64,000 nucleotides of DNA from Leucobacter chromiireducens (GTDB lineage Bacteria > Actinomycetota > Actinomycetes > Actinomycetales > Microbacteriaceae): assembly GCF_003917135.1 (NCBI RefSeq), contig NZ_RPDI01000016.1, positions 1 through 64,000 on the forward strand, in the 5' to 3' direction. The notes beneath the pieces are model-generated. The model saw only the letters and a list, made by a program, of their open reading frames with translations. It had not been told where the DNA came from and did no database searches. This document shows, one piece after another, positions 1 to 64,000 of the stretch. Position 1 is the first letter of the stretch; every line of letters begins with the position of its first letter. The position numbers and the translations under genes were made by a program.

Positions 1-1339
1 CGCGCCCACGGCCGCCGCGCGAGCGCTTCCGCTTCGCGTTGGCACCGGTGGACGAGCCCTGGCCTGCGGGGTTGTGGCCGGCCGCGCGCTGCTGCGCGGC
101 CTGCGCCTCGGCACGGCGGCGCTCGGTCTCACGCGGGTCGACGCGCGGCGCAACCTCGCCGATCAGCGACAGCACCTCGGGATCGATGCTCGCCGCGTTC
201 GGGTTGACCGGGCGCGGGGTGACGCGGATCTTCGCCGCGCGCATGATCTGGCGCATCTCGCCGCGCTGCTCAGGCAGCACGAGCGTCACAACGTCGCCCT
301 CGTTGCCCGCGCGCGCGGTGCGCCCGGAGCGGTGCAGGTACGCCTTGTGCTCGACCGGGGGATCGATGTGCACCACGAGCTCAACGCCGTCGACGTGGAC
401 GCCGCGCGCGGCGACGTCGGTTGCGACGAGCACTTTCGCCTCGCCGCTCACGAACTCGGCGAGGTTGCGGTCGCGCGCGTTCTGCGACAGGTTGCCCTGC
501 AGCTCGACGGCGGGGATCCCGCGCGCGGTGAGCTGCTTCGCGAGGCGCTTGGCCTGGTGCTTCATGCGGGTGAAGAAGATGCGGCGCGCGGTGCCGGAGG
601 CGAGCGCTTCGATGAGCGCGTCCTTGTCGTCCTTGCCAGCCACCTCGAACACGTGGTGCGTGAGCTGCGGCACCGGAGACTCGGCGGAGTCGACGGAGTG
701 CAGGATCGGGTTGTGGAGGTACTTCTTCACGAGCGCGTCAACGCCGTTGTCGAGCGTGGCGCTGAAGAGGAGGCGCTGCCCAACGCGCGGGGTCTTGTTC
801 AGGATCCGCGTCACGACGGGGAGGAAGCCCATGTCGGCCATGTGGTCCGCCTCGTCGAGCACGGTGATCTCGACTCCGTCGAGCGAGACGAGCCCCTGCT
901 TCATGAGGTCGTCCAGGCGGCCGGGCGCGGCAACCACGATGTCGACGCCGCCCTCGAGCGCGACCTCCTGGCGGCGCTGCGGGATCCCGCCAAAGATGGT
1001 GGTGACCTTCACACCGACGGGATCCGCCAGCATCTTGATGGTCTCGGCGATCTGGGTGACGAGCTCGCGGGTCGGGGCGAGCACGATGGCGCGCGGGCGG
1101 CTGGGGCGCCGCTTCGCGACGACATCCTCGGCGAGGTTCGCGACGAGGGGGATGCCGAAGGCGATCGTCTTGCCCGAGCCGGTGCGGCCGCGGCCGAGCA
1201 CGTCGCGGCCGGCCAGGGTGTCGGGGAGGGTGTCGCGCTGAATCGGGAACGGCGCGGACTTTCCGTTCTTCGCGAGCGCGTCGGCGATGGGAGCCGGCAC
1301 GCCGAGCGAGGCGAACGATGGAGTGGTGTTCTCGGTCAC
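1..1339 (-). CDS. DEAD-box ATP-dependent RNA helicase, 3' end outside window
   Basis: Cytoplasmic RNA helicase that uses ATP to open RNA duplexes. The gene runs leftward off the window edge, leaving about 446 codons visible. From the GTG at 1339 the protein reads MTENTTPSFASLGVPAPIAD, then motif I RTGSGKT, PTRELV, motif II VLDEAD, motif III FSATLD, motif V ATDVAARG and motif VI HRSGRTARAG, so both RecA-like domains are present. The last visible part becomes rich in Arg, Gly and Ala (KRKRSRGGRGR), as in RNA-binding tails of this family. The GTG start has AGAAAGG just upstream. A TAGACT box on the minus strand at 1537-1532 is a candidate -10 and would give an untranslated leader of roughly 185 bases, plausible for a helicase controlled through its own mRNA. 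Confidence 0.93.
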   Translation of the reverse strand, partial: MTENTTPSFASLGVPAPIADALAKNGKSAPFPIQRDTLPDTLAGRDVLGRGRTGSGKTIAFGIPLVANLAEDVVAKRRPSRPRAIVLAPTRELVTQIAETIKMLADPVGVKVTTIFGGIPQRRQEVALEGGVDIVVAAPGRLDDLMKQGLVSLDGVEITVLDEADHMADMGFLPVVTRILNKTPRVGQRLLFSATLDNGVDALVKKYLHNPILHSVDSAESPVPQLTHHVFEVAGKDDKDALIEALASGTARRIFFTRMKHQAKRLAKQLTARGIPAVELQGNLSQNARDRNLAEFVSGEAKVLVATDVAARGVHVDGVELVVHIDPPVEHKAYLHRSGRTARAGNEGDVVTLVLPEQRGEMRQIMRAAKIRVTPRPVNPNAASIDPEVLSLIGEVAPRVDPRETERRRAEAQAAQQRAAGHNPAGQGSSTGANAKRKRSRGGRGR

Positions 1340-1693
1340 TGGGACCTTTCTGCAGTGATGCAGCGCGCTGCGGACGGATGCCATGCCGAGGGGCGGACGC
1401 GGGCTGCGGGAATCGGCGAGTGCGCGGGATCGCGCAGTCGTTCGCCGCGAATGCTCCTGCGGCCCGCGAAACTGGTGCGAGCGGCTGAACGTCAGCGACG
1501 CTGGGCGGGAAGAACACGCCCTGAGTGACACAGTCTAGCGCGTGTCGCAGTGAAACCTCGGTGGACCGGGAAATTCTCTGGAATGTCTGCGGTGCGCGGT
1601 AGCGTCATCACGACGGCCGAGACTGCCCGGCCGAGCCACACACCACGATCGAACCCATCCACCAGAATCGAACCAACACACGAGAGGGGCGCC
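1340..1693. other. Intergenic region between two divergent helicase genes
   Basis: This 354-base stretch separates the leftward DEAD-box gene from the rightward nuclease-helicase gene. I see no convincing coding sequence; open frames here are short extensions or antisense shadows. It must hold both promoters: TAGACT (minus strand, 1537-1532) is a candidate -10 for the DEAD-box gene. No palindrome or riboswitch-like fold stands out. Confidence 0.5.
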
Positions 1694-4600
1694 GTGTTTC
1701 TGCAGCAGCGAACGGACGGTGGCGAGCGCGTCGTCACGAGCGCGAGCGATCTGACAGCGGCCAGCGCGTGCGAGTTTGCCTTTCTCCGGCGCGCGGACGC
1801 GAAGTTCGGCCGGGACGTCGTGGTGCCCCCTGACGATGATCCGATGCTGGCTCGCGCCGCGCGGCTCGGCGATGCGCACGAGGAGCGAACGCTCGACGCG
1901 TACCGGCGTGAGCTCGGCGCGGGATCCATCGGTCGCGCGGGTGGTGTCGTGGAGATTCCGCGCCCGGAGAGCGTCGGCGAGGCGGACCTCGGCGCGGTCG
2001 CGGCGCTCACCGCCTCCGCGCTGGCCGGGGCGGCCGATGTGGTGTTTCAGGCGACGTTCTTCGATCCAGCGCAGCGCAGGGCCGCCGCTGGCGAGATGGA
2101 GATCGGCTTCGTCGGCTTCGCCGACTTCCTGCGGCGGACGGTGGACGGCGCGTACGAGGTCGAGGACACGAAACTTGCGCGCCGGGCGCGGGTGAGCGCG
2201 CTCATGCAGCTCGCGGCATATGCCGAGCAGCTCGCGCGCATCGGGGTTCCCGTCGAGACGGAGGCCACGCTCATCCTGGGCGACGGCGCACGCTCACGCC
2301 ACCGCATCGCCGACATCGCTCCCGTGTTTCGCGCGCGCCGCGCGCGCCTGCACCGGCTCATCCTCGATCGTGCGAGCGCCGTCGGACCGGACGGCACGCG
2401 CGCGAGTGCGCGGCCCATCGCGTGGGGTACGGACGGGGTCACCGCGTGCGGGCGGTGCGAGGTGTGCGCACCGGAGATCGAGCGCACGCGGGATCCGCTG
2501 CTCATCGCGGGCATCCGGGGCACCCAACGTGACGCGCTCCGCGCCGCCGGGCTCACCACGATCGAGCTCGTCGCTGCGGAGCTGCCGCGCGTGGTGGCCG
2601 GCGAAACCGTTGTGGCTGGCGTGCGTCAGGCCACGCTCACGAAGCTCGCCGCTCAGGCCGAAGCGCAGGTGGGCGCCGTGAGCGGCGGGCCGCCGCCCGT
2701 GCGCGTCGTCGCGCCGGAGGCGCTCGCCGCGATCCCCGAGCCAAACCCCGGCGATCTGTTCTTCGACTTCGAGGGTGACCCGCTCTACCGGGAGCCGGGG
2801 GACGCCGGATCCGCGCGCTGGGGCATCGACTACCTCTTCGGTTTCGTTGACGTTGGCGAGCGCTTCACCGGGCTCTGGGCGCACGATCTCGCCGCGGAAC
2901 GCGCGGCGCTCGAGCGGTTCCTTGCACTCGTTGCCGAGCGCCGCGCCGCGTACCCCGGCATGCGGATCTACCACTACGCGGCGTACGAGCGGACGCACCT
3001 CCTCAGCATCGCCGCGCGCCACGGCGTCGGCGAGACCGAGGTCGATGCGCTGCTGCGCGACGACGTGCTCATCGACCTCTTCCCGATTGTGCGCCGCGCG
3101 CTTCTCGTCGGGGCCCGCTCGTACTCGATCAAGAAGCTCGAACCGCTCCACATGGGCGACGAGCTCCGCGACGAGGCTGGCGTCACCACCGCGGCCCAAT
3201 CGGTCACGGAGTACGCCGACGCGACCGCGCAGCTCGCGAGCGCTGATCCTGCGGCGCGGGCCGCCGGCGCGGCTCGGCTCGACGCCATCGCCGACTACAA
3301 CCGCTACGACTGCGTCTCGACGCTGCGCCTGCGTGACTGGCTCCTCGGCATCGCGCGGCAGCACGGGGTCTCGCCGGCGCCCCGGGCCGAAGCCGACGCG
3401 GAGCACCAGTTCGACGTGAGCGGGCTCGCGCAGGCGCTCACCCGGCACGCCAGCCACGCCCCCGACCCGCGCGACCGGGTGGCCGCGGCCCTCGCTGGCA
3501 GCGCGATCGATTACCACGCGCGCGAGCGCAAGTCGTTCTGGTGGGAGCACTTCGCACGGCTCGTCGAGCCGATCGAGGAGTGGGCGGACACCCGGGACGT
3601 GCTGGTCGTCGACCCCGCGCTCAGCCGCGTCGAGGAATCATGGCATACCCCGCCACGTGGCCGCGTGCAGCGGCGCACCCTGCGCCTCGCCGGGGAGCTC
3701 GCGCCGGGCAGCTCGGCAAAGTCCGGCGGCGAGGTGTTCCTGGTGTACGCCGCGCCAGCGCCGTTCCGGGATCCGCGCACCGGCCCTGGCGAGCGCACCG
3801 CGCGGCTCGCTCGCGTCCTGGACCGCGACGAGCGGGGCCTCCTCGTCGCGGAGACGCTGCCGCGCGACGCTGCGGAGTACGCCACGCTGCCCATCGCGGT
3901 GACCCCGGGGCCGCCACCCAACGAGGGACAGCAGCGGGTGGCCATCGAGGAGTGGGGGCAGGAATACGCCGACGCGCTCGCGGCAGGGTATGAGCTCGCG
4001 GACCCCGTCGTTGGGCTTTTGCGCCGGGACCGGCCGCGGCTCACGGGCGGCGTGCCGCTGATCCAGCCGGCCTCCGACGAGGCGCTCACCGCAGGGGGCG
4101 GCGAGGAGAGCGCGCGCACCATCGGCGCGGTGATCGCGAGCCTGCGCCGGCTCGACCGGTCGGCGCTCGCCGTGCAGGGGCCGCCCGGCACGGGGAAGAC
4201 CTACCTGGCCGCGCGCGTCATTCGGACGCTCGTCGAGCGCGACGGTTGGCGCATCGGCGTGGTGGCCCAGTCGCACCGTGTCGTCGAGAACGTCCTCGAG
4301 GGTGTGGTTGCGGCAGGACTTCACCCCGGGGCGGTCGGCAAAGTGCCGCAGGGCGGCGCGCTCGCGCCCGACGCCGCGGAACCGCCGTACACCGTGCTCG
4401 GGAGAAACGGGCACGGCGCCTTCCTCCGAGACAACGCGGAGCTGGGGCGCGGCTGCGTGGTCGGCGGCACCGCGTGGGACTTCAGCAACGGCGCGCGCTT
4501 CCCGCGCCGCGGGCTCGACCTGCTCGTCATCGACGAGGCCGGGCAGTTCTCGCTCGCGCCGACGATCGCGGCATCCGTGGCCGCGCAGCGGCTTCTCCTA

Positions 4601-5341
4601 CTCGGCGACCCGCAGCAGTTGCCGCAGGTCTCACAGGGCACGCACCCCGAACCCGTCGACACCTCCGCGCTCGCCTGGCTCATCGGCGACCACGACACCA
4701 TCCCGGCCGCACAGGGCTACTTCCTCGCGGAGACCCGGCGCATGCGCCCGGAGCTCACGGAGGTGATCTCCGAACTGTCGTACGAGGGGCGACTCCACGC
4801 GCACCCGAGTGCGAGCGCGCGGAGCGTAGACGGCGCGGGGCCGGCCGGCCTCGTGTGGCACCCGGTTGCCCACCGCGGCAACGCGACCTTCTCCCCGGAG
4901 GAGGCCGACACCGTGGTCGCGCTCGTGCGTGCCGCGTGCGCTGGCACGCTCACCGAGGGCGCCGCCCAGCCGCGCCAGCTCAGCACGAGCGACATCATCG
5001 TGGTGGCCGCCTACAACGCGCAGGTCGAGTGCGTGTCCGACGCGCTCGCTGCTGCAGGGATCGCCGGGGTGCGCGTCGGCACCGTCGACCGATTCCAGGG
5101 CATGGAAGCGGCGCTCGCGATCGTCACGCTCGCCGCGTCGAGCCCCGAGGACGTGCCGCGGGGCCTGGAATTCCTGCTCATGCGCAACCGGCTGAACGTC
5201 GCGCTCAGTCGCGCGCAGTGGGCCGCGCACCTGGTGTCCTCGGATCGGCTCGGCGATGGCCTCCCCGGCACTGCCGAGGGGCTCGCTGCGCTCTCGGGAT
5301 ATCTCCGCCTCACCGAGCGCGCCGAGGCGGCCATACACTGA
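1694..5341 (+). CDS. TM0106-type RecB-like nuclease fused to superfamily 1 helicase
   Basis: About 1215 aa. The N-terminal part is a RecB-like nuclease module: an early CEFAFLRR segment, a Cys cluster ACGRCEVC near residue 250, the acidic motif FFDFEGDP near residue 355 and NRYDCVSTLRLRDWL near 535. The C-terminal part is a Dna2/UvrD-like helicase: Walker A GPPGTGKT near residue 828, Walker B VIDEAG near 945, VDRFQGME near 1131 and NRLNVALSRAQ close to the end. This order matches the TM0106 family of putative nucleases joined to an AAA helicase. The real substrate is unknown; DNA repair or processing is inferred. The GTG at 1694 is preferred over an in-frame GTG at 1550 because GAGAGGGG precedes it and family-like sequence begins there. 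Confidence 0.88.
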   Translation: MFLQQRTDGGERVVTSASDLTAASACEFAFLRRADAKFGRDVVVPPDDDPMLARAARLGDAHEERTLDAYRRELGAGSIGRAGGVVEIPRPESVGEADLGAVAALTASALAGAADVVFQATFFDPAQRRAAAGEMEIGFVGFADFLRRTVDGAYEVEDTKLARRARVSALMQLAAYAEQLARIGVPVETEATLILGDGARSRHRIADIAPVFRARRARLHRLILDRASAVGPDGTRASARPIAWGTDGVTACGRCEVCAPEIERTRDPLLIAGIRGTQRDALRAAGLTTIELVAAELPRVVAGETVVAGVRQATLTKLAAQAEAQVGAVSGGPPPVRVVAPEALAAIPEPNPGDLFFDFEGDPLYREPGDAGSARWGIDYLFGFVDVGERFTGLWAHDLAAERAALERFLALVAERRAAYPGMRIYHYAAYERTHLLSIAARHGVGETEVDALLRDDVLIDLFPIVRRALLVGARSYSIKKLEPLHMGDELRDEAGVTTAAQSVTEYADATAQLASADPAARAAGAARLDAIADYNRYDCVSTLRLRDWLLGIARQHGVSPAPRAEADAEHQFDVSGLAQALTRHASHAPDPRDRVAAALAGSAIDYHARERKSFWWEHFARLVEPIEEWADTRDVLVVDPALSRVEESWHTPPRGRVQRRTLRLAGELAPGSSAKSGGEVFLVYAAPAPFRDPRTGPGERTARLARVLDRDERGLLVAETLPRDAAEYATLPIAVTPGPPPNEGQQRVAIEEWGQEYADALAAGYELADPVVGLLRRDRPRLTGGVPLIQPASDEALTAGGGEESARTIGAVIASLRRLDRSALAVQGPPGTGKTYLAARVIRTLVERDGWRIGVVAQSHRVVENVLEGVVAAGLHPGAVGKVPQGGALAPDAAEPPYTVLGRNGHGAFLRDNAELGRGCVVGGTAWDFSNGARFPRRGLDLLVIDEAGQFSLAPTIAASVAAQRLLLLGDPQQLPQVSQGTHPEPVDTSALAWLIGDHDTIPAAQGYFLAETRRMRPELTEVISELSYEGRLHAHPSASARSVDGAGPAGLVWHPVAHRGNATFSPEEADTVVALVRAACAGTLTEGAAQPRQLSTSDIIVVAAYNAQVECVSDALAAAGIAGVRVGTVDRFQGMEAALAIVTLAASSPEDVPRGLEFLLMRNRLNVALSRAQWAAHLVSSDRLGDGLPGTAEGLAALSGYLRLTERAEAAIH

Positions 5342-5345
5342 GCCC

Positions 5346-6491
5346 ATGAACTCCGTCACCACGAAGCGCGCACGGCGCGCCCTCGACACCCTGTTCGAGG
5401 TCCTGTACCCCGGACAGGAGAGTATTCGGGACTCGGCGCAGACACGCCGCGAGGGTCGCGCGTTCGTCGCCGCGCTGATCGCCGGGCTGCTCGGGCTGGT
5501 CACGAGCCTCATCGCGTTTCACGGCCCCGTGCCGATCTGGGGCGCGGTGTCGCCGGGCAGCATCGGACTGATCCTCGCCGCGTGCGCCGCCGCAGGCGGC
5601 GCCGTGGCCGAGTCCCTCCGCGCGCCGATCCCGCCGGTGCCCGGTTGGCCGCGCGGCGCGGTCCGCGCGCAGGCCATCGTCAACGCGCTCGCCATTGCCC
5701 TCGTGCACGCCGGTATCGCGGTCCTCGCGGTGGGGCTCACCATCGCGGTCCTCATGCGCGGCTTCACCGGGCTCGAGGTCGACGCGTTCACGAGCGTCAT
5801 GATCACCGTGCTGCTCGGCGCGGCAGCAGCGTACGCCGGCACGCTCTCGGGGGGCGAGCTCACCACCTCGCGACTCTCCACACTGTTCGCGGTGTTCATG
5901 ACCGGCGGCGTGCTCGTCGCGATGCTCAGCACGAGCGACGCCGAATGGTGGCGCCTGCACTTCAGCGAGCTCGGGGTCGGGGACAGCCTGAGCAGCACCG
6001 TATTCAACGCCACGCTCATCGTCGGCGGCATGCTCATGGCCTCGCTCGGCTCGCTCATCGCAAGTTCGCTGAGCGTGTGGGCGAGCGCAGCGCCGCCGAG
6101 CCGCACCCGGAATGTGCGTCTCGTGCAGCTCGCTTTCGTCGGGGTGGGCATCGGGCTCGCCGGCGTCGGGCTCGTTCCCGTGAACGTCAGCCTGATCGCG
6201 CACAACACGTTCGCGACGGGCATGGCGGTGGTCTTCGGCGCCCTCCTCATCGGCCTGCGCTGGATCCTCGACGGTTTCTCCCGCACCTTCCTGCTGTTCT
6301 CCGACGTGACGCTCATCGGCATCGCGTTCTCGGCGCTGCTCTTCTGGCCCATCGGCTACTACAACCTGGCGGCGTTCGAGCTCGTCGCCGCTGGCATCAT
6401 CTTCGCCTGGCTCGTCATCTTCCTCCGCCACCTCGACGCCGCCGTGCCGCACAGCCAGCAGCTCCCCGAACGCGCGGTCGATGCAGGATAA
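5346..6491 (+). CDS. DUF998-like multi-pass membrane protein
   Basis: 381 aa with about nine or ten hydrophobic segments, so an integral membrane protein. The middle segment WWRLHFSELG followed by a FNATLIVGG stretch resembles DUF998 proteins; the function is unknown. There is no signal peptide beyond the membrane helices, and the N-terminal 30 residues are charged and probably cytoplasmic. The ATG at 5346 lies only four bases after the stop of the nuclease-helicase, which suggests cotranscription. However, TACACT at 5334-5339 sits exactly six bases before the ATG, so an internal leaderless promoter is also likely. An in-frame upstream start at 5256 would overlap the previous gene and is rejected. 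Confidence 0.75.
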   Translation: MNSVTTKRARRALDTLFEVLYPGQESIRDSAQTRREGRAFVAALIAGLLGLVTSLIAFHGPVPIWGAVSPGSIGLILAACAAAGGAVAESLRAPIPPVPGWPRGAVRAQAIVNALAIALVHAGIAVLAVGLTIAVLMRGFTGLEVDAFTSVMITVLLGAAAAYAGTLSGGELTTSRLSTLFAVFMTGGVLVAMLSTSDAEWWRLHFSELGVGDSLSSTVFNATLIVGGMLMASLGSLIASSLSVWASAAPPSRTRNVRLVQLAFVGVGIGLAGVGLVPVNVSLIAHNTFATGMAVVFGALLIGLRWILDGFSRTFLLFSDVTLIGIAFSALLFWPIGYYNLAAFELVAAGIIFAWLVIFLRHLDAAVPHSQQLPERAVDAG

Positions 6492-6500
6492 CGTGGAGGC

Positions 6501-7730
6501 ATGATGACACCAGGTGGCCCCTTCAAGACCCCGCCGCCGCGACGGCTCCCCGCGTCGCCCGTCGGCCCGCAGCTCGCAGCCTCGGCGCGCTCGCACATCC
6601 CCGCCTTCGAGGTCATGCAGATCACCGACGAGGTCGCGCGCCGCCGCGCGGCCGGACACGACATCGTCTCGCTCTGCGCCGGCGAGCCCAGCGCGCGCCC
6701 CGCGCCCGGCACGCTCAAGCCGGCCGGCTACACGGGTCCGCTCGGCACCACACCGCTCCGCGAGGCGATCGCCGGCCACTACCGGTCCTGGTACAGCGTT
6801 GACGTCGATCCCGGCTCGGTCGCCGTGACCACCGGCTCGTCCGGGGCCTTCCAACTGGTATTCCTCGCGGCGTTCGATCCGGGCGACCGCGTCGCGCTCG
6901 CGAGCCCCGGGTACCCCGCCTACCGCAACATCCTCACCGCCCTCGGCGTCCAGGTGATCGAGATCCCCACCGGGCCGGACACGCGCTACCAGCCCACCCC
7001 CGAACTGCTCGCGGCCGCAGCCGCGGAGCACGGCGCGCTCGCCGGGCTCGTGCTCGCCTCGCCGGCCAACCCGACCGGTACGATGCTCGGACGCAGCGCG
7101 CTCACCGGCCTCGTCGACTGGTGCGTTGCGAACAGCGTGCGCATCATCAGCGACGAGATCTACCACGGCATCACGTTCCCCGAGGCGGGCGATCCCGATC
7201 CGCGCGGTGTGACGCTGCGCGAGCTCGACCCGGAGTCGGTGGTGATCAACTCGTTCTCGAAGTACTGGGGGATGACCGGCTGGCGGCTGGGCTGGGCGGT
7301 GCTGCCGCAGACGCTCATCGGTCCCGTCGAGGCGCTCGCCTCCAACTTCGCGCTGTCGCCACCCGCGCCAGCGCAGGAGCTCGCGCTCACCGCGTTCACC
7401 GCGGAGAGCTACGCGGAGCGCGACGCGATCGTCGCCGGCTTCGCGCGTGCGCGCGCCCTCATCCTCGACGCGGCCCCCGCGCTGAACTGGGGCGCAGCCG
7501 CGCCGTCGGACGGCGCGTTCTACTACTACTCCGAGCTCGGGCCGCAGCTCGAGCGCTTCGCGGACTCGTCAGCATACGCCCGCGCGCTCCTCGAACGCGG
7601 CGACGTCGCTGTGGTGCCAGGCACCGACTTCGACCCGGTCGCCGGGCACCGCGCCGTCCGCCTCTCATACGCGGCGGGGGAGAGCGCGGTCGCCGAGGCG
7701 CTCGATCGGATCCTCCGCTTCCAGGCGTAG
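6501..7730 (+). CDS. PLP-dependent class I/II aminotransferase
   Basis: 409 aa, fold-type I aminotransferase of the aspartate aminotransferase family, cytoplasmic. Visible marks are the substrate-site SLCAGEPSA near the N terminus, the PLP-phosphate region TTGSSGAFQ, ASPANPTGTM, DEIYHGI and the Schiff-base lysine K254 in NSFSKYWGMTGWRLGW. The amino donor and acceptor cannot be told from sequence. Two adjacent ATGs (6501 and 6504) compete. TAACGT at 6489-6494, overlapping the previous stop codon, lies six bases before the first ATG and suggests a leaderless message starting there; GGAGG at 6495-6499 would instead favour the second ATG on a read-through transcript. A convergent hairpin follows the gene. 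Confidence 0.9.
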   Translation: MMTPGGPFKTPPPRRLPASPVGPQLAASARSHIPAFEVMQITDEVARRRAAGHDIVSLCAGEPSARPAPGTLKPAGYTGPLGTTPLREAIAGHYRSWYSVDVDPGSVAVTTGSSGAFQLVFLAAFDPGDRVALASPGYPAYRNILTALGVQVIEIPTGPDTRYQPTPELLAAAAAEHGALAGLVLASPANPTGTMLGRSALTGLVDWCVANSVRIISDEIYHGITFPEAGDPDPRGVTLRELDPESVVINSFSKYWGMTGWRLGWAVLPQTLIGPVEALASNFALSPPAPAQELALTAFTAESYAERDAIVAGFARARALILDAAPALNWGAAAPSDGAFYYYSELGPQLERFADSSAYARALLERGDVAVVPGTDFDPVAGHRAVRLSYAAGESAVAEALDRILRFQA

Positions 7731-7732
7731 CG

Positions 7733-7764
7733 CGTCGGCGGGTGCGGACGCACCCACCGACGCG
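7733..7764. terminator. Hairpin terminator between convergent genes
   Basis: Inverted repeat with outer stem CGTCGG/CCGACG and inner stem GGGTGC/GCACCC around a GGAC loop, with one C/A mismatch. It lies in the 72-base gap between the rightward aminotransferase and the leftward hyuB-like gene and could stop both transcripts. There is no T-run, as is common in high-GC actinobacteria. Confidence 0.6.
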
Positions 7765-7802
7765 CACTGCGCGCCCAGGCCGGACTGCGCGCCCCGGCCC
7801 GG

Positions 7803-9473
7803 CTACTCGCCCGGCTCGAGCCGCCCCGCGCGCGCGTCCCACGCGCGCAGCTCGCCGCTCCGAGCCGCCGGATCGCCGTAGCCACCGCCGCCAGCGGTCT
7901 CCACGCGGACGACCGCGCCTGCGGGCAGCACCCTGGACGTCTTCATCGGGTGATCGACGACCGCGCCGTCGGGGTCGAAGACGGTGATGCGCGTCGGGGC
8001 GGCCGCCTCGCCTCCGGCGGCGCCAGCCGGCGCGAACCGGGCGTCAGTCTGCTCCGCGTAGAAGGTGGCGTGCTGCGGGTGGTCGAGGATCTCGTACTCG
8101 CGCACGAGCCCCAGGCCGCCGTTGTACTCGCCGCGTCCCTGCGATCCCGGTCGAAACTCGGTGCGCCGCACGCGGATGCGGTAGTTCGTCTCGACGACCT
8201 CGGTCGGCATCACCCCGACGTTCGACATATAGGTGTCCACGCCGTCGATGCCGTCGCCCGTCGGTGTGGCGCCCGTCCCGCCGCCCACCACGTCGGCCAT
8301 CACCGAGGCGCGGCCGGTGCGCGGGTGCGTCGATCCGACGTTGAAGCTGAAGAAGGAGACCGTGCTCGACGCGACGGCGCGATCCGGCCAGATCGCCTGC
8401 ATCGCGCGAATCAGGGTGTCGGCCAGGCGCTGACACGAGTTGTGCCTGATCGACACTGCGGCGGGCGGCAGCGGATTCACGACGCTGCCCTGCGGCGCGG
8501 TGATGTCGAGCGTGCGCAGCAGACCATCGTTCGAGCTGAGCCCCGGCGCGATCACGCACCGCACCGCGTAGACGAGGCCAGCGCGCGCGCTCGCCCACGG
8601 GATATTCATCGCCCCGGCCGTCTGCGGGTCGCAGCCGGAGAGATCGATGTGGAGCCGGCCGCCACGCTTCTCGATGCGCGCGTGGATGCGGGTCGGGTCG
8701 CCGCCGCGGCCGTCGTCGTCGAGCGAGCCCTCGGCTTCGCCGACCCCATCGGGGAGCTGCTCGAGCAGTCGGGTGACCGCGGTCTCGACGGTGTCGAGCA
8801 TGCGCTCCATCACGGTGAGGAGCACGTCGCGTCCGTACAGTGCGATGAGCTCGTGCACCCGCTCCTCGCCGAGTCTGCATGAGGCGCGCTGCGCGCGGAG
8901 ATCGCTGAGCGTCGAGAGCGGGTCGCGGAAGTTCTCGGACATCACCGCGACGAGGTCCTCGTTCTCCACGCCCGCGATGGACAGGCGAACGGGCGGGAAC
9001 ACGACGCCCTCGCCGAACAGCTCGGTGAGCTCCGGGCCCTCGCTGCCGGGGTTCACGCCCCCGACGTCGATGTGGTGCGCCGCGGTGCCCGCCCAGGCAA
9101 TGAGCGCGCCGTCGTGGAAGACGGGGATCACGATGTTGACGTCGGGCAGGTGCATGGCGCCCTGGTAGGGGTGGTTGCAGATGTACGCGTCGTGCTCCTG
9201 GATCCGCCCGTCCCAGCGGGCGAGGATCGACTTCACGACGAGCGACATCGCGCCGAGCTGCGCTGGGATGTAGTCGGCCTGGGCGACGAGCTCGCCGCTC
9301 GCGGAGAAGATCGCGCAGGAGAAGTCGTCCATGTCGCGGATGATGGGGCTGTAGCTGGAGCGCTTCAGAACGCTGCCCATCTCCTCGGCCGCGGACTGCA
9401 GCGCGGCAGCGGCAACCTCGAACGTGACCGCGTCGAGCGCGATCGTCTCAGGGGTGGTGCTGGTGGGGGTCAT
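7803..9473 (-). CDS. hyuB: HyuB-type hydantoinase/oxoprolinase/carboxylase beta subunit
   Basis: 556 aa, hydantoinase B family (N-methylhydantoinase beta, 5-oxoprolinase C-half, acetone/acetophenone carboxylase subunits). It works as a complex with the HyuA-type protein, which uses ATP to activate the substrate. Typical stretches are KRSSYSPIIRDMDDFSCAIF near the N terminus, ADYIPAQLGAM, NHPYQGAMHLPD and GGGGYGDP at the C terminus. Its ATG (9473-9471) overlaps the hyuA stop in an ATGA junction, so the two are translationally coupled and the start is firm; a longer open frame upstream is only read-through. Whether it hydrolyses a cyclic amide or carboxylates a ketone cannot be decided from sequence. 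Confidence 0.9.
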   Translation of the reverse strand: MTPTSTTPETIALDAVTFEVAAAALQSAAEEMGSVLKRSSYSPIIRDMDDFSCAIFSASGELVAQADYIPAQLGAMSLVVKSILARWDGRIQEHDAYICNHPYQGAMHLPDVNIVIPVFHDGALIAWAGTAAHHIDVGGVNPGSEGPELTELFGEGVVFPPVRLSIAGVENEDLVAVMSENFRDPLSTLSDLRAQRASCRLGEERVHELIALYGRDVLLTVMERMLDTVETAVTRLLEQLPDGVGEAEGSLDDDGRGGDPTRIHARIEKRGGRLHIDLSGCDPQTAGAMNIPWASARAGLVYAVRCVIAPGLSSNDGLLRTLDITAPQGSVVNPLPPAAVSIRHNSCQRLADTLIRAMQAIWPDRAVASSTVSFFSFNVGSTHPRTGRASVMADVVGGGTGATPTGDGIDGVDTYMSNVGVMPTEVVETNYRIRVRRTEFRPGSQGRGEYNGGLGLVREYEILDHPQHATFYAEQTDARFAPAGAAGGEAAAPTRITVFDPDGAVVDHPMKTSRVLPAGAVVRVETAGGGGYGDPAARSGELRAWDARAGRLEPGE

Positions 9474-11533
9474 CGTGACTCCTGCTTTCCTGGTTCCGTG
9501 ACAACGATGTCGAGCGTGCTGGTGACCGCGCAGTGCTGGCCGGGCAGGATCACCGAGGTGGCGTCCATCTGCTGCACGATGGCGGGGCCGGTGAACTCGG
9601 TGCCCGGGGTGAGCCGCGCGCGATCGAGGATGGGGGTGGAGACCGAGCCGAAGCCGGGGAGGAGGACGTCGCGCACGCCGAGCACGGCGGCCTCGTCGAG
9701 CGGCTGCGCCGCGATGGGCACCGCGCGTTGCCGGTCCCGGCTCACCTCGCCGGTCGAGGTGAGCCGCACCGTAACGATCTCCACCGGCTCGGCCGAGTTG
9801 GCGTGGCCGTAGCGTTCCGCGTGCGCCGCGTGGAAGCGGCTCGGCAGCTCCGCGAGGGTCGCTGCGCTCCAGTCGGGGATCGGGATGTTGAGCTCGAAGC
9901 CCTGCCCGCGGTAGCGGCAATCGACCGACGCCTCGGTGCGTACCGCGTCGGCGGCGATCCCATCGCGTGCGAGCTGCGCGGCGGACTCCGCTGCGGTCGC
10001 GGCGAACCAGGCGCTCAGCTCGGCCTCGGCGTCGGCGTCCGCGTCGCGGAGCACCGTCTGCGAGCGGTCGATCTTCAACCCGGCGACGAGCAGCCCATCG
10101 GCGGAGAACAGGCCGGGCCGCAGCGGGATGATAACGTTCTTGAGCGCCATGTGGTGGAGGAGCATGCCGGCGTGGAGCGGGCCGGCGCCGCCGAAGGGGA
10201 CGAGGCTGAACTCGCGCGAGTCGAGCCCGCGCTCCACGCTCACCTTGCGCACCGCGCGGATCATGTGCGCGAGGCCGATCGCGAGGATCGCCTCAGCGCC
10301 CTCCTCAGGGGTCATGCCGAGGGGCTCGGCGATGCGACGCACGGCCTGCACCGCCAGCTCGCGGTCGATGACGAGGCCGCCGGCGAGCTCACCGGCACCG
10401 AGCGTGCCGAGCACCACGTGCGCGTCGCTGATCGTGGGCTCGACGCCGCCGCGGCCGTAGCACGCCGGCCCGGGCACCGCCTTCGCGGAGAGCGGACCCA
10501 CCTTGAGGCTGCCGGTCTGATCGAGCCAGGCGATGCTGCCGCCGCCCGCGCCGATCGTGTGGATGTCCACGGTGGGGGCGAGGAGCGTGTGGTCCTGGAT
10601 CTCCTGCACGGTGGTGAACGGGATGGTCGCGTCGCGGAGCAGGCAGACGTCGGTGGAGGTGCCGCCCATGTCGAGGCTGATGAGGTTCGGCTCCGCGAGC
10701 GACTCGGCGAGGGCGGCGAGCCCGGCAACGCCGCCAGCCGGCCCGGAGAGCACGAGGCGGTGGGCGTCCTGGCCGGCGCGCGCCGCAGGGACGCTGCCGC
10801 CGTTGGACTGCATGACGAGCAGCGGGGAGCTCACGCCGGCGGCCGCGAGCGCCGCGCTCGCCCGGTTCAGATAGTCCTCGACGAGGGGGCGCAGTGCCGC
10901 GTTGATCGCGGTGGTCGCGGTTCGCGGGTACTCGCGGAACTCGCGCGCGACCTCGGAGGAGAGGGTCACCGGCCGGTCGGGGAACGCGGCGCGCAGCGCC
11001 TCGCCGACGCGTCGCTCGTGCGCGTCGTTCAGGTAGCTGAACAGGAACGAGACCGCGATCGCCTCGGGCTCGGCCGCACGGATCCGCTCGATCAGTGCGG
11101 CGAGCTCCGACTCGTCGACAGGGGTGAGGACCTCGCCGGCGGAATCGAGGCGTTCGGTCACCTCGAAGCGGAGCTCCCGCGGCACCAGTTCGGCTGGGCG
11201 CTCCGGGGTCAGGCTGTACACCTCCGGGCGGTTCTGCTGGCGGTAGCCGAGCACGTCTCGGAATCCCGCGGTGGTGACGAGCGCGGCGCGGCCGAGCGCG
11301 CCCGTCAGGGTGGCGTTCGTCGCGACGGTGGTGCCGTGGCAGACGAGCGCGGTGCGGTCGAGCGGCACGCCGAGCGCGGCGAGCGCGGTCGCGGCGTTCT
11401 GGAGCCCGCGCGACGGGTCATCGGGGGTGGAGGCAACCTTTGCCTCGCGCACCTCGCCGTCTGCGCGGCGCGCGATCGCGTCGGTAAACGTGCCGCCCGC
11501 GTCGATGCTGAGCGTCCACTGGAGCGTGTTCAT
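9470..11533 (-). CDS. hyuA: HyuA-type ATP-dependent hydantoinase/carboxylase alpha subunit
   Basis: 687 aa, hydantoinase A/oxoprolinase family with an actin-like ATP-binding fold. Motifs visible: SIDAGGTFTD at residues 9-18 (phosphate-binding loop), CHGTTVATNATL, SLDMGGTSTDVCL in the second half-domain, and AVPGPACYGRGG. The C-terminal third carries YRGQGFELNIPIP. With hyuB it would form an ATP-dependent cyclic amidohydrolase or a ketone carboxylase. The ATG at 11533 has GAGGAA five bases upstream. Its promoter shares the gap with the divergent SDR operon, where two copies of the proposed palindromic operator lie, one centred about 88 bases upstream of this start. Substrate unknown. Confidence 0.9.
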   Translation of the reverse strand: MNTLQWTLSIDAGGTFTDAIARRADGEVREAKVASTPDDPSRGLQNAATALAALGVPLDRTALVCHGTTVATNATLTGALGRAALVTTAGFRDVLGYRQQNRPEVYSLTPERPAELVPRELRFEVTERLDSAGEVLTPVDESELAALIERIRAAEPEAIAVSFLFSYLNDAHERRVGEALRAAFPDRPVTLSSEVAREFREYPRTATTAINAALRPLVEDYLNRASAALAAAGVSSPLLVMQSNGGSVPAARAGQDAHRLVLSGPAGGVAGLAALAESLAEPNLISLDMGGTSTDVCLLRDATIPFTTVQEIQDHTLLAPTVDIHTIGAGGGSIAWLDQTGSLKVGPLSAKAVPGPACYGRGGVEPTISDAHVVLGTLGAGELAGGLVIDRELAVQAVRRIAEPLGMTPEEGAEAILAIGLAHMIRAVRKVSVERGLDSREFSLVPFGGAGPLHAGMLLHHMALKNVIIPLRPGLFSADGLLVAGLKIDRSQTVLRDADADAEAELSAWFAATAAESAAQLARDGIAADAVRTEASVDCRYRGQGFELNIPIPDWSAATLAELPSRFHAAHAERYGHANSAEPVEIVTVRLTSTGEVSRDRQRAVPIAAQPLDEAAVLGVRDVLLPGFGSVSTPILDRARLTPGTEFTGPAIVQQMDATSVILPGQHCAVTSTLDIVVTEPGKQESR

Positions 11534-11612
11534 CGGGATTCCTCACTGAATGCGGTGGCCGGGCGGGATCACCCGGGTGCCACCATTGTGCGAACTCCCG
11601 CGCGGGCCGGGC

Positions 11613-11630
11613 ATGCGTCATTCGACGGAT
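11613..11630. promoter_or_regulatory. Proposed operator site 1 (imperfect palindrome)
   Basis: ATGCGTCATTCGACGGAT, two half-sites related to GTCA/TGAC around a TT centre. It matches site 2 at 16 of 18 positions. It lies in the divergent gap between hyuA and the SDR operon, closer to hyuA. Its centre is 44 bases from that of site 2, close to four helical turns, so both sites would face the same side of the DNA. Confidence 0.6.
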
Positions 11631-11656
11631 GGGGAGTCGCCGTGCGGCGCGGGGTG

Positions 11657-11674
11657 ATCCGTCATTTGACGGAT
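11657..11674. promoter_or_regulatory. Proposed operator site 2 (perfect palindrome)
   Basis: ATCCGTCATTTGACGGAT: perfect 8-base arms (ATCCGTCA and TGACGGAT) around a TT centre. It is 58 bases upstream of the SDR start at 11732. Dyad symmetry of this size fits a dimeric LuxR-type DNA-binding domain, and such a regulator is encoded 1.7 kb downstream. Confidence 0.65.
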
Positions 11675-11731
11675 GAGCGCCGAGCGGATGCCCGAGAGAG
11701 TGAGGGGACACGCACGAGCGAAGGAGCCGCG

Positions 11732-12568
11732 ATGCCCGACACCGATTCCGCACCGCACCTGGAACGGCAGGCGGCCGGGACACCAGCACCGCACGGGCAC
11801 CACACCGCGCCCGTCGCGCTCGTGACCGGGGCGGCCTCGGGGATCGGGCTCGCGACCGCGCGGCGCCTCCTCGCCGACGGCTTCGACCTCGGGGTGTGCG
11901 ACCTCTCGCCGGCGCTCACGTCGGAGTTCGCGGCCGAGCTCGCAGCCGGGCGGGTGGTCGCCGTCGTGGGCGATACGACGGATGCCGCCGCGCGATCCGA
12001 GCTGCTCGCCCAGATCGCAGCCCGGTTCGGGCGGCTTGACGTGCTCGTCAACAACGCGGCGACGGGCGGGGAGTCCGCGGAGGTGGAGCGGCTCAGCCTC
12101 GCCGGGCTGCGCCGCACGCTGGAGATCAACGTCGTCGCGGTCGTCGCGCTCGTCCAGGAGTGCATCCCGCTCCTGCGTGCGGCGCCAGCCGGCAGGGTGA
12201 TCACGCTCGGCTCGCTCTTCGGCGATGAGCCGGTGATCGGGGGAGCGCCGTACTGCGTGAGCAAGGGCGCGATCCACACGCTCACGCGCGTGCTCACGCT
12301 CGAGCTGGGCCTGGACGGCATCGCGTGCAACACGGTCGCGCCCGGCTACATCCTCACCCCGATGCACGCCGAGGAGGTGGAGTTTCAGGCGGCAGCGCGC
12401 GGAATCACCGCCGCCGAGCGCTACGCCGAGCTGCGCGCAGAGGTGCCCGTTGGCCGGCACGGCACCCCGGACGACGTCGCGGCAGCGGTGGCCTGGCTGG
12501 CGAGCGAGGAGAGCGGGTATGTCTCCGGGCAGAAGCTCTCCGTGAGCGGCGGGGTGACGTTCGCATGA
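11732..12568 (+). CDS. SDR-family oxidoreductase (canonical)
   Basis: 278 aa, classical short-chain dehydrogenase/reductase. After a hydrophilic 25-residue N-terminal extension come the cofactor motif TGAASGIG, NNAATGG in the NAG position, the catalytic Ser in ITLGSLFG and the YCVSK active-site pair. It probably oxidises an alcohol or reduces a carbonyl with NAD(P); the substrate is unknown. GAAGGAG precedes the ATG at 11732. It opens an operon that continues with a degenerate SDR (ATGA overlap), the LuxR-PBP regulator and the ABC importer, and proposed operator sites 1 and 2 lie just upstream. Confidence 0.88.
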   Translation: MPDTDSAPHLERQAAGTPAPHGHHTAPVALVTGAASGIGLATARRLLADGFDLGVCDLSPALTSEFAAELAAGRVVAVVGDTTDAAARSELLAQIAARFGRLDVLVNNAATGGESAEVERLSLAGLRRTLEINVVAVVALVQECIPLLRAAPAGRVITLGSLFGDEPVIGGAPYCVSKGAIHTLTRVLTLELGLDGIACNTVAPGYILTPMHAEEVEFQAAARGITAAERYAELRAEVPVGRHGTPDDVAAAVAWLASEESGYVSGQKLSVSGGVTFA

Positions 12569-13296
12569 CCGAGTGCCAGGACTCGCCGGGCCTCGTCATC
12601 GCCGGGGCGGCCGACGCCGTCGTGACGGCGCTCGTTGCGCTCGCGGTGGAGCGCGGCTGGCGCGTCGCGTACCTCGGCCACGCGGCGGAGCCGGAGCTCG
12701 CCGCGCTCGGCGCGCAGTGCCACGTGCTCCCACCGGGGGATCCCGACGGGGTGGAGTCGGTGCTGTCGCAGCTCAGCTCGCAGTGGCGGCGCGCGCCCGA
12801 CGCCCTCGTCTACGCCACGCAGATCGACCACGCCGTCGCCGCGGTCACCGAGTCCGTCGCCGGCTGGCGTGAGGTGCAGCGCCAGCTGGGCGCCGCGTTC
12901 CTCTTCGCGCAGGCCGGGGTGCGCGAGATGCTGCGGCTCCGCGGCGGCGCGCCGGTGGACGACGGTGCCGTGCTGTTTCTCGGTGACGCCTCGGCCAGCC
13001 GGGGGATCGCGGGGCTGCCGCGCGTCTCGCCCGGCGCCGCGGCGGCCGGACTCGCGGGAATGACCAGGCAGCTCGCGGTGGAGTGGGGCCCGTACGGCGT
13101 GCGCGTGAACCTCCTGCGCGTCGGGCACGTCGCCGGCGACGGCCAGCCGCCAGCGAGCGTGACGCAGCGCCTCCCGCTCGGCCGCGCCGGCACGCCCGAG
13201 GAGATCGCGGCGGCTTGCTACTATCTGATCAGCAGGTCCTCCTCATACATTACGGGCGTCGCGCTCGCAGCAGATGGCGGGTTCCTCGCCACCTGA
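12565..13296 (+). CDS. SDR-like protein lacking catalytic residues
   Basis: 243 aa with the overall SDR layout: a Rossmann-like start (LVIAGAADAVVTALVALAVERGW), the VEWGPYGVRVNLLRVGHV segment that follows the active site in SDRs, and the C-terminal LPLGRAGTPEEIAAAC and ITGVALAADGGFL. But the glycine motif TGxxxGxG is replaced by AGAADAVV, the NNAG position reads YATQI, and the YxxxK region reads VSPGAAAAG, so both the catalytic Tyr and Lys are missing. It therefore is probably not an active dehydrogenase and may be a partner or ligand-binding subunit of the preceding SDR, with which it overlaps by an ATGA junction. Role inferred from context only. Confidence 0.8.
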   Translation: MTECQDSPGLVIAGAADAVVTALVALAVERGWRVAYLGHAAEPELAALGAQCHVLPPGDPDGVESVLSQLSSQWRRAPDALVYATQIDHAVAAVTESVAGWREVQRQLGAAFLFAQAGVREMLRLRGGAPVDDGAVLFLGDASASRGIAGLPRVSPGAAAAGLAGMTRQLAVEWGPYGVRVNLLRVGHVAGDGQPPASVTQRLPLGRAGTPEEIAAACYYLISRSSSYITGVALAADGGFLAT

Positions 13297-13333
13297 TGGT
13301 GCGTTGGTGAGGGCACGAGGACCGGGGGTCAGC

Positions 13334-15085
13334 ATGTCAGAGTGGGCAGTCGAGCGCACCATCACGGCGGACACGCCGGAGGCGATCCTGCCGGTGCAGG
13401 TGCCGCACGAGATCTGGGGGTACGCAAAGGCGTTCCTCCTGATCGGTCGCCCCGCGCTGCGCTTTCTGTGGCGATCGGAGGAGCACTGGCTCGACGTGCA
13501 GCTCGCGCGCGAGAGCACGCTCGGCTCGCCGCAGCCCGCGCCCGACCGCGTGAACGTGCGCATCGAGCAGGTGGAGATGCCGCGCGGGATCACGGTGCGC
13601 GAGCTCGACGTGCTGACGCTGCTCGCGCTCGGGCTCACGAACATCGGGGTTGCGGAGCGGCTGGGCACCTCGGCGCGCACCGTGTCGAGTCAGCTCGAAC
13701 GCCTGCTCGAGAAGCTCGGGCAGAGCACGCGCGGCGGGCTTGCCGCGCTCGCCGTCGACCTTGGACTGCTCAGGCTGCCGCTGCCTGGCGGGGTACCGGA
13801 TGGCGGCGGCACCGGGATCGGGGTCGCGGAACTGGAGCGCGCCGTGCAGCACCGGCTCGACCGCGGCTACCTCCCGATCCGCGAGCACGTGCTCACCCGG
13901 ATCCCGATCCGCCTCGGCATCGTGGTGCCGAATCACTCGCCGTCGGACAGTGAGCAGACGCTCAACGGGGCGCTGCTCGCGGTCGAGGAGATCAACCAGC
14001 AAGGCGGGATCGGCGGTCGCCAGATCGAGCCGATCACCGAGGTGGTGAGCACCTTCGACTGGGGCGACGTGCGCGCGGCGCTGCACCGGCTCTTCGACGC
14101 CGACGTCGACGCGATCATCTCGAGCTACGTGAGCGCCGAGCACCCCGGGTTCATGGAGGAGATCGCGGCGTACGGGAAGCCGTTCCTGCACACGGCCACC
14201 TTCGAGGCCGACGTGAAGCGCGCCGAGCAGGCGCCGTGGAAGTACGGCATGATCTTCCAGACCTGCGCCTCGGAGACGTACTACGGCGCCGGCATGCTCC
14301 GGCTGCTCGACAAGTTGGAGCGCGCGGAGCGCTGGCGCCCGGCCAGCCGCACGGTCGTGCCGATCGAGATGCCCTCGGAGAGCATGAACGTCGCGTCGCC
14401 GGCGTTTCGGGAGCAGGCGGAGGCCGCGGGCTGGCGGGTCACCGATGCGGTGTACTCGCCCGTCGGCGAGACCGACTGGGACGCCGTGATGCGCGGGATC
14501 GCTGCGCACGATCCCGACGTGATCCTCATCGCCAACTACATCGACAGCGAGCTCATCGCCTTCCACGAGGCGTTCCTGCGGAGCGGGCTCCGCGCGCTCG
14601 TCTACGGGATCTACTCGCCGTCGAACCCGAGCTTCGTCCACGAGCTCGGCGAACGGGCGAACGGCGTGATCTGGTCGACCACCACGGGCACCTACGACGA
14701 CGAGCTCGGCGGGAGGTTCCGTGCGCAGTACCGCGCGAAGTTCCGCCACGACCCAGGCTGGTCGATCGCGGGCGCCGTCTACGATCAGGTGCGCATGCTC
14801 GCCGCGGCGTGGTCCTCGGTCGACGCGCGCAACACCACCGACGTGGTGCGCTACCTCAGGCGGTGGCCGTATCGCGGGGTCAACGGGGTCTACTACTTCG
14901 GGGAGACGGGGCAGGCGCCGAAGCTGTACCCCGACACCACGCCAGACGCGGCGCTCAGCCAGGCGCACCAGGTGTACCAGATCCTCGGCGGCACGCACGT
15001 GCTGCTCGATCCGCAGCCGTTTGGCGACATCGCCGCGTTCGAGCTGCCGACGTGGAGCACTCCGGGGCCAGAATCCGTCAAATGA
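13334..15085 (+). CDS. One-component regulator: LuxR helix-turn-helix fused to a LivJ-like ligand-binding domain
   Basis: 583 aa, no signal peptide or membrane helix, so cytoplasmic. Residues 1-80 form an unrecognised N-terminal region; residues about 84-150 are a LuxR/GerE DNA-binding domain (TVRELDVLTLLALGLTNIGV, then TSARTVSSQLERLLEKLGQ); residues about 193-575 are a type I periplasmic-binding-protein fold of the branched-chain amino acid class (IRLGIVVPNHS, AVEEINQQGGIGGRQIE, ANGVIWSTTTGTYDDELG, YRGVNGVYYF). The ligand domain is collinear with the SBP encoded next, with matching stretches throughout. The likely job is to bind the imported substrate in the cytoplasm and control this locus. 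The ATG at 13334 is preferred over one at 13274, which would overlap the previous gene. Its stop codon lies inside proposed operator site 3. Confidence 0.85.
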   Translation: MSEWAVERTITADTPEAILPVQVPHEIWGYAKAFLLIGRPALRFLWRSEEHWLDVQLARESTLGSPQPAPDRVNVRIEQVEMPRGITVRELDVLTLLALGLTNIGVAERLGTSARTVSSQLERLLEKLGQSTRGGLAALAVDLGLLRLPLPGGVPDGGGTGIGVAELERAVQHRLDRGYLPIREHVLTRIPIRLGIVVPNHSPSDSEQTLNGALLAVEEINQQGGIGGRQIEPITEVVSTFDWGDVRAALHRLFDADVDAIISSYVSAEHPGFMEEIAAYGKPFLHTATFEADVKRAEQAPWKYGMIFQTCASETYYGAGMLRLLDKLERAERWRPASRTVVPIEMPSESMNVASPAFREQAEAAGWRVTDAVYSPVGETDWDAVMRGIAAHDPDVILIANYIDSELIAFHEAFLRSGLRALVYGIYSPSNPSFVHELGERANGVIWSTTTGTYDDELGGRFRAQYRAKFRHDPGWSIAGAVYDQVRMLAAAWSSVDARNTTDVVRYLRRWPYRGVNGVYYFGETGQAPKLYPDTTPDAALSQAHQVYQILGGTHVLLDPQPFGDIAAFELPTWSTPGPESVK

Positions 15086-15090
15086 CGCAT
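15073..15090. promoter_or_regulatory. Proposed operator site 3
   Basis: ATCCGTCAAATGACGCAT, the reverse orientation of the same palindrome (ATGCGTCATTTGACGGAT on the minus strand). It covers the regulator stop codon (TGA at 15083-15085). A TACCGT box at 15113-15118 is a candidate -10 for the SBP gene; if transcription starts about seven bases later, the site is centred near -43, the usual place for LuxR-type activators. Confidence 0.6.
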
Positions 15091-15189
15091 GCTCCTGGTG
15101 CAGCGCCTCGCCTACCGTGAGGTGCTGAGACACCCCGGCGACCACACGCAGATCCTGCTGAGCCGGCGGCCCATCACAAAGGAGTGGTT

Positions 15190-16518
15190 ATGAGTGACAC
15201 GCAAGCGAGCCCGCCGACCCCGCGCAAGCGGGTCACGCGTCGCGACCTCGTGCGAGGGATCGGCATCGCGGGCGCCGTCGGCCTCCTCGGCGGCGGGGCT
15301 GGGGGATACTTCCTCTCGCCGCGTCGCGCGGGCGGCAGCGCGGCGGCCGGTGGCGGTGAGACGATCAAGTTCGGGATCGTCGCCCCCGTGACCGGCCCCT
15401 ACTCGGGTGACGGGCAGGAGATGGTGCGCGGCGCCGAGCTTGCCGTCGAGGACATCAACGCGGCTGGCGGGGTGCTCGGGCGCCAGGTCGAGCTCGTGGT
15501 CGGAGACATCGCGGATCAGGCCCCGGAGAACTTCATCCAGGTGGCCGAGCGACTGGTGTCGCGCGAGGGAGTCGCCGCCGCCTCCGGCGGGTACACGACC
15601 GCGACGTCGGTGGAGTTCAACACGTACGCGCAGGCCGGGGTTCCCCTGTTCCACACGAACACGCTGCAGGCCAACACCGACTACGTCGTCGAGCACGGCA
15701 TCACGAACATCTTCCAGTGCTGCCCAACCGAGCCGTGGTACGCGAGCGGGTTCCTGCAGCTGATGCAGGGCTGGATCGATGACGGCACCTGGGTGCCCTC
15801 CTCGAAGACCGCCGCCATCATCTCGAGCAACGACTCCTACTCGCTGTCGATCGCGTCGGTGGTGCAGCAGGGGCTGCGCGAACTCGGCTGGGAGATCACG
15901 CTCACCGAGGAGGTGTCGGTGCCCTACGCCGACTGGGGTCCGCAGCTCTCGAAGATCCGCAACAACCCGCCAGGGCTCATCTTCGTGACCGACTACCTCG
16001 CCGGCGACCTCGCGAGCTTCGCGAAGCAGTTCGCCACCTCGCCAACGCCGTCGCTGCTCTACCAGCAGTACGGCCCGAGCGTGCCCGAGTACCTCGACCT
16101 CGCGGGCGACGCGGCGAACGGCGTGATCTGGTCGACGACGATCGGCACGCTCCCGGACGACATCGGACTCGCGTTCCGCGAGCGCTACCTGAAGACCTAC
16201 GGCACCGAGGCCGGGCTCAGCCAGTCGGGCGCGCAGTACGACATCGTGCGGCTGTGGGCGCAGGCTGCCTCGCGCGCCGGCGACCCGTACGACTCGGAGG
16301 CGGTGTCCGCTGCGGTCTCGGCGCTCACGTTCCGCGGGGTGGTCGGCACGTACCGCTTCGACCCGAACGACCACACCGCGATCCCGTACCCCGACGCGAC
16401 CGACGACCCGAGCCTCGGCATGCCGCACCTGACCTACCAGATCCAGGACGGAGAACAGGTGCTGTTCTCCCCGGCCCCCTACGGCAAGGGTGACTTCCAA
16501 CTGCCGAAGTGGCTGTGA
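15190..16518 (+). CDS. Branched-chain-type ABC transporter substrate-binding protein, Tat-exported
   Basis: 442 aa. The N terminus has a twin-arginine signal: TRRDLVRGIGIAGAVG with RR at residues 17-18, followed by a hydrophobic stretch. I see no lipobox cysteine, so it is either released or held by the uncleaved helix. The mature part is a type I periplasmic-binding protein of the LivJ/Peripla_BP_6 class (KFGIVAPVTGPYSGDGQEM, AVEDINAAGGVLGRQVE, ANGVIWSTTIGTLPDDIG). It captures the substrate for the permease and ATPases encoded downstream. It shares extended collinear similarity with the ligand domain of the preceding regulator. AAAGGAG lies just before the ATG at 15190; a GTG at 15184 is less well placed. 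The bound compound need not be an amino acid. Confidence 0.9.
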   Translation: MSDTQASPPTPRKRVTRRDLVRGIGIAGAVGLLGGGAGGYFLSPRRAGGSAAAGGGETIKFGIVAPVTGPYSGDGQEMVRGAELAVEDINAAGGVLGRQVELVVGDIADQAPENFIQVAERLVSREGVAAASGGYTTATSVEFNTYAQAGVPLFHTNTLQANTDYVVEHGITNIFQCCPTEPWYASGFLQLMQGWIDDGTWVPSSKTAAIISSNDSYSLSIASVVQQGLRELGWEITLTEEVSVPYADWGPQLSKIRNNPPGLIFVTDYLAGDLASFAKQFATSPTPSLLYQQYGPSVPEYLDLAGDAANGVIWSTTIGTLPDDIGLAFRERYLKTYGTEAGLSQSGAQYDIVRLWAQAASRAGDPYDSEAVSAAVSALTFRGVVGTYRFDPNDHTAIPYPDATDDPSLGMPHLTYQIQDGEQVLFSPAPYGKGDFQLPKWL

Positions 16519-17336
16519 GCGAGACGATGAGCGCGAACGCAGCCGAGATCCAGCTCGAGGTGCGCGCAGCGACGAAACGCTACGGCGGGCTGACCGCGGT
16601 GGACGGCGTGAGCTTCGAGGTGCGCCGCGGCGAGATCTTCGGCATCGCCGGGCCGAACGGTGCGGGAAAGACCACGCTCTTCGACCTCGTCACCGGGATG
16701 GTGCGCGCAACGAGCGGCGAGGTGCGCTTCGAGGGCGAGCCGATTCACCGCTCCTCGATCCACGAGATCTGCCACCGCGGCATCACGCGCACCTTCCAGA
16801 AGCCCTCCGTGTTCGACAGCGAGACGGTGATGGGCAACGCGGTCGTCGGCGCGCACTTCGGCGCAGGCACCCCGTGGTGGAAGAGCCTCCGCCGCGACCC
16901 CGAGGTCTGGGATCGCGCGCAGGCGGCACTCGAGTTCGTTGGTCTCGCCGAGCGCGCCGATGAGCTCTCCGGCCCGCTTCCGGTGTACGACAAGAAGCGG
17001 CTCATGATCGCCTCTGCGCTCGCCAGCTCGCCCAGCATGCTCTTCCTCGACGAGCCGTTCGGCGGGCTCACCGACGAGGAGATCGAGGCGCTGCTCGTGC
17101 TCCTCGAGCGCATCAACGAGTCGGGGATCACGATCGTGCTCATCGAGCACGTGATGCGGGCGCTCATGGCGCTCGCCGATCGCGTGCTCATCATGGACCA
17201 GGGGCGCACGCTGCGGCAGGGCGAACCCGGCGAGGTGATGAGCGACCCAGAGGTGGTGCGCGTCTATCTCGGCTCCTCGGCCGAGGAGGCCGCGAGTACC
17301 GCGGCGATCCGCGTCGCGCGAAAGGAGGAACGCTGA
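16515..17336 (+). CDS. LivG-like ABC transporter ATPase
   Basis: 273 aa, ATP-binding subunit of a branched-chain-type ABC importer. Walker A is GPNGAGKTT, Walker B FLDEPFGG, switch histidine in IEHVMRAL. The signature region is unusual: where the family normally has LSYGEQRRLEIA-like sequence this protein reads LPVYDKKRLMIASAL, lacking the Ser-Gly pair of the ABC signature, whereas the partner ATPase has a normal LSGGE. The start is uncertain: GTG at 16515 overlaps the SBP stop (GTGA), ATG at 16527 is the alternative, and GTG at 16509 is also in frame. It would pair with the next gene as a heterodimer. Confidence 0.87.
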   Translation: MSETMSANAAEIQLEVRAATKRYGGLTAVDGVSFEVRRGEIFGIAGPNGAGKTTLFDLVTGMVRATSGEVRFEGEPIHRSSIHEICHRGITRTFQKPSVFDSETVMGNAVVGAHFGAGTPWWKSLRRDPEVWDRAQAALEFVGLAERADELSGPLPVYDKKRLMIASALASSPSMLFLDEPFGGLTDEEIEALLVLLERINESGITIVLIEHVMRALMALADRVLIMDQGRTLRQGEPGEVMSDPEVVRVYLGSSAEEAASTAAIRVARKEER

Positions 17337-18046
17337 TGTTGGACGTCACAGACGTGGTGGCCGGGTACGGCTCATCCGCCGTGGTCCAGGGGATCACGCT
17401 GCGGGTCGAGGCGGGGAGCTGCGCGGCGCTTGTCGGCCCGAACGGCCACGGCAAGACCACGCTGCTCCGCGCGATCAGCGGGCTCGTGCGCGTGCGCTCG
17501 GGCACGGTGCGCTTCGACGGCGCGGACATTACCCGCGAGCAGGCCGAGAAGATCGTGGAGCGCGGGCTCATCCAGATGCCGCAGGGCGACCTCGTGTTCC
17601 CGGACATGACCGTTGAGGAGAACCTCACGCTCGGCGCCTTCACCCGCGCGGCGGCGAAGGGCGCGGCGGCCCGCATGGACGAGGTGTACGACATCTTCCC
17701 GCGACTGCTCGAGCGGCGCGCGCAGCGCGCACGCACCCTCTCCGGCGGCGAGCGGCGCATGCTCGCGATCGGCCGCGGGCTCATGGGCAAGGCGAAGATG
17801 ATCATGATCGACGAGCCGAGCCTCGGCCTCGCACCCGTGATCGTCGACGAGGTCTACCACCAGATCCGCCGCGTCGTCGAGTCGGGGATGACGGTGCTGC
17901 TCGTGGAGGAGAACCTCACACGCGCGCGCAGCCTCGCCACCGAGATCCACCTCGTGGAGAACGGGGTCATCGTGCGATCCGGATCAGGCGATGAGGTGCT
18001 CGACGAGCGCAGCATCCGCGAAACCTACCTGGGGGTGACCGAATGA
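17336..18046 (+). CDS. LivF-like ABC transporter ATPase
   Basis: 236 aa, second ATP-binding subunit of the importer. Walker A GPNGHGKTT, canonical signature LSGGERRMLAIGRGL, Walker B MIDEPSLGLAP and the switch region VLLVEENLTRA are all present. The ATG at 17336 shares a base with the stop of the previous gene (TGATG) and has AAAGGAGG eight bases upstream, a very strong ribosome site. The length is normal for LivF. It supplies the intact catalytic signature that the LivG-like partner lacks. Confidence 0.93.
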   Translation: MLDVTDVVAGYGSSAVVQGITLRVEAGSCAALVGPNGHGKTTLLRAISGLVRVRSGTVRFDGADITREQAEKIVERGLIQMPQGDLVFPDMTVEENLTLGAFTRAAAKGAAARMDEVYDIFPRLLERRAQRARTLSGGERRMLAIGRGLMGKAKMIMIDEPSLGLAPVIVDEVYHQIRRVVESGMTVLLVEENLTRARSLATEIHLVENGVIVRSGSGDEVLDERSIRETYLGVTE

Positions 18047-18930
18047 ACCTCATCCTGCAGACCCTCGTCAGCGCGATCGTGCAGGGGTCGATGCTGGCCC
18101 TCATCACGATCGGCATGAGCCTCGTGTACGGCACACTCCGCGTGCTCAACATGGCGCAGGGCGTGATGGTGATGGTGGGCGGCGTCGCCGCGTGGACGCT
18201 CGTCACCGGCACCGGCGCCTCACCGTGGCTCGGCATGCTCTTCGCCGTGCTCGTCACGTTTGCGCTCGGCATGCTCGCGTACGGGGTGGGCATCAGCCGG
18301 CTCATCGGCCGGGCGGGCGTCGACTTCGAGATGACGGCGTTCATCTCCACCTTCGCGATCGCGTCGATCGTGCAGAGCGTGGTGCAGCTCATCTACGGGC
18401 CGCGCCAGAAGGACTTCCCGGCACTCGTGCCCGGGCGCATCGAGCTCACCGACGGCGTTTCGATCACCTGGCAGCAGGTGCTCACCGCGGGGATCGCGAT
18501 CGTCACGCTGCTCGCGCTCGGCTGGTTCCTCAGCAGATCGCGGTACGGTCTCGCGATCGTTGCTGTTGCGCAGAACCTCGACGCCGCACGGCTGATGGGG
18601 ATTCCTGCGCGCCGGGCGTACGTCCTCGCGATGGGCCTCGCGGCCGGTCTCGCTGGCCTCGCCGGGGTGCTGCTCGCGCCCGTGTACTTCGTGTCGCCGA
18701 CGATGGGGGAGCTCCCCATGCTGCAGGCGCTCATCGTCGCGATCTTCGCCGGGCTCGGGAGCACGCGCGGCACGATCATCGCGGCATACATCATTGGCTT
18801 CGTGCTCGCGGCGGTCTCCATCTTCTGGAGCTCGACGTACGCGATGCCCGTCCTCTACGCGCTCATCGTCGTCGTGCTGATCGTGCGACCGTTCGGGATC
18901 GCGGGGAAGCCGCAGGAGGCAAGGCTATGA
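18043..18930 (+). CDS. LivH-like ABC transporter permease
   Basis: 295 aa, integral membrane permease with about eight hydrophobic segments, of the branched-chain/urea-type ABC importer family. Characteristic stretches include GMSLVYGTLRVLNMAQG near the N terminus, RSRYGLAIVAVAQN before the coupling region and GLGSTRGTIIAAYIIGF. It forms the channel together with the LivM-like permease. The ATG at 18043 overlaps the preceding stop (ATGA). Confidence 0.92.
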   Translation: MNLILQTLVSAIVQGSMLALITIGMSLVYGTLRVLNMAQGVMVMVGGVAAWTLVTGTGASPWLGMLFAVLVTFALGMLAYGVGISRLIGRAGVDFEMTAFISTFAIASIVQSVVQLIYGPRQKDFPALVPGRIELTDGVSITWQQVLTAGIAIVTLLALGWFLSRSRYGLAIVAVAQNLDAARLMGIPARRAYVLAMGLAAGLAGLAGVLLAPVYFVSPTMGELPMLQALIVAIFAGLGSTRGTIIAAYIIGFVLAAVSIFWSSTYAMPVLYALIVVVLIVRPFGIAGKPQEARL

Positions 18931-20066
18931 CGCACCACACCACACGTACCGGTCCGCTGCGCTCCGGCGCGGCGGTCGTCGGGGTCGCAACGGCCCACAG
19001 CGGCTCGCCCGTGCTCGCGCGGTGGGACGCGAAGGCGATGGGGTGGCCGCGACCGCGGCCGCTGCTCATCGTGATCGCGCTGCTGATCGGCGCGGTGTTC
19101 CCGGTCATCGCCCCCGACCGGAGCTGGCTGAGCGTCGCAACCCTCGCGATGATCACGCTCACGCTCGCCCAGAGCTGGAATCTCGTGCTCGGCTACGGCG
19201 GTGTCTGGAACTTCGGGCAGCTCGCGTTCTACGCGCTCGGCGCGTACTCTGCGGCGCTCGTGACGATCTATCTGCCCGTTCCGGTGTGGCTCTCGATCCC
19301 GATCGCCGGGGTGGTCTCCGGCGGGATCGCGCTGCTCCTGTCGATCCCGATCCTGCGGTTGCGCGGCATCTACGTGTCACTCCTGACCTTCGGATTCGCC
19401 GAGGTGGTTCGCCTCCTCATCGTCGCCGATCAGTCGGGCGTGACGGGCGGCAGCTACGGGCTCTCCGGCTTTCCCGGCTTCGGGTTCACCGGACCGGGGG
19501 CGCTGAGCCTCAACTACTGGATCGGCTTCGCCGCCGCGGTCGTGACGACCCTCATCGTGTTCGTGCTGGTGCGCTCGCCGCTCGGCAACGGAATGATCGC
19601 GATGCGCGACAACCCGGCGCTCGCGTCGGCGCGCGGCGTGGGGCAGCAGACGTACCAGATGCTCGTCTTCGCGATCTCCGGATTCCTCGCCGGGGTCGCC
19701 GGGGCGCTCTACGCGCACGTGTTCGCTGTCGCGTCGCCGACCCTCATGGGGCTCAGCCCGATGACGCTCATCGTCACGATGCTCGTCGTCGGCGGGCTCG
19801 GCACGGTGACCGGCCCGATCATCGGCACGCTCCTGCTCTCGTTTGTGCAGATGCAGCTGCAGGATCTCCCGGAGATCCGGCTCGCGGCGCTCGGCGTCGT
19901 GCTGCTCGTCGTGATCCTCACGATGCCGCGCGGGCTCCTGCCGTTCTTCAGCGCGCAGTGGGCGAAGCTCGAGGCCTGGATGGCGGAGGACGACGAGGAC
20001 GACGAGGACGCGCCCGACGCCGCGGGTGCCGCGGGTGCCGCGGGCGCGGCCGGCGCTACGAGATGA
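18927..20066 (+). CDS. LivM-like ABC transporter permease with acidic tail
   Basis: 379 aa, second membrane permease. After a 45-residue hydrophilic N terminus come about nine membrane helices, with the family stretches SWNLVLGYGGVWNFGQLAFY, LRLRGIYVSLLTFGFAEVVR and RDNPALASARGV. The C terminus carries an unusual low-complexity tail: an acidic run EDDEDDEDAPD followed by three Ala-Ala-Gly repeats and ATR. The ATG at 18927 overlaps the previous stop (ATGA). The last 11 bases overlap the 3' end of the convergent SDR gene, so the two stop codons sit inside each other's reading regions. Confidence 0.92.
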   Translation: MTHHTTRTGPLRSGAAVVGVATAHSGSPVLARWDAKAMGWPRPRPLLIVIALLIGAVFPVIAPDRSWLSVATLAMITLTLAQSWNLVLGYGGVWNFGQLAFYALGAYSAALVTIYLPVPVWLSIPIAGVVSGGIALLLSIPILRLRGIYVSLLTFGFAEVVRLLIVADQSGVTGGSYGLSGFPGFGFTGPGALSLNYWIGFAAAVVTTLIVFVLVRSPLGNGMIAMRDNPALASARGVGQQTYQMLVFAISGFLAGVAGALYAHVFAVASPTLMGLSPMTLIVTMLVVGGLGTVTGPIIGTLLLSFVQMQLQDLPEIRLAALGVVLLVVILTMPRGLLPFFSAQWAKLEAWMAEDDEDDEDAPDAAGAAGAAGAAGATR

Positions 20067-20784
20067 GGTAGCCGCCGTCGACGTGCAGCGTCGTTCCGGT
20101 GATGTACGCGGCCGAGCCGCTCGCCAGGAACAGGCACGCAGCTGCAACGTCGGCGGCGGTGCCGAGCCGTCGCGCAGGGAGGCGATCCGTCAGCGCGGTC
20201 ACCGCCGCCGGATCGTCGCCGAGCGTCAGCATGGGGGTATCGATCATCCCGGGGGCCACCGCGTTCACCCGGATCCCCGCCGGACCGAGCTCTGCGGCGA
20301 GCTGCTGGGTGAGGCTCACCACGGCGCCCTTGCTCGCCGAGTAGGCGGCGCCCGGCTCGAGCTCGTCGCCGCGTGCGTACGCGACGGAGGAGAGCAGCAC
20401 CATGGCCCCGGCCGGAATCGCGGCGGCCGCGGCGCGCGCGACGATGAACGCGCCGGTCGCGTTGATCCGCAGCACCCGATCCCACTCGTCGACCGTGGTC
20501 TCCGCGAGCGGCGCCCAGCGGTAGATGCCCGCGCAGTGGACCAGGGCGTCCGGGGCGCCGCCGAGCGCGGCAGCCGCGCCGCGGAGCGCGGCGTCGACGG
20601 CGGCGGGATCGGTGACGTCAACGGTGCGGGCGGTGAGGCCGGCTGCGGCCCACTGCGCGTCGCCGCGGTCGAGGCTGAGCACGCGCCCGCCGCTCGCGAG
20701 GACGCCCTCGGCGACGGCGCGGCCGATGCCGGACATCGCGCCGGTGACGATGACTCGGCGCGGAAGTGTTGCGGTGAGATCCAT
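20056..20784 (-). CDS. SDR-family oxidoreductase (second canonical copy)
   Basis: 242 aa classical short-chain dehydrogenase: cofactor loop TGAMSGIG, HCAGIY, catalytic Ser in LLSSVAYA, YSASK active site, and C-terminal ITGTTLHVDGGYL. It probably belongs to the same catabolic route as the SDR at 11732. The ATG at 20784 has AGGGGGC upstream, while an upstream in-frame start at 20856 would run through repeat-rich leader DNA. A weaker copy of the locus palindrome (20879-20896) lies about 95 bases upstream. The gene converges on and overlaps the LivM-like gene by 11 bases. Confidence 0.87.
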   Translation of the reverse strand: MDLTATLPRRVIVTGAMSGIGRAVAEGVLASGGRVLSLDRGDAQWAAAGLTARTVDVTDPAAVDAALRGAAAALGGAPDALVHCAGIYRWAPLAETTVDEWDRVLRINATGAFIVARAAAAAIPAGAMVLLSSVAYARGDELEPGAAYSASKGAVVSLTQQLAAELGPAGIRVNAVAPGMIDTPMLTLGDDPAAVTALTDRLPARRLGTAADVAAACLFLASGSAAYITGTTLHVDGGYLIS

Positions 20785-20804
20785 GCTGCCCCCTGGGGTG
20801 TGTT

Positions 20805-20846
20805 GCGTGCGCTGTGTGCACTGTGTGCACGGCGAAACTGCGTGCA
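20805..20846. repeat. Short GTGCA-containing direct repeats in SDR leader
   Basis: Two perfect abutting 9-base copies of CTGTGTGCA (20812-20820 and 20821-20829), flanked by related units GCGTGCG near 20805 and GCGTGCA at 20840-20846. They lie between the SDR start and its proposed upstream operator. A protein-binding array is possible; function unknown. Confidence 0.5.
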
Positions 20847-20878
20847 CTGCGATCACACCAGACTCGACGGCGCGGCGC

Positions 20879-20896
20879 CTCCGTGATTTGACCGAG
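20879..20896. promoter_or_regulatory. Proposed operator site 4 (weaker match)
   Basis: CTCCGTGATTTGACCGAG matches ATCCGTCATTTGACGGAT at 14 of 18 positions and keeps the TT centre. It lies in the gap upstream of the leftward SDR gene. The match is imperfect in both arms, so this is the least certain of the four sites. Confidence 0.4.
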
Positions 20897-20965
20897 TGCC
20901 GGAGGCAGCACTCGGCCCCCGAGCGTCGCGCGTGGCGATGCCCGGGGGCCGTGGGCGCTGCGACG

Positions 20966-22081
20966 CTACGCGCCGTACTCGATGACGGAGCGGATACCGC
21001 GCCCCTTGCGCATCTCGGCGAACGCCTCGTTCACCTCGCCGAGCTGGATCCGGTCGGTGACCATCGAGTCGAGGTCGATCAGGCCAGCCATATAGAGATC
21101 GATGATCTTCGGGAAATCGATGGACTGCCTGCTGGAACCGTAGTTCGAGCCGATCAGGCGCTTCTCCTGGTCGCTCATGACGAAGGGGTCGATGGAGACC
21201 TTCACGCCGTCGGCGACCTGGCCGACCACGACCGCGGTGCCCCCGCGCCGGATCGCCTCGTAGCAGGCCTCGATCGTGAAGGGGAGCCCGATCGCTTCGA
21301 ACGCGTAGTCGACGCCGCGGCCGCCCGTGAGCTCCCGCACCGTGTCGAGCAGGTCAACCTCCCGGCTGTTGATCGTGTGGGTTGCGCCGAACGTGCGCCC
21401 GAGCTCCAGCTTGTCGGCACTGACGTCGGCGACAATGATCTGCTTCGCGCCGGCGAGCCGCGCGCCCTGCACCACGTTGAGGCCGACGCCGCCGCAGCCC
21501 ACGACGAGCACGGTGCTGCCTGGCTCAACGCCAGCGGTGTTCGTCACCGCCCCGATCCCGGTCGTGACGGCGCAGCCAACGAGTGCGGCCTGCGCGAGCG
21601 GGGCGTCCTTCCTGATCCGGATCGCTGCGGAGGCCGGCACCATCGCGTACTCACCGAATGAGCCGACCGCGAGGAAGCTCTTCACCTCCTGCTCGCCGTC
21701 GTGGAGGCGCGGTCGCCCGTCGAAGAACACGTGCTGGTACGCGGTCTCGTTGGCGAGCTGGCAGAGCACCGGCCGGCCGGACACGCAGAACTCGCACTTC
21801 TGGCAGGAGGGCGTCCAGGACAGAATGACGTGATCGCCGACCGACAACTCCGTGACCTCGGAGCCGACGGCCTGCACGACACCGGCACCCTCGTGGCCGA
21901 GCACGAGCGGCGCCGGGGTGTCCCAGTCGCCGTCCAGCGCGTGGAGGTCGCTGTGGCACACCCCGGACGCGGCGAGTTTCACGAGGACCTCCTGCGGTCC
22001 CGGCTCGCTCGAAATGGTGAGCTCGCGGAGTTCGAGTGGCTGGTTCGGGCCGACAAACACGGCCGCGTTCATGGTGATCAT
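20966..22081 (-). CDS. Zinc-dependent alcohol dehydrogenase (MDR family)
   Basis: 371 aa, medium-chain Zn alcohol dehydrogenase, NAD(P)-dependent, cytoplasmic. Catalytic zinc ligands are in GVCHSD and GHEGAG; the structural zinc loop is CQKCEFCVSGRPVLC; the Rossmann motif is VVGCGGVGLNVVQGA, and DVSADKLE after strand 2 suggests NAD preference. It resembles class III/AdhC-like enzymes that act on alcohols or aldehydes, including thiol adducts; the substrate is undefined here. The ATG at 22081 has AAAGGA eight bases upstream. It is the last gene of a leftward set APC permease, unknown protein, ADH. Confidence 0.92.
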   Translation of the reverse strand: MITMNAAVFVGPNQPLELRELTISSEPGPQEVLVKLAASGVCHSDLHALDGDWDTPAPLVLGHEGAGVVQAVGSEVTELSVGDHVILSWTPSCQKCEFCVSGRPVLCQLANETAYQHVFFDGRPRLHDGEQEVKSFLAVGSFGEYAMVPASAAIRIRKDAPLAQAALVGCAVTTGIGAVTNTAGVEPGSTVLVVGCGGVGLNVVQGARLAGAKQIIVADVSADKLELGRTFGATHTINSREVDLLDTVRELTGGRGVDYAFEAIGLPFTIEACYEAIRRGGTAVVVGQVADGVKVSIDPFVMSDQEKRLIGSNYGSSRQSIDFPKIIDLYMAGLIDLDSMVTDRIQLGEVNEAFAEMRKGRGIRSVIEYGA

Positions 22082-22102
22082 TGCGTGAGTCCTTTCGGGG
22101 AG

Positions 22103-22669
22103 CTAGGCGGAGATGGGGGACCAGGTGCGGAGCGCCCGAACGATGTCGAGCAGGCGCTCGGGCTCACCAGCCGGGAACGCGGTGGCCTTGAACACCGGCG
22201 GGATGAGCACCCAGACGTACGAGCCCCCCATCGGGGTGAGGGTCAGGCGCCGTGCGCTGCGCGGGCCTGCGACGGCCGCCGAGATGAGGTCGACGGCGCC
22301 GAGCTGCGCGCCGACGGCCTCGTGCAGCGCTGCGAGGCGCGGGTCGGGCGCACCACCGCGATCGGCCGTGCGGACGAGGCGCGGGCCGCTCCGCTCCCGG
22401 TGGGAGAGCGCCAGCCCCGTCGGTACGTCGGAGTCGGCTGGCAGGGTGGTGGTGAGCGTGAGATTGTAGACGCGGGAGAAGATGAAGTTGCCGCCGTCGT
22501 AGCTCAGCGTCACCTCGATCCCGTCGTCGGTGCGCACAGTCACGCTCGTCTGCTCGCTGCGCACGATCTCGCCGAACTCCGCGGCGGTGCGGCGGAGCGC
22601 TGCCCTCGCTCGGTCGACGATGGGCCCGCTGCCCGCGAGCGGGTGCGTGCGCGCCTTCGTCGGGCTCAC
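22103..22669 (-). CDS. Unknown 188-aa protein coupled to APC permease
   Basis: 188 aa with no domain I recognise, no membrane helix and no signal peptide. The N-terminal half is charged (GPIVDRARAALRRTAAEFGE), followed by a beta-rich stretch (SVTVRTDDGIEVTLSYDGGN, VYNLTLTTTLP). The GTG at 22669 overlaps the stop of the APC permease gene (GTGA), so it is translationally coupled to the transporter, and the ADH gene follows 22 bases later. A soluble partner of the permease or dehydrogenase is possible; nothing in the sequence proves this. Confidence 0.7.
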   Translation of the reverse strand: MSPTKARTHPLAGSGPIVDRARAALRRTAAEFGEIVRSEQTSVTVRTDDGIEVTLSYDGGNFIFSRVYNLTLTTTLPADSDVPTGLALSHRERSGPRLVRTADRGGAPDPRLAALHEAVGAQLGAVDLISAAVAGPRSARRLTLTPMGGSYVWVLIPPVFKATAFPAGEPERLLDIVRALRTWSPISA

Positions 22670-24069
22670 CGGGCCACCTCCTCGTCGTCGAGGCTCTCCG
22701 AGCGCACCACGATGTTGTTCTGGGTGTGCGTCAGATCCGTCGGGGTGAACAGCGGAAGCCGGTTGCGCTTCAGCCAGATCACCGCGAACAGGGCGATCGC
22801 GCCGAGGATGATGGCGGCGCTCGACCAGATGACGATGCGCTGGCTCATGTCGGGGACGATGAACACGATGAGGTAGACGCACGACGCGATGCCGAGGATC
22901 TGCGGCAGCGGGTAGAACGGGGTCTTGAACGGCCGGCGCGCGTTCGGGTAGCGACGGCGCAGCACGATCACGTCGACCTGGGCGATGATGTAGCTGAACA
23001 GCCAGGTGGTGCACGCGATGCTGATGAGGTTCAGGATCAGCTCGATGCCGCCCTGCGCGAAGGTCGAGTAGAGCAGCACGGAGGCCATGCACGCCGCGGT
23101 GACGAGCATGCCCGCCCACGGCACCCGGGTGCGGCGGCTCACCTTCGCGAGCCACTTCGGCAGCAGGCCCTCGTTCGCGAGGCCGTAGAGCATGCGCGGG
23201 ATCGCGGCGAGGTACGAGTTGCCCGTCGAGAACGACGCGAGGATCGTCACGACGGTCATGATGACGCCGCCGGTCGCGCCGAAGATCGCGGTCGCGCCGA
23301 CGACGTGGGGGATCGAGGAGCTGGCCATCTCGGCGAGGTCAGCGAATCGCGTCGCACCCCAGCCGAAGAGCACGTCGACCACGAAGATCGTGGTGACGCC
23401 GATGATCATCGCGGCGGGAATCGTCTTCCACGGCTTCTTGACCTCCTCAGCGAGGGGGGCAACGAACTCCATGCCGATGTAGAGCCAGATCGCGACGGCG
23501 CCCATCGAGGCGAGCGTGCCCCAGTCGGTGTTGAGCACCGGATTGTCGACGGGCGTCTGGCTCGTGAAGCCGAAGACGCCGGCGAGCCCCATGACGGCGA
23601 GGATGCCCATGAGCCCGAAGACCACGGGGATCTGCACGCGAGCGAAGATGTCGACGCCCGAGATGTTGAGGACGAGCAGGATCGCGAGCAGGATGAAGGA
23701 GAACGCCGCGGCGGGGAAGCCGGTGAGGCTCTCGAACGAGTCGCCGGCGACCATGAGCTGGGTGCCGCCGTCTGCGGACACGAGCACGAGGTAGCCGCCG
23801 AGCACCGCGAGGATTGCCGGAAGCCGGCCGAGCGCCGGCAGCGTGTACTCGCCCACCATGCCGCCGCCCGGCAGCATGGACGCGAGCTCGCCGTAGGAGA
23901 TCGCGACCATCGTGATGATGATGAGGCCGATGAAGGCGGGGATCGCGAACGCGAGGCCGCCGGTGCCGAAACCGTTGCCGAGCGACACCATTGCGGTGCC
24001 GGAGACCACGAGCCCGGTCGATGCGGCGTACGCGGCACCGAATCCCAGGCTTCTCTTGAGTTTTGTCAT
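22666..24069 (-). CDS. APC-superfamily amino acid/amine permease
   Basis: 467 aa, about 12 membrane helices, amino acid-polyamine-organocation family. The N-terminal region GMSYGE-like segment reads AISYGELASMLPGGGMVGEYT, and WLYIGMEFVAPLAEEVKKPWKTIP is the conserved acidic loop. The C-terminal helices are followed by a short hydrophilic tail. The substrate could be an amino acid or amine. The ATG at 24069 has GGGAGCG close upstream; a longer frame from 24417 covers only non-conserved sequence. It starts the leftward set with the unknown protein and the zinc ADH, and lies just downstream of the PucR regulator gene. Confidence 0.9.
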   Translation of the reverse strand: MTKLKRSLGFGAAYAASTGLVVSGTAMVSLGNGFGTGGLAFAIPAFIGLIIITMVAISYGELASMLPGGGMVGEYTLPALGRLPAILAVLGGYLVLVSADGGTQLMVAGDSFESLTGFPAAAFSFILLAILLVLNISGVDIFARVQIPVVFGLMGILAVMGLAGVFGFTSQTPVDNPVLNTDWGTLASMGAVAIWLYIGMEFVAPLAEEVKKPWKTIPAAMIIGVTTIFVVDVLFGWGATRFADLAEMASSSIPHVVGATAIFGATGGVIMTVVTILASFSTGNSYLAAIPRMLYGLANEGLLPKWLAKVSRRTRVPWAGMLVTAACMASVLLYSTFAQGGIELILNLISIACTTWLFSYIIAQVDVIVLRRRYPNARRPFKTPFYPLPQILGIASCVYLIVFIVPDMSQRIVIWSSAAIILGAIALFAVIWLKRNRLPLFTPTDLTHTQNNIVVRSESLDDEEVAR

Positions 24070-24142
24070 ACATCGCTCCCTTGCGTGTCGGGCCGCGGAC
24101 GGGCCACTCACCAGCATGGGCGCTGCGGCCGAGCGGCGCACT

Positions 24143-24154
24143 GACCAGATGGTC
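24143..24154. promoter_or_regulatory. Palindrome upstream of APC permease
   Basis: GACCAGATGGTC, perfect 5-base arms around GA, 74 bases before the permease start, in the gap after the PucR gene. It is a candidate regulator site for the permease operon. It does not resemble the palindrome at the PucR start, so the cognate regulator is unknown. Confidence 0.4.
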
Positions 24155-24211
24155 GAAGAATCTGATCGGGATCGACGATCCGTCGGGGGAGCCCGCGCGG
24201 AAGCGCGTGAC

Positions 24212-24247
24212 AAAACGTCTAACCGAGGGAGCTGCTCTCGACGTTTT
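24212..24247 (-). terminator. Possible terminator of the PucR gene
   Basis: AAAACGT and ACGTTTT arms enclose a smaller CGAG/CTCG-type stem, and the structure covers the PucR stop codon. On the minus strand it ends in a short T-run, as an intrinsic terminator would. Confidence 0.45.
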
Positions 24248-25835
24248 GCTCGGCCCTGAGGTAGCGGAGCGCGAGGGCGAACTCTGCCCGGAGCTGGAAG
24301 TCCTCGAGATCTGCTCCGGTGAGGAGCGAGATCTGCTGGAGCCGGTGCGCGAGCGTGTGGCGGTGTACCTCGAGCTCGCGCGACGCGGGCAGCGGCCGAC
24401 CGTGATGGCGCAGCCACACGCTGAGCGTGCGAAACAGCTCCGTGCCGTGCGCGGCATCGTGCTCGGTCAGCGGCCCGAGGAGGCGACGTGCGACGTGGCT
24501 CGCATCGGAGGAATCGATCAGGTCGGAGACGCCGGCGCGCCAGATATCTGGGAACGCAGTGACATCGGAGGCGTCCCTGCGGAGCCCAAACTCCGCGGCC
24601 TTCTTCGCCTCATCGAGCGCGAGCGCGAGCCCGTCCCAGCGGTCGCAGCGTGAGCGCCCGAGGGTGAGCGAGAAGCCCTGCAGGTGAGCGATCACCCGAT
24701 CCGCGTCGGCCTCGCTGACCAGAATCGCCACGTCGCTCCGATACCGCGCGAAGAAGATGCGCAGATCCTCCTGCGCCTGGAGCGTCTCGAGCGCTGGCAT
24801 GACGCGCGCGGCGTCGAAGTGCTGCGGCACGCCAACGAGCGTGACGAGCGGGAGGCGCGGCAGCGGCCGCCACACGCTCTCGACGATGTGCGAGGTCACG
24901 CCGACGTTGCCGGAGAGCAGAAGCTGCAGGAGCGCCTCGCGCAGCGTCCCGTGCAGGCCCTCGAGGGCCTGGTTCTGCTCGAGCGACACGCTCACGAGCG
25001 CCAGCACGCTCGAGAGCACGTTGCGCGACACGTCGTCGAAGGCCTGACTGAGCGTGAGCACCAGCATCCCGCTCGGGTCGCCCGGCTCGCCGAGCAACTG
25101 CAGCACCGCCTCCACCTCCGGCGTGACCTGCACCGATCGGAACCGCTGCCCCTGCGCGAGGGTCTCCTGCACCGCGGTGGTGAGCTGCGACTCGGCGACG
25201 CGCCGCCCCTCCGGCGCATCGATGACGGTCACCGGGTGGCCGAGCGGATCGTAGAGCGCCACCCCGCACCCCAGCTGCCGCGCGGTCTCACGGAGGGTCG
25301 CGTTCAGGCCGTCACGCCGCGTCGCCGCGTTCGCGATGGCTTTCTGCGCGCGGAGCGAGCGGCCATAGCGCTCGGTCTGATCGCGCTTGAGGACCCGTGC
25401 GGCCTCCTGCAGGAGGTCCATGAACGAGATCTCGTACGGCACGTCGAACAGGATGAGCCCGTGCTTCCTGCACGCCTGCGCGAGCTGCTGCGGCACGCCG
25501 CGGTGCAGCACGTCGCTGCCGAAGCCGATACCAATGACGCCGTGCGCGGCGACGAGCGCGGCGTAATCGTCGTAGATGCGCGACAGCCGCCCGGGGGCGA
25601 CGCGCACCTCGGGAACCGCGGGGTCCGCCGCCTCGGTGACCGGGAACTGCCAGCCGAGCGTCAGAATCACCTCGGCGGGGCCGAGGAACGGGGTGGGGTC
25701 GATCATGTCGGTGGCGTGCAGCCACTCGAAGTCGCGATCGAGCGCTGCTTCGTCCGGCGTGCCCTCCGCGCCGCCGACCACGAGGCGCAGGTGCAGTGAC
25801 GGGTTGAGGAGCAGTTTTCGGAGACTGAGAGACAC
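24219..25835 (-). CDS. PucR-family transcriptional regulator
   Basis: 538 aa. Layout fits PucR regulators: an N-terminal purine-catabolism-regulator domain (about residues 10-125, with LHATDMIDPTPFLGPAEVIL), a central GGDEF-like region and a C-terminal helix-turn-helix of the CdaR/PucR type (VHRHTLAHRLQQISLLTGAD, then DFQLRAEFALALRYLRA). PucR proteins commonly control purine, hydantoin/allantoin or amino acid breakdown, which fits the neighbouring hyu-like and permease genes. The start is GTG at 25835. A minus-strand TAGCAT box lies seven bases before it, which suggests a leaderless message, and a perfect 11-base inverted repeat spans both, pointing to autoregulation. Confidence 0.85.
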   Translation of the reverse strand: MSLSLRKLLLNPSLHLRLVVGGAEGTPDEAALDRDFEWLHATDMIDPTPFLGPAEVILTLGWQFPVTEAADPAVPEVRVAPGRLSRIYDDYAALVAAHGVIGIGFGSDVLHRGVPQQLAQACRKHGLILFDVPYEISFMDLLQEAARVLKRDQTERYGRSLRAQKAIANAATRRDGLNATLRETARQLGCGVALYDPLGHPVTVIDAPEGRRVAESQLTTAVQETLAQGQRFRSVQVTPEVEAVLQLLGEPGDPSGMLVLTLSQAFDDVSRNVLSSVLALVSVSLEQNQALEGLHGTLREALLQLLLSGNVGVTSHIVESVWRPLPRLPLVTLVGVPQHFDAARVMPALETLQAQEDLRIFFARYRSDVAILVSEADADRVIAHLQGFSLTLGRSRCDRWDGLALALDEAKKAAEFGLRRDASDVTAFPDIWRAGVSDLIDSSDASHVARRLLGPLTEHDAAHGTELFRTLSVWLRHHGRPLPASRELEVHRHTLAHRLQQISLLTGADLEDFQLRAEFALALRYLRAEQNVESSSLG

Positions 25836-25859
25836 GCCCCCAATGCTAGGGGGCGTGTC
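25831..25859. promoter_or_regulatory. Palindrome over PucR promoter and start codon
   Basis: GACACGCCCCC (25831-25841) and GGGGGCGTGTC (25849-25859) are perfect 11-base arms around AATGCTA. Read on the minus strand, the centre contains TAGCAT, a -10 box placed seven bases before the GTG start at 25835. A protein bound here would cover the -10, the transcription start and the start codon. Confidence 0.65.
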
Positions 25860-25884
25860 CCAGGATTACTGCATGGCGGGCGCG

Positions 25885-26343
25885 CTACGCGCCGAGCCGC
25901 ACCGGGGTGCCCATGGCGATTCCGCAGCGGCGCTGCAGCGCGGCGTCGACGACGGGTGCCGCGGCATCGATCCCGAGCGCCTCGCGTGCCGCATCGGTGT
26001 CCGCGCCGAGATCCAGCACGAGCGCCGTCACCGAGTCCGAGAGCGGGCTATCGAGCTCCGCGATCACGCGGGAGAGCGCGGAGCGGAGCGCCTTCGCGAA
26101 GGCCGCGGAGTCGCTCGCGACGGCGTCCGCCACGGCGGCGCGGCCGTAGCTGACCCCATCGCCCGAGAGCGCCTCGGCGACGAGCTCGCCGCCCCCGCGG
26201 CGCAGCACAACGTCGAGCACCGTGCTCGTCGGGCCGAGCGACACCGGCTTCGCGGACAGGGGGAGCGGGGAGACGCCCGAAGGGGCGCCACCGTGATCGT
26301 GCTGATCCGGTGACGCCCCTCCGAAAGTGAACTTCAGATCCAT
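25885..26343 (-). CDS. Unknown 152-aa protein
   Basis: 152 aa, no domain recognised, no membrane helix. It begins MDLKFTFGGASPDQHDHGG, is Ala- and Asp-rich with two predicted helical stretches (AAFAKALRSALSRVIAELDSP and DTDAAREALGI) and ends with CGIAMGTPVRLGA. A minus-strand TACTCT box at 26356-26351 is seven bases before the ATG, so the message may be leaderless even though the gene lies only 23 bases after alanine dehydrogenase. It could be a small regulatory or structural protein; function unknown. Confidence 0.65.
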   Translation of the reverse strand: MDLKFTFGGASPDQHDHGGAPSGVSPLPLSAKPVSLGPTSTVLDVVLRRGGGELVAEALSGDGVSYGRAAVADAVASDSAAFAKALRSALSRVIAELDSPLSDSVTALVLDLGADTDAAREALGIDAAAPVVDAALQRRCGIAMGTPVRLGA

Positions 26344-26366
26344 GGGATCCAGAGTACGCCCTGTGC

Positions 26367-27494
26367 TTACGCGTTGGCTGCGAGCACGTCCTCGACGGTG
26401 GAGAACGGCAGGCCGTCGAACGCGTCGGCGACACCCTTGAAGGTGACCACGCCGTCGTGCGCGTTCAGGCCCTTCGCGAGCGCCTCGTCAGCCTTGAGTG
26501 CCGTGACCCAGCCCTTGTCAGCGAGTGCGACAACGTAGGGGAGGGTGGCGTTCGTGAGCGCTGCGGTCGAGGTCTCGGGGACCGCGCCCGGCATGTTCGC
26601 CACGCAGTAGTAGATCGAGTTGTGCACGGCGAAGGTGGGGTCGTCGTGCGTGGTGGGGCGCGAGTTCTCGAAGCAGCCACCCTGGTCGATCGCGATGTCG
26701 ACGAGCACGGAGCCCGGCTTCATCTGCGCAACCATCTCGTCGGTGACGAGCTTCGGGGCCTTCTCACCCGGGATCAGCACGGAGCCGATCACGAGGTCGG
26801 CGTCCTTGAGCGCCTCGGTGATGTTGTGCGCGTTCGAGGTGCGGGTCTGGATGCGACCGTTGAACTCGTCCTCGAGCTGCTTCAGACGGGGGATCGCGAT
26901 GTCGATGATCGTGACCTCAGCGCCCATGCCGTACGCGATGCGCGCGGCCTGCTCGCCGGCAGCGCCGCCGCCGATCACGACGACCTTGCCGCGACGGGTC
27001 GCGGTGACGCCGCCGAGCAGCACGCCGCGGCCGCCGTTTGCCTTCATGAGCGAGTACGCGCCGACCTGCACCGAGAGGCGACCAGCGACCTCGGACATCG
27101 GGGCGAGCAGCGGCAGGCCGCGGTTCGCGAGCTGCACGGTCTCGTACGCGATCGCCGTGGTGCCCGATGCGAGCACCGCGTCGGTGAGCGTGCGGTCAGC
27201 GGCGAGGTGCAGGTAAGTGAAGAGCACCTGCCCCTTGCGCATCTTCGCGTACTCGGGAGCGATGGGCTCCTTGACCTTGAGGATCATGTCGGCTTCAGCC
27301 CAAACCTGGTCTGCGCCCTCCACGATCTGTGCGCCGGCCGCGGCGTACTCCGCGTCGGTGATGGCCGAGTTGAGGCCAGCGCCGGCCTGCACGAGTACCT
27401 CGTGCCCGCGACGGGTCAGCTCGAAGACGCCAGCCTGAGTGATGGCGACGCGGTTCTCATTGTTCTTGATCTCGGTGGGAATACCGACGCGCAT
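26367..27494 (-). CDS. ald: Alanine dehydrogenase
   Basis: 375 aa, NAD-dependent alanine dehydrogenase interconverting L-alanine and pyruvate plus ammonia in the cytoplasm. The family start [17 protein letters not shown] is intact, with the conserved catalytic region [19 protein letters not shown] (His), the NAD-binding loop [15 protein letters not shown] and [11 protein letters not shown]. The length matches the family. ATG 27494 is preferred over ATG 27506 because GGAG sits six bases before it and the conserved sequence begins there. A TATACT box (minus strand, 27603-27598) is a candidate promoter in the AT-richer gap shared with a divergent Lrp-type regulator, its probable controller. Confidence 0.95.
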
Positions 27495-27684
27495 GACATG
27501 CTCCATAGAAATCAGCGGATGTGTGTGGGAGGTGAGTTCCGCCTCAGCTTGGACATGGGTGCACGTCGTACGATGCGGTGGAACCTACTAATTGTGCAGT
27601 ATATTCGTAATCAGTCGGAAAAAGGTGAATTCTCTTCGGAATTCGTCGTGACGGTGAGGTTTCTGCGAGTGAGAGCGGTGAGCA
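27495..27684. promoter_or_regulatory. Divergent ald/Lrp regulatory gap
   Basis: This gap is clearly richer in A+T than its surroundings. It holds TATACT on the minus strand (27603-27598), which would give ald a leader of about 95 bases, and a GAATTC...GAATTC pair near 27627-27644. Such spacing of short inverted elements is usual for Lrp/AldR binding regions. Confidence 0.5.
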
Positions 27685-28173
27685 ATGTCTGAGGGATCGA
27701 AGAATCTGCGCCCAGAGATGGATTTGGATGAGATTGACCGCAAGATCGTCGACGAGCTGCAGTCCAACGGACGCATGACGAATGCCGAGCTCGCGGAGCG
27801 TGTCGGCGTGGCGGCCTCGACCTGCATCGCGCGCGTGCGCAGCCTCGTCTCCCGCCGGATCATCACCGGCTTCACCGCGACCGTCGACCCGCGCGCGATG
27901 GGGCTCGGGCTTGAGGTGCTCATCAGCGTCACGGTGCGCTCGGGCGCCCGCCAGCGGATCACGGAGCTGAGCGACGAGCTGCGCGGCCTGCCCGAGGTGA
28001 TGCAGCTGTTCTTCCTCGGCGGCGTTGAGGATTTCATCATCCACCTCGCGGCGCGCGACTCGGACCACGTGCGCGACTTCGTGACCGAGCACCTGTCGGC
28101 CGACCCCGCGGTGTCGTCCACGCGCACGAGCATCGTGTTCAGCCACCACCAGAATCCGGTGCGCGCAAGCTAG
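27685..28173 (+). CDS. Lrp/AsnC-family regulator, probable controller of ald
   Basis: 162-codon gene for a regulator of the feast/famine family. Residues about 14-70 form the winged helix-turn-helix (LDEIDRKIVDELQSNGRMTN, then VGVAASTCIARVRSLVSRRI); residues about 80-155 are the RAM ligand domain (LEVLISVTVRSG, EVMQLFFLGGVEDFIIHLAA). It is divergent from alanine dehydrogenase, the same arrangement as AldR regulators that respond to alanine. The ATG at 27685 is the only good start, and the leading 10 residues are variable in the family. Confidence 0.9.
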   Translation: MSEGSKNLRPEMDLDEIDRKIVDELQSNGRMTNAELAERVGVAASTCIARVRSLVSRRIITGFTATVDPRAMGLGLEVLISVTVRSGARQRITELSDELRGLPEVMQLFFLGGVEDFIIHLAARDSDHVRDFVTEHLSADPAVSSTRTSIVFSHHQNPVRAS

Positions 28174-28239
28174 TGCCCTGGCCCCGCGCGCCGCGTAGGC
28201 TGAGGGGGTCAGCTGTTCTCCCGCAATCTTGGAGGGGCC

Positions 28240-28815
28240 GTGTCCCGTGCGCTCTTGATCGTCGATGTGCAGAACGACTTCACGGAGGGCGGCGCGCTCG
28301 GCGTGGCGGGCGGCAACGCGGTCGCCGCCGGCATCACCGCGCTGCTCGCCGCAGCGGCCGAGCGGTACGCCCTGGTCGCGGCCTCGCGCGATTGGCACGA
28401 GTCGGACTCGTCGAACGGCGGGCACTTCGCCGCGCCGGGAGCTGAGCCAGACTTTGCGAGCACCTGGCCGCCGCACTGCGTGCAGGGCACCGCCGGTGCC
28501 GACTACCATCCGGCACTTGACCTCGGTCACATCGATGTCCACGTGCGGAAGGGCGCTGGGGAGCCGGCCTACTCCGCGTTTGAGGGTGTGACCCTCGACG
28601 GTCGCACGCTCGGCGAGGTGCTGCGCGCCGGCGGGATCGACGCGCTCGACGTCGTGGGGATCGCGACGGATTACTGCGTGCGCGCCTCCGCGCTGGACGC
28701 GGTCGCCGCGGGCCTCAGCGTGCGCGTGCGCACGGAGCTGATCGCCGGCGTTGCGCCGGAGACCTCGGTGGCGGCGCTGCGCGAGCTGGCGGCGGCGGGC
28801 GTCGAGCTCCGCTAG
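28240..28815 (+). CDS. pncA: Nicotinamidase/isochorismatase-family hydrolase
   Basis: 191 aa, nicotinamidase of the isochorismatase fold, converting nicotinamide to nicotinate in NAD salvage. The catalytic Asp is in LIVDVQNDF, metal ligands in RDWHESDSSNGGHF, the catalytic Lys in HVRKGAGEPAYS, and the nucleophilic Cys in GIATDYCVRAS. The start is GTG at 28240 with GGAGGGG upstream; TAGGCT at 28196-28201 is a candidate -10. The 157 bases between this gene and the convergent antiporter gene show no clear gene or strong hairpin. Confidence 0.9.
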   Translation: MSRALLIVDVQNDFTEGGALGVAGGNAVAAGITALLAAAAERYALVAASRDWHESDSSNGGHFAAPGAEPDFASTWPPHCVQGTAGADYHPALDLGHIDVHVRKGAGEPAYSAFEGVTLDGRTLGEVLRAGGIDALDVVGIATDYCVRASALDAVAAGLSVRVRTELIAGVAPETSVAALRELAAAGVELR

Positions 28816-28972
28816 CCCGCCCCGTCCCGCCGGTTAGCAGCGAGTTTGATCCGGTCCGCGGCCTCCGAACCGGCCCGTACTCTCACTTTGTTGCAGTTTG
28901 GCCGGTCCGGCAGAGCGCCCAACCCGTCCGCGCCCAGCCACGTAGTCCGCGCCCAGCCCGAGAACGCCCGGC

Positions 28973-30703
28973 TCAGCCGTGGGCGCCCGGCGGGGTGAGC
29001 CTAGTCTCGTGCGCGTCGAGCGCGAGCTCCGCGGCGTGCAGCGCGTGCGAGCTGTAGCGGCCGATCGCGCGCTCCTCAAGGAGGGCCGCGCGCTGCGCCT
29101 CGAGCCCGACCCTGCTGAGGCGCATGTACGCGCGCGCCGGGGTTTCCTCGCTCGGCAGGATGACCCCGCCCGTGCCGCCGTGCGTGAGCGTGATCGGGGT
29201 GAGGCTGATCTTCGCGCTCGCCCGCGCGCGCTGCACCACGTCGCCCGGCACCTCGGGGTGCTCGGCGTCCTGGTTCGCGAGCGCGTCGTCGATCGCCGCG
29301 TTGGCGGCCTCGACGAGGTCCGTCTTCAGCGAGACGAGCTCGGCCTTGCTGGCTCCCGCGCCGGAGCCGTTGGGCCAGAGCTTGCTGATGACGAGGGGCA
29401 GCGATAGTCCGTGCAAGAGCAGGGTGATGACCGCGACCGCGAACGCGATGAGGATCACCTGCGCGCGGTAGGGGATGCCGACGGGAATCGACTGCGCCGC
29501 GGCGAGTGTCACCACGCCGCGCATGCCGCTCCAGGACAGGGCCGCCCCGTCGCGCCACCCGAGCGGCTGGGTGCGCTCGTGCTCGAGGTCCGCGCGCGAG
29601 CGCTCGGCGAGGAGCTCGACGCGCTGCACGCGCCGCGAGTCGGGGTCTTCGCTCGCGCGCGCCCGCCGCGCGAGCCGCGAGAAGCCGTTGCTGCGCTGCT
29701 CGTATCGCCTGGCCGCGCCGCGCATGGAGAACAGGAGCGGGAACATGAACAGTGCGCGGCAGCCGATCAGCACGCCGACGAGCGCGAGCGCAATCAGTGC
29801 GACGTGCTCGAGCCGGATCGGGCTCTCCCCGACGTGCTCGACGAGCGCGTGCAGTTGGAGCCCCATCAGGAGGAACACGCCGTTCTCGAGCCCGAACTGC
29901 AGCGTTCGCCAGTTCAGCCGCTCGTTCATGCGCGCGGTCGCGCTGAACCGCTTGGAGGCGTGGTGGCCGGTGTAGAGCCCCGTGATGACCACGGCGAGCA
30001 CCCCCGACGCGTGCATGGCCTCGGCGGGAATGAACGCGACGAAGGGCACGGTGAACGACACGAGGGTGTCGTAGACGGGGTTGCGCAGTTTCGAGCGCAG
30101 CCACACGGTGAGCACGCCCATGAGGCCGCCGACCACGATCGCTGCCGTGACGGAGAACGCGAACGACCCCGCGGCCTCCCAGAACACGAAGCTGCCGGCC
30201 ACCGCGGCGACCGCCGTTTTGAGGAGCACGAGCGAGGTGGCGTCGTTCACGAGGCTCTCGCCCTCGAGGATCGACACCACGCGGTCCGGCATGCCGAGGC
30301 GCTTGCCGATCGAGGTCGCGGCGACCGCGTCGGTTGGGCTGATCACCGCGCCGAGCGCGATCGCGACCGGGAGCGGGATCTGCGGCACGGCGAAGTGCAG
30401 CACGGCCCCGATGACGACGGCGGTGATGAGGACGAGGAGCACCGAGAGACCGACGACGGGGCGCAGGTTTCTCCGGAAGTCGACGAGCGGCACGTTGACC
30501 GCCGCGGCGTAGAGCAGCGGCGGGAGCACCCCGAGCAGGATGAGCTCGGGGTCAACCTCGACGAGGGGGATGAAGGGGAGGTAGCCGATCCCGATGCCGA
30601 CGACGACGAGCAGCAGGGGCGCCGCGATCCCGATCCGGCCGCCCAGGATGGACACGCCGACCAGGATGACGATCGCGAGGACCGCGACGAGGGCAACTTC
30701 CAT
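28973..30703 (-). CDS. Na+/H+ antiporter, CPA1 family
   Basis: 576 aa, 10-12 membrane helices in the first 420 residues, monovalent cation/proton antiporter (NhaP/CPA1). Diagnostic segments are SPTDAVAATSIG with the ion-site Asp and EGESLVNDATSLVLLKTAVA with the ND pair. A hydrophilic insert near residues 330-385 and a soluble C-terminal domain of about 150 residues follow, the latter probably regulatory. It exchanges Na+ or K+ for H+ at the plasma membrane. The ATG at 30703 begins MEVALVAVLAIVILVGVSI, the first helix. Confidence 0.92.
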   Translation of the reverse strand: MEVALVAVLAIVILVGVSILGGRIGIAAPLLLVVVGIGIGYLPFIPLVEVDPELILLGVLPPLLYAAAVNVPLVDFRRNLRPVVGLSVLLVLITAVVIGAVLHFAVPQIPLPVAIALGAVISPTDAVAATSIGKRLGMPDRVVSILEGESLVNDATSLVLLKTAVAAVAGSFVFWEAAGSFAFSVTAAIVVGGLMGVLTVWLRSKLRNPVYDTLVSFTVPFVAFIPAEAMHASGVLAVVITGLYTGHHASKRFSATARMNERLNWRTLQFGLENGVFLLMGLQLHALVEHVGESPIRLEHVALIALALVGVLIGCRALFMFPLLFSMRGAARRYEQRSNGFSRLARRARASEDPDSRRVQRVELLAERSRADLEHERTQPLGWRDGAALSWSGMRGVVTLAAAQSIPVGIPYRAQVILIAFAVAVITLLLHGLSLPLVISKLWPNGSGAGASKAELVSLKTDLVEAANAAIDDALANQDAEHPEVPGDVVQRARASAKISLTPITLTHGGTGGVILPSEETPARAYMRLSRVGLEAQRAALLEERAIGRYSSHALHAAELALDAHETRLTPPGAHG

Positions 30704-30715
30704 GCGTCTACACTC

Positions 30716-31966
30716 TCATGCTCGGGTGTGCGGTGTCGGTGTGGATGTTCCGTGCGCGCCCAGCACGGTGAGCGGCAGCTGCTCGACGCCGTGAAAGTCG
30801 CACCACTCGGCGAGCCGGGGTGCGAGGGCCGCCGCATCGACGGTCTCACCGGGCAGCGGCGTCACTTCGAGGCCGCCGGCCGCCCGCGTGCTGCGCCGCC
30901 AGGTGGCGCGTGTGCGGCCGTGCTCCGTGACGGTCGCGAGGAACATCCCGTTTCGCCCCGGCACGATCTGCGCGAAGTGCGCGGGATCGAGCTGCGCGTC
31001 GCGCTCCGTGTAGCCGAGCAGGTGCTCATCGAACGCGGGCAGCAGCAGCCAGGGCCGAGGTTCGGCCGCTGCCGCCACCCCGGCGGCGGGGAGCGGCGCG
31101 CCGAGCTGCTCCGGCGCGAGCCACAGCTCGGGACCGTCCGCCGCGCCGAGCCGCACCGGCTGCGCGGTGCCCTGCGCCTCGGCGAGCCGGAGCGCGTGCC
31201 GCGCCTCGCGCACGGTGAGCCCCGTCCACCACGCGAGATCCTTCGCGGCCACCGGCCCGCGCGCCGAGATGTAACGGGCGGTGAGCTCGGCGAGCGCGTC
31301 GTCGCCCGCGAGCGAGCGGGCGGTCGTGATCCACTCGTCGGTGCGCACCAGCAGCGGCTCCTGCCCGCCGCGCAGCGGGCCGAAGGTGGTGAGCCCGGTC
31401 TGGCACAGCCACCAGATCACGTGGTAGCGCCACCCGCTCTGCACCTCGACCCCGGCCGCCTCCCAGGTCTCGGCGAGCGCGTCCCTGCTGAGCGCCCGCC
31501 CGCCGGCGAGCGCCGCGAGCGAGAGCTCCACGAGCCGCTCGAGCGTCGCGTCGCTCAGCCCGAGAAACGCGCGCCGCTTGGGAGCGCCGGCGAGCACGCG
31601 GTGCTGCGTCGCGCGCTGCAGCCAGCCGATGTCCTCCGCGGCGACCACGTGGATGGTGCCGCGCATCGGCCAGGACCGCACGAGGTGCCCACGCTCGAAG
31701 GCCTCGTGCACATCCGCGACCGTCGTGCCCGGGGTGCGCACCCCGAGCGCCCAGCGCGAGGAGCGCCAGTCCTGGCCCTGCACGGCCAGCATGCGGCGTG
31801 CGGTGGCCGCGATGCGATCCGATCCCGATCTGGAATTCGCTCCAGCTCCGGATTCCACTCCCGATCTCGATCCGGATCCGGGCGCAGCGTCCTGCCCCTC
31901 CGCCCCGAGCCCGAGGGCGCGCATGCGGAGGCGCAGCAGGTCGTCCTGGCTGAGGATCTCGGTCAT
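30716..31966 (-). CDS. Winged-helix AlkZ/YcaQ-like DNA glycosylase family protein
   Basis: 416 aa, HTH_42 family that includes AlkZ and YcaQ, DNA glycosylases that unhook interstrand cross-links or bulky adducts. The region RRMLAVQGQDW holds a QxQ-type motif (QGQ) in the position used for catalysis in AlkZ-type enzymes; SWPMRGTIHVVAAEDIGWL is the conserved strand-turn that follows. A low-complexity Ser/Gly/Asp segment near residues 30-50 may be a variable linker. The ATG at 31966 is preceded by TATGCT (minus strand, 31978-31973) at six bases, suggesting a leaderless message. Activity is inferred from family only. Confidence 0.8.
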   Translation of the reverse strand: MTEILSQDDLLRLRMRALGLGAEGQDAAPGSGSRSGVESGAGANSRSGSDRIAATARRMLAVQGQDWRSSRWALGVRTPGTTVADVHEAFERGHLVRSWPMRGTIHVVAAEDIGWLQRATQHRVLAGAPKRRAFLGLSDATLERLVELSLAALAGGRALSRDALAETWEAAGVEVQSGWRYHVIWWLCQTGLTTFGPLRGGQEPLLVRTDEWITTARSLAGDDALAELTARYISARGPVAAKDLAWWTGLTVREARHALRLAEAQGTAQPVRLGAADGPELWLAPEQLGAPLPAAGVAAAAEPRPWLLLPAFDEHLLGYTERDAQLDPAHFAQIVPGRNGMFLATVTEHGRTRATWRRSTRAAGGLEVTPLPGETVDAAALAPRLAEWCDFHGVEQLPLTVLGAHGTSTPTPHTRA

Positions 31967-32007
31967 CTGGTCAGCATAAACCGAGCCACCGACAGTCCGG
32001 ACGGCAG

Positions 32008-33099
32008 TCAGCTGGCCGCGAACCGCGCGCGGTGGTACGGCCCCGGCGTGAGGGCATCGGCGGCCGGGGCGCGCAGCTCGCGCGCCCAGCTGAGCGGCAG
32101 GTGCGGGCTCGCGAGGAGCGGCCGGCCGAGCGACACGATGTCGGCCTGGCCGGTCAGGAGAATCGACTCGGCCTGCGCCGCCTCGGTGATCATGCCGACG
32201 GTGCCGACGGGCAGCTGGCCACCGCGCAGCCCGGCAGCGAGCGGCACCTGGTAGGACGGGCCGATCGGGATCCTGGCGTCCGGCACGTTCGCCCCGGACG
32301 ACGCGTCGATGAGATCGGCGCCGTCGGCGGCGAGCCACGCGGCCACCTCCGCGCACTCCTCGAGTGAGAAGCCGCCAGGCAGCCACTCGGTCGCCGACAC
32401 GCGCACCACGATGGGCAGTTCGGGGTGCGCGGCCCGGATCGCGCGGACGGTCTCGCGGAGCAGTCGGGCGCGGCCGGCCAGCCCGCCGCCGTACTCGTCG
32501 TCGCGGTGGTTCGAGAACGGGGAGAGGAAGGAGTGGAGCAGGTAGCCGTGCGCGGCGTGCACCTCCACCGCGTCGAAGCCTGCGGCCACCGCGCGGCCGG
32601 CCGCAGCGACAAACGCCTCGGTGATCCCCGGCAGCTCCTCGCGCGCGAGGGCGCGCGGGGCGGAGAGCTCGCCGAACGCGATGGCGGACGCGCCGACGGT
32701 CTCCCACCCGCCGTCGCTCGTCGGCACCGAGCCGGTCGGCTGATCCGGCAGCCACGGGTACGTCGACGCCTTGCGCCCGGCGTGCCCGAGCTGCACCCCG
32801 ATCCGCGCGCCATGCGCGTGCGCGAGCTCAGCGATGCGCGCGAACGCCGGCAGCTGCGCGTCGCTCCACAGCCCGAGATCGTACGGGGAGATCCGACCCT
32901 CTGGGCGCACCGCGGTCGCCTCCACCATCACGAGCCCGGCGCCCCCGCGCGCGAGCCCGCCGTAGTGCTGCAGGTGCCAGTCGGTCGGGACGCCGTCGGT
33001 CTCGCGCACCGAGTACTGGCACATGGGGGACACCCAGAGGCGGTTGCGCACCTCGAGCTCGCGGAGACGGAATGGGCGGAAGAGCAGGGGATCAGCCAT
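32008..33099 (-). CDS. NADH:flavin oxidoreductase, Old Yellow Enzyme (YqjM-like)
   Basis: 363 aa, FMN-dependent ene-reductase with a TIM-barrel. It starts [20 protein letters not shown] and has the conserved PMCQYS with the FMN-modulating Cys of the YqjM class, [19 protein letters not shown], the substrate-binding [24 protein letters not shown] and [10 protein letters not shown]. It reduces activated C=C bonds of enals, enones or nitro compounds; the physiological substrate is usually unknown. A TACACT box (minus strand, 33112-33107) lies seven bases before the ATG, so the mRNA is probably leaderless and this start is firm against the long upstream open frame. Confidence 0.92.
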
Positions 33100-33201
33100 G
33101 CCGGTCAGTGTAGCGGCGGCCAGGCGCCCACCCAATGTCGGAGGCCTGTGCCAGGCTGGTGCACAGCGGATCAGGATCGCGAGTTCCCGAAGGAGGCGCA
33201 G

Positions 33202-34638
33202 ATGCGCGAAATCAAGTGCCCGCACTGCGGCAAGGCGTTCACCGTTGACGAGGCGGGGTACGCGGACATTCTCAAGCAGGTGCGCGACAGCGAGTTCGAG
33301 GCGCAGCTCCACGAGCGTCTGCAGCTCGCCGAGCAGGACAAGGCGGCGGCGCTGGAACTCGCGCGGGTCACGGCCGATGGCGAGCTGCGGCAGGCCGAGG
33401 CTGCGAAGGACACGGAGATCCAGCAGTTGCAGGCGCGGCTCGCCGAGGGGGAGTCCGCGCAGCGGCTCGCGGTCGCCGAGGCACGCAGCCAGCTCGAGAA
33501 GGATCGGGACGCGCTCGCCGCCGAGCTCGCCGCCGCGAAGCGGGAGCGGCAGGCCGCTGAGGAGCTCGCTCGCGAGCGTCACGAGGCCGCCATGCGCGAC
33601 GCGGTTGCGGAGCAGGCGCAGCAGCTCACCGAGCTCCGCGCGGAGCTGGCGGCGGCCACGACCGCGCAGCAGCTCGCGGTGAGCGAGGCGGTGGGGCGCG
33701 TGGAGAAGGAGCGCGACGAGGCGCGCAGCGGGCTCGCGCAGGCGCGGCTCGAGAAGGAGCTCGCGGAGCGCTCGCTCACGGAGCGGTACGAGATCCAGCT
33801 GAAGGACCGCAACGATGAGATCGTGCGCATTCGCGATATGAAGGCGAAGCTCTCGACGAAGATGATCGGCGAAACGCTCGAGCTGCACTGCGAGAACACC
33901 TTCAATCAGATCCGCGCGACCGCGTTTCCGCACGCGTACTTCGAGAAGGACAACGACGCGCGCACCGGCAGTAAGGGCGACTACGTCTTCCGCGACTTCG
34001 ATGCCGCGGGCATCGAGGTCGTCTCGATCATGTTCGAGATGAAGAACGAGGCCGACGAGACCGCGACGAAGAAGAAGAACGAGGATTTCCTCAAGGAGCT
34101 CGACAAGGATCGGCGTGAGAAGGGCTGCGAGTACGCGGTGCTCGTGTCCCTGCTCGAACCGGAGAGCGAGCTCTACAACAGCGGTATCGTTGACGTGTCG
34201 CACCGCTACCCCAAGATGTACGTGGTTCGCCCGCAGTTCTTCCTCCCGCTCATCACGCTGCTGCGCAACGCAGCACTGAACGCGTTGCAGTTCAAGACCG
34301 AGCTCGAGCACGTGAAGTCGCAGAACATCGACATCACGGAGTTCGAGAGCGAACTCGACACGTTCAAGAGCGCGTTTGGTCGCAACTTCGAGCTCGCCTC
34401 GACGCAGTTCCACGAGGCGATCAAGCGCATCGACACCTCGATTCGCGAGATGGAGAAGGTGCGTGAGCAGCTCCTCAAGTCGGAGAACAATCTGCGCCTG
34501 GCCAACGACAAGGCGCAGGGGGTGACGGTGAAGAAGTTGACGCGCGGCAACCCGACGATGCAGGCGAAGTTCGCCGAGCTGGGGGCCGCACGCGAGCGCA
34601 GCAGCGCACCGACCGAGAAGGAGCACACCGAGAGATGA
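33202..34638 (+). CDS. DUF2130 protein with coiled coil and nuclease-like domain
   Basis: 478 aa. It starts with a zinc-ribbon-like [20 protein letters not shown], continues with a long charged coiled coil (about residues 30-210, many Glu/Gln/Ala heptads), and ends in a DUF2130 domain with [19 protein letters not shown] and [12 protein letters not shown]-type sequence. The GDYV...EMK arrangement resembles a PD-(D/E)XK restriction-nuclease fold, but cutting activity is inferred only. GAAGGAGG precedes the ATG at 33202. The stop overlaps the start of the Ski2-like helicase gene (ATGA), so the two proteins are made together. Confidence 0.85.
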
Positions 34639-37247
34639 GCCTCGACAAGGCACTCGCCGCCGCGCGCGCGGGCGGCGCAGACGAGGCGTTCGCCGCGTTC
34701 GAGGAGTGGGCGGAGACGGAGCGGGGGCTGCGGCTCTACCCGGCGCAGGAGGAGGCGATCCTCGGCATCACGCTCGGCAGCAATGTGATCCTCGCGACCC
34801 CGACGGGCACGGGGAAGTCGCTTGTGGCGATCGGGGCGCACTTCATCGCCCTCGCCGAGGGGCGTCGGACGGTGTACACCGCGCCGATCAAGGCGCTCGT
34901 GAGCGAGAAGTTCTTCGACCTGGTCGGCATCTTCGGGGCCGAGCGTGTCGGCATGGTGACCGGCGACAGCTCGATCAACCCCGACGCGCCGATCCTCTGC
35001 TGCACGGCGGAGATCCTCGCGAACCTCGCGATCCGCGACAAGAACGTGGACAACCCGGAGACGGGCGGCATCACCCAGGTCATCATGGATGAGTTCCACT
35101 ACTACGCTGACCCGGATCGCGGCTGGGCGTGGCAGGTGCCGCTCCTCCTCATGCACGACGCGCAGTTCTTGCTCATGTCGGCGACGCTCGGCGACGTGAC
35201 CGAGCTCGCGGCGGACCTGAGCGACGCCACCGGCAGGGACACGGCGCTCGTGACGGGCGTCGAGCGACCGGTGCCGCTCAGCTTCAGCTACGAGGTGGCG
35301 CCGGCGCACGAGGTCGTCGAGCAGCTGATCGCCGACCGCGAGGTGCCGGCGTACCTCGTGCACTTCAACCAGTCGCACGCGGTCGAGCAGGCGCAGGCGC
35401 TCGCCTCGATCAAGATCGTCGACCGGGCCGGCCGCGACGAGATCGCTGCGGCCATCGGTGAGTTCCGGTTCTCCACCGGGTTCGGCACGACGCTGTCGCG
35501 GCTCGTGCGCTCCGGCATCGGGGTGCACCACGCCGGGATGCTGCCGCGCTACCGGCGCTTGGTCGAGCAGCTCGCGCAGCGCGGGCTGCTGCGCGTCATC
35601 TGCGGCACCGACACGCTCGGCGTCGGCATCAACGTGCCGATCCGCACCGTGGTGATCACCGCGCTCACGAAGTTCGACGGCGAGAAGATGCGTCGCCTCT
35701 CCGCGCGCGAGTTCCACCAGATCGCCGGCCGGGCTGGCCGGGCCGGCTACGACACCGAGGGCGACGTCATCGCGCTCGCCCCCGAGCACGAGATCGAGAA
35801 CGCGAAGGCCGCGGCCAAGGCGGCGGCGAAGGCTGCCGACGGGAAAGGCGGGAAGAAGGCCAAGCCGGCGAAGAAGAAGGCGCCGCCGCAGGGCTTCGTT
35901 GCGTGGAGCGAGCAGACACTCGACAAGCTCGTCGCGTCCGAGCCCGAGCCGCTCGTCAGCCGGATGCGGATCACGCACTCCATGGTGCTCGGCGTCATCG
36001 GCCGCGGCGAGGAGTGGGAGGGCGAGGCCCTCAACACGATGCAGATGCTCATCTTCGACAGCCACGAGCCGCGTGCGCGCCAGTTCGCGCACGCGCGCAC
36101 CGCGCTCGAGATCTTCCGGACCCTCCGCAACGGCGGCATCGTCGAGGTGCACGAGGACGCGCGCGGGCAGCGCCTGCTCCGACTCACCGTCGAGCTGCAG
36201 GCGAACTTCGCGCTCAACCAGCCGCTGTCCCCGTTCGCGCTCGCCGCGATCGAGCTGCTCGACCCCGAGTCCGAGACCTACCCGCTCGACGTCATCTCGA
36301 TCATCGAGGCCACGCTCGAGGACCCGCGCGCCATCGTGCGCGCCCAGGAGCACCGTGCGCGCGGCGAGGCGGTCGCCGCGATGAAGGCCGAGGGGATCGA
36401 GTACGAGGAGCGGATGGAGCTGCTCGAAGAGATCACCCACCCGCAGCCGCTGAAGGAGCTGCTCGACGAGGCGTACCACGCCTACGTCGCCGAGGTGCCG
36501 TGGGCGCGCGACTACGAGCTGCGGCCCAAGTCCATCGTTCGCGACATGGTGGAGCGCGCCTTCGGCTTCCGCGATCTGGTCTCCTTCTACCAGCTGGGGC
36601 GCGCGGAGGGCGGCGTGCTGCGCTACCTGAGCGACGCATACCGCGCCATTGAGCGCACCGTGCCGGAGCAGGCCAAGAGCCCGGAGCTCGAGGAACTCAT
36701 CGAGTGGCTCGGTGAGCTCGTGCGCCAGGTCGACTCGAGCCTCATCGACGAGTGGGAGGAGCTCGCGCACCCCGACCCCGAGGCGCACGCGGCCGCGCAC
36801 GCCGACACCGTGGACCTCGCCCCGCCAGCGCGCTCCGTGCTCGCCAACGAGCGGGCCTTCGGGGTCATGCTCCGCAACGCGCTCTTCCGGCGTGTGCAGG
36901 CCGCGGCCTTCGAGCGCTACGCCGAGCTGGCGGAGCTCGACGGCGGCAGTGGCTTCGGTGAGCAGCGCTGGCGCGACGCGCTCGCCGGCTACTACACCGA
37001 GTACGAGGAGATCCGCACCGACGCCGATGCGCGCGCGGCGGCGCTGCTCGAGATCGATCGCAGCACCGCGGCGGCCGGCGAGTGGCGCTTCCGCCAGGTG
37101 CTCCTCGACCCGGCAGGGGATCGCGACTGGGGGATCGAGGGCGTCATCGACCTCGCGGCGTCCGAGGCGGACGGCGAGCCGGCCGTGCGCGTGCAGCGCG
37201 TCGGGCCGCTCACCGGCGCAGAGGCGCACGGCGCGCTGCTCGCCTAG
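34635..37247 (+). CDS. Ski2-like DEAD/DEAH-box helicase with DUF3516-type C terminus
   Basis: 870 aa. Motif [10 protein letters not shown] near residue 54, [12 protein letters not shown] (Ia), IMDEFHYY near 150 in place of DExH, SATLGD near 181, [13 protein letters not shown] and motif [15 protein letters not shown] near 365. A Lys/Ala-rich linker (about residues 390-418) separates the helicase core from a large C-terminal region typical of actinobacterial DUF3516 helicases. RNA unwinding is likely, perhaps in RNA processing or decay; the substrate is unknown. It starts at ATG 34635, overlapping the DUF2130 stop, which implies a helicase-nuclease module. Confidence 0.9.
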
Positions 37248-37377
37248 CTCCGAGCGTGTTGCGCGGGGTCGTGTATCGTGCACACGAGCGACGGCCACCC
37301 GGCACACCGGCGCTTCGGCCACGCAGCCACCCGCCGTTCGACACCCCAGCTGATCGGCCCCGAGAGACGGAGATCTG

Positions 37378-38139
37378 ATGACGACCGCCACCGACTTCAC
37401 GACCGAAACGTTCCTCGCGAACGCAGACCACACGCTGCTCGCCCCCGGCACCACCGCGGCCGAACTCGAGCAGTTCCTCCGTGACGCGCGCGGGCTCGGG
37501 GTGGGGCGCGTCTGCATCAGCCCGACGCTGCTCGAGGACGCCGCTGGGCCCCTGCGCAGCAGCCCCATCCAGATCGTCACGGTCGTGGGATTCCCGAGCG
37601 GCGTGCACACCGCGGAGGTGAAGGCCGCGGAGGCGGCGCAGGCCGTCGCGGACGGTGCCGCCGAGATCGACATGGTCATGAACCGCGGCCTCGCGCGCGC
37701 GGGCGACTGGGCCGGCGTGCAGGCCGAGATCCGCGCGGTGCGCGAGGCGGTTCCCGGCGTCGTGCTGAAGGTGATCCTCGAAACCGCAGCGCTGAGCGAC
37801 GCGCAGATCGTTGCCGCGTGCCGCGCCGCGGAGACCGCGGGCGCCGACTTCGTGAAGACCTCGACGGGTTTCGACCCCGCCGGTGGTGCGACCGTGCACG
37901 CCGTGCGGATCATGGCGGAGACCGTCGGCGGCAGGCTTGGCGTGAAGGCTTCTGGCGGGATCCGCACCGCGGCCGCCGTGCGCGAGCTCGCCGCGGCCGG
38001 AGCGACCCGCTTCGGCGTGTCGGGGACCGCGAGCATCCTGGAGAGCTGGGGCCACCAGGCCTCACCCGCGGCGGGATCCGCCGGCGTGTCACTGGCGACC
38101 GGCGCGATCCGGCTCCCCGGTGCGGGGAGCGCGTACTGA
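37378..38139 (+). CDS. deoC: Deoxyribose-phosphate aldolase
   Basis: 253 aa, class I aldolase that splits 2-deoxyribose 5-phosphate into glyceraldehyde 3-phosphate and acetaldehyde in deoxynucleoside breakdown. The Schiff-base lysine is K160 in GADFVKTSTGF, with a second active-site Lys in GVKASGGIRT and the Asp region EIDMVMNRG. A C-terminal extension of about 25 residues after ILESWGHQ is rich in Ala/Gly. The ATG at 37378 follows GGAGATCTG. It stands alone between the helicase and the Ppx/GppA-like gene; the 130-base upstream gap has no obvious operator. Confidence 0.93.
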   Translation: MTTATDFTTETFLANADHTLLAPGTTAAELEQFLRDARGLGVGRVCISPTLLEDAAGPLRSSPIQIVTVVGFPSGVHTAEVKAAEAAQAVADGAAEIDMVMNRGLARAGDWAGVQAEIRAVREAVPGVVLKVILETAALSDAQIVAACRAAETAGADFVKTSTGFDPAGGATVHAVRIMAETVGGRLGVKASGGIRTAAAVRELAAAGATRFGVSGTASILESWGHQASPAAGSAGVSLATGAIRLPGAGSAY

Positions 38140-38157
38140 GCGGCCTAGACTGAGCAC

Positions 38158-39108
38158 ATGCGCCTCGGAGTGATTGACGTCGGTTCCAACACCGTTCACC
38201 TGTTGGTGGTCGACGCGCACCCCGGGGCCAGTCCGAACCCGTACCACTCGCAGCGATCCATCCTGCGCCTCATGCGGTACCTCGACGCGAGCGGGGCGAT
38301 CGTCGAGGAGGGCGTGCAGCTCATCATCGCGGCCATCGCCGAGTCGGTGCGCACGGCCAAGGAGATCGGCGTCGACGACCTGATCTGCACCGCGACGAGC
38401 GCGATCCGCGAGGCGCCGAACGGCGAGGAGGTGCTCGCGCGTGTCACCCGCGAGACCGGCGTCGTGCTCGACGTGCTCTCCGGCGAGGACGAGGCCCGCA
38501 TCACGATGCTCGCGGTGCGCCGCTGGCTCGGCTGGTCGGCGGGGGAGATCCTGCTCTTTGACATTGGCGGCGGTTCGTTCGAGATCGCGCAGGGCGTCGA
38601 CGAGTATCCGGACGTGCAGGTGTCGCTTCCGCTCGGCGCTGGCCGCTCGACCATCAACTACCTGCCGCAGGATCCGCCGAGCCGCGAGGCGGTCTCCGCG
38701 CTGCGCGCGCACGCGCGCGCCGAGTTCACGCGGGTGCGCGAGGAGCTCTTCCTCGACCGGCCACGGCCGAAGCGCGTGGTGGGAACATCGAAGACCATTC
38801 GCTCACTCGCGAGGCTGATCGGTGGGCCGCCCGACCCGGAGACGGGCGACCTCGCCCCGCTGCACTACGCGGGTCTGCGCGAGTGGGAGCCAACGCTCCG
38901 CGACATGCCGTCGAACGTGCGCGAGTACCTCCCCGGCATCACCCCGGAGCGCGGGTACCAGATCATGGCCGGCGCGGTCGTGCTCCGCACCGCGATGAAG
39001 GTGTTCGAGGTGTCGACGCTCACGATCTCGCCGTGGGCGCTGCGCGAGGGCATCGTGCTGCGCTACATCGACGCGCTCGACGGCCGCGGCGCGGAGCCGA
39101 CGCAGTAG
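38158..39108 (+). CDS. Ppx/GppA-family phosphatase
   Basis: 316 aa, exopolyphosphatase/guanosine pentaphosphate phosphatase family with the ASKHA fold. It begins RLGVIDVGSNTVHLLVVD (phosphate-1 loop) and has LFDIGGGSFEIAQG (phosphate-2) and the acidic SGEDEARITMLA. It may hydrolyse polyphosphate or pppGpp; actinobacterial Ppx2-like proteins of this length are often weak enzymes. TAGACT at 38146-38151 sits six bases before the ATG, so the message is probably leaderless. Its stop codon lies inside the first of two 29-base tandem repeats. Confidence 0.88.
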   Translation: MRLGVIDVGSNTVHLLVVDAHPGASPNPYHSQRSILRLMRYLDASGAIVEEGVQLIIAAIAESVRTAKEIGVDDLICTATSAIREAPNGEEVLARVTRETGVVLDVLSGEDEARITMLAVRRWLGWSAGEILLFDIGGGSFEIAQGVDEYPDVQVSLPLGAGRSTINYLPQDPPSREAVSALRAHARAEFTRVREELFLDRPRPKRVVGTSKTIRSLARLIGGPPDPETGDLAPLHYAGLREWEPTLRDMPSNVREYLPGITPERGYQIMAGAVVLRTAMKVFEVSTLTISPWALREGIVLRYIDALDGRGAEPTQ

Positions 39109-39143
39109 CTCGTCGCGGCGCGGAGCCGACGCAGGAGCTCCTC
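39086..39143. repeat. 29-base tandem duplication over the phosphatase stop codon
   Basis: Units 39086-39114 and 39115-39143 abut exactly and differ at only two positions. The first unit contains the TAG stop (39106-39108); in the second the T is G. It looks like a recent short tandem duplication of the gene's end, just before the convergent LysR gene. Confidence 0.8.
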
Positions 39144-39149
39144 GCGGGG

Positions 39150-40070
39150 CTACTCCGCCTCAGCGACGGCGTGCCTGATCGCGAGCGCGAGCTGGCGCAC
39201 CGCGGCTGACGGGCGGCCCGTGCTCGGATCGGTGGGAGCGGCGAGCAGCACGGAGCGCGCGAACGCCGGATCGTCGATCGGCTTCAGGATCACGCCGGGG
39301 TGGGTGTGGCCTGCGGCGAGCTGCGCGACCAGCCCGATCACCATGCGCGCGGCGATCATGCCGAGCATCACCTGGAAGTCGTCGGAGCGGATCGCCACCT
39401 CCAGCTCGTAGCCGGCGTCGGCGAAGGCGTCGACCACCACCGCGTCCATCGGATCGTTCTCCGTCGCGCCGAGCAGCCAGCGCTCGCGGTGCAGCGTGAG
39501 GAGCGTCTCCATGCTGATCGATGCCTGCTCGGCGAGCGGGTGACCGACGGGCAGGGCGAGCATCAGCGGATCGCGCAGCACCTCGACCGTCGCGATGTCG
39601 GCGCGAAACGGCAGGTCGTGCCCGGGCACCGAATACAGCAGCGCGGCGTCGAGCTCGCGCCGGTTGACGTCGCGCACGAGCGGGGACACCTCCTCGAGCA
39701 CCGCGTCGAGCTCGATGCTGAGATCGGCGAGCTGCGCCGCGACGGCGGGCAGGAGGCGGGCGGCCGCGGTCGGGAAGGTCCCGAAGCGCAGCCGGGTCTG
39801 CCCGATCTGGGTGAACTCGCGCGCATCGCGCAGCGCCCGCTCGCTCAGCGTGAGAATCTCGCGCGCGCGGTCGAGGACCAAATGTCCGACGGGGGTGAGC
39901 GTGCTGCCGCGCGAGCTGCGCTCGAGGAGCGGCGCACCGACGCTGGCGTCGAGGTTGCGCAGGTGGTGATCGACGGTCGGCTGGCTCCACCCCAGGCTGC
40001 GCGCGGCCTGCGTCACCGACCCCGTGGCGTGGACCGCGCGCAGCGCCTGCAACTGGCGAAGATCAATCAT
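39150..40070 (-). CDS. LysR-family transcriptional regulator
   Basis: 306 aa, LysR type. Residues 1-60 carry the winged helix-turn-helix (MIDLRQLQALRAVHATGSVT, then SQPTVDHHLRNLDASVGAPL); residues about 90-300 are the inducer-binding domain (LRFGTFPTAAARLLPAVAAQ). It is divergent from the Orn/Lys/Arg decarboxylase gene and probably controls it together with the downstream permease and USP gene. The shared 110-base gap holds the inverted repeat CACATA-N5-TATGTG at 40120-40136, typical of LysR sites. The ATG at 40070 has AGGTGG upstream. Confidence 0.9.
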   Translation of the reverse strand: MIDLRQLQALRAVHATGSVTQAARSLGWSQPTVDHHLRNLDASVGAPLLERSSRGSTLTPVGHLVLDRAREILTLSERALRDAREFTQIGQTRLRFGTFPTAAARLLPAVAAQLADLSIELDAVLEEVSPLVRDVNRRELDAALLYSVPGHDLPFRADIATVEVLRDPLMLALPVGHPLAEQASISMETLLTLHRERWLLGATENDPMDAVVVDAFADAGYELEVAIRSDDFQVMLGMIAARMVIGLVAQLAAGHTHPGVILKPIDDPAFARSVLLAAPTDPSTGRPSAAVRQLALAIRHAVAEAE

Positions 40071-40119
40071 CTGGCCACCTAGCCCATATAGTGTGCATTC
40101 CTACTGAGGTCAATTCTGT

Positions 40120-40136
40120 CACATACTGAATATGTG
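40120..40136. promoter_or_regulatory. Candidate LysR binding site
   Basis: CACATACTGAATATGTG: 6-base arms around CTGAA, which contains ATA-N5-TAT. It lies in the divergent gap between the LysR gene and the decarboxylase. A wider AGCCCA (40081-40086)...TGGGCT (40135-40140) pair brackets the region. Confidence 0.55.
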
Positions 40137-40145
40137 GGCTCCGAG

Positions 40146-40159
40146 GAATCTGAGGATTC
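40146..40159. repeat. GAATC-N4-GATTC hairpin
   Basis: GAATCTGAGGATTC. A near-identical copy (GAATCTCTGGATTC) occurs at 49996-50009 and related GANTC-rich palindromes at 44794-44870, so this may be a short intergenic repeat family. It sits in the decarboxylase 5' leader. Confidence 0.5.
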
Positions 40160-40180
40160 TGCTGCCCGGACGCCGCCGCC

Positions 40181-41821
40181 ATGATGGAACTCATGCTTCA
40201 CGAAGACCCCACCGCAGGCACGCGGCTCGCCACGCACGAGGCCGCCGACATCGCAGCGGCCCCCGGCGCGAACCGCGCACACGCCGCCAGCGCAGCCGGC
40301 GACGCCGACACCACCAGCGCCGACCGCATCCGCCGCCACGAGCGCACCCCGTTCGCCGACGCACTCGAGCAGTACATTGCGCGCGAGCCGACCCAGCTCA
40401 TGGTGCCGGGGCACGGCGGCAGCGAACGCGGCATCAGCGGCCGCCTCGCCGACTTCCTCGGGGAGCGCGCGCTGCGCCTCGACGTCCCGATGCTGCTCGA
40501 CGGCCTCGACCTCGAGAGCGACTCCCCGCTCGATGAGGCGCTTGAGCTCGCGGCCGACGCGTGGGGCGCGAAGCGCACCTGGTTCCTCACGAACGGCGCC
40601 TCACAGGCGAACCGCACCGCGGCGCTCGCCGCGCGCGGGCTCGGCGAGCACCTGCTCGCGCAGCGCAGCGCGCACTCGAGCTTCAGCGACGGCGTGCTGC
40701 TCGCCGGGATCACCCCCTCGTACGTGTTCCCCGCGGTGGACCACGTGAACGGGATGGCGCACGGCGTCACGCCGGAGGCGCTGGATCGCGCGCTCACCGA
40801 GGCCGCCGCCGACGGGCGCCCGGCGTCCGCCGTCTACGTGATCTCCCCGAGCTACTTCGGTTCGGTGTCCGACGTGCGCGGGCTCTCCGAGGTGGCGCAC
40901 GCGCACGGCGCGCCGCTCATCGTGGACGGCGCGTGGGGCCCGCACTTCGGCTTCCACCCCGCCCTGCCCGAGTCGCCGGCACGGCTCGGCGCCGACCTCG
41001 TGATCTCGAGCACACACAAGCTCGCGGGATCGCTCACGCAGTCGGCGATGCTCCACCTCGGCGATGGGCCGTTCGCTGCGCAGCTGGAGCCGCTCGTGGA
41101 GCGCGCCCTCTCGATGACCGCATCGACCTCGACGAGCGCGATCCTGCGCGCCTCGCTGGACATTGCGCGCGCGGCGCTCGTCACCGGGGAGGAGGCGATC
41201 AGCCGCTCCGTCGCGACCGCTGAGCGGCTGCGCGAGCTGCTCCGCGCCGATGCCCGCTTCGACGTGGTGAGCGATCATTTCGGGGCGTTCCCCGACATCG
41301 TGGACACCGACGCGCTCCGCGTGCCGATCGACGTGTCGGCAACCGGGCTCTCCGGGCACTGGGTGCGCGACCGGCTGATCGCCGACCACGCGCTCTACTT
41401 CGAGATGTCCACCGCGACGTCGATCGTTGCCGTGATCGGCGCGGGCAAGAGCCCGGACGTCGACGCGGTGGTCGCCGCGCTCGTCGCGACGGTCGAGTCG
41501 CCCGAAGCGGCGGCCGAGCGCGCCGCGCAGGCCGGCGTCGAGGCGTTCCCTGCGCTGCCGGCACCCGGCGCGCGCCGCCTGTCGCCGCGCGAGGGCTTCT
41601 TCGGTGAGAGCGAGCTCGTCGCCGCCGCCGACGCGGTCGGCCGGATCTCCGCGGACACGCTCGCCGCGTACCCGCCGGGGATCCCGAACGTCATGCCTGG
41701 CGAGGAGATCACCGCGGAGGCGGTGGAGTTCCTCCACGCGGTCGCGGCGTCCCCAACGGGCTACGTCCGCGGCGCGGTCGACCCGGCGGTCTCTCGCTTC
41801 CGCGTGATCCGTACCCCCTAA
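40181..41821 (+). CDS. Orn/Lys/Arg-type decarboxylase (PLP, aspartate aminotransferase fold)
   Basis: 546 aa including an Ala-rich N-terminal extension of about 45 residues. The body has PGHGGSERG, LTNGASQANRTAALAARG, DGAWGPHFGF (PLP Asp), and the Schiff-base lysine K280 in SSTHKLAGSLTQ, followed by a C-terminal domain with YPPGIPNVMPGEEIT, the signature of Orn/Lys/Arg decarboxylases. It would turn a basic amino acid into cadaverine, putrescine or agmatine; the exact substrate is not readable. The start may be ATG 40181 or ATG 40193. The next gene is a permease, suggesting substrate/product exchange. Confidence 0.87.
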   Translation: MMELMLHEDPTAGTRLATHEAADIAAAPGANRAHAASAAGDADTTSADRIRRHERTPFADALEQYIAREPTQLMVPGHGGSERGISGRLADFLGERALRLDVPMLLDGLDLESDSPLDEALELAADAWGAKRTWFLTNGASQANRTAALAARGLGEHLLAQRSAHSSFSDGVLLAGITPSYVFPAVDHVNGMAHGVTPEALDRALTEAAADGRPASAVYVISPSYFGSVSDVRGLSEVAHAHGAPLIVDGAWGPHFGFHPALPESPARLGADLVISSTHKLAGSLTQSAMLHLGDGPFAAQLEPLVERALSMTASTSTSAILRASLDIARAALVTGEEAISRSVATAERLRELLRADARFDVVSDHFGAFPDIVDTDALRVPIDVSATGLSGHWVRDRLIADHALYFEMSTATSIVAVIGAGKSPDVDAVVAALVATVESPEAAAERAAQAGVEAFPALPAPGARRLSPREGFFGESELVAAADAVGRISADTLAAYPPGIPNVMPGEEITAEAVEFLHAVAASPTGYVRGAVDPAVSRFRVIRTP

Positions 41822-42005
41822 TTCCCACACACCTGCGCCCCGGTCCGGGCTTGATCCGGATCGGGGCGTTGCGGGGTCACGGCGCGCTCACGCCGCCCCC
41901 GCGTGATCCGCCCCCTGGATCACACCGGCGCCGGCACCCCGGCGTCGGGTTCGACCGATCGCGGCCCCCGCCGCGTGAGACAACGAAGTCTGGAGTAAGA
42001 CTGAC

Positions 42006-43562
42006 ATGGCGAGCACCCTGCGACAGCAGCTCTTCCGAGTGAAGCCCGTTCCGAGAGATGGCGGTGAGAGCGGCAGCGAGCTGAAGCGCAGCATCGGCCT
42101 GTTCCAGCTGACGCTCATCGGCGTCGGCGGCACGATCGGCACGGGCATCTTCTTCATCCTCTCCGAGGCGGTGCCGATCGCCGGCCCGGCGGTCCTCTGG
42201 TCATTCGTGATCGCCGGCCTCGTCGCCGGACTCTCGGTGCTCTGCTACGCGGAGCTCGCGAGCAGCGTCCCGGTGTCCGGCTCCTCCTACTCGTACGCAT
42301 ACAGCACGCTCGGGGAACTCCCCGCGATGGGGGTCGCCGCGTGTCTGCTGCTGGAGTACGGGGTCTCCACCGCAGCCGTTGCGGTGGGCTGGTCGCAGTA
42401 CGTGAACCAGCTCTTCGTCAACCTCTTCGGGCTGGAGCTGCCGCACGCGCTACTCTACGCGCCGGAGGAGGGCGGCATCATCAACCTGCCAGCCGTGATC
42501 CTCATCGGCCTCTGCTGCCTGCTGCTCATTCGCGGCACCTCGGAGTCCGTCATCGCGAACACCCTGATGGTGCTCACGAAGATCGCCGTGCTGCTGTTCT
42601 TCGTCGCGGTCGGCATCACCGGCTGGAACGCCGATCACTTCGCGAACTTCGCGCCATTCGGGTTCACCGGCATCATGACGGGCGCCGGCATCATCTTCTT
42701 CTCCTTCGTCGGGCTTGACGCGGTCGCGACCGCGGGCGACGAAGCGAAGAACCCGCGCCGCAACCTGCCGATCGCGCTCATCACGGCACTCATCGTCGTG
42801 ACCGCCGTGTACGTGCTCGTCGCCGTGACCGCGCTGGGGGCGCAGGCCGCTGGCGACTTCGAGGGGCAGAGTGCTGGCCTCTCCGCGATCCTGGAGAACA
42901 TCGTCGGCGCGACCTGGCCGGGCACGGTCGTTGCGGCCGGCGCGGTGATCTCGATCTTCAGCGTCACCCTCGTGGTGCTCTACGGCCAAACCCGCATCCT
43001 CTTCGCGATGAGCCGCGACGGCATGGCACCCAAGATCTTCCAGAAGGTCAACCCGCGCACGATGACGCCGATCGCCAACACGATCATCGTCTCGGTGATC
43101 GTTGCGATCCTCGCGGGCGTGCTGCCCATCAACTTCCTCGCGGAGATGACCTCGATCGGCACGCTCGCCGCGTTCCTCGTGGTCTCGATCGCGGTGATGG
43201 TGCTGCGCCGCCGCGAGCCGGATCTGGAGCGGAAGTTCCGCGTGCCGCTGTACCCCGTGATCCCGATCCTCTCGATCATCGGCTGCCTCTGGATCATCAA
43301 GGACCTCCGCTCGATCACCATCATCGTGTTCGCGGTGTGGACGCTCCTCGTGCTCGTCTGGTACTACTTCACCGGCCGCAAGAACTCGGTGCTCGGGCGC
43401 CGCATCGACACCGGCATGATCGTCCTCACGGGCCCGGGCAAGTACCGCTACGCCGACGGCTTCACCGAGAGCTCGGAGGACGACTTCGCCGCGAGTGCCG
43501 CGGCCGACGCTGGGCTGCAGCGCGACGGCGCACCGCGGGATCCGGATCGGGGCACCCGATGA
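42006..43562 (+). CDS. APC-family amino acid permease/antiporter
   Basis: 518 aa, about 12 membrane helices. The N terminus has GVGGTIGTGIFFILSEA, the conserved substrate loop of the APC family; SFVGLDAVATAGDEAKNPRRNLP is the acidic loop after helix 6; a 50-residue hydrophilic tail ends the protein. It most resembles cationic amino acid transporters. Together with the upstream decarboxylase it could act as an amino acid/amine exchanger. The ATG at 42006 starts MASTLRQQLFRVKPVPRD. The stop overlaps the USP gene start (ATGA). The 184-base gap before it may contain its own promoter, but I see no clear -10. Confidence 0.9.
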   Translation: MASTLRQQLFRVKPVPRDGGESGSELKRSIGLFQLTLIGVGGTIGTGIFFILSEAVPIAGPAVLWSFVIAGLVAGLSVLCYAELASSVPVSGSSYSYAYSTLGELPAMGVAACLLLEYGVSTAAVAVGWSQYVNQLFVNLFGLELPHALLYAPEEGGIINLPAVILIGLCCLLLIRGTSESVIANTLMVLTKIAVLLFFVAVGITGWNADHFANFAPFGFTGIMTGAGIIFFSFVGLDAVATAGDEAKNPRRNLPIALITALIVVTAVYVLVAVTALGAQAAGDFEGQSAGLSAILENIVGATWPGTVVAAGAVISIFSVTLVVLYGQTRILFAMSRDGMAPKIFQKVNPRTMTPIANTIIVSVIVAILAGVLPINFLAEMTSIGTLAAFLVVSIAVMVLRRREPDLERKFRVPLYPVIPILSIIGCLWIIKDLRSITIIVFAVWTLLVLVWYYFTGRKNSVLGRRIDTGMIVLTGPGKYRYADGFTESSEDDFAASAAADAGLQRDGAPRDPDRGTR

Positions 43563-44497
43563 CCGTCGTCGTCGGCGTCGCGCCGGGGCATCCGGCGGCA
43601 GCGGCGGTGCACCTGGGTGCGCTGCTCGCCCGCTCGTACGGGCAGCCGCTCGTGCTCGCCGCGATCACGCCGGCCGGGTGGACGCCTGGCGGTGGCGGCG
43701 TGGACGGCGAGTACCAGCGATTCCTTGCGAGCGCCGCGGGGGAGGCGCTCGCCGCGGTGCGGGTCGAGTGCGCCGAGGCGCTTGCCGATCTCACCGTGCG
43801 CACCGCGGTGCACCCGGCGTCGAGCGCCCGCCGTGGGCTGCTCGACGTGTGCGCTGCCGAGGACGCGGTGCGGCTCGTGATCGGCGCGGCGGGGGAGCCG
43901 CACGCCGCCTCAGGGGACGGCATCGTGCTCGGCTCCGTGGGAATCGGCCTGCTGCAGAGCGCCGAGCTGCCAGTAGGGATCGCGCCGCACGGCTTCACCG
44001 CTCCTGCCGGGGCGCGCCTCGATCGGATCACCGCAGCGTACAACGGCTCGGAGACGTCCGGCGAGCTGGTGCTCGGCGCGGCCGGGGTCGCCGCGCAGGC
44101 GGGCGCCGGGATCCGGATCGCGTCGTTCCACCCGCGGCCGCGCGGGCTGCTGGGCGCAGCCATCGGCTTCGGTGCGGAGGACGCGGTGATTGCGGAGTGG
44201 GAGACGCTGATTCGCGATCGCGCCGCAGGCCTCGACGCCGAGATCGCGCGCCTCGACCCCTCGCCGGGGAGCGCCGAGGTCGTGGTCGGTGCCGGCAAGG
44301 ACTGGCACGCCGCGCTCCGCGCGATCCCGTGGGGGTCGGCGGAGGTGCTCCTCGTCGGCTCGAGCAGCGTCGGTGCGCTCGCGCGCATCTCGCTCGGCTC
44401 GCACGCCGCGAAGATTGTGCGGCATGCGCCCGTGCCCGTCATCCTCGTGCCGCGTGGCGCGGCCGACGAGTACGCCGCGCACACGAGCATCACGTAG
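43559..44497 (+). CDS. Tandem universal stress protein (UspA) domains
   Basis: 312 aa with two UspA-like halves. The first (about 1-140) starts TVVVGVAPGHPAAAAVHLGA and is weakly conserved; the second (about 155-300) starts DRITAAYNGSETSGELVLGA and ends with the ATP-binding-like VGSSSVGALARISLGSHA and CAPVPVIL-type strand. It is translated with the permease through an ATGA overlap, suggesting it modulates or protects the transport step. UspA/APC pairing is common in bacteria; the function here is inferred. A strong hairpin follows 5 bases after the stop. Confidence 0.85.
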   Translation: MTVVVGVAPGHPAAAAVHLGALLARSYGQPLVLAAITPAGWTPGGGGVDGEYQRFLASAAGEALAAVRVECAEALADLTVRTAVHPASSARRGLLDVCAAEDAVRLVIGAAGEPHAASGDGIVLGSVGIGLLQSAELPVGIAPHGFTAPAGARLDRITAAYNGSETSGELVLGAAGVAAQAGAGIRIASFHPRPRGLLGAAIGFGAEDAVIAEWETLIRDRAAGLDAEIARLDPSPGSAEVVVGAGKDWHAALRAIPWGSAEVLLVGSSSVGALARISLGSHAAKIVRHAPVPVILVPRGAADEYAAHTSIT

Positions 44498-44501
44498 GTG
44501 C

Positions 44502-44537
44502 CGGGATCCCGGGCGTCGAGGCGCGCCCGGGATCCCG
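44502..44537 (+). terminator. Terminator after the USP gene
   Basis: Perfect 14-base stem CGGGATCCCGGGCG / CGCCCGGGATCCCG with loop TCGAGGCG, starting five bases after the USP stop. There is no T-run. It would end the decarboxylase-permease-USP transcript before the tRNA gene. Confidence 0.75.
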
Positions 44538-44625
44538 CTCCCGCCGCCCGGTTTGGTGTTCCGGGGGACAAGCGGGTAAAGTTAACTCTCGGTGCGGCGC
44601 TCCTCGGGAGTGCGGTTTCCACCAG

Positions 44626-44700
44626 TGGGATATGGTGTAATTGGCAACACTACGGTTTCTGGTACCGTCATTCTAGGTTCGAGTCCTGGTATCCCAGCCA
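44626..44700 (+). tRNA. tRNA-Gln (CTG anticodon), CCA encoded
   Basis: Acceptor stem TGGGATA/TATCCCA is perfect, the anticodon loop contains CTG (glutamine, CAG codons), the T-arm loop is TTCGAGT, the discriminator is G44697 and the 3' CCA is encoded at 44698-44700. TTGGTG (upstream, about 44552) and TAAAGT at about 44576 could form its promoter. A perfect 17-base hairpin follows at once. Confidence 0.96.
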
Positions 44701-44702
44701 CG

Positions 44703-44740
44703 ACAACGCCCCGATCTTCTGCGGAAGATCGGGGCGTTGT
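44703..44740 (+). terminator. Terminator of tRNA-Gln
   Basis: ACAACGCCCCGATCTTC and GAAGATCGGGGCGTTGT pair perfectly over 17 bases with loop TGCG, starting three bases after the tRNA 3' end. Confidence 0.85.
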
Positions 44741-44793
44741 GCGTTGCGGGCTGAGTGGGCGTTGTGCGGGTGTCAGGCCGGCTGCCACAGCCT

Positions 44794-44870
44794 CCCAACC
44801 CAAGCGATTCGGCGAATCACAGCCGGAATCCGCGATTCGGGCTTGGTTACGCAGAATCACTTGGGTTGGG
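44794..44870. repeat. Large inverted repeat with five GANTC sites
   Basis: CCCAACCCAAGCGATTC (44794-44810) and GAATCACTTGGGTTGGG (44854-44870) pair at 16 of 17 positions around a 43-base centre that has its own GATTC/GAATC and GGAATC/GATTC pairs. It may terminate the leftward RNase H-like gene or be a short intergenic repeat. No integrase is nearby, so an attachment site beside the tRNA is unsupported. Confidence 0.65.
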
Positions 44871-44909
44871 GCGACCGCAGGTTCGACCGGACGCACGGCT
44901 GGTGGGCAC

Positions 44910-46043
44910 TCAGTCGCAGGTGCTCGCCGTTGCGAGCGTTCTCTCGATGAGTTCGGTGAGCGCCAGTGAGCTCTCCAGTTCGGGCACCGTCGCCGCCCGT
45001 CGGGCAGTGCGTGCGATCGCGTCCGCGGCCTCGTTGAGCGGGTGCCCCGAATGTCCCATGACGTGCTCAAGCGTCACTTCGGTATGTGTGTGCGCCTGCC
45101 ACCACGCACGCTCGAATCGTGACCGAACAGTGTGCTCGATGTTGCGCGCCTCGGGGATATCGGCCGGATGATGTGCGCCGCGACTGAGCCAGTTGGCGAC
45201 GGTGAGAGCCTGCACGCTGTCGCTCATGATGACGGCGTTCCGTGGAGCCGTCGCGACTACCAGTTCGAGCGCATGGATGATCGCGAGGAATTCGATCTCG
45301 CCCGAGTGCGTCTGCGTGAACCCGGAATCCAAGACGCAGTCACCCTGATCGCTGACCGCGACGGCAGCGAACAGGCGGCTGTACGCCGCGCTCTCCACTG
45401 ACGCATCGGTCGCGATCTGGACCATGTCGCAGTTAGCGCGTGCTGCGATCCGCCGCTCCGTTGGGAGCCAGTACACCGTGGAGAACGGTTCTGGCAGTCC
45501 CTGTTTCTGCGCGCGATTCTCAGGGGGGATCGCGTCGGCCTGCGACGCCTCAAGGAAAAACCGTCGTGTTTGCAGGGCGATCTGTTCGCGGAGCTCGGGC
45601 TCGGCCCGGCTCCCCACACCCAGCCCGACGGACACGCTGAACCCGGCGTTTCGCAGTGACGCGGCGAGTCCGCGCCGCTTCTTCGGCACGGAGATCCATA
45701 CCGGATCCTGAACGGTCTGCAGCGCGAGGTCGAGATCCGTCATGATCAGTTCTACCGGTGTCGAGCCCACCGTCCGGCCCAGATGAATCTTCGTCTCGCC
45801 GTCCTCCGGCGATACGACAATGGTCCACCCCACCACGCGGCCACTCGTGAGATCTGACCTCGGTTGAGAGTATGTGGCGATGGCAACGTGCACCGGCGCT
45901 GCCGACATGGCTGCCGTTGGCACGCGTGGGGTGGCCTCGAGATCGCGTCGCAATGGAGAAGACCGCATTGGAGAAAACAGGAGGGGATCGAGTGCCCGGG
46001 CATCGTTCATGCGAATAGGTTCCTCGATGCCACCGACATTCAC
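44910..46043 (-). CDS. RNase H-like domain fused to an unknown N-terminal domain
   Basis: 377 aa from ATG 46043 (or 366 from ATG 46010, which has GAGGA upstream and may be the true start). The C-terminal part, from about residue 205, is an RNase HI fold with all four acidic residues in place: QIATDASVES (D), SGEIEFLAIIHALELV (E), VIMSDSVQAL (D), and GHSGHPLNEAADAIAR (H then D). The N-terminal 200 residues (VGWTIVVSPEDGETKIHLG, PVELIMTDLDLALQTV) are not recognised and may be a second, degenerate strand-binding domain. The likely role is RNA:DNA hybrid cleavage, unproven. The gene follows MarR on the same strand. Confidence 0.75.
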   Translation of the reverse strand: MNVGGIEEPIRMNDARALDPLLFSPMRSSPLRRDLEATPRVPTAAMSAAPVHVAIATYSQPRSDLTSGRVVGWTIVVSPEDGETKIHLGRTVGSTPVELIMTDLDLALQTVQDPVWISVPKKRRGLAASLRNAGFSVSVGLGVGSRAEPELREQIALQTRRFFLEASQADAIPPENRAQKQGLPEPFSTVYWLPTERRIAARANCDMVQIATDASVESAAYSRLFAAVAVSDQGDCVLDSGFTQTHSGEIEFLAIIHALELVVATAPRNAVIMSDSVQALTVANWLSRGAHHPADIPEARNIEHTVRSRFERAWWQAHTHTEVTLEHVMGHSGHPLNEAADAIARTARRAATVPELESSLALTELIERTLATASTCD

Positions 46044-46076
46044 GGAGATGCGGGGCGGCTCCCCGCGTTCAGTCGG

Positions 46077-46535
46077 TCAGTGCGCCGGGCCCGCGTCGAC
46101 CGCGGCGATGATGGTCGTGAGTTCGTCGCGCAGCGCCTCAAGGCGTTCGAGCGGCAGTCCGAGCCGGCTGATCACCGCTGGTGGCACGTCGAGGGCGCGT
46201 TCGCGCAGCGCGTGGCCCTCGGCGGTGGGGGCGAGCGCGAAGGTGCGGTCGTCGTCGGCGACCGGCTGGCGCGCGATGAGTCCGAGCGCCTCGAGCCGTT
46301 TGACGAGCGGGGAGAGCGTCGCGGGATCGAGGCGAAGCGAATCGGCCAGATCTCGGAATCGCATCGGCGCGTGCTCCCAGAGTGCCAGCATGACGAGGTA
46401 CTGCGGGTGAGTCAGGCCGAGCGGCTCGAGGATCGGCCGGTAGACGCCGATCACGCTGCGGCTCGCCACGGCGAGCGCGAAGCACACCTGCCGGTCGAGC
46501 TGCAGGAGGTCTTCGGGGGTTGACTCGGTCGCCAT
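46077..46535 (-). CDS. MarR/OhrR-type regulator with sensor cysteine
   Basis: 152 aa, MarR winged helix. Near the N terminus DRQVCFALAVASRSV matches the OhrR pattern, with C18 in the place of the peroxide-sensing cysteine, and GLTHPQYLVMLALWEHAPMR plus DPATLSPLVKRLEALGLI give the DNA-binding part. It may respond to organic peroxides or other oxidants, although no ohr gene is seen beside it. The message appears leaderless: minus-strand TAGGAT lies six bases before the ATG at 46535. Two GTGC(A/G)CAAAC elements in the divergent gap are likely operators, so it probably represses itself and the zinc-ribbon gene. Confidence 0.87.
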   Translation of the reverse strand: MATESTPEDLLQLDRQVCFALAVASRSVIGVYRPILEPLGLTHPQYLVMLALWEHAPMRFRDLADSLRLDPATLSPLVKRLEALGLIARQPVADDDRTFALAPTAEGHALRERALDVPPAVISRLGLPLERLEALRDELTTIIAAVDAGPAH

Positions 46536-46555
46536 GGTGGAATCCTAGCTCATTC

Positions 46556-46601
46556 GTGCACAAACGTTCTGTGCTAGCATTTTGTTTGTGCGCAAACAAA
46601 A
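46556..46601. promoter_or_regulatory. Divergent MarR operators and leaderless promoter
   Basis: GTGCACAAAC at 46556-46565 and GTGCGCAAAC at 46588-46597 are 32 bases apart. The second is inside a perfect inverted repeat of 9-base arms TTTTGTTTG and CAAACAAAA around TGCG (46580-46601). TAGCAT at 46575-46580 is a -10 for the rightward gene, seven bases before its GTG, so a bound regulator would cover both promoter and start codon. Confidence 0.65.
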
Positions 46602-46884
46602 GCGGGAAAAGTATCATCTCTGGCACAAGACTCCCTACGACGGGGTGCCTGGCTTCTACGCCGCCGTGCAGCGGCTGTTCTACCAGTTCGAAGGGCCGGC
46701 CCAGCTGGGCGAGCGTGACGAGCCGGCATACGTGCGGCCGGCTGATCCCGCCTGCCCGGTCTGCAGTCACTCCATGAAGTTGCACCGCATCGACCGTGGC
46801 GGGCCAGGGAAGCCGACTCACCTGCGCTGCCCGAAGGATCCGGTCGCGGCGGAAGCCACCGCCTCCGGGGTGCGGGGGGAGTAG
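46588..46884 (+). CDS. Small zinc-ribbon-like protein
   Basis: 98 aa from GTG 46588. It has a Lys/Arg-rich start (VRKQKREKYHLWHKTP) and a Cys cluster CPVCSHSMKLHR...HLRCPKDP consistent with a small zinc ribbon; no other domain is visible. The start is set by TAGCAT at 46575-46580, which puts the transcription start on the GTG itself; an in-frame TTG at 46582 is not favoured. It is controlled from the divergent MarR gap. Partner and function unknown. Confidence 0.65.
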   Translation: MRKQKREKYHLWHKTPYDGVPGFYAAVQRLFYQFEGPAQLGERDEPAYVRPADPACPVCSHSMKLHRIDRGGPGKPTHLRCPKDPVAAEATASGVRGE

Positions 46885-47010
46885 CACTCCGTTCGACTCA
46901 TCCGCTGGAACGCTTTGCCGTGCGAGCCCAGGCATCATAAGCTCAGATCAGGCGGGTGATCTGCTGCGACCCGGTGCCGCGGCGGCCGCCACGAGCGGAG
47001 GGATGGGGCG

Positions 47011-47943
47011 GTGAACGCTGTGCGCGTGGGGATCGTATGGAATCCATCGAAGACGAGTCGCGACGCGCTTGAGCGCGCGCTCGCCGGCTCGCAGCCGGCC
47101 CAGCTGAGCTGGCACGAGACCAGCCCGGACGACCCGGGGCGCGCGGCGACGCGCGCGGCGATCGAGGCCGGGGCCGACCTCGTGCTGGCAGCCGGCGGCG
47201 ATGGCACCGTGCGCGCGGTTGCCGAGGAGCTCGCGGAGTCCGGCGCGGCCGAGCTGGGGATCATTCCCCTCGGTACGGGAAACCTGCTGGCCAGGAATCT
47301 CGGTGTGCCGTTGGGGGATGCCGCCTCGGCGGTCGAGCGTGCGCTCGGCTCGGCGGGGCGCGCCATCGACGTCGGCTGGGTGGACCTCACGCGCGCGGAC
47401 GGCAGCGCGGAGCGGCACGCCTTCGCCGTGATGGCGGGCTTCGGCATCGACGCGAACATGATTACCGAGACCGACGACGAGCTGAAGGCGCGTGCGGGGT
47501 GGCTCGCGTATGTCGAGTCGCTCGGCCGCGCGCTCTCGGCGAGCGAAGTGATCGAGCTGAGCGTCGCCCGTGATGGGGGAGCCGCGGCCGGCGAGCGAGC
47601 GCACACCCTGATCGTGGGGAACTGCGGCATGCTGCAGGGCGGCATCACGCTGCTCCCCGACGCGGATCCAGGGGACGGCGAGCTCGACCTGCTCCTGCTC
47701 CGGGCCGACGGGGTCGTCGGGTGGGCGGACACGCTCCGCAACATGGTGTGGGACAACGGGCTGAAGCGTGCGCTCACGGGTGGCGAGTCCGCCGAGAGCA
47801 GCGAGAGCGCGGCGCACGAGCGCTTCACGGCGCTCACGGTCGCGCTCGACGAGCCGCGGGTCTTCGAGGTGGACGGCGACGAGCTCGGCGAGGTGGTGCG
47901 CATCGAGGTGTCGGTGCAGGCGGGTGCCCTCCGGGTGCGGTAG
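47011..47943 (+). CDS. Diacylglycerol kinase/sphingosine kinase-like protein
   Basis: 310 aa, DAGK catalytic family (YegS/DgkB-like lipid or diol kinases). The nucleotide-binding motif is LVLAAGGDGTVRAVAEEL, followed by GIIPLGTGNLLARNLGV; the C-terminal half is the beta-sandwich domain with FEVDGDELGEVV. It would phosphorylate diacylglycerol or a related lipid at the membrane. The start is GTG 47011 with GAGGGATGGGG upstream. It stands alone; the 126-base gap before it has no strong feature. Confidence 0.9.
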   Translation: MNAVRVGIVWNPSKTSRDALERALAGSQPAQLSWHETSPDDPGRAATRAAIEAGADLVLAAGGDGTVRAVAEELAESGAAELGIIPLGTGNLLARNLGVPLGDAASAVERALGSAGRAIDVGWVDLTRADGSAERHAFAVMAGFGIDANMITETDDELKARAGWLAYVESLGRALSASEVIELSVARDGGAAAGERAHTLIVGNCGMLQGGITLLPDADPGDGELDLLLLRADGVVGWADTLRNMVWDNGLKRALTGGESAESSESAAHERFTALTVALDEPRVFEVDGDELGEVVRIEVSVQAGALRVR

Positions 47944-48007
47944 TCGCGTGGCTCGCTCACCGTCGCCCTCGCATGCACAATACGTGGGTCGAGTACAGTG
48001 AGCACGC

Positions 48008-48049
48008 ATGCTTGAGCGGAATCTCGAACTGCCCTGCATGGATCTCTGA
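48008..48049 (+). CDS. Possible 13-aa upstream peptide before Mrr
   Basis: ATG 48008 to TGA 48047-48049 encodes MLERNLELPCMDL. TACAGT at 47994-47999 is a good -10 that would start transcription at or just before this ATG. The Mrr ribosome site overlaps the stop region (GAGAGGA). It could be a translated leader that couples translation to mrr, but this is only an inference from position. Confidence 0.35.
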   Translation: MLERNLELPCMDL

Positions 48050-48059
48050 GAGGACGACA

Positions 48060-49016
48060 ATGGCACAGTTTGCCCCCGATGGTGTTCCAACAATCGATGG
48101 GTGCAGGCCCGTTGTGTTGCGTTTTCTCGCGGATGGAGAGACCCACCAGCTGAAGGACATCATCTCCGGCGTAGCAGCGATCATGGACCTCGCTGATCAC
48201 GTCGTTGCCCAGCGACTCAGCTCGGGGCAGGGGCGTCTCGAGAACCGAGTTGGCTGGGCGTGTTCGTCGTTCAATCAGGCAGGCCTCGTAGAGAAGGTGC
48301 GCCGAGGCTGGTACAAGATCACCGAAGAAGGGCGCGCAGTGAATGCGCGCGGTCTCATTGAGTACAGCGAGAACGACATGCTGGAGTGGCCGAAGTGGTC
48401 CGCCTACCGAGCGGAGCTTCGAGAACGCGATGCTCGTTCCCGGAAAGATCATGCGGATGGAAACGAGCTGGCAGGACGCGCGACCGATGCGGATGAGGAT
48501 CCGCTTGACGCGATCTCGCGTCGCGTGGACGGCGTGAATGCGGAAGTCGAGACTGAACTGAGAGGGCTGCTGCAGGCCTCCTCGCCAGAGTTCTTTGAGC
48601 GAGCAGTGCTGGAAGTACTCTGGGCAATGGGGTATGGCGGCAAGCTGGGCGGCATCGAGCACCAGGGGTGCACTGGCGACGGTGGGATTGATGGGGTCAT
48701 CCGACAGGACCCGCTTGGCTTGCAGAAGGTGTATGTACAGGCAAAGCGCTATGCCGACGGGAATACCGTTGGGAGTCCCGATATCAATGGTTTCTATGGG
48801 GCACTTCACCGGCGGGGTGCGGACCGCGGCGTCTTCATTACAACGTCCTCGTTCTCTCGAGCGGCGGTTGAAGCCGCCGAGCAGTTTGCCGGCAAGATCG
48901 TGCTGATCGACGGTATCGCGCTCACGTCACTCATGTTGAACTACGGTGTCGGCGTTGAAGCCCGGACTCAGTACACCGTTTTCCATGTGGATCGAGACTT
49001 CTTCGAAGACCAGTAG
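48060..49016 (+). CDS. mrr: Mrr-type restriction endonuclease
   Basis: 318 aa. The N-terminal winged-helix (Mrr_N) region covers roughly residues 1-110 (VVLRFLADGETHQLKDIISG, ITEEGRAVNARG); a linker follows; the C-terminal nuclease has the PD-(D/E)XK-like core GDGGIDGVI and VYVQAKRY near residue 228, with GVFITTSSFSRAA. It is a type IV restriction enzyme that cuts methylated foreign DNA in other bacteria. Codon use and base composition look less GC-biased than in neighbours, consistent with horizontal transfer. GAGAGGA sits eight bases before the ATG. Confidence 0.88.
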   Translation: MAQFAPDGVPTIDGCRPVVLRFLADGETHQLKDIISGVAAIMDLADHVVAQRLSSGQGRLENRVGWACSSFNQAGLVEKVRRGWYKITEEGRAVNARGLIEYSENDMLEWPKWSAYRAELRERDARSRKDHADGNELAGRATDADEDPLDAISRRVDGVNAEVETELRGLLQASSPEFFERAVLEVLWAMGYGGKLGGIEHQGCTGDGGIDGVIRQDPLGLQKVYVQAKRYADGNTVGSPDINGFYGALHRRGADRGVFITTSSFSRAAVEAAEQFAGKIVLIDGIALTSLMLNYGVGVEARTQYTVFHVDRDFFEDQ

Positions 49017-49131
49017 ACGCACGTACTTACGTCTCGGTCGTGTAGATCCGCTGAAGTGGCTGGGCGCGGCGTGCGCGCAGAAAGTCCGGATCATCCGCGC
49101 AAAAGCGGCGCGGCCGTGCAATGATCGGGGC

Positions 49132-49461
49132 ATGGGGTATCTGATGCACGGAACGCATGAGTACGAGTTCGAGGACCGCCTGCTTGCGCACCTCAAGGTC
49201 GTCATCGGCCAGAAACTGCGCACGCAGGAGAGCTTCTTCCTGAACTGGAGCAAGACGCCCGAGCAGGGCAGTGGGCGCGTCTCGCTGTGGCTGTCACCGC
49301 ATGTGCCGATCGGCTTCCGCTTCGCTGGGAGCCGCTCGCCCGAGCTCAACCCGACGTGGGTGCGTGTGCTGACCGCGCGTTCGCACACCGCGCGCGGGCT
49401 GACGATCCTGAGCGAGGAGGACGCCGAGGCGTTCGCGCGCCAGTACCCCGACCTCGCCTAG
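49132..49461 (+). CDS. DUF7882-type small protein
   Basis: 109 aa, MGYLMHGTHEYEFEDRLLAH, then LKVVIGQKLRTQESFFLNWS and PHVPIGFRFAGSR, the usual layout of a Microbacteriaceae-restricted family (DUF7882), sometimes mislabelled as DNA-ligase related. It has no signal or membrane helix; the function is unknown. It lies after Mrr with a gap of 115 bases and before a strong hairpin. The ATG at 49132 is chosen because the conserved family start begins there. Confidence 0.75.
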   Translation: MGYLMHGTHEYEFEDRLLAHLKVVIGQKLRTQESFFLNWSKTPEQGSGRVSLWLSPHVPIGFRFAGSRSPELNPTWVRVLTARSHTARGLTILSEEDAEAFARQYPDLA

Positions 49462-49489
49462 CCGCCCGCCGACCCGCCTGTCACACCGA

Positions 49490-49556
49490 ATCGGGGTCAC
49501 TCTGGCAGGGTGTCGTCGCTCGTGCTGGCGCGACACCCTGCCCAAGTGACCCCGAT
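49490..49556. terminator. Bidirectional hairpin terminator
   Basis: ATCGGGGTCACT / AGTGACCCCGAT (12 bases) and GGCAGGGTGTCG / CGACACCCTGCC (12 bases) form one long stem with a two-base internal loop (CT/CA) and a 15-base apical loop. It lies between the rightward DUF7882 gene and the leftward glsB-like gene. Confidence 0.75.
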
Positions 49557-49611
49557 CCCGGGCGGGTGCGGAGCCCGGGCGGGCGCGGGGGCCGGGCGGG
49601 CGGAGCGGGGG

Positions 49612-49881
49612 CTAGCGGGTCGCCTCCCTGCCGCGGCTGAAGAGCCCGAAGATCAGCAGCACGAGGACGGACCCGCCGATCGCGAGCAGCCAGGACTGGA
49701 GCGACCAGAACGCGCTCATGTCAGCCCCGAAGATCATCCCGCCCAGCCAGCCGCCAAGCATGGCGCCAACGACGCCGAGGATGAGCGTGGTGAACCAGCC
49801 GCCGCCATGCTCGCCCGGCATGATCGCTTTTGCGATGGCTCCAGCGATCAAGCCGAGGATCAGAAACGCGAGGAAACTCAT
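49612..49881 (-). CDS. GlsB/YeaQ-type small membrane protein
   Basis: 89 aa, transglycosylase-associated/GlsB family stress protein with three hydrophobic segments (FLAFLILGLIAGAIAKAIMP, LILGVVGAMLGGWLGGMIFG, SWLLAIGGSVLVLLIFGL). The ATG at 49881 has AAAGGAG eight bases upstream; the longer frame to 49929 lacks conserved sequence. It is commonly induced by envelope or acid stress; the molecular role is unclear. Confidence 0.85.
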   Translation of the reverse strand: MSFLAFLILGLIAGAIAKAIMPGEHGGGWFTTLILGVVGAMLGGWLGGMIFGADMSAFWSLQSWLLAIGGSVLVLLIFGLFSRGREATR

Positions 49882-49995
49882 GATGTCAGCTCCTTTCGGC
49901 CCAGCGAACTTCGCTCGGGTGTGCGCCACACGATACCCTCAGTTTTTGCCTCTGAGCAGGGGGTTGTGAATTCCGGCTGCGGGGAGTATTGCGCC

Positions 49996-50036
49996 GAATC
50001 TCTGGATTCTGGGGAATCCACGGTACCTGCTGAATC
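49996..50036. repeat. GANTC-rich intergenic stretch
   Basis: GAATCTCTGGATTC followed by GAATCC and GAATCT within 41 bases, between the YggS stop and glsB-like start. The first palindrome is nearly identical to that at 40146-40159. It may terminate YggS or belong to a short repeat family. Confidence 0.4.
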
Positions 50037-50815
50037 TAGAGCCCAGGCCAGTAGTGGCTGTCGGGAACCTGCCGCGCCCCGAAGATGGCCTGGCCGACGC
50101 GCACGCAGGTGGCGCCCTCCTCGATGGCGACCTCGTAGTCGCCGGACATCCCCATGGAGAGCCCGGCGTCTCCCAGCAGATCGGGATCGCTCTCGCGCAG
50201 GTGATCGCGCAGGGTGCGCAGCCGGGAGAAGCACGCGCGTACGCGCTCCGTGTCCGAGCTGAAGATCGCGAGGGTCATGAGTCCGCGCACCCGCAGTGCC
50301 GAGTAGTGGGGGAGCGCGCGGAGGAATGCTCCGACCTCCTCGGGCGGGAGCCCGTACTTCTGGGGCTCGTCCGAGGTGTTCACCTGCACAAACACGTCGA
50401 GCGATCGGCCAGCGGCCTGGAGGCGGCGGTCGAGCGCGGCCGCGGCGCGCTCGCTGTCGAGCGCCTGGAACTCGTGCGCGAACGCGGCGACGTCGCGCGC
50501 CTTGTTTGTTTGCAGGTGGCCGATGACCGACCACTTCACGCCCAGCTCGGCGAGCGCGGTCGCCTTGCGCGCGGCCTCCTGCACTTTGTTCTCGCCGAGC
50601 TCCCGGCAGCCGGCCTGCACGGCGAGGCGGATGCGCTCCTCCGGCACGGTCTTGCTAACGGGAAGGAGTCGCACGTCGTGCGGCGACCGCCCGACGCGCT
50701 CCGCGGCGGCCGCGATCTTGCTGCGCACCGCGGCGATGTTGTGCACGAAGTCGGCCACCCCGGTCGCGATGGGGAAGTCGTGGATCGGCGGCTCCGCGCC
50801 CGGTTGACTTGTCAT
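50036..50815 (-). CDS. YggS-type PLP homeostasis protein
   Basis: 259 aa, YggS/PLPBP family. It binds PLP but is not an enzyme; it keeps the free PLP pool in balance. The PLP lysine is in LLPVSKTVPEERIRLAV, with ELGENKVQE, WSVIGHLQTNKA and GMSGDYEVAIEEGATCVRVG at the phosphate site. It is divergent from a MocR-type regulator, which also uses PLP, so the pair may regulate vitamin B6 metabolism. Minus-strand TACGGT (50828-50823) lies seven bases before the ATG, making the message probably leaderless. Confidence 0.9.
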   Translation of the reverse strand: MTSQPGAEPPIHDFPIATGVADFVHNIAAVRSKIAAAAERVGRSPHDVRLLPVSKTVPEERIRLAVQAGCRELGENKVQEAARKATALAELGVKWSVIGHLQTNKARDVAAFAHEFQALDSERAAAALDRRLQAAGRSLDVFVQVNTSDEPQKYGLPPEEVGAFLRALPHYSALRVRGLMTLAIFSSDTERVRACFSRLRTLRDHLRESDPDLLGDAGLSMGMSGDYEVAIEEGATCVRVGQAIFGARQVPDSHYWPGL

Positions 50816-50885
50816 AGGTCAAACCGTAGCATGGCTCGTGTTCGTCGTACAGAACCGAGGATCACGCCGGCCGAGAGGAGTACCA

Positions 50886-52262
50886 GTGCCACACGAGCGA
50901 CGCAGCGCGGCACCCGGGCTCGCAGCGATCTCCTCGGCCGGGCTGCGCGGCACCACGGCCGAGGAGATCGCGGCGAGCGTTCGGGCCGAGCTGGATCGTG
51001 GCGCGCTCGCGCCGGGCGACACGCTGCCGCCGGTGCGCGCGCTCGCCGAGCAGCTCGGCGTGAACCGCAACACCGCGCTCGCGGCGTATCGGGTGCTCGT
51101 GCGCGCGGGCCTCGCGGAGACGCGCAGGGGCGGCGGCACGATCCTGATCGATCCGCTCCGCGTCCTTCCCGCCGAGGGGCGCACGGACGGAGGCGCTGGC
51201 GCGCCGCTCCGCGACGTCGGGGACGGCAACCCCGATCCGGCGCTGCTGCCTGATCCAGCATCGGTGACGCTCGCGGTAGCGCGGCCGCGGCTCTACGGCG
51301 AGGAGCCTATCGATCCGGATCTCGCGGCCTGGGCCACCGAGTGGATCGCGGCGGACCAGCCGCGGCCGTTCGCGGTGACCGTGACGGCTGGCGCGGTGGA
51401 CGCCGTGGAGCGCCTCCTCTCGCAGGCGCTCCTGCCGGGTGACGCCGTCGCGCTCGAGGATCCCTGCTTCCTCACGAGCATCAGCACCGTGCGGCACGCC
51501 GGCTATCGCCCGCTGCCCGTGGCGATGGACGAGGCCGGCATGCGCCCCGAGAGCCTGCGCGCGGCCCTGGCCGGCGGAGCGCGGGCGATCGTATGCACCC
51601 CCCGCGCGCACAACCCGACGGGCGCGAGCCTCACCCCGGGGCGCGCCGCCGAACTCCGGGAGGTGCTGGTGGACTTCCCCGGTGTCCTGGTGATCGAGGA
51701 CGACCACTTCGCGCTGCTGTCCACGTCGAGTCCGGAGACGATTGTCCCGGCGTCGCAGTGGCGGTGGGCCCTGGTCCGCTCGGTGTCCAAAGTGCTGGGG
51801 CCCGATCTGCGCCTCGCGATCGTCGCGAGCGATCCCGCCACCGCCGAGCAGCTCGCGCTCCGGCTCAACGGGGGGAACACCTGGGTGAGTCACCTCCTGC
51901 AGCGGGCGAGTCACGCGCTCCTCACCGCGCCGGGCGCCGACGCGCGCGCCGCGGCAGCTGCCGCACACTACTCGGAGCGCGCGGCAGCGTTTACCGCGCA
52001 GCTCGCGCGGGTGGGCCTCCGCGGCGCGGGGCGCGATGGGCTCAACGTGTGGGCGGACGCCGGGGTCGACGCCGCCACCGTGCTGCCGCGCCTGCGGGCG
52101 CGCGGCTGGCACGCGCGCGCCGGCAGCGAGTTCGCGCTCGCGGGCGGCCACGAGCGCTGGGTGCGGCTCACCGTACACACGCTGAGTGATCCGGAGCAGC
52201 GGCAACTCGCCGAGGACCTGGCCTGGGCGGCCGGCGCACGCGAGGTGCCGCGCACGGCGTAA
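50886..52262 (+). CDS. MocR-type regulator (GntR helix-turn-helix plus aminotransferase domain)
   Basis: 458 aa. Residues about 20-80 are a GntR winged helix (TAEEIAASVRAELDRGALAP, then VNRNTALAAYRVLVRAG); the rest is an aspartate-aminotransferase-like domain (VTVTAGAVDAVERLLSQALL, CTPRAHNPTGASLTPGR, RSVSKVLGPDLRLAI with the PLP lysine). MocR proteins such as PdxR sense PLP or an amino compound and control nearby genes. The divergent YggS gene is the most likely target. GTG 50886 has GAGAGGAG upstream and is better than the in-frame GTG at 50838. Which ligand it binds is unknown. Confidence 0.87.
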   Translation: MPHERRSAAPGLAAISSAGLRGTTAEEIAASVRAELDRGALAPGDTLPPVRALAEQLGVNRNTALAAYRVLVRAGLAETRRGGGTILIDPLRVLPAEGRTDGGAGAPLRDVGDGNPDPALLPDPASVTLAVARPRLYGEEPIDPDLAAWATEWIAADQPRPFAVTVTAGAVDAVERLLSQALLPGDAVALEDPCFLTSISTVRHAGYRPLPVAMDEAGMRPESLRAALAGGARAIVCTPRAHNPTGASLTPGRAAELREVLVDFPGVLVIEDDHFALLSTSSPETIVPASQWRWALVRSVSKVLGPDLRLAIVASDPATAEQLALRLNGGNTWVSHLLQRASHALLTAPGADARAAAAAAHYSERAAAFTAQLARVGLRGAGRDGLNVWADAGVDAATVLPRLRARGWHARAGSEFALAGGHERWVRLTVHTLSDPEQRQLAEDLAWAAGAREVPRTA

Positions 52263-52269
52263 GAACACG

Positions 52270-52340
52270 GTGGGGTGACCGAGAGGAGAGGTCGCGGCCC
52301 GCAAGGTCGTGCACGCAGGTTCGAATCCTGCCCCCACCTC
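52270..52340 (+). tRNA. tRNA-Cys (GCA) with noncanonical C33
   Basis: 71 bases: perfect acceptor stem GGTGGGG/CCCCACC, T-arm GCAGG-TTCGAAT-CCTGC, D-arm ACC/GGT, anticodon GCA at 52302-52304 and discriminator T52340 (U73, an identity element of tRNA-Cys). The anticodon loop reads CCGCAAG, so the nearly universal U33 is C at 52301 and position 38 is G. The anticodon stem GCGGC/GTCGT has two G-U pairs. CCA is not encoded. Cysteine identity is clear, but decoding ability is uncertain. Confidence 0.75.
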
Positions 52341-52407
52341 GATGTGCGCGGACTCCCGGGCGGAGCCGCGCAGCGCGCAGGCGCGCCGGATCAGCAGCCC
52401 CCCCGGA

Positions 52408-52869
52408 TCAGCCCACCGCGGCGGCGCAGAACTCGTTGCCCTCGGGGTCGGCCATCACCCACCAGCTACCGGCAGGGCCCTCGTCGACGAACTCGATCCG
52501 GCGCGCGCCGAACGCCTCGAGCCGCGTCACCAGCGCCTCAACATCGCCGCCGTCGTCGTGCAGATCGAGGTGCAGCCGGTTCTTGACCTGCTTCGGCTCG
52601 GGCACCTGCTGGAACAGGATGCGCCTGCCAGCGCCGATGCCCGTGAACTCGGTAAACGGATCGTCCGGATGGCGGATCGCGGCGAACCGCGCGAAGCGCT
52701 CGCTCCCGAGGTGCGTGGTGACCTCGCTCGCCGGGATTCTGCCGGACTCGCGGAGCTCGGTGACGAGCGCCCCGGGATCCTCCACGGTGTAGTCGAGGGC
52801 CGCAGCCCAGAAGTCTGCGAGGGCGTGCGGATCCGCGCAGTCGATGACGATCTTCCAGGTGAGTGCCAT
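52408..52869 (-). CDS. VOC-family glyoxalase-like protein
   Basis: 153 aa, vicinal oxygen chelate fold with two beta-alpha-beta-beta-beta modules: TWKIVIDCADPHALADFWAA starts the first, NRLHLDLHDDGGDVEALVTR the second, ending with VMADPEGNEFCAA. It resembles glyoxalase-like domain-6 proteins of unknown reaction; the metal ligands are only partly recognisable. Minus-strand TACCCT (52881-52876) lies six bases before ATG 52869, so the start is firm and the mRNA probably leaderless. The longer upstream frame is read-through. Confidence 0.83.
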   Translation of the reverse strand: MALTWKIVIDCADPHALADFWAAALDYTVEDPGALVTELRESGRIPASEVTTHLGSERFARFAAIRHPDDPFTEFTGIGAGRRILFQQVPEPKQVKNRLHLDLHDDGGDVEALVTRLEAFGARRIEFVDEGPAGSWWVMADPEGNEFCAAAVG

Positions 52870-53023
52870 GCCCTCAGGGTACGCAGCGCGGACGAGAAGG
52901 GGAAATCGCACCTGCGGCCCGTGCCGCGGCACCGATGTCGGGGGCGGTGGATACACTATGCACAGGCGTACACACCGCGCCCCGAGCGTCAGCCCGAACC
53001 CACTCCGAGAGAAGAGTCTGTCC

Positions 53024-53383
53024 ATGCGCCGAGCACTCCTGACCGCCGCCGCCGTGTCTGTCGCAGCGCTTGCCCTGAGCGGCTGCGCCGCCGGACCCTC
53101 GTTCACCGGTTCCTGGGTGGGAACCGGTGAGAACGCGCCGACGCTCGAGATCACCGAGGACAGCGCGTTCAACGGCTCCGACGGCTGCAACACCATGGTG
53201 GGCGCTGGCACGGTGGACGCTGGCACGTTCGACTTCGGCCGCTTCGCCACGACCAGGAAGTTCTGCGAGGGCGTGGACACCTGGCTCTCGCTCGCCGGTA
53301 CCGCAACGGTGGACGGCGACACGCTCACCGTGGTGGATCGCGACGGCGCCGAGCTCGGCACGCTCACGCGCGCACAGGACTAG
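53024..53383 (+). CDS. META-domain-like lipoprotein
   Basis: 119 aa. The N terminus is a lipoprotein signal (MRRALLTAAAVSVAALALSG then the lipid-accepting C20 in LSGC). The rest resembles META/HslJ domains: GSWVGTGENAPTLEIT, SDGCNTMVGAG, and a closing TLTVVDRDGAELGTLTR. It is anchored on the outer face of the membrane; function unknown. TACACT near 52951-52956 is a candidate -10, leaving a leader of about 65 bases. AGAGAAGAG precedes the ATG. Confidence 0.8.
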   Translation: MRRALLTAAAVSVAALALSGCAAGPSFTGSWVGTGENAPTLEITEDSAFNGSDGCNTMVGAGTVDAGTFDFGRFATTRKFCEGVDTWLSLAGTATVDGDTLTVVDRDGAELGTLTRAQD

Positions 53384-53400
53384 CTCGCCCGGCGCGGTCC

Positions 53401-55218
53401 TCAGTCGTGCACCGCGTTCGCCGCACGGATCACCGCGGCGAGGCTCGCCTCCAGTACCGACGAGGAGGTGCCGGCCGCCCAGGCTGAGTGGCCGTCCCTC
53501 GCGCGGTACTCGAGCAGCGTGAGCGCTGCGCTGTCGCTCCCCGCGCCGACGCTCGTCTGATGCAACGCCAGCACGTCGATCGCCGTGCCGTGCGCGGCGA
53601 GGGCGCTGGCCAAGACGGCAACCGGCCCGTGATCCCCGTCGGCTCCGGGATCGCCGTCCGGCTCATGCGTGTGCTCGGCGGCACCGGCGCGGAGGACGAT
53701 CCGGCTCCGCGACGTCGCGCCGTCCCCGACGGTCTCGTGCGCGATGAGCGCGAAGTGCGCTGGCCCGTCGGCGAGGTACTCTCGCGCGAACAGCTCCCAG
53801 AGCTCCGCCGCGCCCACCTCCGAGCCGCTCGCGTCGGTGTGCCGCTGCACCCGCCGGGCGAACTCGATCTGGAAGCGGCGGGGGAGCGCGACGCCGAGCT
53901 CGGCCTCCAGCAGGTACGCAATGCCGCCCTTGCCCGACTGCGAGTTGACGCGGATCACCGCGTCGTAGCTGCGGCCGAGATCCGCCGGGTCGATCGGCAG
54001 GTAGGGGACCCGCCACTCGAGCTCTGATTCCGGCATGCCGGATGACGCCGCGCGGGATCGGTGCTCCGCGAACCCCTTCCTGATCGCGTCCTGGTGGGTG
54101 CCGCTGAACGCCGTGTGCACGAGGTCCCCGACGTACGGGTGCCGAGGGTGGATTTCGATGCGATTGGCGTGCTCGACGGTGCGCCGGATCTCGTCGATGT
54201 CGGAGAAGTCGATCATCGGGTCGACGCCCTGCGCGTGGAGGTTGAGTGCGAGCGTCGCGATGTCGACATTGCCGGTGCGCTCGCCGTTGCCGAAGATGCA
54301 CCCCTCCACGCGCTGCGCCCCCGCGAGGATCGCGAGCTCGGCGCACGCGATGCCGGTGCCGCGGTCGTTGTGCGGGTGCACGGAGAGGATCACGCTGTCG
54401 CGCCGCGCCAGGTTGCGATGCATGTACTCGATCTGGTCGGCATACACGTTGGGGCTCGCGATCTCGACGGTGGCGGGGAGGTTGAGGATCACCGGGCGCT
54501 CGGGCACGGCGTCCCACAGTGTGGTCATCGCGTCGCACACCTCCAGCGCGTAGTCGGGTTCGGTGAGGGTGAACACCTCCGGGGAGAACTCGAAGCGCAC
54601 GTTCGGTGCGTCGCCGGCGAGTTCGAGCACGTCGCGGCCGCCGGCGAGGATGAGCTCGGCGAGGGCGCGCCGATCCTTCCCGAGTACGGTGTCGCGCCAG
54701 GTCGGCGCGGTCGCGGTGTACAGGTGGATGACGACCGGGTTGCGGATGCCGCGGATCGACGTGACGGTGCGCTCGATGAGGTCGCGGCGTGCTGGCGTGA
54801 ACACCACGATCGTGACGTGCTCGGGCGCGATCTCGCTCTCCGCGATGAGCCGCACGAAGTCGTAGTCGGTCTGCGATGCGGAGGGGTAGCCCACCTCGAT
54901 CTCGGTGTAGCCCATCGCCACCATGAGTTCGAAGAAGCGGCGCTTGCGCGCGGGATCCATGGGCTCGGCGAGCGCCTGATTGCCGTCGCGCAGGTCGACG
55001 GGCACCCAGAGCGGGGCTCGGGTGAGCCGCGCGTTCGGCCAGTGCCGGTCGGTGAGCGGGATCTCGACGCGGTCGTACGCGGAGCGGTAGCGGTGGCTCG
55101 GCATCTGCGAGCCGCGCTGCCGGTTCCAGGGTGGGGCGTCGGCGGGGACGGGGCCGGCCGGCGTTGCGATCGTGGGGAAGGGGCGTGTGGACGCTGCTGC
55201 GTCGTGTGTGGTGGACAC
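53401..55218 (-). CDS. leuA: 2-isopropylmalate synthase
   Basis: 605 aa, first step of leucine synthesis: acetyl-CoA plus 2-ketoisovalerate to 2-isopropylmalate. The N-terminal catalytic TIM barrel has [15 protein letters not shown] (metal Asp), [12 protein letters not shown] (metal His), and [10 protein letters not shown]; the C-terminal about 150 residues are the LeuA regulatory domain that binds leucine ([17 protein letters not shown]). The length matches the long actinobacterial/Mycobacterium LeuA. GTG 55218 has GAGG upstream. It is preceded by a leader peptide with three Leu codons and an overlapping hairpin, so leucine-dependent attenuation is likely, in addition to product inhibition. 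The gene ends 18 bases from the convergent lipoprotein stop. Confidence 0.95.
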
Positions 55219-55266
55219 GGGAGAACTCCTCGGGTGCGGATCGGGTGGTGACCGGCGCAGTCGACA

Positions 55267-55303
55267 CCACGACGGGGAGCCGGTCGGTCAGGCCCCGTCG
55301 TGG
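55267..55303 (-). promoter_or_regulatory. leuA attenuator hairpin
   Basis: CCACGACGGGG (55267-55277) and CCCCGTCGTGG (55293-55303) form a perfect 11-base stem. The last codons and the stop of the leader peptide lie in the 5' arm and loop (as transcribed leftward), so ribosome position would decide whether it forms. It lacks a T-run; it may act as terminator or by masking the leuA ribosome site. Confidence 0.6.
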
Positions 55304-55332
55304 CGACGAAGGAGGAGGCTGCGTTTTCGCAT
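55288..55332 (-). CDS. leuA leader peptide
   Basis: 14-aa peptide MRKRSLLLRRHDGA, ending TGA, with three consecutive leucine codons (CTC CTC CTT) in its middle. TACCGT on the minus strand (55344-55339) lies six bases before the ATG, so the transcript would start right on it. A stalled ribosome at the leucine codons would change pairing of the downstream hairpin. This is a classic amino acid attenuator layout, placed about 70 bases ahead of leuA. Confidence 0.7.
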   Translation of the reverse strand: MRKRSLLLRRHDGA

Positions 55333-55349
55333 GGCATCACGGTAGCACA

Positions 55350-55372
55350 ACTCCTCAGACAAGTTGAGGAGT
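55350..55372. promoter_or_regulatory. GntR operator between divergent leaderless promoters
   Basis: ACTCCTCA (55350-55357) and TGAGGAGT (55365-55372) form a perfect 8-base inverted repeat with a 7-base spacer. Flanks are also nearly symmetrical: GTAGCAC precedes it and GTGCTAC follows. It lies between TACCGT (leuA leader) and TACGCT (55375-55380, GntR), so one bound dimer could block both. Confidence 0.65.
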
Positions 55373-55386
55373 GCTACGCTGTGCGC

Positions 55387-56094
55387 ATGTCATCCTCTGA
55401 TGCTGCCGCGACGGGACGCGCGGTCGCACCCGCCCTCAGCCGCGCACCGCTCGCCGACCAAGCCGCGGAGCTGCTGCTCTCGCGCATCCGCGCCGGCGAG
55501 TGGGAACTCGGGGCGAAGCTGCCAGGCGAGACCACGCTCGCGCCGCAGCTCGGCGTCGGCCGCTCGACGGTCCGCGAGGCGATCCGCCAGCTCGCCGGCC
55601 GCGGAGTGCTCGCCTCCCGCCAGGGCGCCGGGGTGTTCGTCACCGCGCTCGACGCCCGCGAGGACTGGGACACCGTGCTCGCACGCGCCGGCATCGTCTC
55701 CGTCATCGAGGCGCGCGCCGCGATCGAGACGGAGGCCGCTGCGCTCGCCGCCCAGCGCCGCACCCCGGCAGATCTGCGCGCCATCCGGCGCGCGCTCGAG
55801 CAGCGCGCGGAACGGCGCGCGGAGATCCCCGACCACGTGGACGCCGACACCGCCTTTCACCGGGCGATCGTTGCCGCCGCGCACAACCCGATCCTGCTCG
55901 AACTCTTCGACGGCTTCACCCCGCGCGTGCGCCAGGCGATGATCGACATGCTGCGCATCCGCGTCTCGTTCGGCAGCGACGCCGACCACGACGTCCACGC
56001 CGAGCTCGCCGACGCCGTTGCCGGCCGCGATCCCGATCGAGCCGCCAGCCTCAGCCGAAACCACCTGAACTCCCTGCAGGAGGGACTCGCATGA
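55387..56094 (+). CDS. GntR/FadR-family (FCD) regulator
   Basis: 235 aa. Residues about 18-85 are the GntR winged helix (ADQAAELLLSRIRAGEWELG, GVGRSTVREAIRQLAGRG); residues about 95-230 form the all-helical FCD ligand domain (IEARAAIETEAAALAAQR, DTAFHRAIVAAAHNPILLEL). It shares a divergent promoter region with the leuA leader, so it probably regulates itself and leuA. TACGCT at 55375-55380 is six bases before ATG 55387 (leaderless). Its stop overlaps the start of the ABC ATPase gene (ATGA). The ligand is unknown. Confidence 0.9.
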   Translation: MSSSDAAATGRAVAPALSRAPLADQAAELLLSRIRAGEWELGAKLPGETTLAPQLGVGRSTVREAIRQLAGRGVLASRQGAGVFVTALDAREDWDTVLARAGIVSVIEARAAIETEAAALAAQRRTPADLRAIRRALEQRAERRAEIPDHVDADTAFHRAIVAAAHNPILLELFDGFTPRVRQAMIDMLRIRVSFGSDADHDVHAELADAVAGRDPDRAASLSRNHLNSLQEGLA

Positions 56095-56900
56095 CCGACC
56101 CGGTACTCGACCTCGACGACGTGGTGTTCCGCAGGCGCGGCACCGACATTCTGCGAGGGATCACGCTCACGGTCCGCGCCGGTGAGCGCTGGGCCCTGCT
56201 CGGCCCGAACGGTGCGGGCAAGAGCACCATCCTGGGGTTCTGCGGCGCGCAGACGCACCCCACCTCGGGCACCGCGACCGTGCTCGGGCGCCGGCTCGGT
56301 CGCGTCGACCTGCAGGCGCTGCGACACGAGATCGGGCACGTGAATCCGCGTCACCCGCTCACCACCCCGCTCACCATGCGCGAGGTCGTGCTCACCGGGC
56401 TCACCGCAACCATCGAGCTCCCGCTGCGCTGGGAGCCGAGCAGCGACGACGTCGCGCGCGCCGACGCGGCGATCGCCCGCGTTGGTCTCGGGCACCGGCG
56501 CGACGCGCGCTGGCCCACCCTCTCGCAGGGGGAGCGTGGCCGCGCGCTCATCGCACGCGCGCTCGTCGCCGAGCCGCGGCTGCTGCTCCTCGATGAGCCG
56601 ACCACGGGGCTCGACGTCGCCGCGCGCGAGCAGTTCCTCGACACGCTCGACGGGCTCGCGACCTCGGCACCCGAGCTCACCACGATCCTCGTGACGCACC
56701 ACCTCGAGGAGCTGCCCGAGAGCACCACGCACGCCGTCGTCATCGCGCACGGCGAGATCGTCGCGGCCGGCGGCGTCGACGAGGTCGTCACGACCGAGGT
56801 GATCTCGCGCGCGTTCGAGCACCCCATCCGCGTCACGAAGGCGGACGGCCGCTGGGCCGCGCGCGCCGGCCGGGGCGCTAGCTCCCTGCAGCCGGCGTAA
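56091..56900 (+). CDS. Stand-alone ABC transporter ATPase
   Basis: 269 aa, single ABC domain: Walker A LLGPNGAGKSTIL, signature TLSQGERGRALIARAL, Walker B LLLLDEPTTGLDVAAR and switch VTHHLEEL. It most resembles ATPases of metal or peptide-type importers and ModF-like proteins. No membrane partner is seen nearby, so the transporter it serves is encoded elsewhere or it is a regulatory ATPase. It is translationally coupled to GntR. Its 3' end overlaps the convergent YdeI-like gene by 23 bases. Confidence 0.87.
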   Translation: MTDPVLDLDDVVFRRRGTDILRGITLTVRAGERWALLGPNGAGKSTILGFCGAQTHPTSGTATVLGRRLGRVDLQALRHEIGHVNPRHPLTTPLTMREVVLTGLTATIELPLRWEPSSDDVARADAAIARVGLGHRRDARWPTLSQGERGRALIARALVAEPRLLLLDEPTTGLDVAAREQFLDTLDGLATSAPELTTILVTHHLEELPESTTHAVVIAHGEIVAAGGVDEVVTTEVISRAFEHPIRVTKADGRWAARAGRGASSLQPA

Positions 56901-57336
56901 CGCCAAGCTCCGCGAGCACCGCGACGATCCGGCGCTCGCGGGTCTCCGCGCGCTTCGCCGACGTGATGCCGAGCGCGAGTTCCTTCCTGCGCGTGTACGT
57001 CAGCGCGTCGAACGCGCCCTGCGCGCCCGGGTGCGCGGCCAGCGATTCGCGCAGCTCGATCGGGATCTCGACCGTGCGCTCCTCCGCATCGAGCGCGATC
57101 TCCGCGGTCACCGCGTCGCCGATCTCGACCCCGAGCTCGGCGCGCGCGGCCTTCGACAGCCCGATCATATTCTTGCCGCCCATCCGCGCGAGGCGGAGCC
57201 GCGCGGTGCGCCCGGCGATCGTCACGCGCACGGCGGCGCGGCCGCCGCCGCCGAGTTCGGTGACCTGCGCGTCACTCAGCACGAGCGCGGTTGCCGGGCC
57301 CTGCGGTTCGAGCGTGGTCGAGAGTGTGAGCGTCAT
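56878..57336 (-). CDS. DUF1905/YdeI-like protein
   Basis: 152 aa. The N-terminal half is a beta-barrel-like DUF1905 segment (MTLTLSTTLEPQGPATALVL, RLARMGGKNMIGLSKAARAE) and the C-terminal half an OmpD-associated YdeI-type helical tail (RESLAAHPGAQGAFDALTYT, RRKELALGITSAKRAETRER). Such proteins are common in soil actinobacteria, with unknown role. Minus-strand TACGAT (57348-57343) lies six bases before the ATG, so the message is probably leaderless. It converges on and overlaps the ABC ATPase gene by 23 bases. Confidence 0.8.
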   Translation of the reverse strand: MTLTLSTTLEPQGPATALVLSDAQVTELGGGGRAAVRVTIAGRTARLRLARMGGKNMIGLSKAARAELGVEIGDAVTAEIALDAEERTVEIPIELRESLAAHPGAQGAFDALTYTRRKELALGITSAKRAETRERRIVAVLAELGVTPAAGS

Positions 57337-57413
57337 GGGGGTATCGTACTGCGCGGCGTGTGCGGGTGACGAGGGGTAGCTGGGCGGCGCCCAGCGGGAC
57401 TACAGTGAGCGGC

Positions 57414-58046
57414 ATGTGCGCAAGTTATGGGCTCGGCGGCGGGCCGCACGATCTGGGACTCAGCTTCGACCTCCCGCCCATGCACGAGCCGGAGAGCCGC
57501 GCACGGATCGCCGAGTGGGCGCGTGAGCAGCGCTCAACCGCGAAGATCACCGGGCGCAACGCGCGCAACCTCAACCCGCTGATCCACGAGGGATTCGGCG
57601 AGCGACGCGTCGACCTCGGCTGGTGGTGGCTGCACGTCGGGGGAGCGCCGGCGAAGTTCTCGGCGTTCAACGCGCGCTCGGACGCCCTCGCCACCAAGTG
57701 GCGCGAGCCACTGCAGCGGCGCGCCATCCTCCCGGCGCACTGGTACGTCGAGAAGAGCCACACGTTCGCGCTGCCGGGCGACGAGCTCTTCGGCATCGCA
57801 GCGATCGTCACCCCGGTGCCGCAGCAGGATGGGGCGCCGCTGCTCAGCTACGCGCTGGTGACGCGTGCCGCGGTCGGCGAGGCGGCCGAGGTGCACGACC
57901 GGATGCCGCTCATGCTCGCGCGCGACACGCACGACGCGTGGCTCGATCCCCATCGAGCGGGGGACGCAGCGTTTGTTGCCGGGGTGGTCGCGGGATCCAC
58001 GCCGCTCGCCGAGCGCGCCGCCGTGATCGCGCGCCCGGCCGCGTGA
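57414..58046 (+). CDS. SOS-response-associated SRAP (YedK/HMCES) protein
   Basis: 210 aa, SRAP family that forms a covalent link with abasic sites in single-stranded DNA through Cys2. The catalytic Cys follows Met directly (MCASYGL), FNARSDALATKWREPLQRRA is the conserved NAR block, PAHWYVEK carries the active-site Glu region and VHDRMPLMLA the His motif. PAHWYVEK is divergent from the usual PADGFYEW. TACAGT at 57401-57406 lies seven bases before the ATG (leaderless), which places Cys2 correctly; the longer frame from 57360 is therefore wrong. Confidence 0.87.
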   Translation: MCASYGLGGGPHDLGLSFDLPPMHEPESRARIAEWAREQRSTAKITGRNARNLNPLIHEGFGERRVDLGWWWLHVGGAPAKFSAFNARSDALATKWREPLQRRAILPAHWYVEKSHTFALPGDELFGIAAIVTPVPQQDGAPLLSYALVTRAAVGEAAEVHDRMPLMLARDTHDAWLDPHRAGDAAFVAGVVAGSTPLAERAAVIARPAA

Positions 58047-58150
58047 CGCGCGCTGCGCCCGGCGATAGTCTGAATTCGTATGGTGAACAGGGAGCGCTGC
58101 CGGTCCGCGCGCGTGCGCCGCGACCGAAGCGCCCGGGAGAAAGAAGTCAC

Positions 58151-59557
58151 ATGACTCAGGACCAGCCCGCACTCGAGGCGGAGATTCGCTCGGTGGTCGA
58201 CGCGCAGTTCGGCCGGACGATGGAGGATCTGTGCGCGCTCGTGCGCATCCCCTCCGTGTCGTGGCCAGCGTTCGATCCGGCGCACGTCGCGCAGAGCGCC
58301 GAGGCGATCGCCGCGCTCCTGCGGGAGACCGGGGTGTTCGACGTCGTCGACATTCGCCGCGCCCCCGTCGAGGGCGGCACCGAGCTCGGGCAGCCGGCCG
58401 TCGTGGCGCGCCGCGAGCCGAAGAACGGCAAGCCGACCGTGCTGCTCTACGCGCACCACGACGTGCAGCCGCCAGGCAAGGACGAGGACTGGGAGACGCC
58501 GCCGTTCGAGCCGACCGAGCGGAACGGGCGGCTGTACGGCCGCGGCGCCGCCGACGACAAGGCCGGCGTGATGGCGCACCTCGGCGCGATCCGCGCGTTC
58601 GCTGCCGCTGCGGAGGCCGAGGGCCGCGAGCTCGAGCTCGGCATCGCGCTCTTCATCGAGGGTGAGGAGGAGTGGGCCTCGCAGTCGTTCGGCAACTTCC
58701 TGCGCGAGAACCGGGACCTGCTCGCCGCCGACGCGATCATCGTCGCCGACTCGAGCAACTGGGACATCGACACCCCGGCGCTCACGGTCGCGCTGCGCGG
58801 CGCGGTGGCGTTCAACCTCCGCATCGACACGCTGGACCACGCCTCGCACTCCGGCATGTTTGGCGGCGCGGTGCCCGACGGCATGCTTGCCGCGGTGCGG
58901 GTGCTCGACTCGCTGTGGGACGCCGAGGGCGCCGTCGCGGTGCCCGGCCTCGTGACCGCCGACCTCGACCTGCCCGCCTACGGCGAGGATCGACTGCGCG
59001 AGGAGGCCGGCCTGCTCGACGGCGTGACGCCGATCGGCCGCGGCGAGATCCTCTCGCGCCTGTGGGCGCAGCCGGCGATCACGATCACGGGGATCGACGC
59101 GCCCGACGTCGCGAACGCCTCGAACACGCTGATCCCCGGCGTGCGGGTGCGCGTGAGCGCGCGGATCGCCCCCGGGCAGGATCCCGCGGCGGCGTACGCC
59201 GCGATTCAGCAGCATCTCACGGCGAACGCGCCGTTCGGCGCGCGGCTGAGCTTCGAGGATCCCGACTTCGGCCAGGCCTTCCTCGTGGACACGAGCGGCT
59301 GGGCGGTCGCGGAGGTGCGCGGCGCGATGGCCGACGCGTGGCAGCGCGAGCCGGTAGACATCGGCGTCGGGGGATCGATCCCGTTCATCGCTGAGCTGGT
59401 GGAGGAGTTCCCTGGCGCGCAGATCCTGGTCACCGGGGTGGAGGATCCCGACGGCCGCGCGCACAGCCCGAACGAGTCGCTGCACATCGAGTCGTTCCGC
59501 AAGTCGCTGCTTACCGAGGCGCTGTTCCTGGCGCGACTGAACGCGCGGACGGCGTAG
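58151..59557 (+). CDS. M20-family dipeptidase
   Basis: 468 aa, zinc-dependent peptidase of the M20/M25/M40 clan, cytoplasmic. The zinc and catalytic segments are LLYAHHDVQPPG (His, Asp), GRGAADDKAGVMAHL (bridging Asp), EGEEEWAS (catalytic Glu), ADSSNWDID and the C-terminal AHSPNES (His). It hydrolyses dipeptides or acylated amino acids. GGGAGAAAGAAG is just before the ATG at 58151. The gene stands alone, and a 25-base tandem repeat plus a large hairpin follow. Confidence 0.92.
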   Translation: MTQDQPALEAEIRSVVDAQFGRTMEDLCALVRIPSVSWPAFDPAHVAQSAEAIAALLRETGVFDVVDIRRAPVEGGTELGQPAVVARREPKNGKPTVLLYAHHDVQPPGKDEDWETPPFEPTERNGRLYGRGAADDKAGVMAHLGAIRAFAAAAEAEGRELELGIALFIEGEEEWASQSFGNFLRENRDLLAADAIIVADSSNWDIDTPALTVALRGAVAFNLRIDTLDHASHSGMFGGAVPDGMLAAVRVLDSLWDAEGAVAVPGLVTADLDLPAYGEDRLREEAGLLDGVTPIGRGEILSRLWAQPAITITGIDAPDVANASNTLIPGVRVRVSARIAPGQDPAAAYAAIQQHLTANAPFGARLSFEDPDFGQAFLVDTSGWAVAEVRGAMADAWQREPVDIGVGGSIPFIAELVEEFPGAQILVTGVEDPDGRAHSPNESLHIESFRKSLLTEALFLARLNARTA

Positions 59558-59565
59558 GCGCGGCG

Positions 59566-59687
59566 GCGCCCGGAAACACCACACCGCCCGGCGCCCGGAA
59601 ACACCAAACCGCCCGGAGAAATCTGGAATCTCGGAGCCCTCATGGGGATTCACACCGAGATATCGAATTTCTCCGGGCGGTTTGGTG
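59566..59687. repeat. Tandem 25-base repeat merging into a large hairpin
   Basis: Units 59566-59590 and 59591-59615 abut and differ at one base. The second overlaps a 21-base inverted-repeat arm (59602-59622, containing ACCAAACCGCCCGGAGAAAT) that pairs with 59667-59687, with inner ATCTCGG/CCGAGAT pairing. It sits between the convergent dipeptidase and mscL genes and may be a bidirectional terminator built on a duplicated element. Confidence 0.75.
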
Positions 59688-59753
59688 CGCGTGCGTGTGC
59701 GAACGGGGTCGCGAGGGCGTGCGCGCTACTCAGAGCGCCCGTGCGCGTGCGCG

Positions 59754-60218
59754 CTACTCCCGGTGCGCGCCGGGCGCCGCGCCCGGCTCCGACGCGGGTG
59801 CAGCGCCCGCAGCGGGGGCCGCGCCCGACGCGAGTGCCTGGGCGCGCAGCAGGTCGCGGATCTCGACGAGGAGCTCCTGCTCGGTCTCCGCGGCAACCTC
59901 CTCCTCGGCATCCTTCGCGGTGATGTCGCGCAGCTTGTTCATCGGCATGACGAACACGAAGTAGACGACCGCCGCGACGATCAGGAAGTTGAGGATCGCG
60001 CCCAGCAGCGCGCCGAACGCGATCGAGCCGCCGCCCGGCAGCTCGACCAGCAGCGCTCCGTCGAGCGAGTCGGCCTTGAACACCATCCCGATGATCGGGT
60101 TGATCAGCGCGTCGACGACCTTCTGCACGACCGCGTTGAACGCCGCACCGATGACCACGGCGACTGCGAGATCGACCACGTTCCCGCGCAGCAGAAACTC
60201 CTTGAACCCCTTGAACAT
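59754..60218 (-). CDS. mscL: Large-conductance mechanosensitive channel
   Basis: 154 aa, MscL: MFKGFKEFLLRGNVVDLAVA is the N-terminal helix and TM1 start, with GAAFNAVVQKVVDALINPII, then TM2 in GAILNFLIVAAVVYFVFVMP and the conserved MNKLRD. It opens under membrane tension to release solutes in hypo-osmotic shock. The C terminus is extended by an Ala/Pro-rich tail after the usual cytoplasmic helix. ATG 60218 has GGGAG upstream; the longer frame to 60320 has no conserved sequence. Confidence 0.92.
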   Translation of the reverse strand: MFKGFKEFLLRGNVVDLAVAVVIGAAFNAVVQKVVDALINPIIGMVFKADSLDGALLVELPGGGSIAFGALLGAILNFLIVAAVVYFVFVMPMNKLRDITAKDAEEEVAAETEQELLVEIRDLLRAQALASGAAPAAGAAPASEPGAAPGAHRE

Positions 60219-60277
60219 ACGTTCTCCCATCTTGGAAAGTACCTGCATCAACGTTAGCGGTGTGCGCGCGGAGACAC

Positions 60278-60314
60278 CCGGAGCCCCGCGCAGAATGTCC
60301 GCGCGGGGCTCCGG
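60278..60314 (-). terminator. Terminator of the DUF4190 gene
   Basis: CCGGAGCCCCGCGC / GCGCGGGGCTCCGG, perfect 14-base stem with a 9-base loop, between the stop of the leftward DUF4190 gene and mscL. Confidence 0.75.
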
Positions 60315-60336
60315 AGTCACACTTGGATGGGGTGAG

Positions 60337-61203
60337 CTACATGCAGGCGAGGTAGTCCTCGGTCATTGCCGTCACCGCCTCTTCTGCGAGCGTCGCCGCG
60401 TCGCTATCCGTCGCGAGCTTCGCGGGGTCAGCGATGAGCTCGGCGAACTTCGCGTAGAGCTCCTTGTTGGGGTTGTCCAGCTCGCCCAGCTTCGCGTACA
60501 GTGCTGCCTCGTCCGCCGAGTACTCCGCGGTGTTCGGGTCGGTCATATCAATCGCCTCATTGAGTGCGGCGCAGAACTCCGCGGAGCGCTCCGCATCGGC
60601 GGGTGCCGCGCCGAGCTCGCTCGACTCGCCCTCGAGCGACTCCTGGAGCTCTGCCGTCGCGTCCTCGTACTGGCTGAGCGACTCGGTCGCTGCCGTGTTG
60701 GCCGCCTGCACCGCGAAGCCGGCGAACACGAAGAAGAAGATGACGCCGATGATCGAGAACGCGAGGCTCACGTAGCCGATGATCGTGCCGGCAAGCGCCA
60801 TCCCACGGCCGCGCTCACCCGTCCGCTTGATCTGCGAGAGGGCAATGTGGCCGCAGATGATACCGACGACGTTCACGAGGATGCCGGTCACCAGTGCGAC
60901 GATCGCGAGCGCGTTCATCGGGGGCTGCTGCTGCCCCGGGTATGCGGCACCCGCGGGCATCGCGCCGGGGGCCACCGGTGCGCCGGGCGCGCCGGAGCCT
61001 GCGGCCGGCTCGGGGGGAGCGGCGGGGTACGCCGGAGCCTGCACGTACGCGGGCGGCGCGATCGGCTCCTGTGCCGCGATCGGCTCCTGCGGCGCGATCG
61101 GCTGCTGCTCGGGCGCAGCCGGCAGCTGAGCCTCGGGCGCCTGCGCGCCGTTCGGGGTGGTCGGCTGCGGGTTCTCTGCGCCGGGGGTGGTGGGATCAGA
61201 CAT
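60337..61203 (-). CDS. DUF4190-domain membrane protein
   Basis: 288 aa. Residues 1-95 are a Pro/Ala/Gln-rich cytoplasmic region (PQEPIAAQEPIAPPAY repeats); residues about 97-165 carry two membrane helices of the DUF4190 type (NALAIVALVTGILVNVVGII, MALAGTIIGYVSLAFSIIGV); the rest is an extracytoplasmic acidic helical region with two Cys. Function unknown. AGAGGAG lies upstream of the ATG at 61203. It is divergent from thrC; the 213-base gap between them holds TAGAAT at 61382-61387 for thrC. Confidence 0.83.
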   Translation of the reverse strand: MSDPTTPGAENPQPTTPNGAQAPEAQLPAAPEQQPIAPQEPIAAQEPIAPPAYVQAPAYPAAPPEPAAGSGAPGAPVAPGAMPAGAAYPGQQQPPMNALAIVALVTGILVNVVGIICGHIALSQIKRTGERGRGMALAGTIIGYVSLAFSIIGVIFFFVFAGFAVQAANTAATESLSQYEDATAELQESLEGESSELGAAPADAERSAEFCAALNEAIDMTDPNTAEYSADEAALYAKLGELDNPNKELYAKFAELIADPAKLATDSDAATLAEEAVTAMTEDYLACM

Positions 61204-61416
61204 GACGGATCAGGCTCCTCTGGGCGGGACGATGGGCGGGACGCTGCGGCGCGGGCGGGCGTCAGCAGGTCAGGGTGCGCGGCACAATCGACTCGCACGC
61301 TCCCAGTGTACTCACAGGTGGCGCCCCTGCTCCACGCCCTGCGGAAGCCGCGGCGGGCCGCCGCCGGAATGTGGAGCTGAATAGAATGGTGGCGTCACCA
61401 ACGACGAGGAGCAAAG

Positions 61417-62847
61417 TTGAAGTACATCTCCACCCGCGGCGGTATGGCCCCGGCACCCTACAGCGCGATCCTGCTGGAGGGGCTCGCCACCGACGGCGGT
61501 CTCGTGGTCCCGGAGACCGTGCCGCAGCTCACCGCCGAGCGCATCGAAGCGCTGCGCGGGCTGTCCTACCCGGAGCTCGCGACCGAGATCCTCAGCCTGT
61601 ACGCGACGGACATTCCGCGCGCCGAGCTGGCGCGGATGTGCGAGGCGGCGTACAGCTCCGAGAACTTCGTCGCCGACGAGATCGTGCCGCTGACGGCGAT
61701 CGATGCGCAGATCTCGCTCGTTGGGCTTTCCGAGGGGCCGACGCTCGCGTTCAAGGACATGGCGATGCAGTTCCTCGGGCAGTCGCTCGAGTACGTGCTC
61801 GCGAGCAGCGACCGGGCCCTCAACATCATCGGCGCGACCTCGGGGGACACCGGGTCGGCCGCCGAGTACGCGCTCCGCGGGAAGGACGGCATCGCCGTCT
61901 TCATGCTGTCGCCGCAGGGCCGCATGAGCGACTTCCAGCGTGCACAGATGTACTCGCTCACCGACGCGAACATTCACAACATCGCGGTCGAGGGCGTGTT
62001 CGACGACTGCCAGAACCTCGTCAAGGAGCTCTCGGGTGACCTGGAGTTCAAGCGCGAGCATGAGCTCGGCACGGTGAACTCGATCAACCTCGGCCGCATC
62101 AGCGCGCAGATGGTCTACTACTTCTGGGCGTGGCTCCGCGCGACGGACGCGGTCGCACCGGCGGATCGCGCGCAGTACGAGGTGTCCTTCACGGTCCCAT
62201 CGGGGAACTTTGGCAACATCTTCTCGGGGCACCTGGCTCGCGCCATGGGCCTGCCGATCCGCAGGCTCGTGCTCGCCGCGAACGAGAACAACGTGCTCGA
62301 CCAGTTCTTCCGCACGGGTATCTATGCGCCGCGCGGCGCGGCCGAGACCTACGCGACGTCGAGCCCGTCGATGGACATCTCGAAGGCGTCGAACATCGAG
62401 CGCTTCATCTTCGACCTGCTCGGGCGCGACACGGTGCGGCTCGCCGCGGCCTGGCAGGAGCTCGCGGAGACCGGCCGCATCGACCTCACGCAGGAGCTGC
62501 CGCGCCTCGACACGGAGTTCGGCTTCCAGAGCGGCACGAGCACGCACGCCGACCGCGTGGCAACGATCCGCGACGTGCATGCCGCGAGCGGCATCATCAT
62601 CGATCCGCACACGGCCGACGGTGTGAAGGTCGCGCGCGAGCACCTCGAGCCCGGGATCCCGATGCTGGTGCTCGAAACCGCGAAGCCGGAGAAGTTCCCC
62701 GAGATCGTGCGCGAGGCCACGGGCATCGAGCTGGGCATGCCCGAGCACCTCGCCGACCTGCTTGAGCTGCCGCAGCACGTCACCGAGATGGCGAACGACG
62801 CGACGCAGCTGCGCGCGTTCATCGCGGAGCGCGCCGTCCAGGCGTAG
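61417..62847 (+). CDS. thrC: Threonine synthase (TTG start)
   Basis: 476 aa, PLP enzyme that converts O-phosphohomoserine to threonine. The family start MKYISTRGGMAPAPYS is complete only if translation begins at the TTG at 61417; GAGGAG is six bases before it. The Schiff-base lysine is K113 in GPTLAFKDMAMQFLG, PLP-phosphate glycines are in ATSGDTGSAAEYALRG, and FTVPSGNFGNIFSG is conserved. TAGAAT at 61382-61387 is a candidate -10. Confidence 0.95.
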   Translation: MKYISTRGGMAPAPYSAILLEGLATDGGLVVPETVPQLTAERIEALRGLSYPELATEILSLYATDIPRAELARMCEAAYSSENFVADEIVPLTAIDAQISLVGLSEGPTLAFKDMAMQFLGQSLEYVLASSDRALNIIGATSGDTGSAAEYALRGKDGIAVFMLSPQGRMSDFQRAQMYSLTDANIHNIAVEGVFDDCQNLVKELSGDLEFKREHELGTVNSINLGRISAQMVYYFWAWLRATDAVAPADRAQYEVSFTVPSGNFGNIFSGHLARAMGLPIRRLVLAANENNVLDQFFRTGIYAPRGAAETYATSSPSMDISKASNIERFIFDLLGRDTVRLAAAWQELAETGRIDLTQELPRLDTEFGFQSGTSTHADRVATIRDVHAASGIIIDPHTADGVKVAREHLEPGIPMLVLETAKPEKFPEIVREATGIELGMPEHLADLLELPQHVTEMANDATQLRAFIAERAVQA

Positions 62848-62883
62848 ACTCCGGGGCACACACCGGGACTTGGGGAGGCGATC

Positions 62884-64000
62884 GTGTTCGGCGGATGGAA
62901 GCAGGAACAGCTTGCGCGCAGGGTTTCCGCGCTTGAGCGGCGCACCGGCGTGACACCCGGACGCGCCGCCGAGGGCGCGGACGCGGGTCCGGAGGCCGGG
63001 CAGAGCCACGTCGCGCGCGCGTGGGGGGATGGCTTTGGCCTGATCGCGACGCGCGCCCTGCAGATCATCATCGTGCTGGGCCTCACCACGCTCGTGGTGC
63101 TCGGCATGCGCGCGCTCAGCACGGTCGTGATCCCGATCTTGCTCGCGCTCATCCTCTCGAGCACGTTCTCGCCGGTCATGCGCTGGCTGCGCGCACGCAA
63201 TGTGCCGGGCGCGCTCGCGACGGTGCTCGTGCTGCTCGCGATCGCCCTCATTCTGACCGCGGTCGCCTGGCTCATCGTCTGGGCGGTGCAGGACGAGTGG
63301 GATGAGCTCGCCACGCAGGCGCACGATGGGTTCGTGCAGGTGCTCGACTGGGTGAAGACCCTGCCGATCGCGCCGAGCAGCGAACAGCTCGCCGAGTGGC
63401 AGCAAACCGTGGTCGACTTCCTGACGAGTTCGCAGTTCGGTTCCGGCGCCCTCGCGGGGGTCGGTGCGGTCACCGGCTTTGTCACCGGCCTCGTGCTCAT
63501 GATCGTCGTGCTGTTCTTCTTCCTGAAGGATGGCCCGCAGATCTGGCAGTTCGTGCTCCGCCCTTTCACCGGCGCCGGCCTCGCTCGCGCGGAGCGCGCA
63601 GGCGCGAAGACCGTGGCGACGCTCGGCTCCTACGTGCGCGGCACCGCGGCCGTTGCGGCGGTCGACGCGATCGGGATCTGGATCGGGCTCATGATCCTGC
63701 AGGTGCCGCTTGCGCTCCCGCTCTCCGTGCTCGTGTTCGTGCTCGCGTTCATTCCGATCGTGGGTGCGACGCTCGCTGGGATCCTCGCGGCGCTCGTCGC
63801 CCTCGTGGCGAACGGGCCCATCAGCGCGATCCTCGTTGTCGGCGTCGTGGTGCTCGTCAACCAGCTGGAGGGCAACTTCCTGCAGCCCGTGCTCATGGGG
63901 CGCGCGCTGAAGCTCCACTCGCTGGTGATCCTGCTCGCGTTGACCATCGGTACGGTGTTGAGCGGCGTGCTCGGCGCGGTGCTCGCGGTGCCGATCGCGG
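62884..64000 (+). CDS. AI-2E-family transporter, 3' end outside window
   Basis: At least 372 codons; the gene is cut by the right edge. Predicted 7-8 membrane helices: ALQIIIVLGLTTLVVLGMRA, VIPILLALILSSTFSPVMRW, then after a central soluble region VTGLVLMIVVLFFFLKDGP, the family hallmark, and AFIPIVGATLAGILAALVAL. AI-2E proteins include putative autoinducer exporters and Na+/H+ antiporters; the function here is unknown. GGGGAGG precedes GTG 62884. Confidence 0.9.
   Translation, partial: MFGGWKQEQLARRVSALERRTGVTPGRAAEGADAGPEAGQSHVARAWGDGFGLIATRALQIIIVLGLTTLVVLGMRALSTVVIPILLALILSSTFSPVMRWLRARNVPGALATVLVLLAIALILTAVAWLIVWAVQDEWDELATQAHDGFVQVLDWVKTLPIAPSSEQLAEWQQTVVDFLTSSQFGSGALAGVGAVTGFVTGLVLMIVVLFFFLKDGPQIWQFVLRPFTGAGLARAERAGAKTVATLGSYVRGTAAVAAVDAIGIWIGLMILQVPLALPLSVLVFVLAFIPIVGATLAGILAALVALVANGPISAILVVGVVVLVNQLEGNFLQPVLMGRALKLHSLVILLALTIGTVLSGVLGAVLAVPIA

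Follow-up and report, generated by a model that had tools for sequence, protein, structure and literature searches.

The gene at 13334..15085 of the window (the whole stretch of 64,000 nucleotides of Leucobacter chromiireducens DNA that was analyzed) encodes a fusion protein in which a LuxR-type helix-turn-helix (HTH) is followed by a type I binding-protein domain. Quite probably, this protein is a cytoplasmic one-component activator, which senses a catabolic substrate and switches on the adjacent transporter and hydrolase genes. In the proposed mechanism, the C-terminal type I binding-protein domain would sense a small molecule that is imported or produced by the neighboring catabolic system, and the LuxR-type HTH would bind, presumably as a dimer, to the palindrome ATSCGTCA-NN-TGACGSAT. 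When bound approximately 42 bp upstream of each start, the fusion would recruit RNA polymerase to three target units, i.e., hyuAB, SDR-SDR-regulator and SBP-liv; since its own gene lies behind SDR1-SDR2, the regulator would also activate itself. Binding of the palindrome by the fusion, activation rather than repression, and gating by a ligand are all points that we infer, and the candidate operator, its spacing and the targets are derived entirely from comparative sequence analysis. The features concerned are the following:

7806..11533, minus strand: hyuB/hyuA-like pair; nearest NCBIfam models are those of caprolactamase beta and alpha, with scores well short of the cut-off
11612..11631, no strand: candidate operator 1, upstream of the hyuA-like gene
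11656..11675, no strand: candidate operator 2, upstream of SDR1-SDR2-regulator
11732..13296, plus strand: SDR1-SDR2, a collinear pair preceding the regulator gene, assigned by BLAST clustering alone
13334..15085, plus strand: fusion regulator gene, single open frame, 583 aa
13334..13582, plus strand: N-terminal domain, residues 1-83, predicted beta-alpha-beta-beta-beta
13592..13744, plus strand: GerE/LuxR HTH, residues 87-137 (Pfam PF00196, 37.0 bits vs. a cut-off of 23.5)
13904..15064, plus strand: type I binding-protein domain, residues 191-577 (Pfam PF13458 and Foldseek)
15072..15091, no strand: candidate operator 3, which overlaps the regulator stop codon and precedes the SBP/ABC operon
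15113..15118, plus strand: TACCGT, predicted -10 hexamer for the SBP operon; distance to the center of operator 3, 31 nt
15190..16518, plus strand: substrate-binding protein (SBP) with a twin-arginine-like start, paralog of the regulator's sensor (34% identity)
16515..20066, plus strand: branched-chain-type (Liv) ABC transporter, two ATPases and two permeases, by domain matches

Domain architecture of the fusion

Orthologs favor the start codon at 13334, and an alternative in-frame ATG at 13274 is possible. An earlier note on this DNA had proposed a LuxR HTH and a LivJ-like domain in one chain; both were indeed detected above their Pfam cut-offs within one open frame, with the match to Peripla_BP_6 (PF13458) covering residues 191-528 (106.3 bits vs. 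a cut-off of 31.7). The one-component layout and the extra N-terminal region that it had described were likewise found, with HTH and sensor sharing a single chain of 583 residues and residues 1-83 preceding the HTH. The structure prediction for which it had called yielded a confident AlphaFold model of the fusion (mean pLDDT 89.9, pTM 0.73), and the best Foldseek match of the sensor was 3h5l, a putative branched-chain amino acid binding protein (E 8.8e-28). Hydropathy in 19-residue windows reached its maximum of 1.47 at residue 136 and was at most 0.93 within residues 1-70; therefore, and upon inspection of the N-terminus by eye, no signal peptide, lipid anchor or membrane segment was seen, in line with the lack of an export signal claimed previously.

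The HTH of LuxR/GerE proteins is usually C-terminal. In the fusion, by contrast, it occupies residues 87-137 of 583 and is followed by about 430 residues with the binding-protein domain. The features shared with LuxR/NarL proteins, PAS-LuxR proteins included, are the GerE HTH, a palindrome near -42 and a possible reduced PAS domain in front; neither a receiver domain, as in NarL-type response regulators, nor an autoinducer-binding domain, as in quorum-sensing LuxR proteins, gave a Pfam match in the fusion up to E 1. LacI/GalR proteins also carry an HTH and a type I binding-protein sensor in a single chain, but their HTH is N-terminal and they usually repress, whereas the fusion combines its internal GerE HTH with Peripla_BP_6 and an activator-like site position, and showed no Pfam match to a LacI-type HTH. 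The suggestion in the earlier note of a LacI-like layout made from "unrelated parts" is thus half right: the HTH does belong to another family, but the sensor of LacI has a type I binding-protein fold as well, so that the HTH family alone differs.

A further comparison concerns AmiC of Pseudomonas aeruginosa, a cytoplasmic type I binding-protein receptor that regulates the genes of amide catabolism by way of a distinct protein, the RNA-binding antiterminator AmiR. The AmiC structure (1qnl) ranked 42nd among the Foldseek matches of the sensor (E 3.0e-14). Both systems would have a cytoplasmic type I binding-protein receptor with control over amide catabolism; the difference is that the fusion sensor carries its own LuxR-type HTH, with a DNA palindrome as the likely target. 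SBPs of the LivJ/UrtA type, with 3h5l as the nearest solved structure, share domain family and fold with the sensor of the fusion, but they are exported transporter parts without an HTH.

Candidate operator and promoter spacing

Relatives of the fusion were gathered by scanning a collection with two peptide patterns; 80 stretches matched, and 55 of these were relatives by tblastn, in a scan that was not exhaustive and in which some loci are near-copies of one another. When the intergenic DNA of the Leucobacter loci was aligned, one palindrome appeared at three places, and we propose it as a new candidate operator with a consensus near ATSCGTCA-NN-TGACGSAT. In the window, CGTCAWWYGACG was found at three places (5 strand matches vs. 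0.09 expected), two of which fit the stricter ATNCGTCANNTGACGNAT. A search of the whole 3.2-Mb genome for CATSCGTCAWWYGACGSAT with up to two mismatches returned three exact sites, all at this locus, and one other place with two mismatches on contig 34, which we took for chance, with differing half-sites and a location among unannotated genes. One gene near the latter resembles a response regulator by eye.

Perfect CGTCANNTGACG sites numbered 24 in total and were located in 21 of the 55 loci. They occurred in 21/23 loci of the near group (1.2 expected by shuffling) and in 0/32 of the others (1.5 expected), the near group having been drawn after the hits were known, with L069, which the tree places with it on a long branch and which has no site, counted among the others. 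The two exceptions within the near group were L045, with no site, and L055, with a one-mismatch site only. Some distant members showed CGTCRNNYGACG instead, with eight sites in 6/32 loci of a filtered listing and 26 loci without an entry; four of the eight were perfect, and in all four the -10 hexamer was spaced as in the near group. The genes behind these sites included SDR and eutB-like ones. Another motif that looked enriched in the distant group, TCGACC-N4-GGTCGA, was dropped because all its perfect copies fall inside genes, six of eight in an SDR stretch. The earlier assumption that the HTH binds DNA gains support, by comparison only, from the conserved candidate operator.

We also monitored the distance between the palindrome and -10-like hexamers. 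TANNNT was present 30-31 nt from the palindrome center, on either side, at 15/36 perfect intergenic and 0/13 perfect in-gene sites, at 5/58 intergenic and 0/254 in-gene one-mismatch sites, and at 123/11000 random intergenic positions; these intergenic counts are slightly too high, because intergenic status was taken from our own gene calling, in which genes of some loci were overlooked (in L028, the site at 9475 lies inside the regulator). In a set of 44 hand-chosen site-direction pairs towards core genes, TANNNT started at 30 or 31 nt in 16, out of 21 such hexamers within 8-100 nt (the row for the extra site of genome G021 is off by one base). Among the window sites, a correctly spaced TANNNT is confined to the SBP promoter, with CACAAT at hyuA and no clear hexamer at SDR1. 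Based on the 30-31 nt spacing, the palindrome center is predicted to lie near -42/-43 from the start; LuxR-type activators bind near -42.

These positions bear on whether the fusion might instead be a ligand-relieved repressor or dual regulator that acts, LacI-like, at the same palindromes, a reading that we regard as unlikely. A repressor, too, could bind a palindrome and carry a type I binding-protein sensor, and LacI-type proteins mostly repress, but the palindrome center lies some 42-43 bp upstream of the predicted start, the position of LuxR-type activators, rather than over it, and a -10-like hexamer at fixed spacing accompanies part of the sites.

Sensor domain, N-terminal domain and likely ligand

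The SBP encoded behind the regulator has an N-terminus that resembles, by eye, a twin-arginine leader, and its relationship to the sensor was analyzed across the family. At 41 columns, conservation reached at least 90% in both regulators and adjacent SBPs; the residue was the same at 37 of them and differed at four (F434, Y454, W493 and A544). In a Mantel test with 15 loci, distances between regulators correlated with those between SBPs (r 0.91, p 0.0001), which is consistent with joint inheritance and led us to reject a fresh copying of each sensor from the neighboring SBP. In a tree of sensor domains and SBPs (L068 relabeled from SBP to regulator; short rows L040 and L078 left out), the adjacent SBPs formed one clade, and the regulators did so in 28% of bootstrap trees.

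Within residues 1-85, Pfam gave no match up to E 1, PAS included. Modeled alone, the N-terminal 86 residues reached a pLDDT of 86.2, and PAS domains made up over half of the 50 Foldseek matches listed. A reduced PAS fold is perhaps present, and we treat it as a lead only, because none of the 50 matches was below E 0.001 and the top two lack a PAS label, with the best PAS entry at rank 3 (E 0.026). Such a domain might suggest that the sensor domain no longer binds a ligand and docks to the transporter or just holds the dimer together, while the N-terminal domain does the sensing. Its presence across the family and its faint likeness to PAS would agree with this. We nevertheless hold this arrangement to be rather improbable, since the 37 of 41 conserved columns identical between sensors and adjacent SBPs argue against it, as does the far lower conservation of the N-terminal domain, whose mean column identity is 24% compared to 43% for the whole protein, the latter from the family alignment of 47/55 loci (leaving out L028, L030, L040, L044, L054, L068, L078 and L079).

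With the binding-protein domain as the presumed sensor, its ligand was sought among the genes shared by the 55 loci, counted in fetched flanks of up to 8 kb. A PuuE-like (CE4, polysaccharide-deacetylase-type) hydrolase was near 47/55 loci, the background being one match in this 3.2-Mb genome. Counts for the other hydrolases were 22/55 for C45/AAT, 16 for the hyuA/hyuB pair, 13 for nitrilase-type and 12 for penicillin amidase, and an amide hydrolase from at least one of these four families was near 50/55. In the window, the hyuA/hyuB-like pair runs divergently, upstream of the fusion gene. Transporters near the regulator were of the Liv type in 16/55 loci and of the Rbs type in 21/55, with both together in none; the two types substitute for each other around one regulator family.

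PuuE itself acts as an allantoinase, with a small cyclic imide as its substrate (PMC3084791). Because of this activity and the amide-hydrolase and PuuE-like neighbors, we guess, with about an even chance of being right, that the ligand is a cyclic imide, lactam or amide. EutB-like genes, near 9/55 loci, may point to amino alcohols instead. The fold matches of the sensor include pyroglutamate-bound 8wch (rank 14) along with amino-acid, aromatic-acid and urea binders. The name of the Paenarthrobacter strain hinted at iprodione, a lead that was abandoned after nothing came of it among the literature matches listed.

Somewhat short of even confidence, we propose that a new family arose when a transporter binding protein was duplicated, retained inside the cytoplasm and joined to the C-terminal side of a LuxR-type HTH. 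It would form with the SBP an outside/inside receptor pair for one substrate, as the fixed part of a catabolic module in which hydrolases (CapAB-like, C45, nitrilase, penicillin amidase) and transporters (Liv or Rbs) are exchanged, also on plasmids. A sensor related to the receptor of the adjacent transporter would aid the identification of substrates in poorly known amide, lactam and imide pathways, for which it could also act as a biosensor, and the predicted operator and targets are precise enough for a direct test.

Several observations concern other genes. In orthologous Leucobacter loci, PuuE-like and C45/AAT genes lie beside hyuAB, and in this genome they are on another contig (L101, contig 17:34000-42546, at 6012-7984); the scan found no site near them, and by eye only, a stretch faintly resembling a half-site was noted in front of them. 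The contig end, in the last 1.4 kb of L101, shows a block repeated around an N, which looks like an assembly join artefact. The gene pair at 11732..13296 falls into the same BLAST cluster as the SDR at 20056-20856. Past the operon, on the opposite strand, 20969-22081 encodes a zinc-type alcohol dehydrogenase, nearest to the NDMA-dependent and mycothiol/glutathione-formaldehyde types with scores below cut-offs.

Distribution of the fusion and of the site

Both domains were in one open frame in 53/55 fetched loci, the exceptions being L068, without both domains in one frame, and L079, cut by a contig end; the genera named in the locus titles include Leucobacter, Mycolicibacterium, Rhodococcus, Nocardioides, Streptomyces and Pseudonocardia. 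In a survey of 37 genomes of the genus, our own included, 12 had the fusion, as an ortholog of at least 63% identity in seven and as a divergent form (35-37% identity) spanning both domains in five; two further genomes had a piece of the sensor only. The fusion is rare across the phylum: an even sample gave a match at E 1e-30 or better in 4/296 genomes. Plasmid records with a match numbered 39, and two of these, from Paenarthrobacter and from a record labeled Agrobacterium tumefaciens, cover at least 80% of the query. Hence, the idea that the fusion had escaped description because it is unique is not supported.

The stricter ATNCGTCANNTGACGNAT was present in 7/60 relatives, the same seven with a homolog of at least 63% identity, and in 4/296 phylum genomes, the same four that hold the fusion; in both samples it was found in exactly those genomes with a fusion at least 41% identical. 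A backward control pattern occurred in 0/60 and 2/296 genomes, respectively. The five genus genomes with only the divergent fusion (35-37% identity) lacked ATNCGTCANNTGACGNAT. Of the four phylum genomes with the site, our own had yielded the motif and two (G066 and G130) carry loci already in the set (L042 and L046), while G151 was new, with sites upstream of a PuuE-like gene, an SBP and a hyuA-like gene. This co-occurrence is not independent of shared descent, because the site travels with the locus. A block inherited in this way could explain the match even if some other regulator, with its gene outside the locus, used the palindromes and the fusion, whose binding to them is presumed, had another role. 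We consider that quite improbable, given that site and fusion are found in the same genomes in both samples and that no other DNA-binding family was seen among the annotated recurrent gene clusters, with single genes mostly unannotated. For the fusion as the regulator that acts at the palindrome, one possible distant target was noted: in G021, a perfect candidate operator (L102, near 6814), on a contig other than that of the regulator, precedes a pair of histone-deacetylase-type genes together with an Rbs-type SBP and an amidase.

With regard to previous reports, a census of 991 actinobacterial LuxR proteins from 53 species lists, in the part available, receiver, AAA, HD, FHA, kinase, TPR, PAS, cyclase and cold-shock partner domains and no binding-protein domain; as it comprises specific CD-Search hits, it could miss such a domain or include no carrier species (PMC3466318). 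A term search for such a fusion in the accessible text of a survey of LuxR homologs in Gram-positives gave no match (PMC5539150). Titles and abstract openings of the open-licence literature matches listed contained no report of a GerE HTH fused to a binding protein, and one elsewhere is possible. With this family, the LuxR-type HTH joins the DNA-binding parts known to be fused to binding-protein sensors.

Both plasmid copies are annotated publicly as "ABC transporter substrate-binding protein", so the annotated plasmid members of the family carry transport-protein labels. This would suit an exported SBP with a chance HTH match, a notion already contradicted and hardly credible in view of a GerE score that exceeds the cut-off, the invariance of HTH residues in an alignment of 48 members and the lack of a visible leader. 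No site was found by the scan at the Agrobacterium copy; the Paenarthrobacter plasmid has one between a nitrilase-like gene and the regulator. Both plasmid loci (L083 and L084) carry a polysaccharide-deacetylase gene and a nitrilase-type gene, and that of Paenarthrobacter additionally encodes two further enzymes, a primary-amine oxidase plus an aldehyde dehydrogenase.
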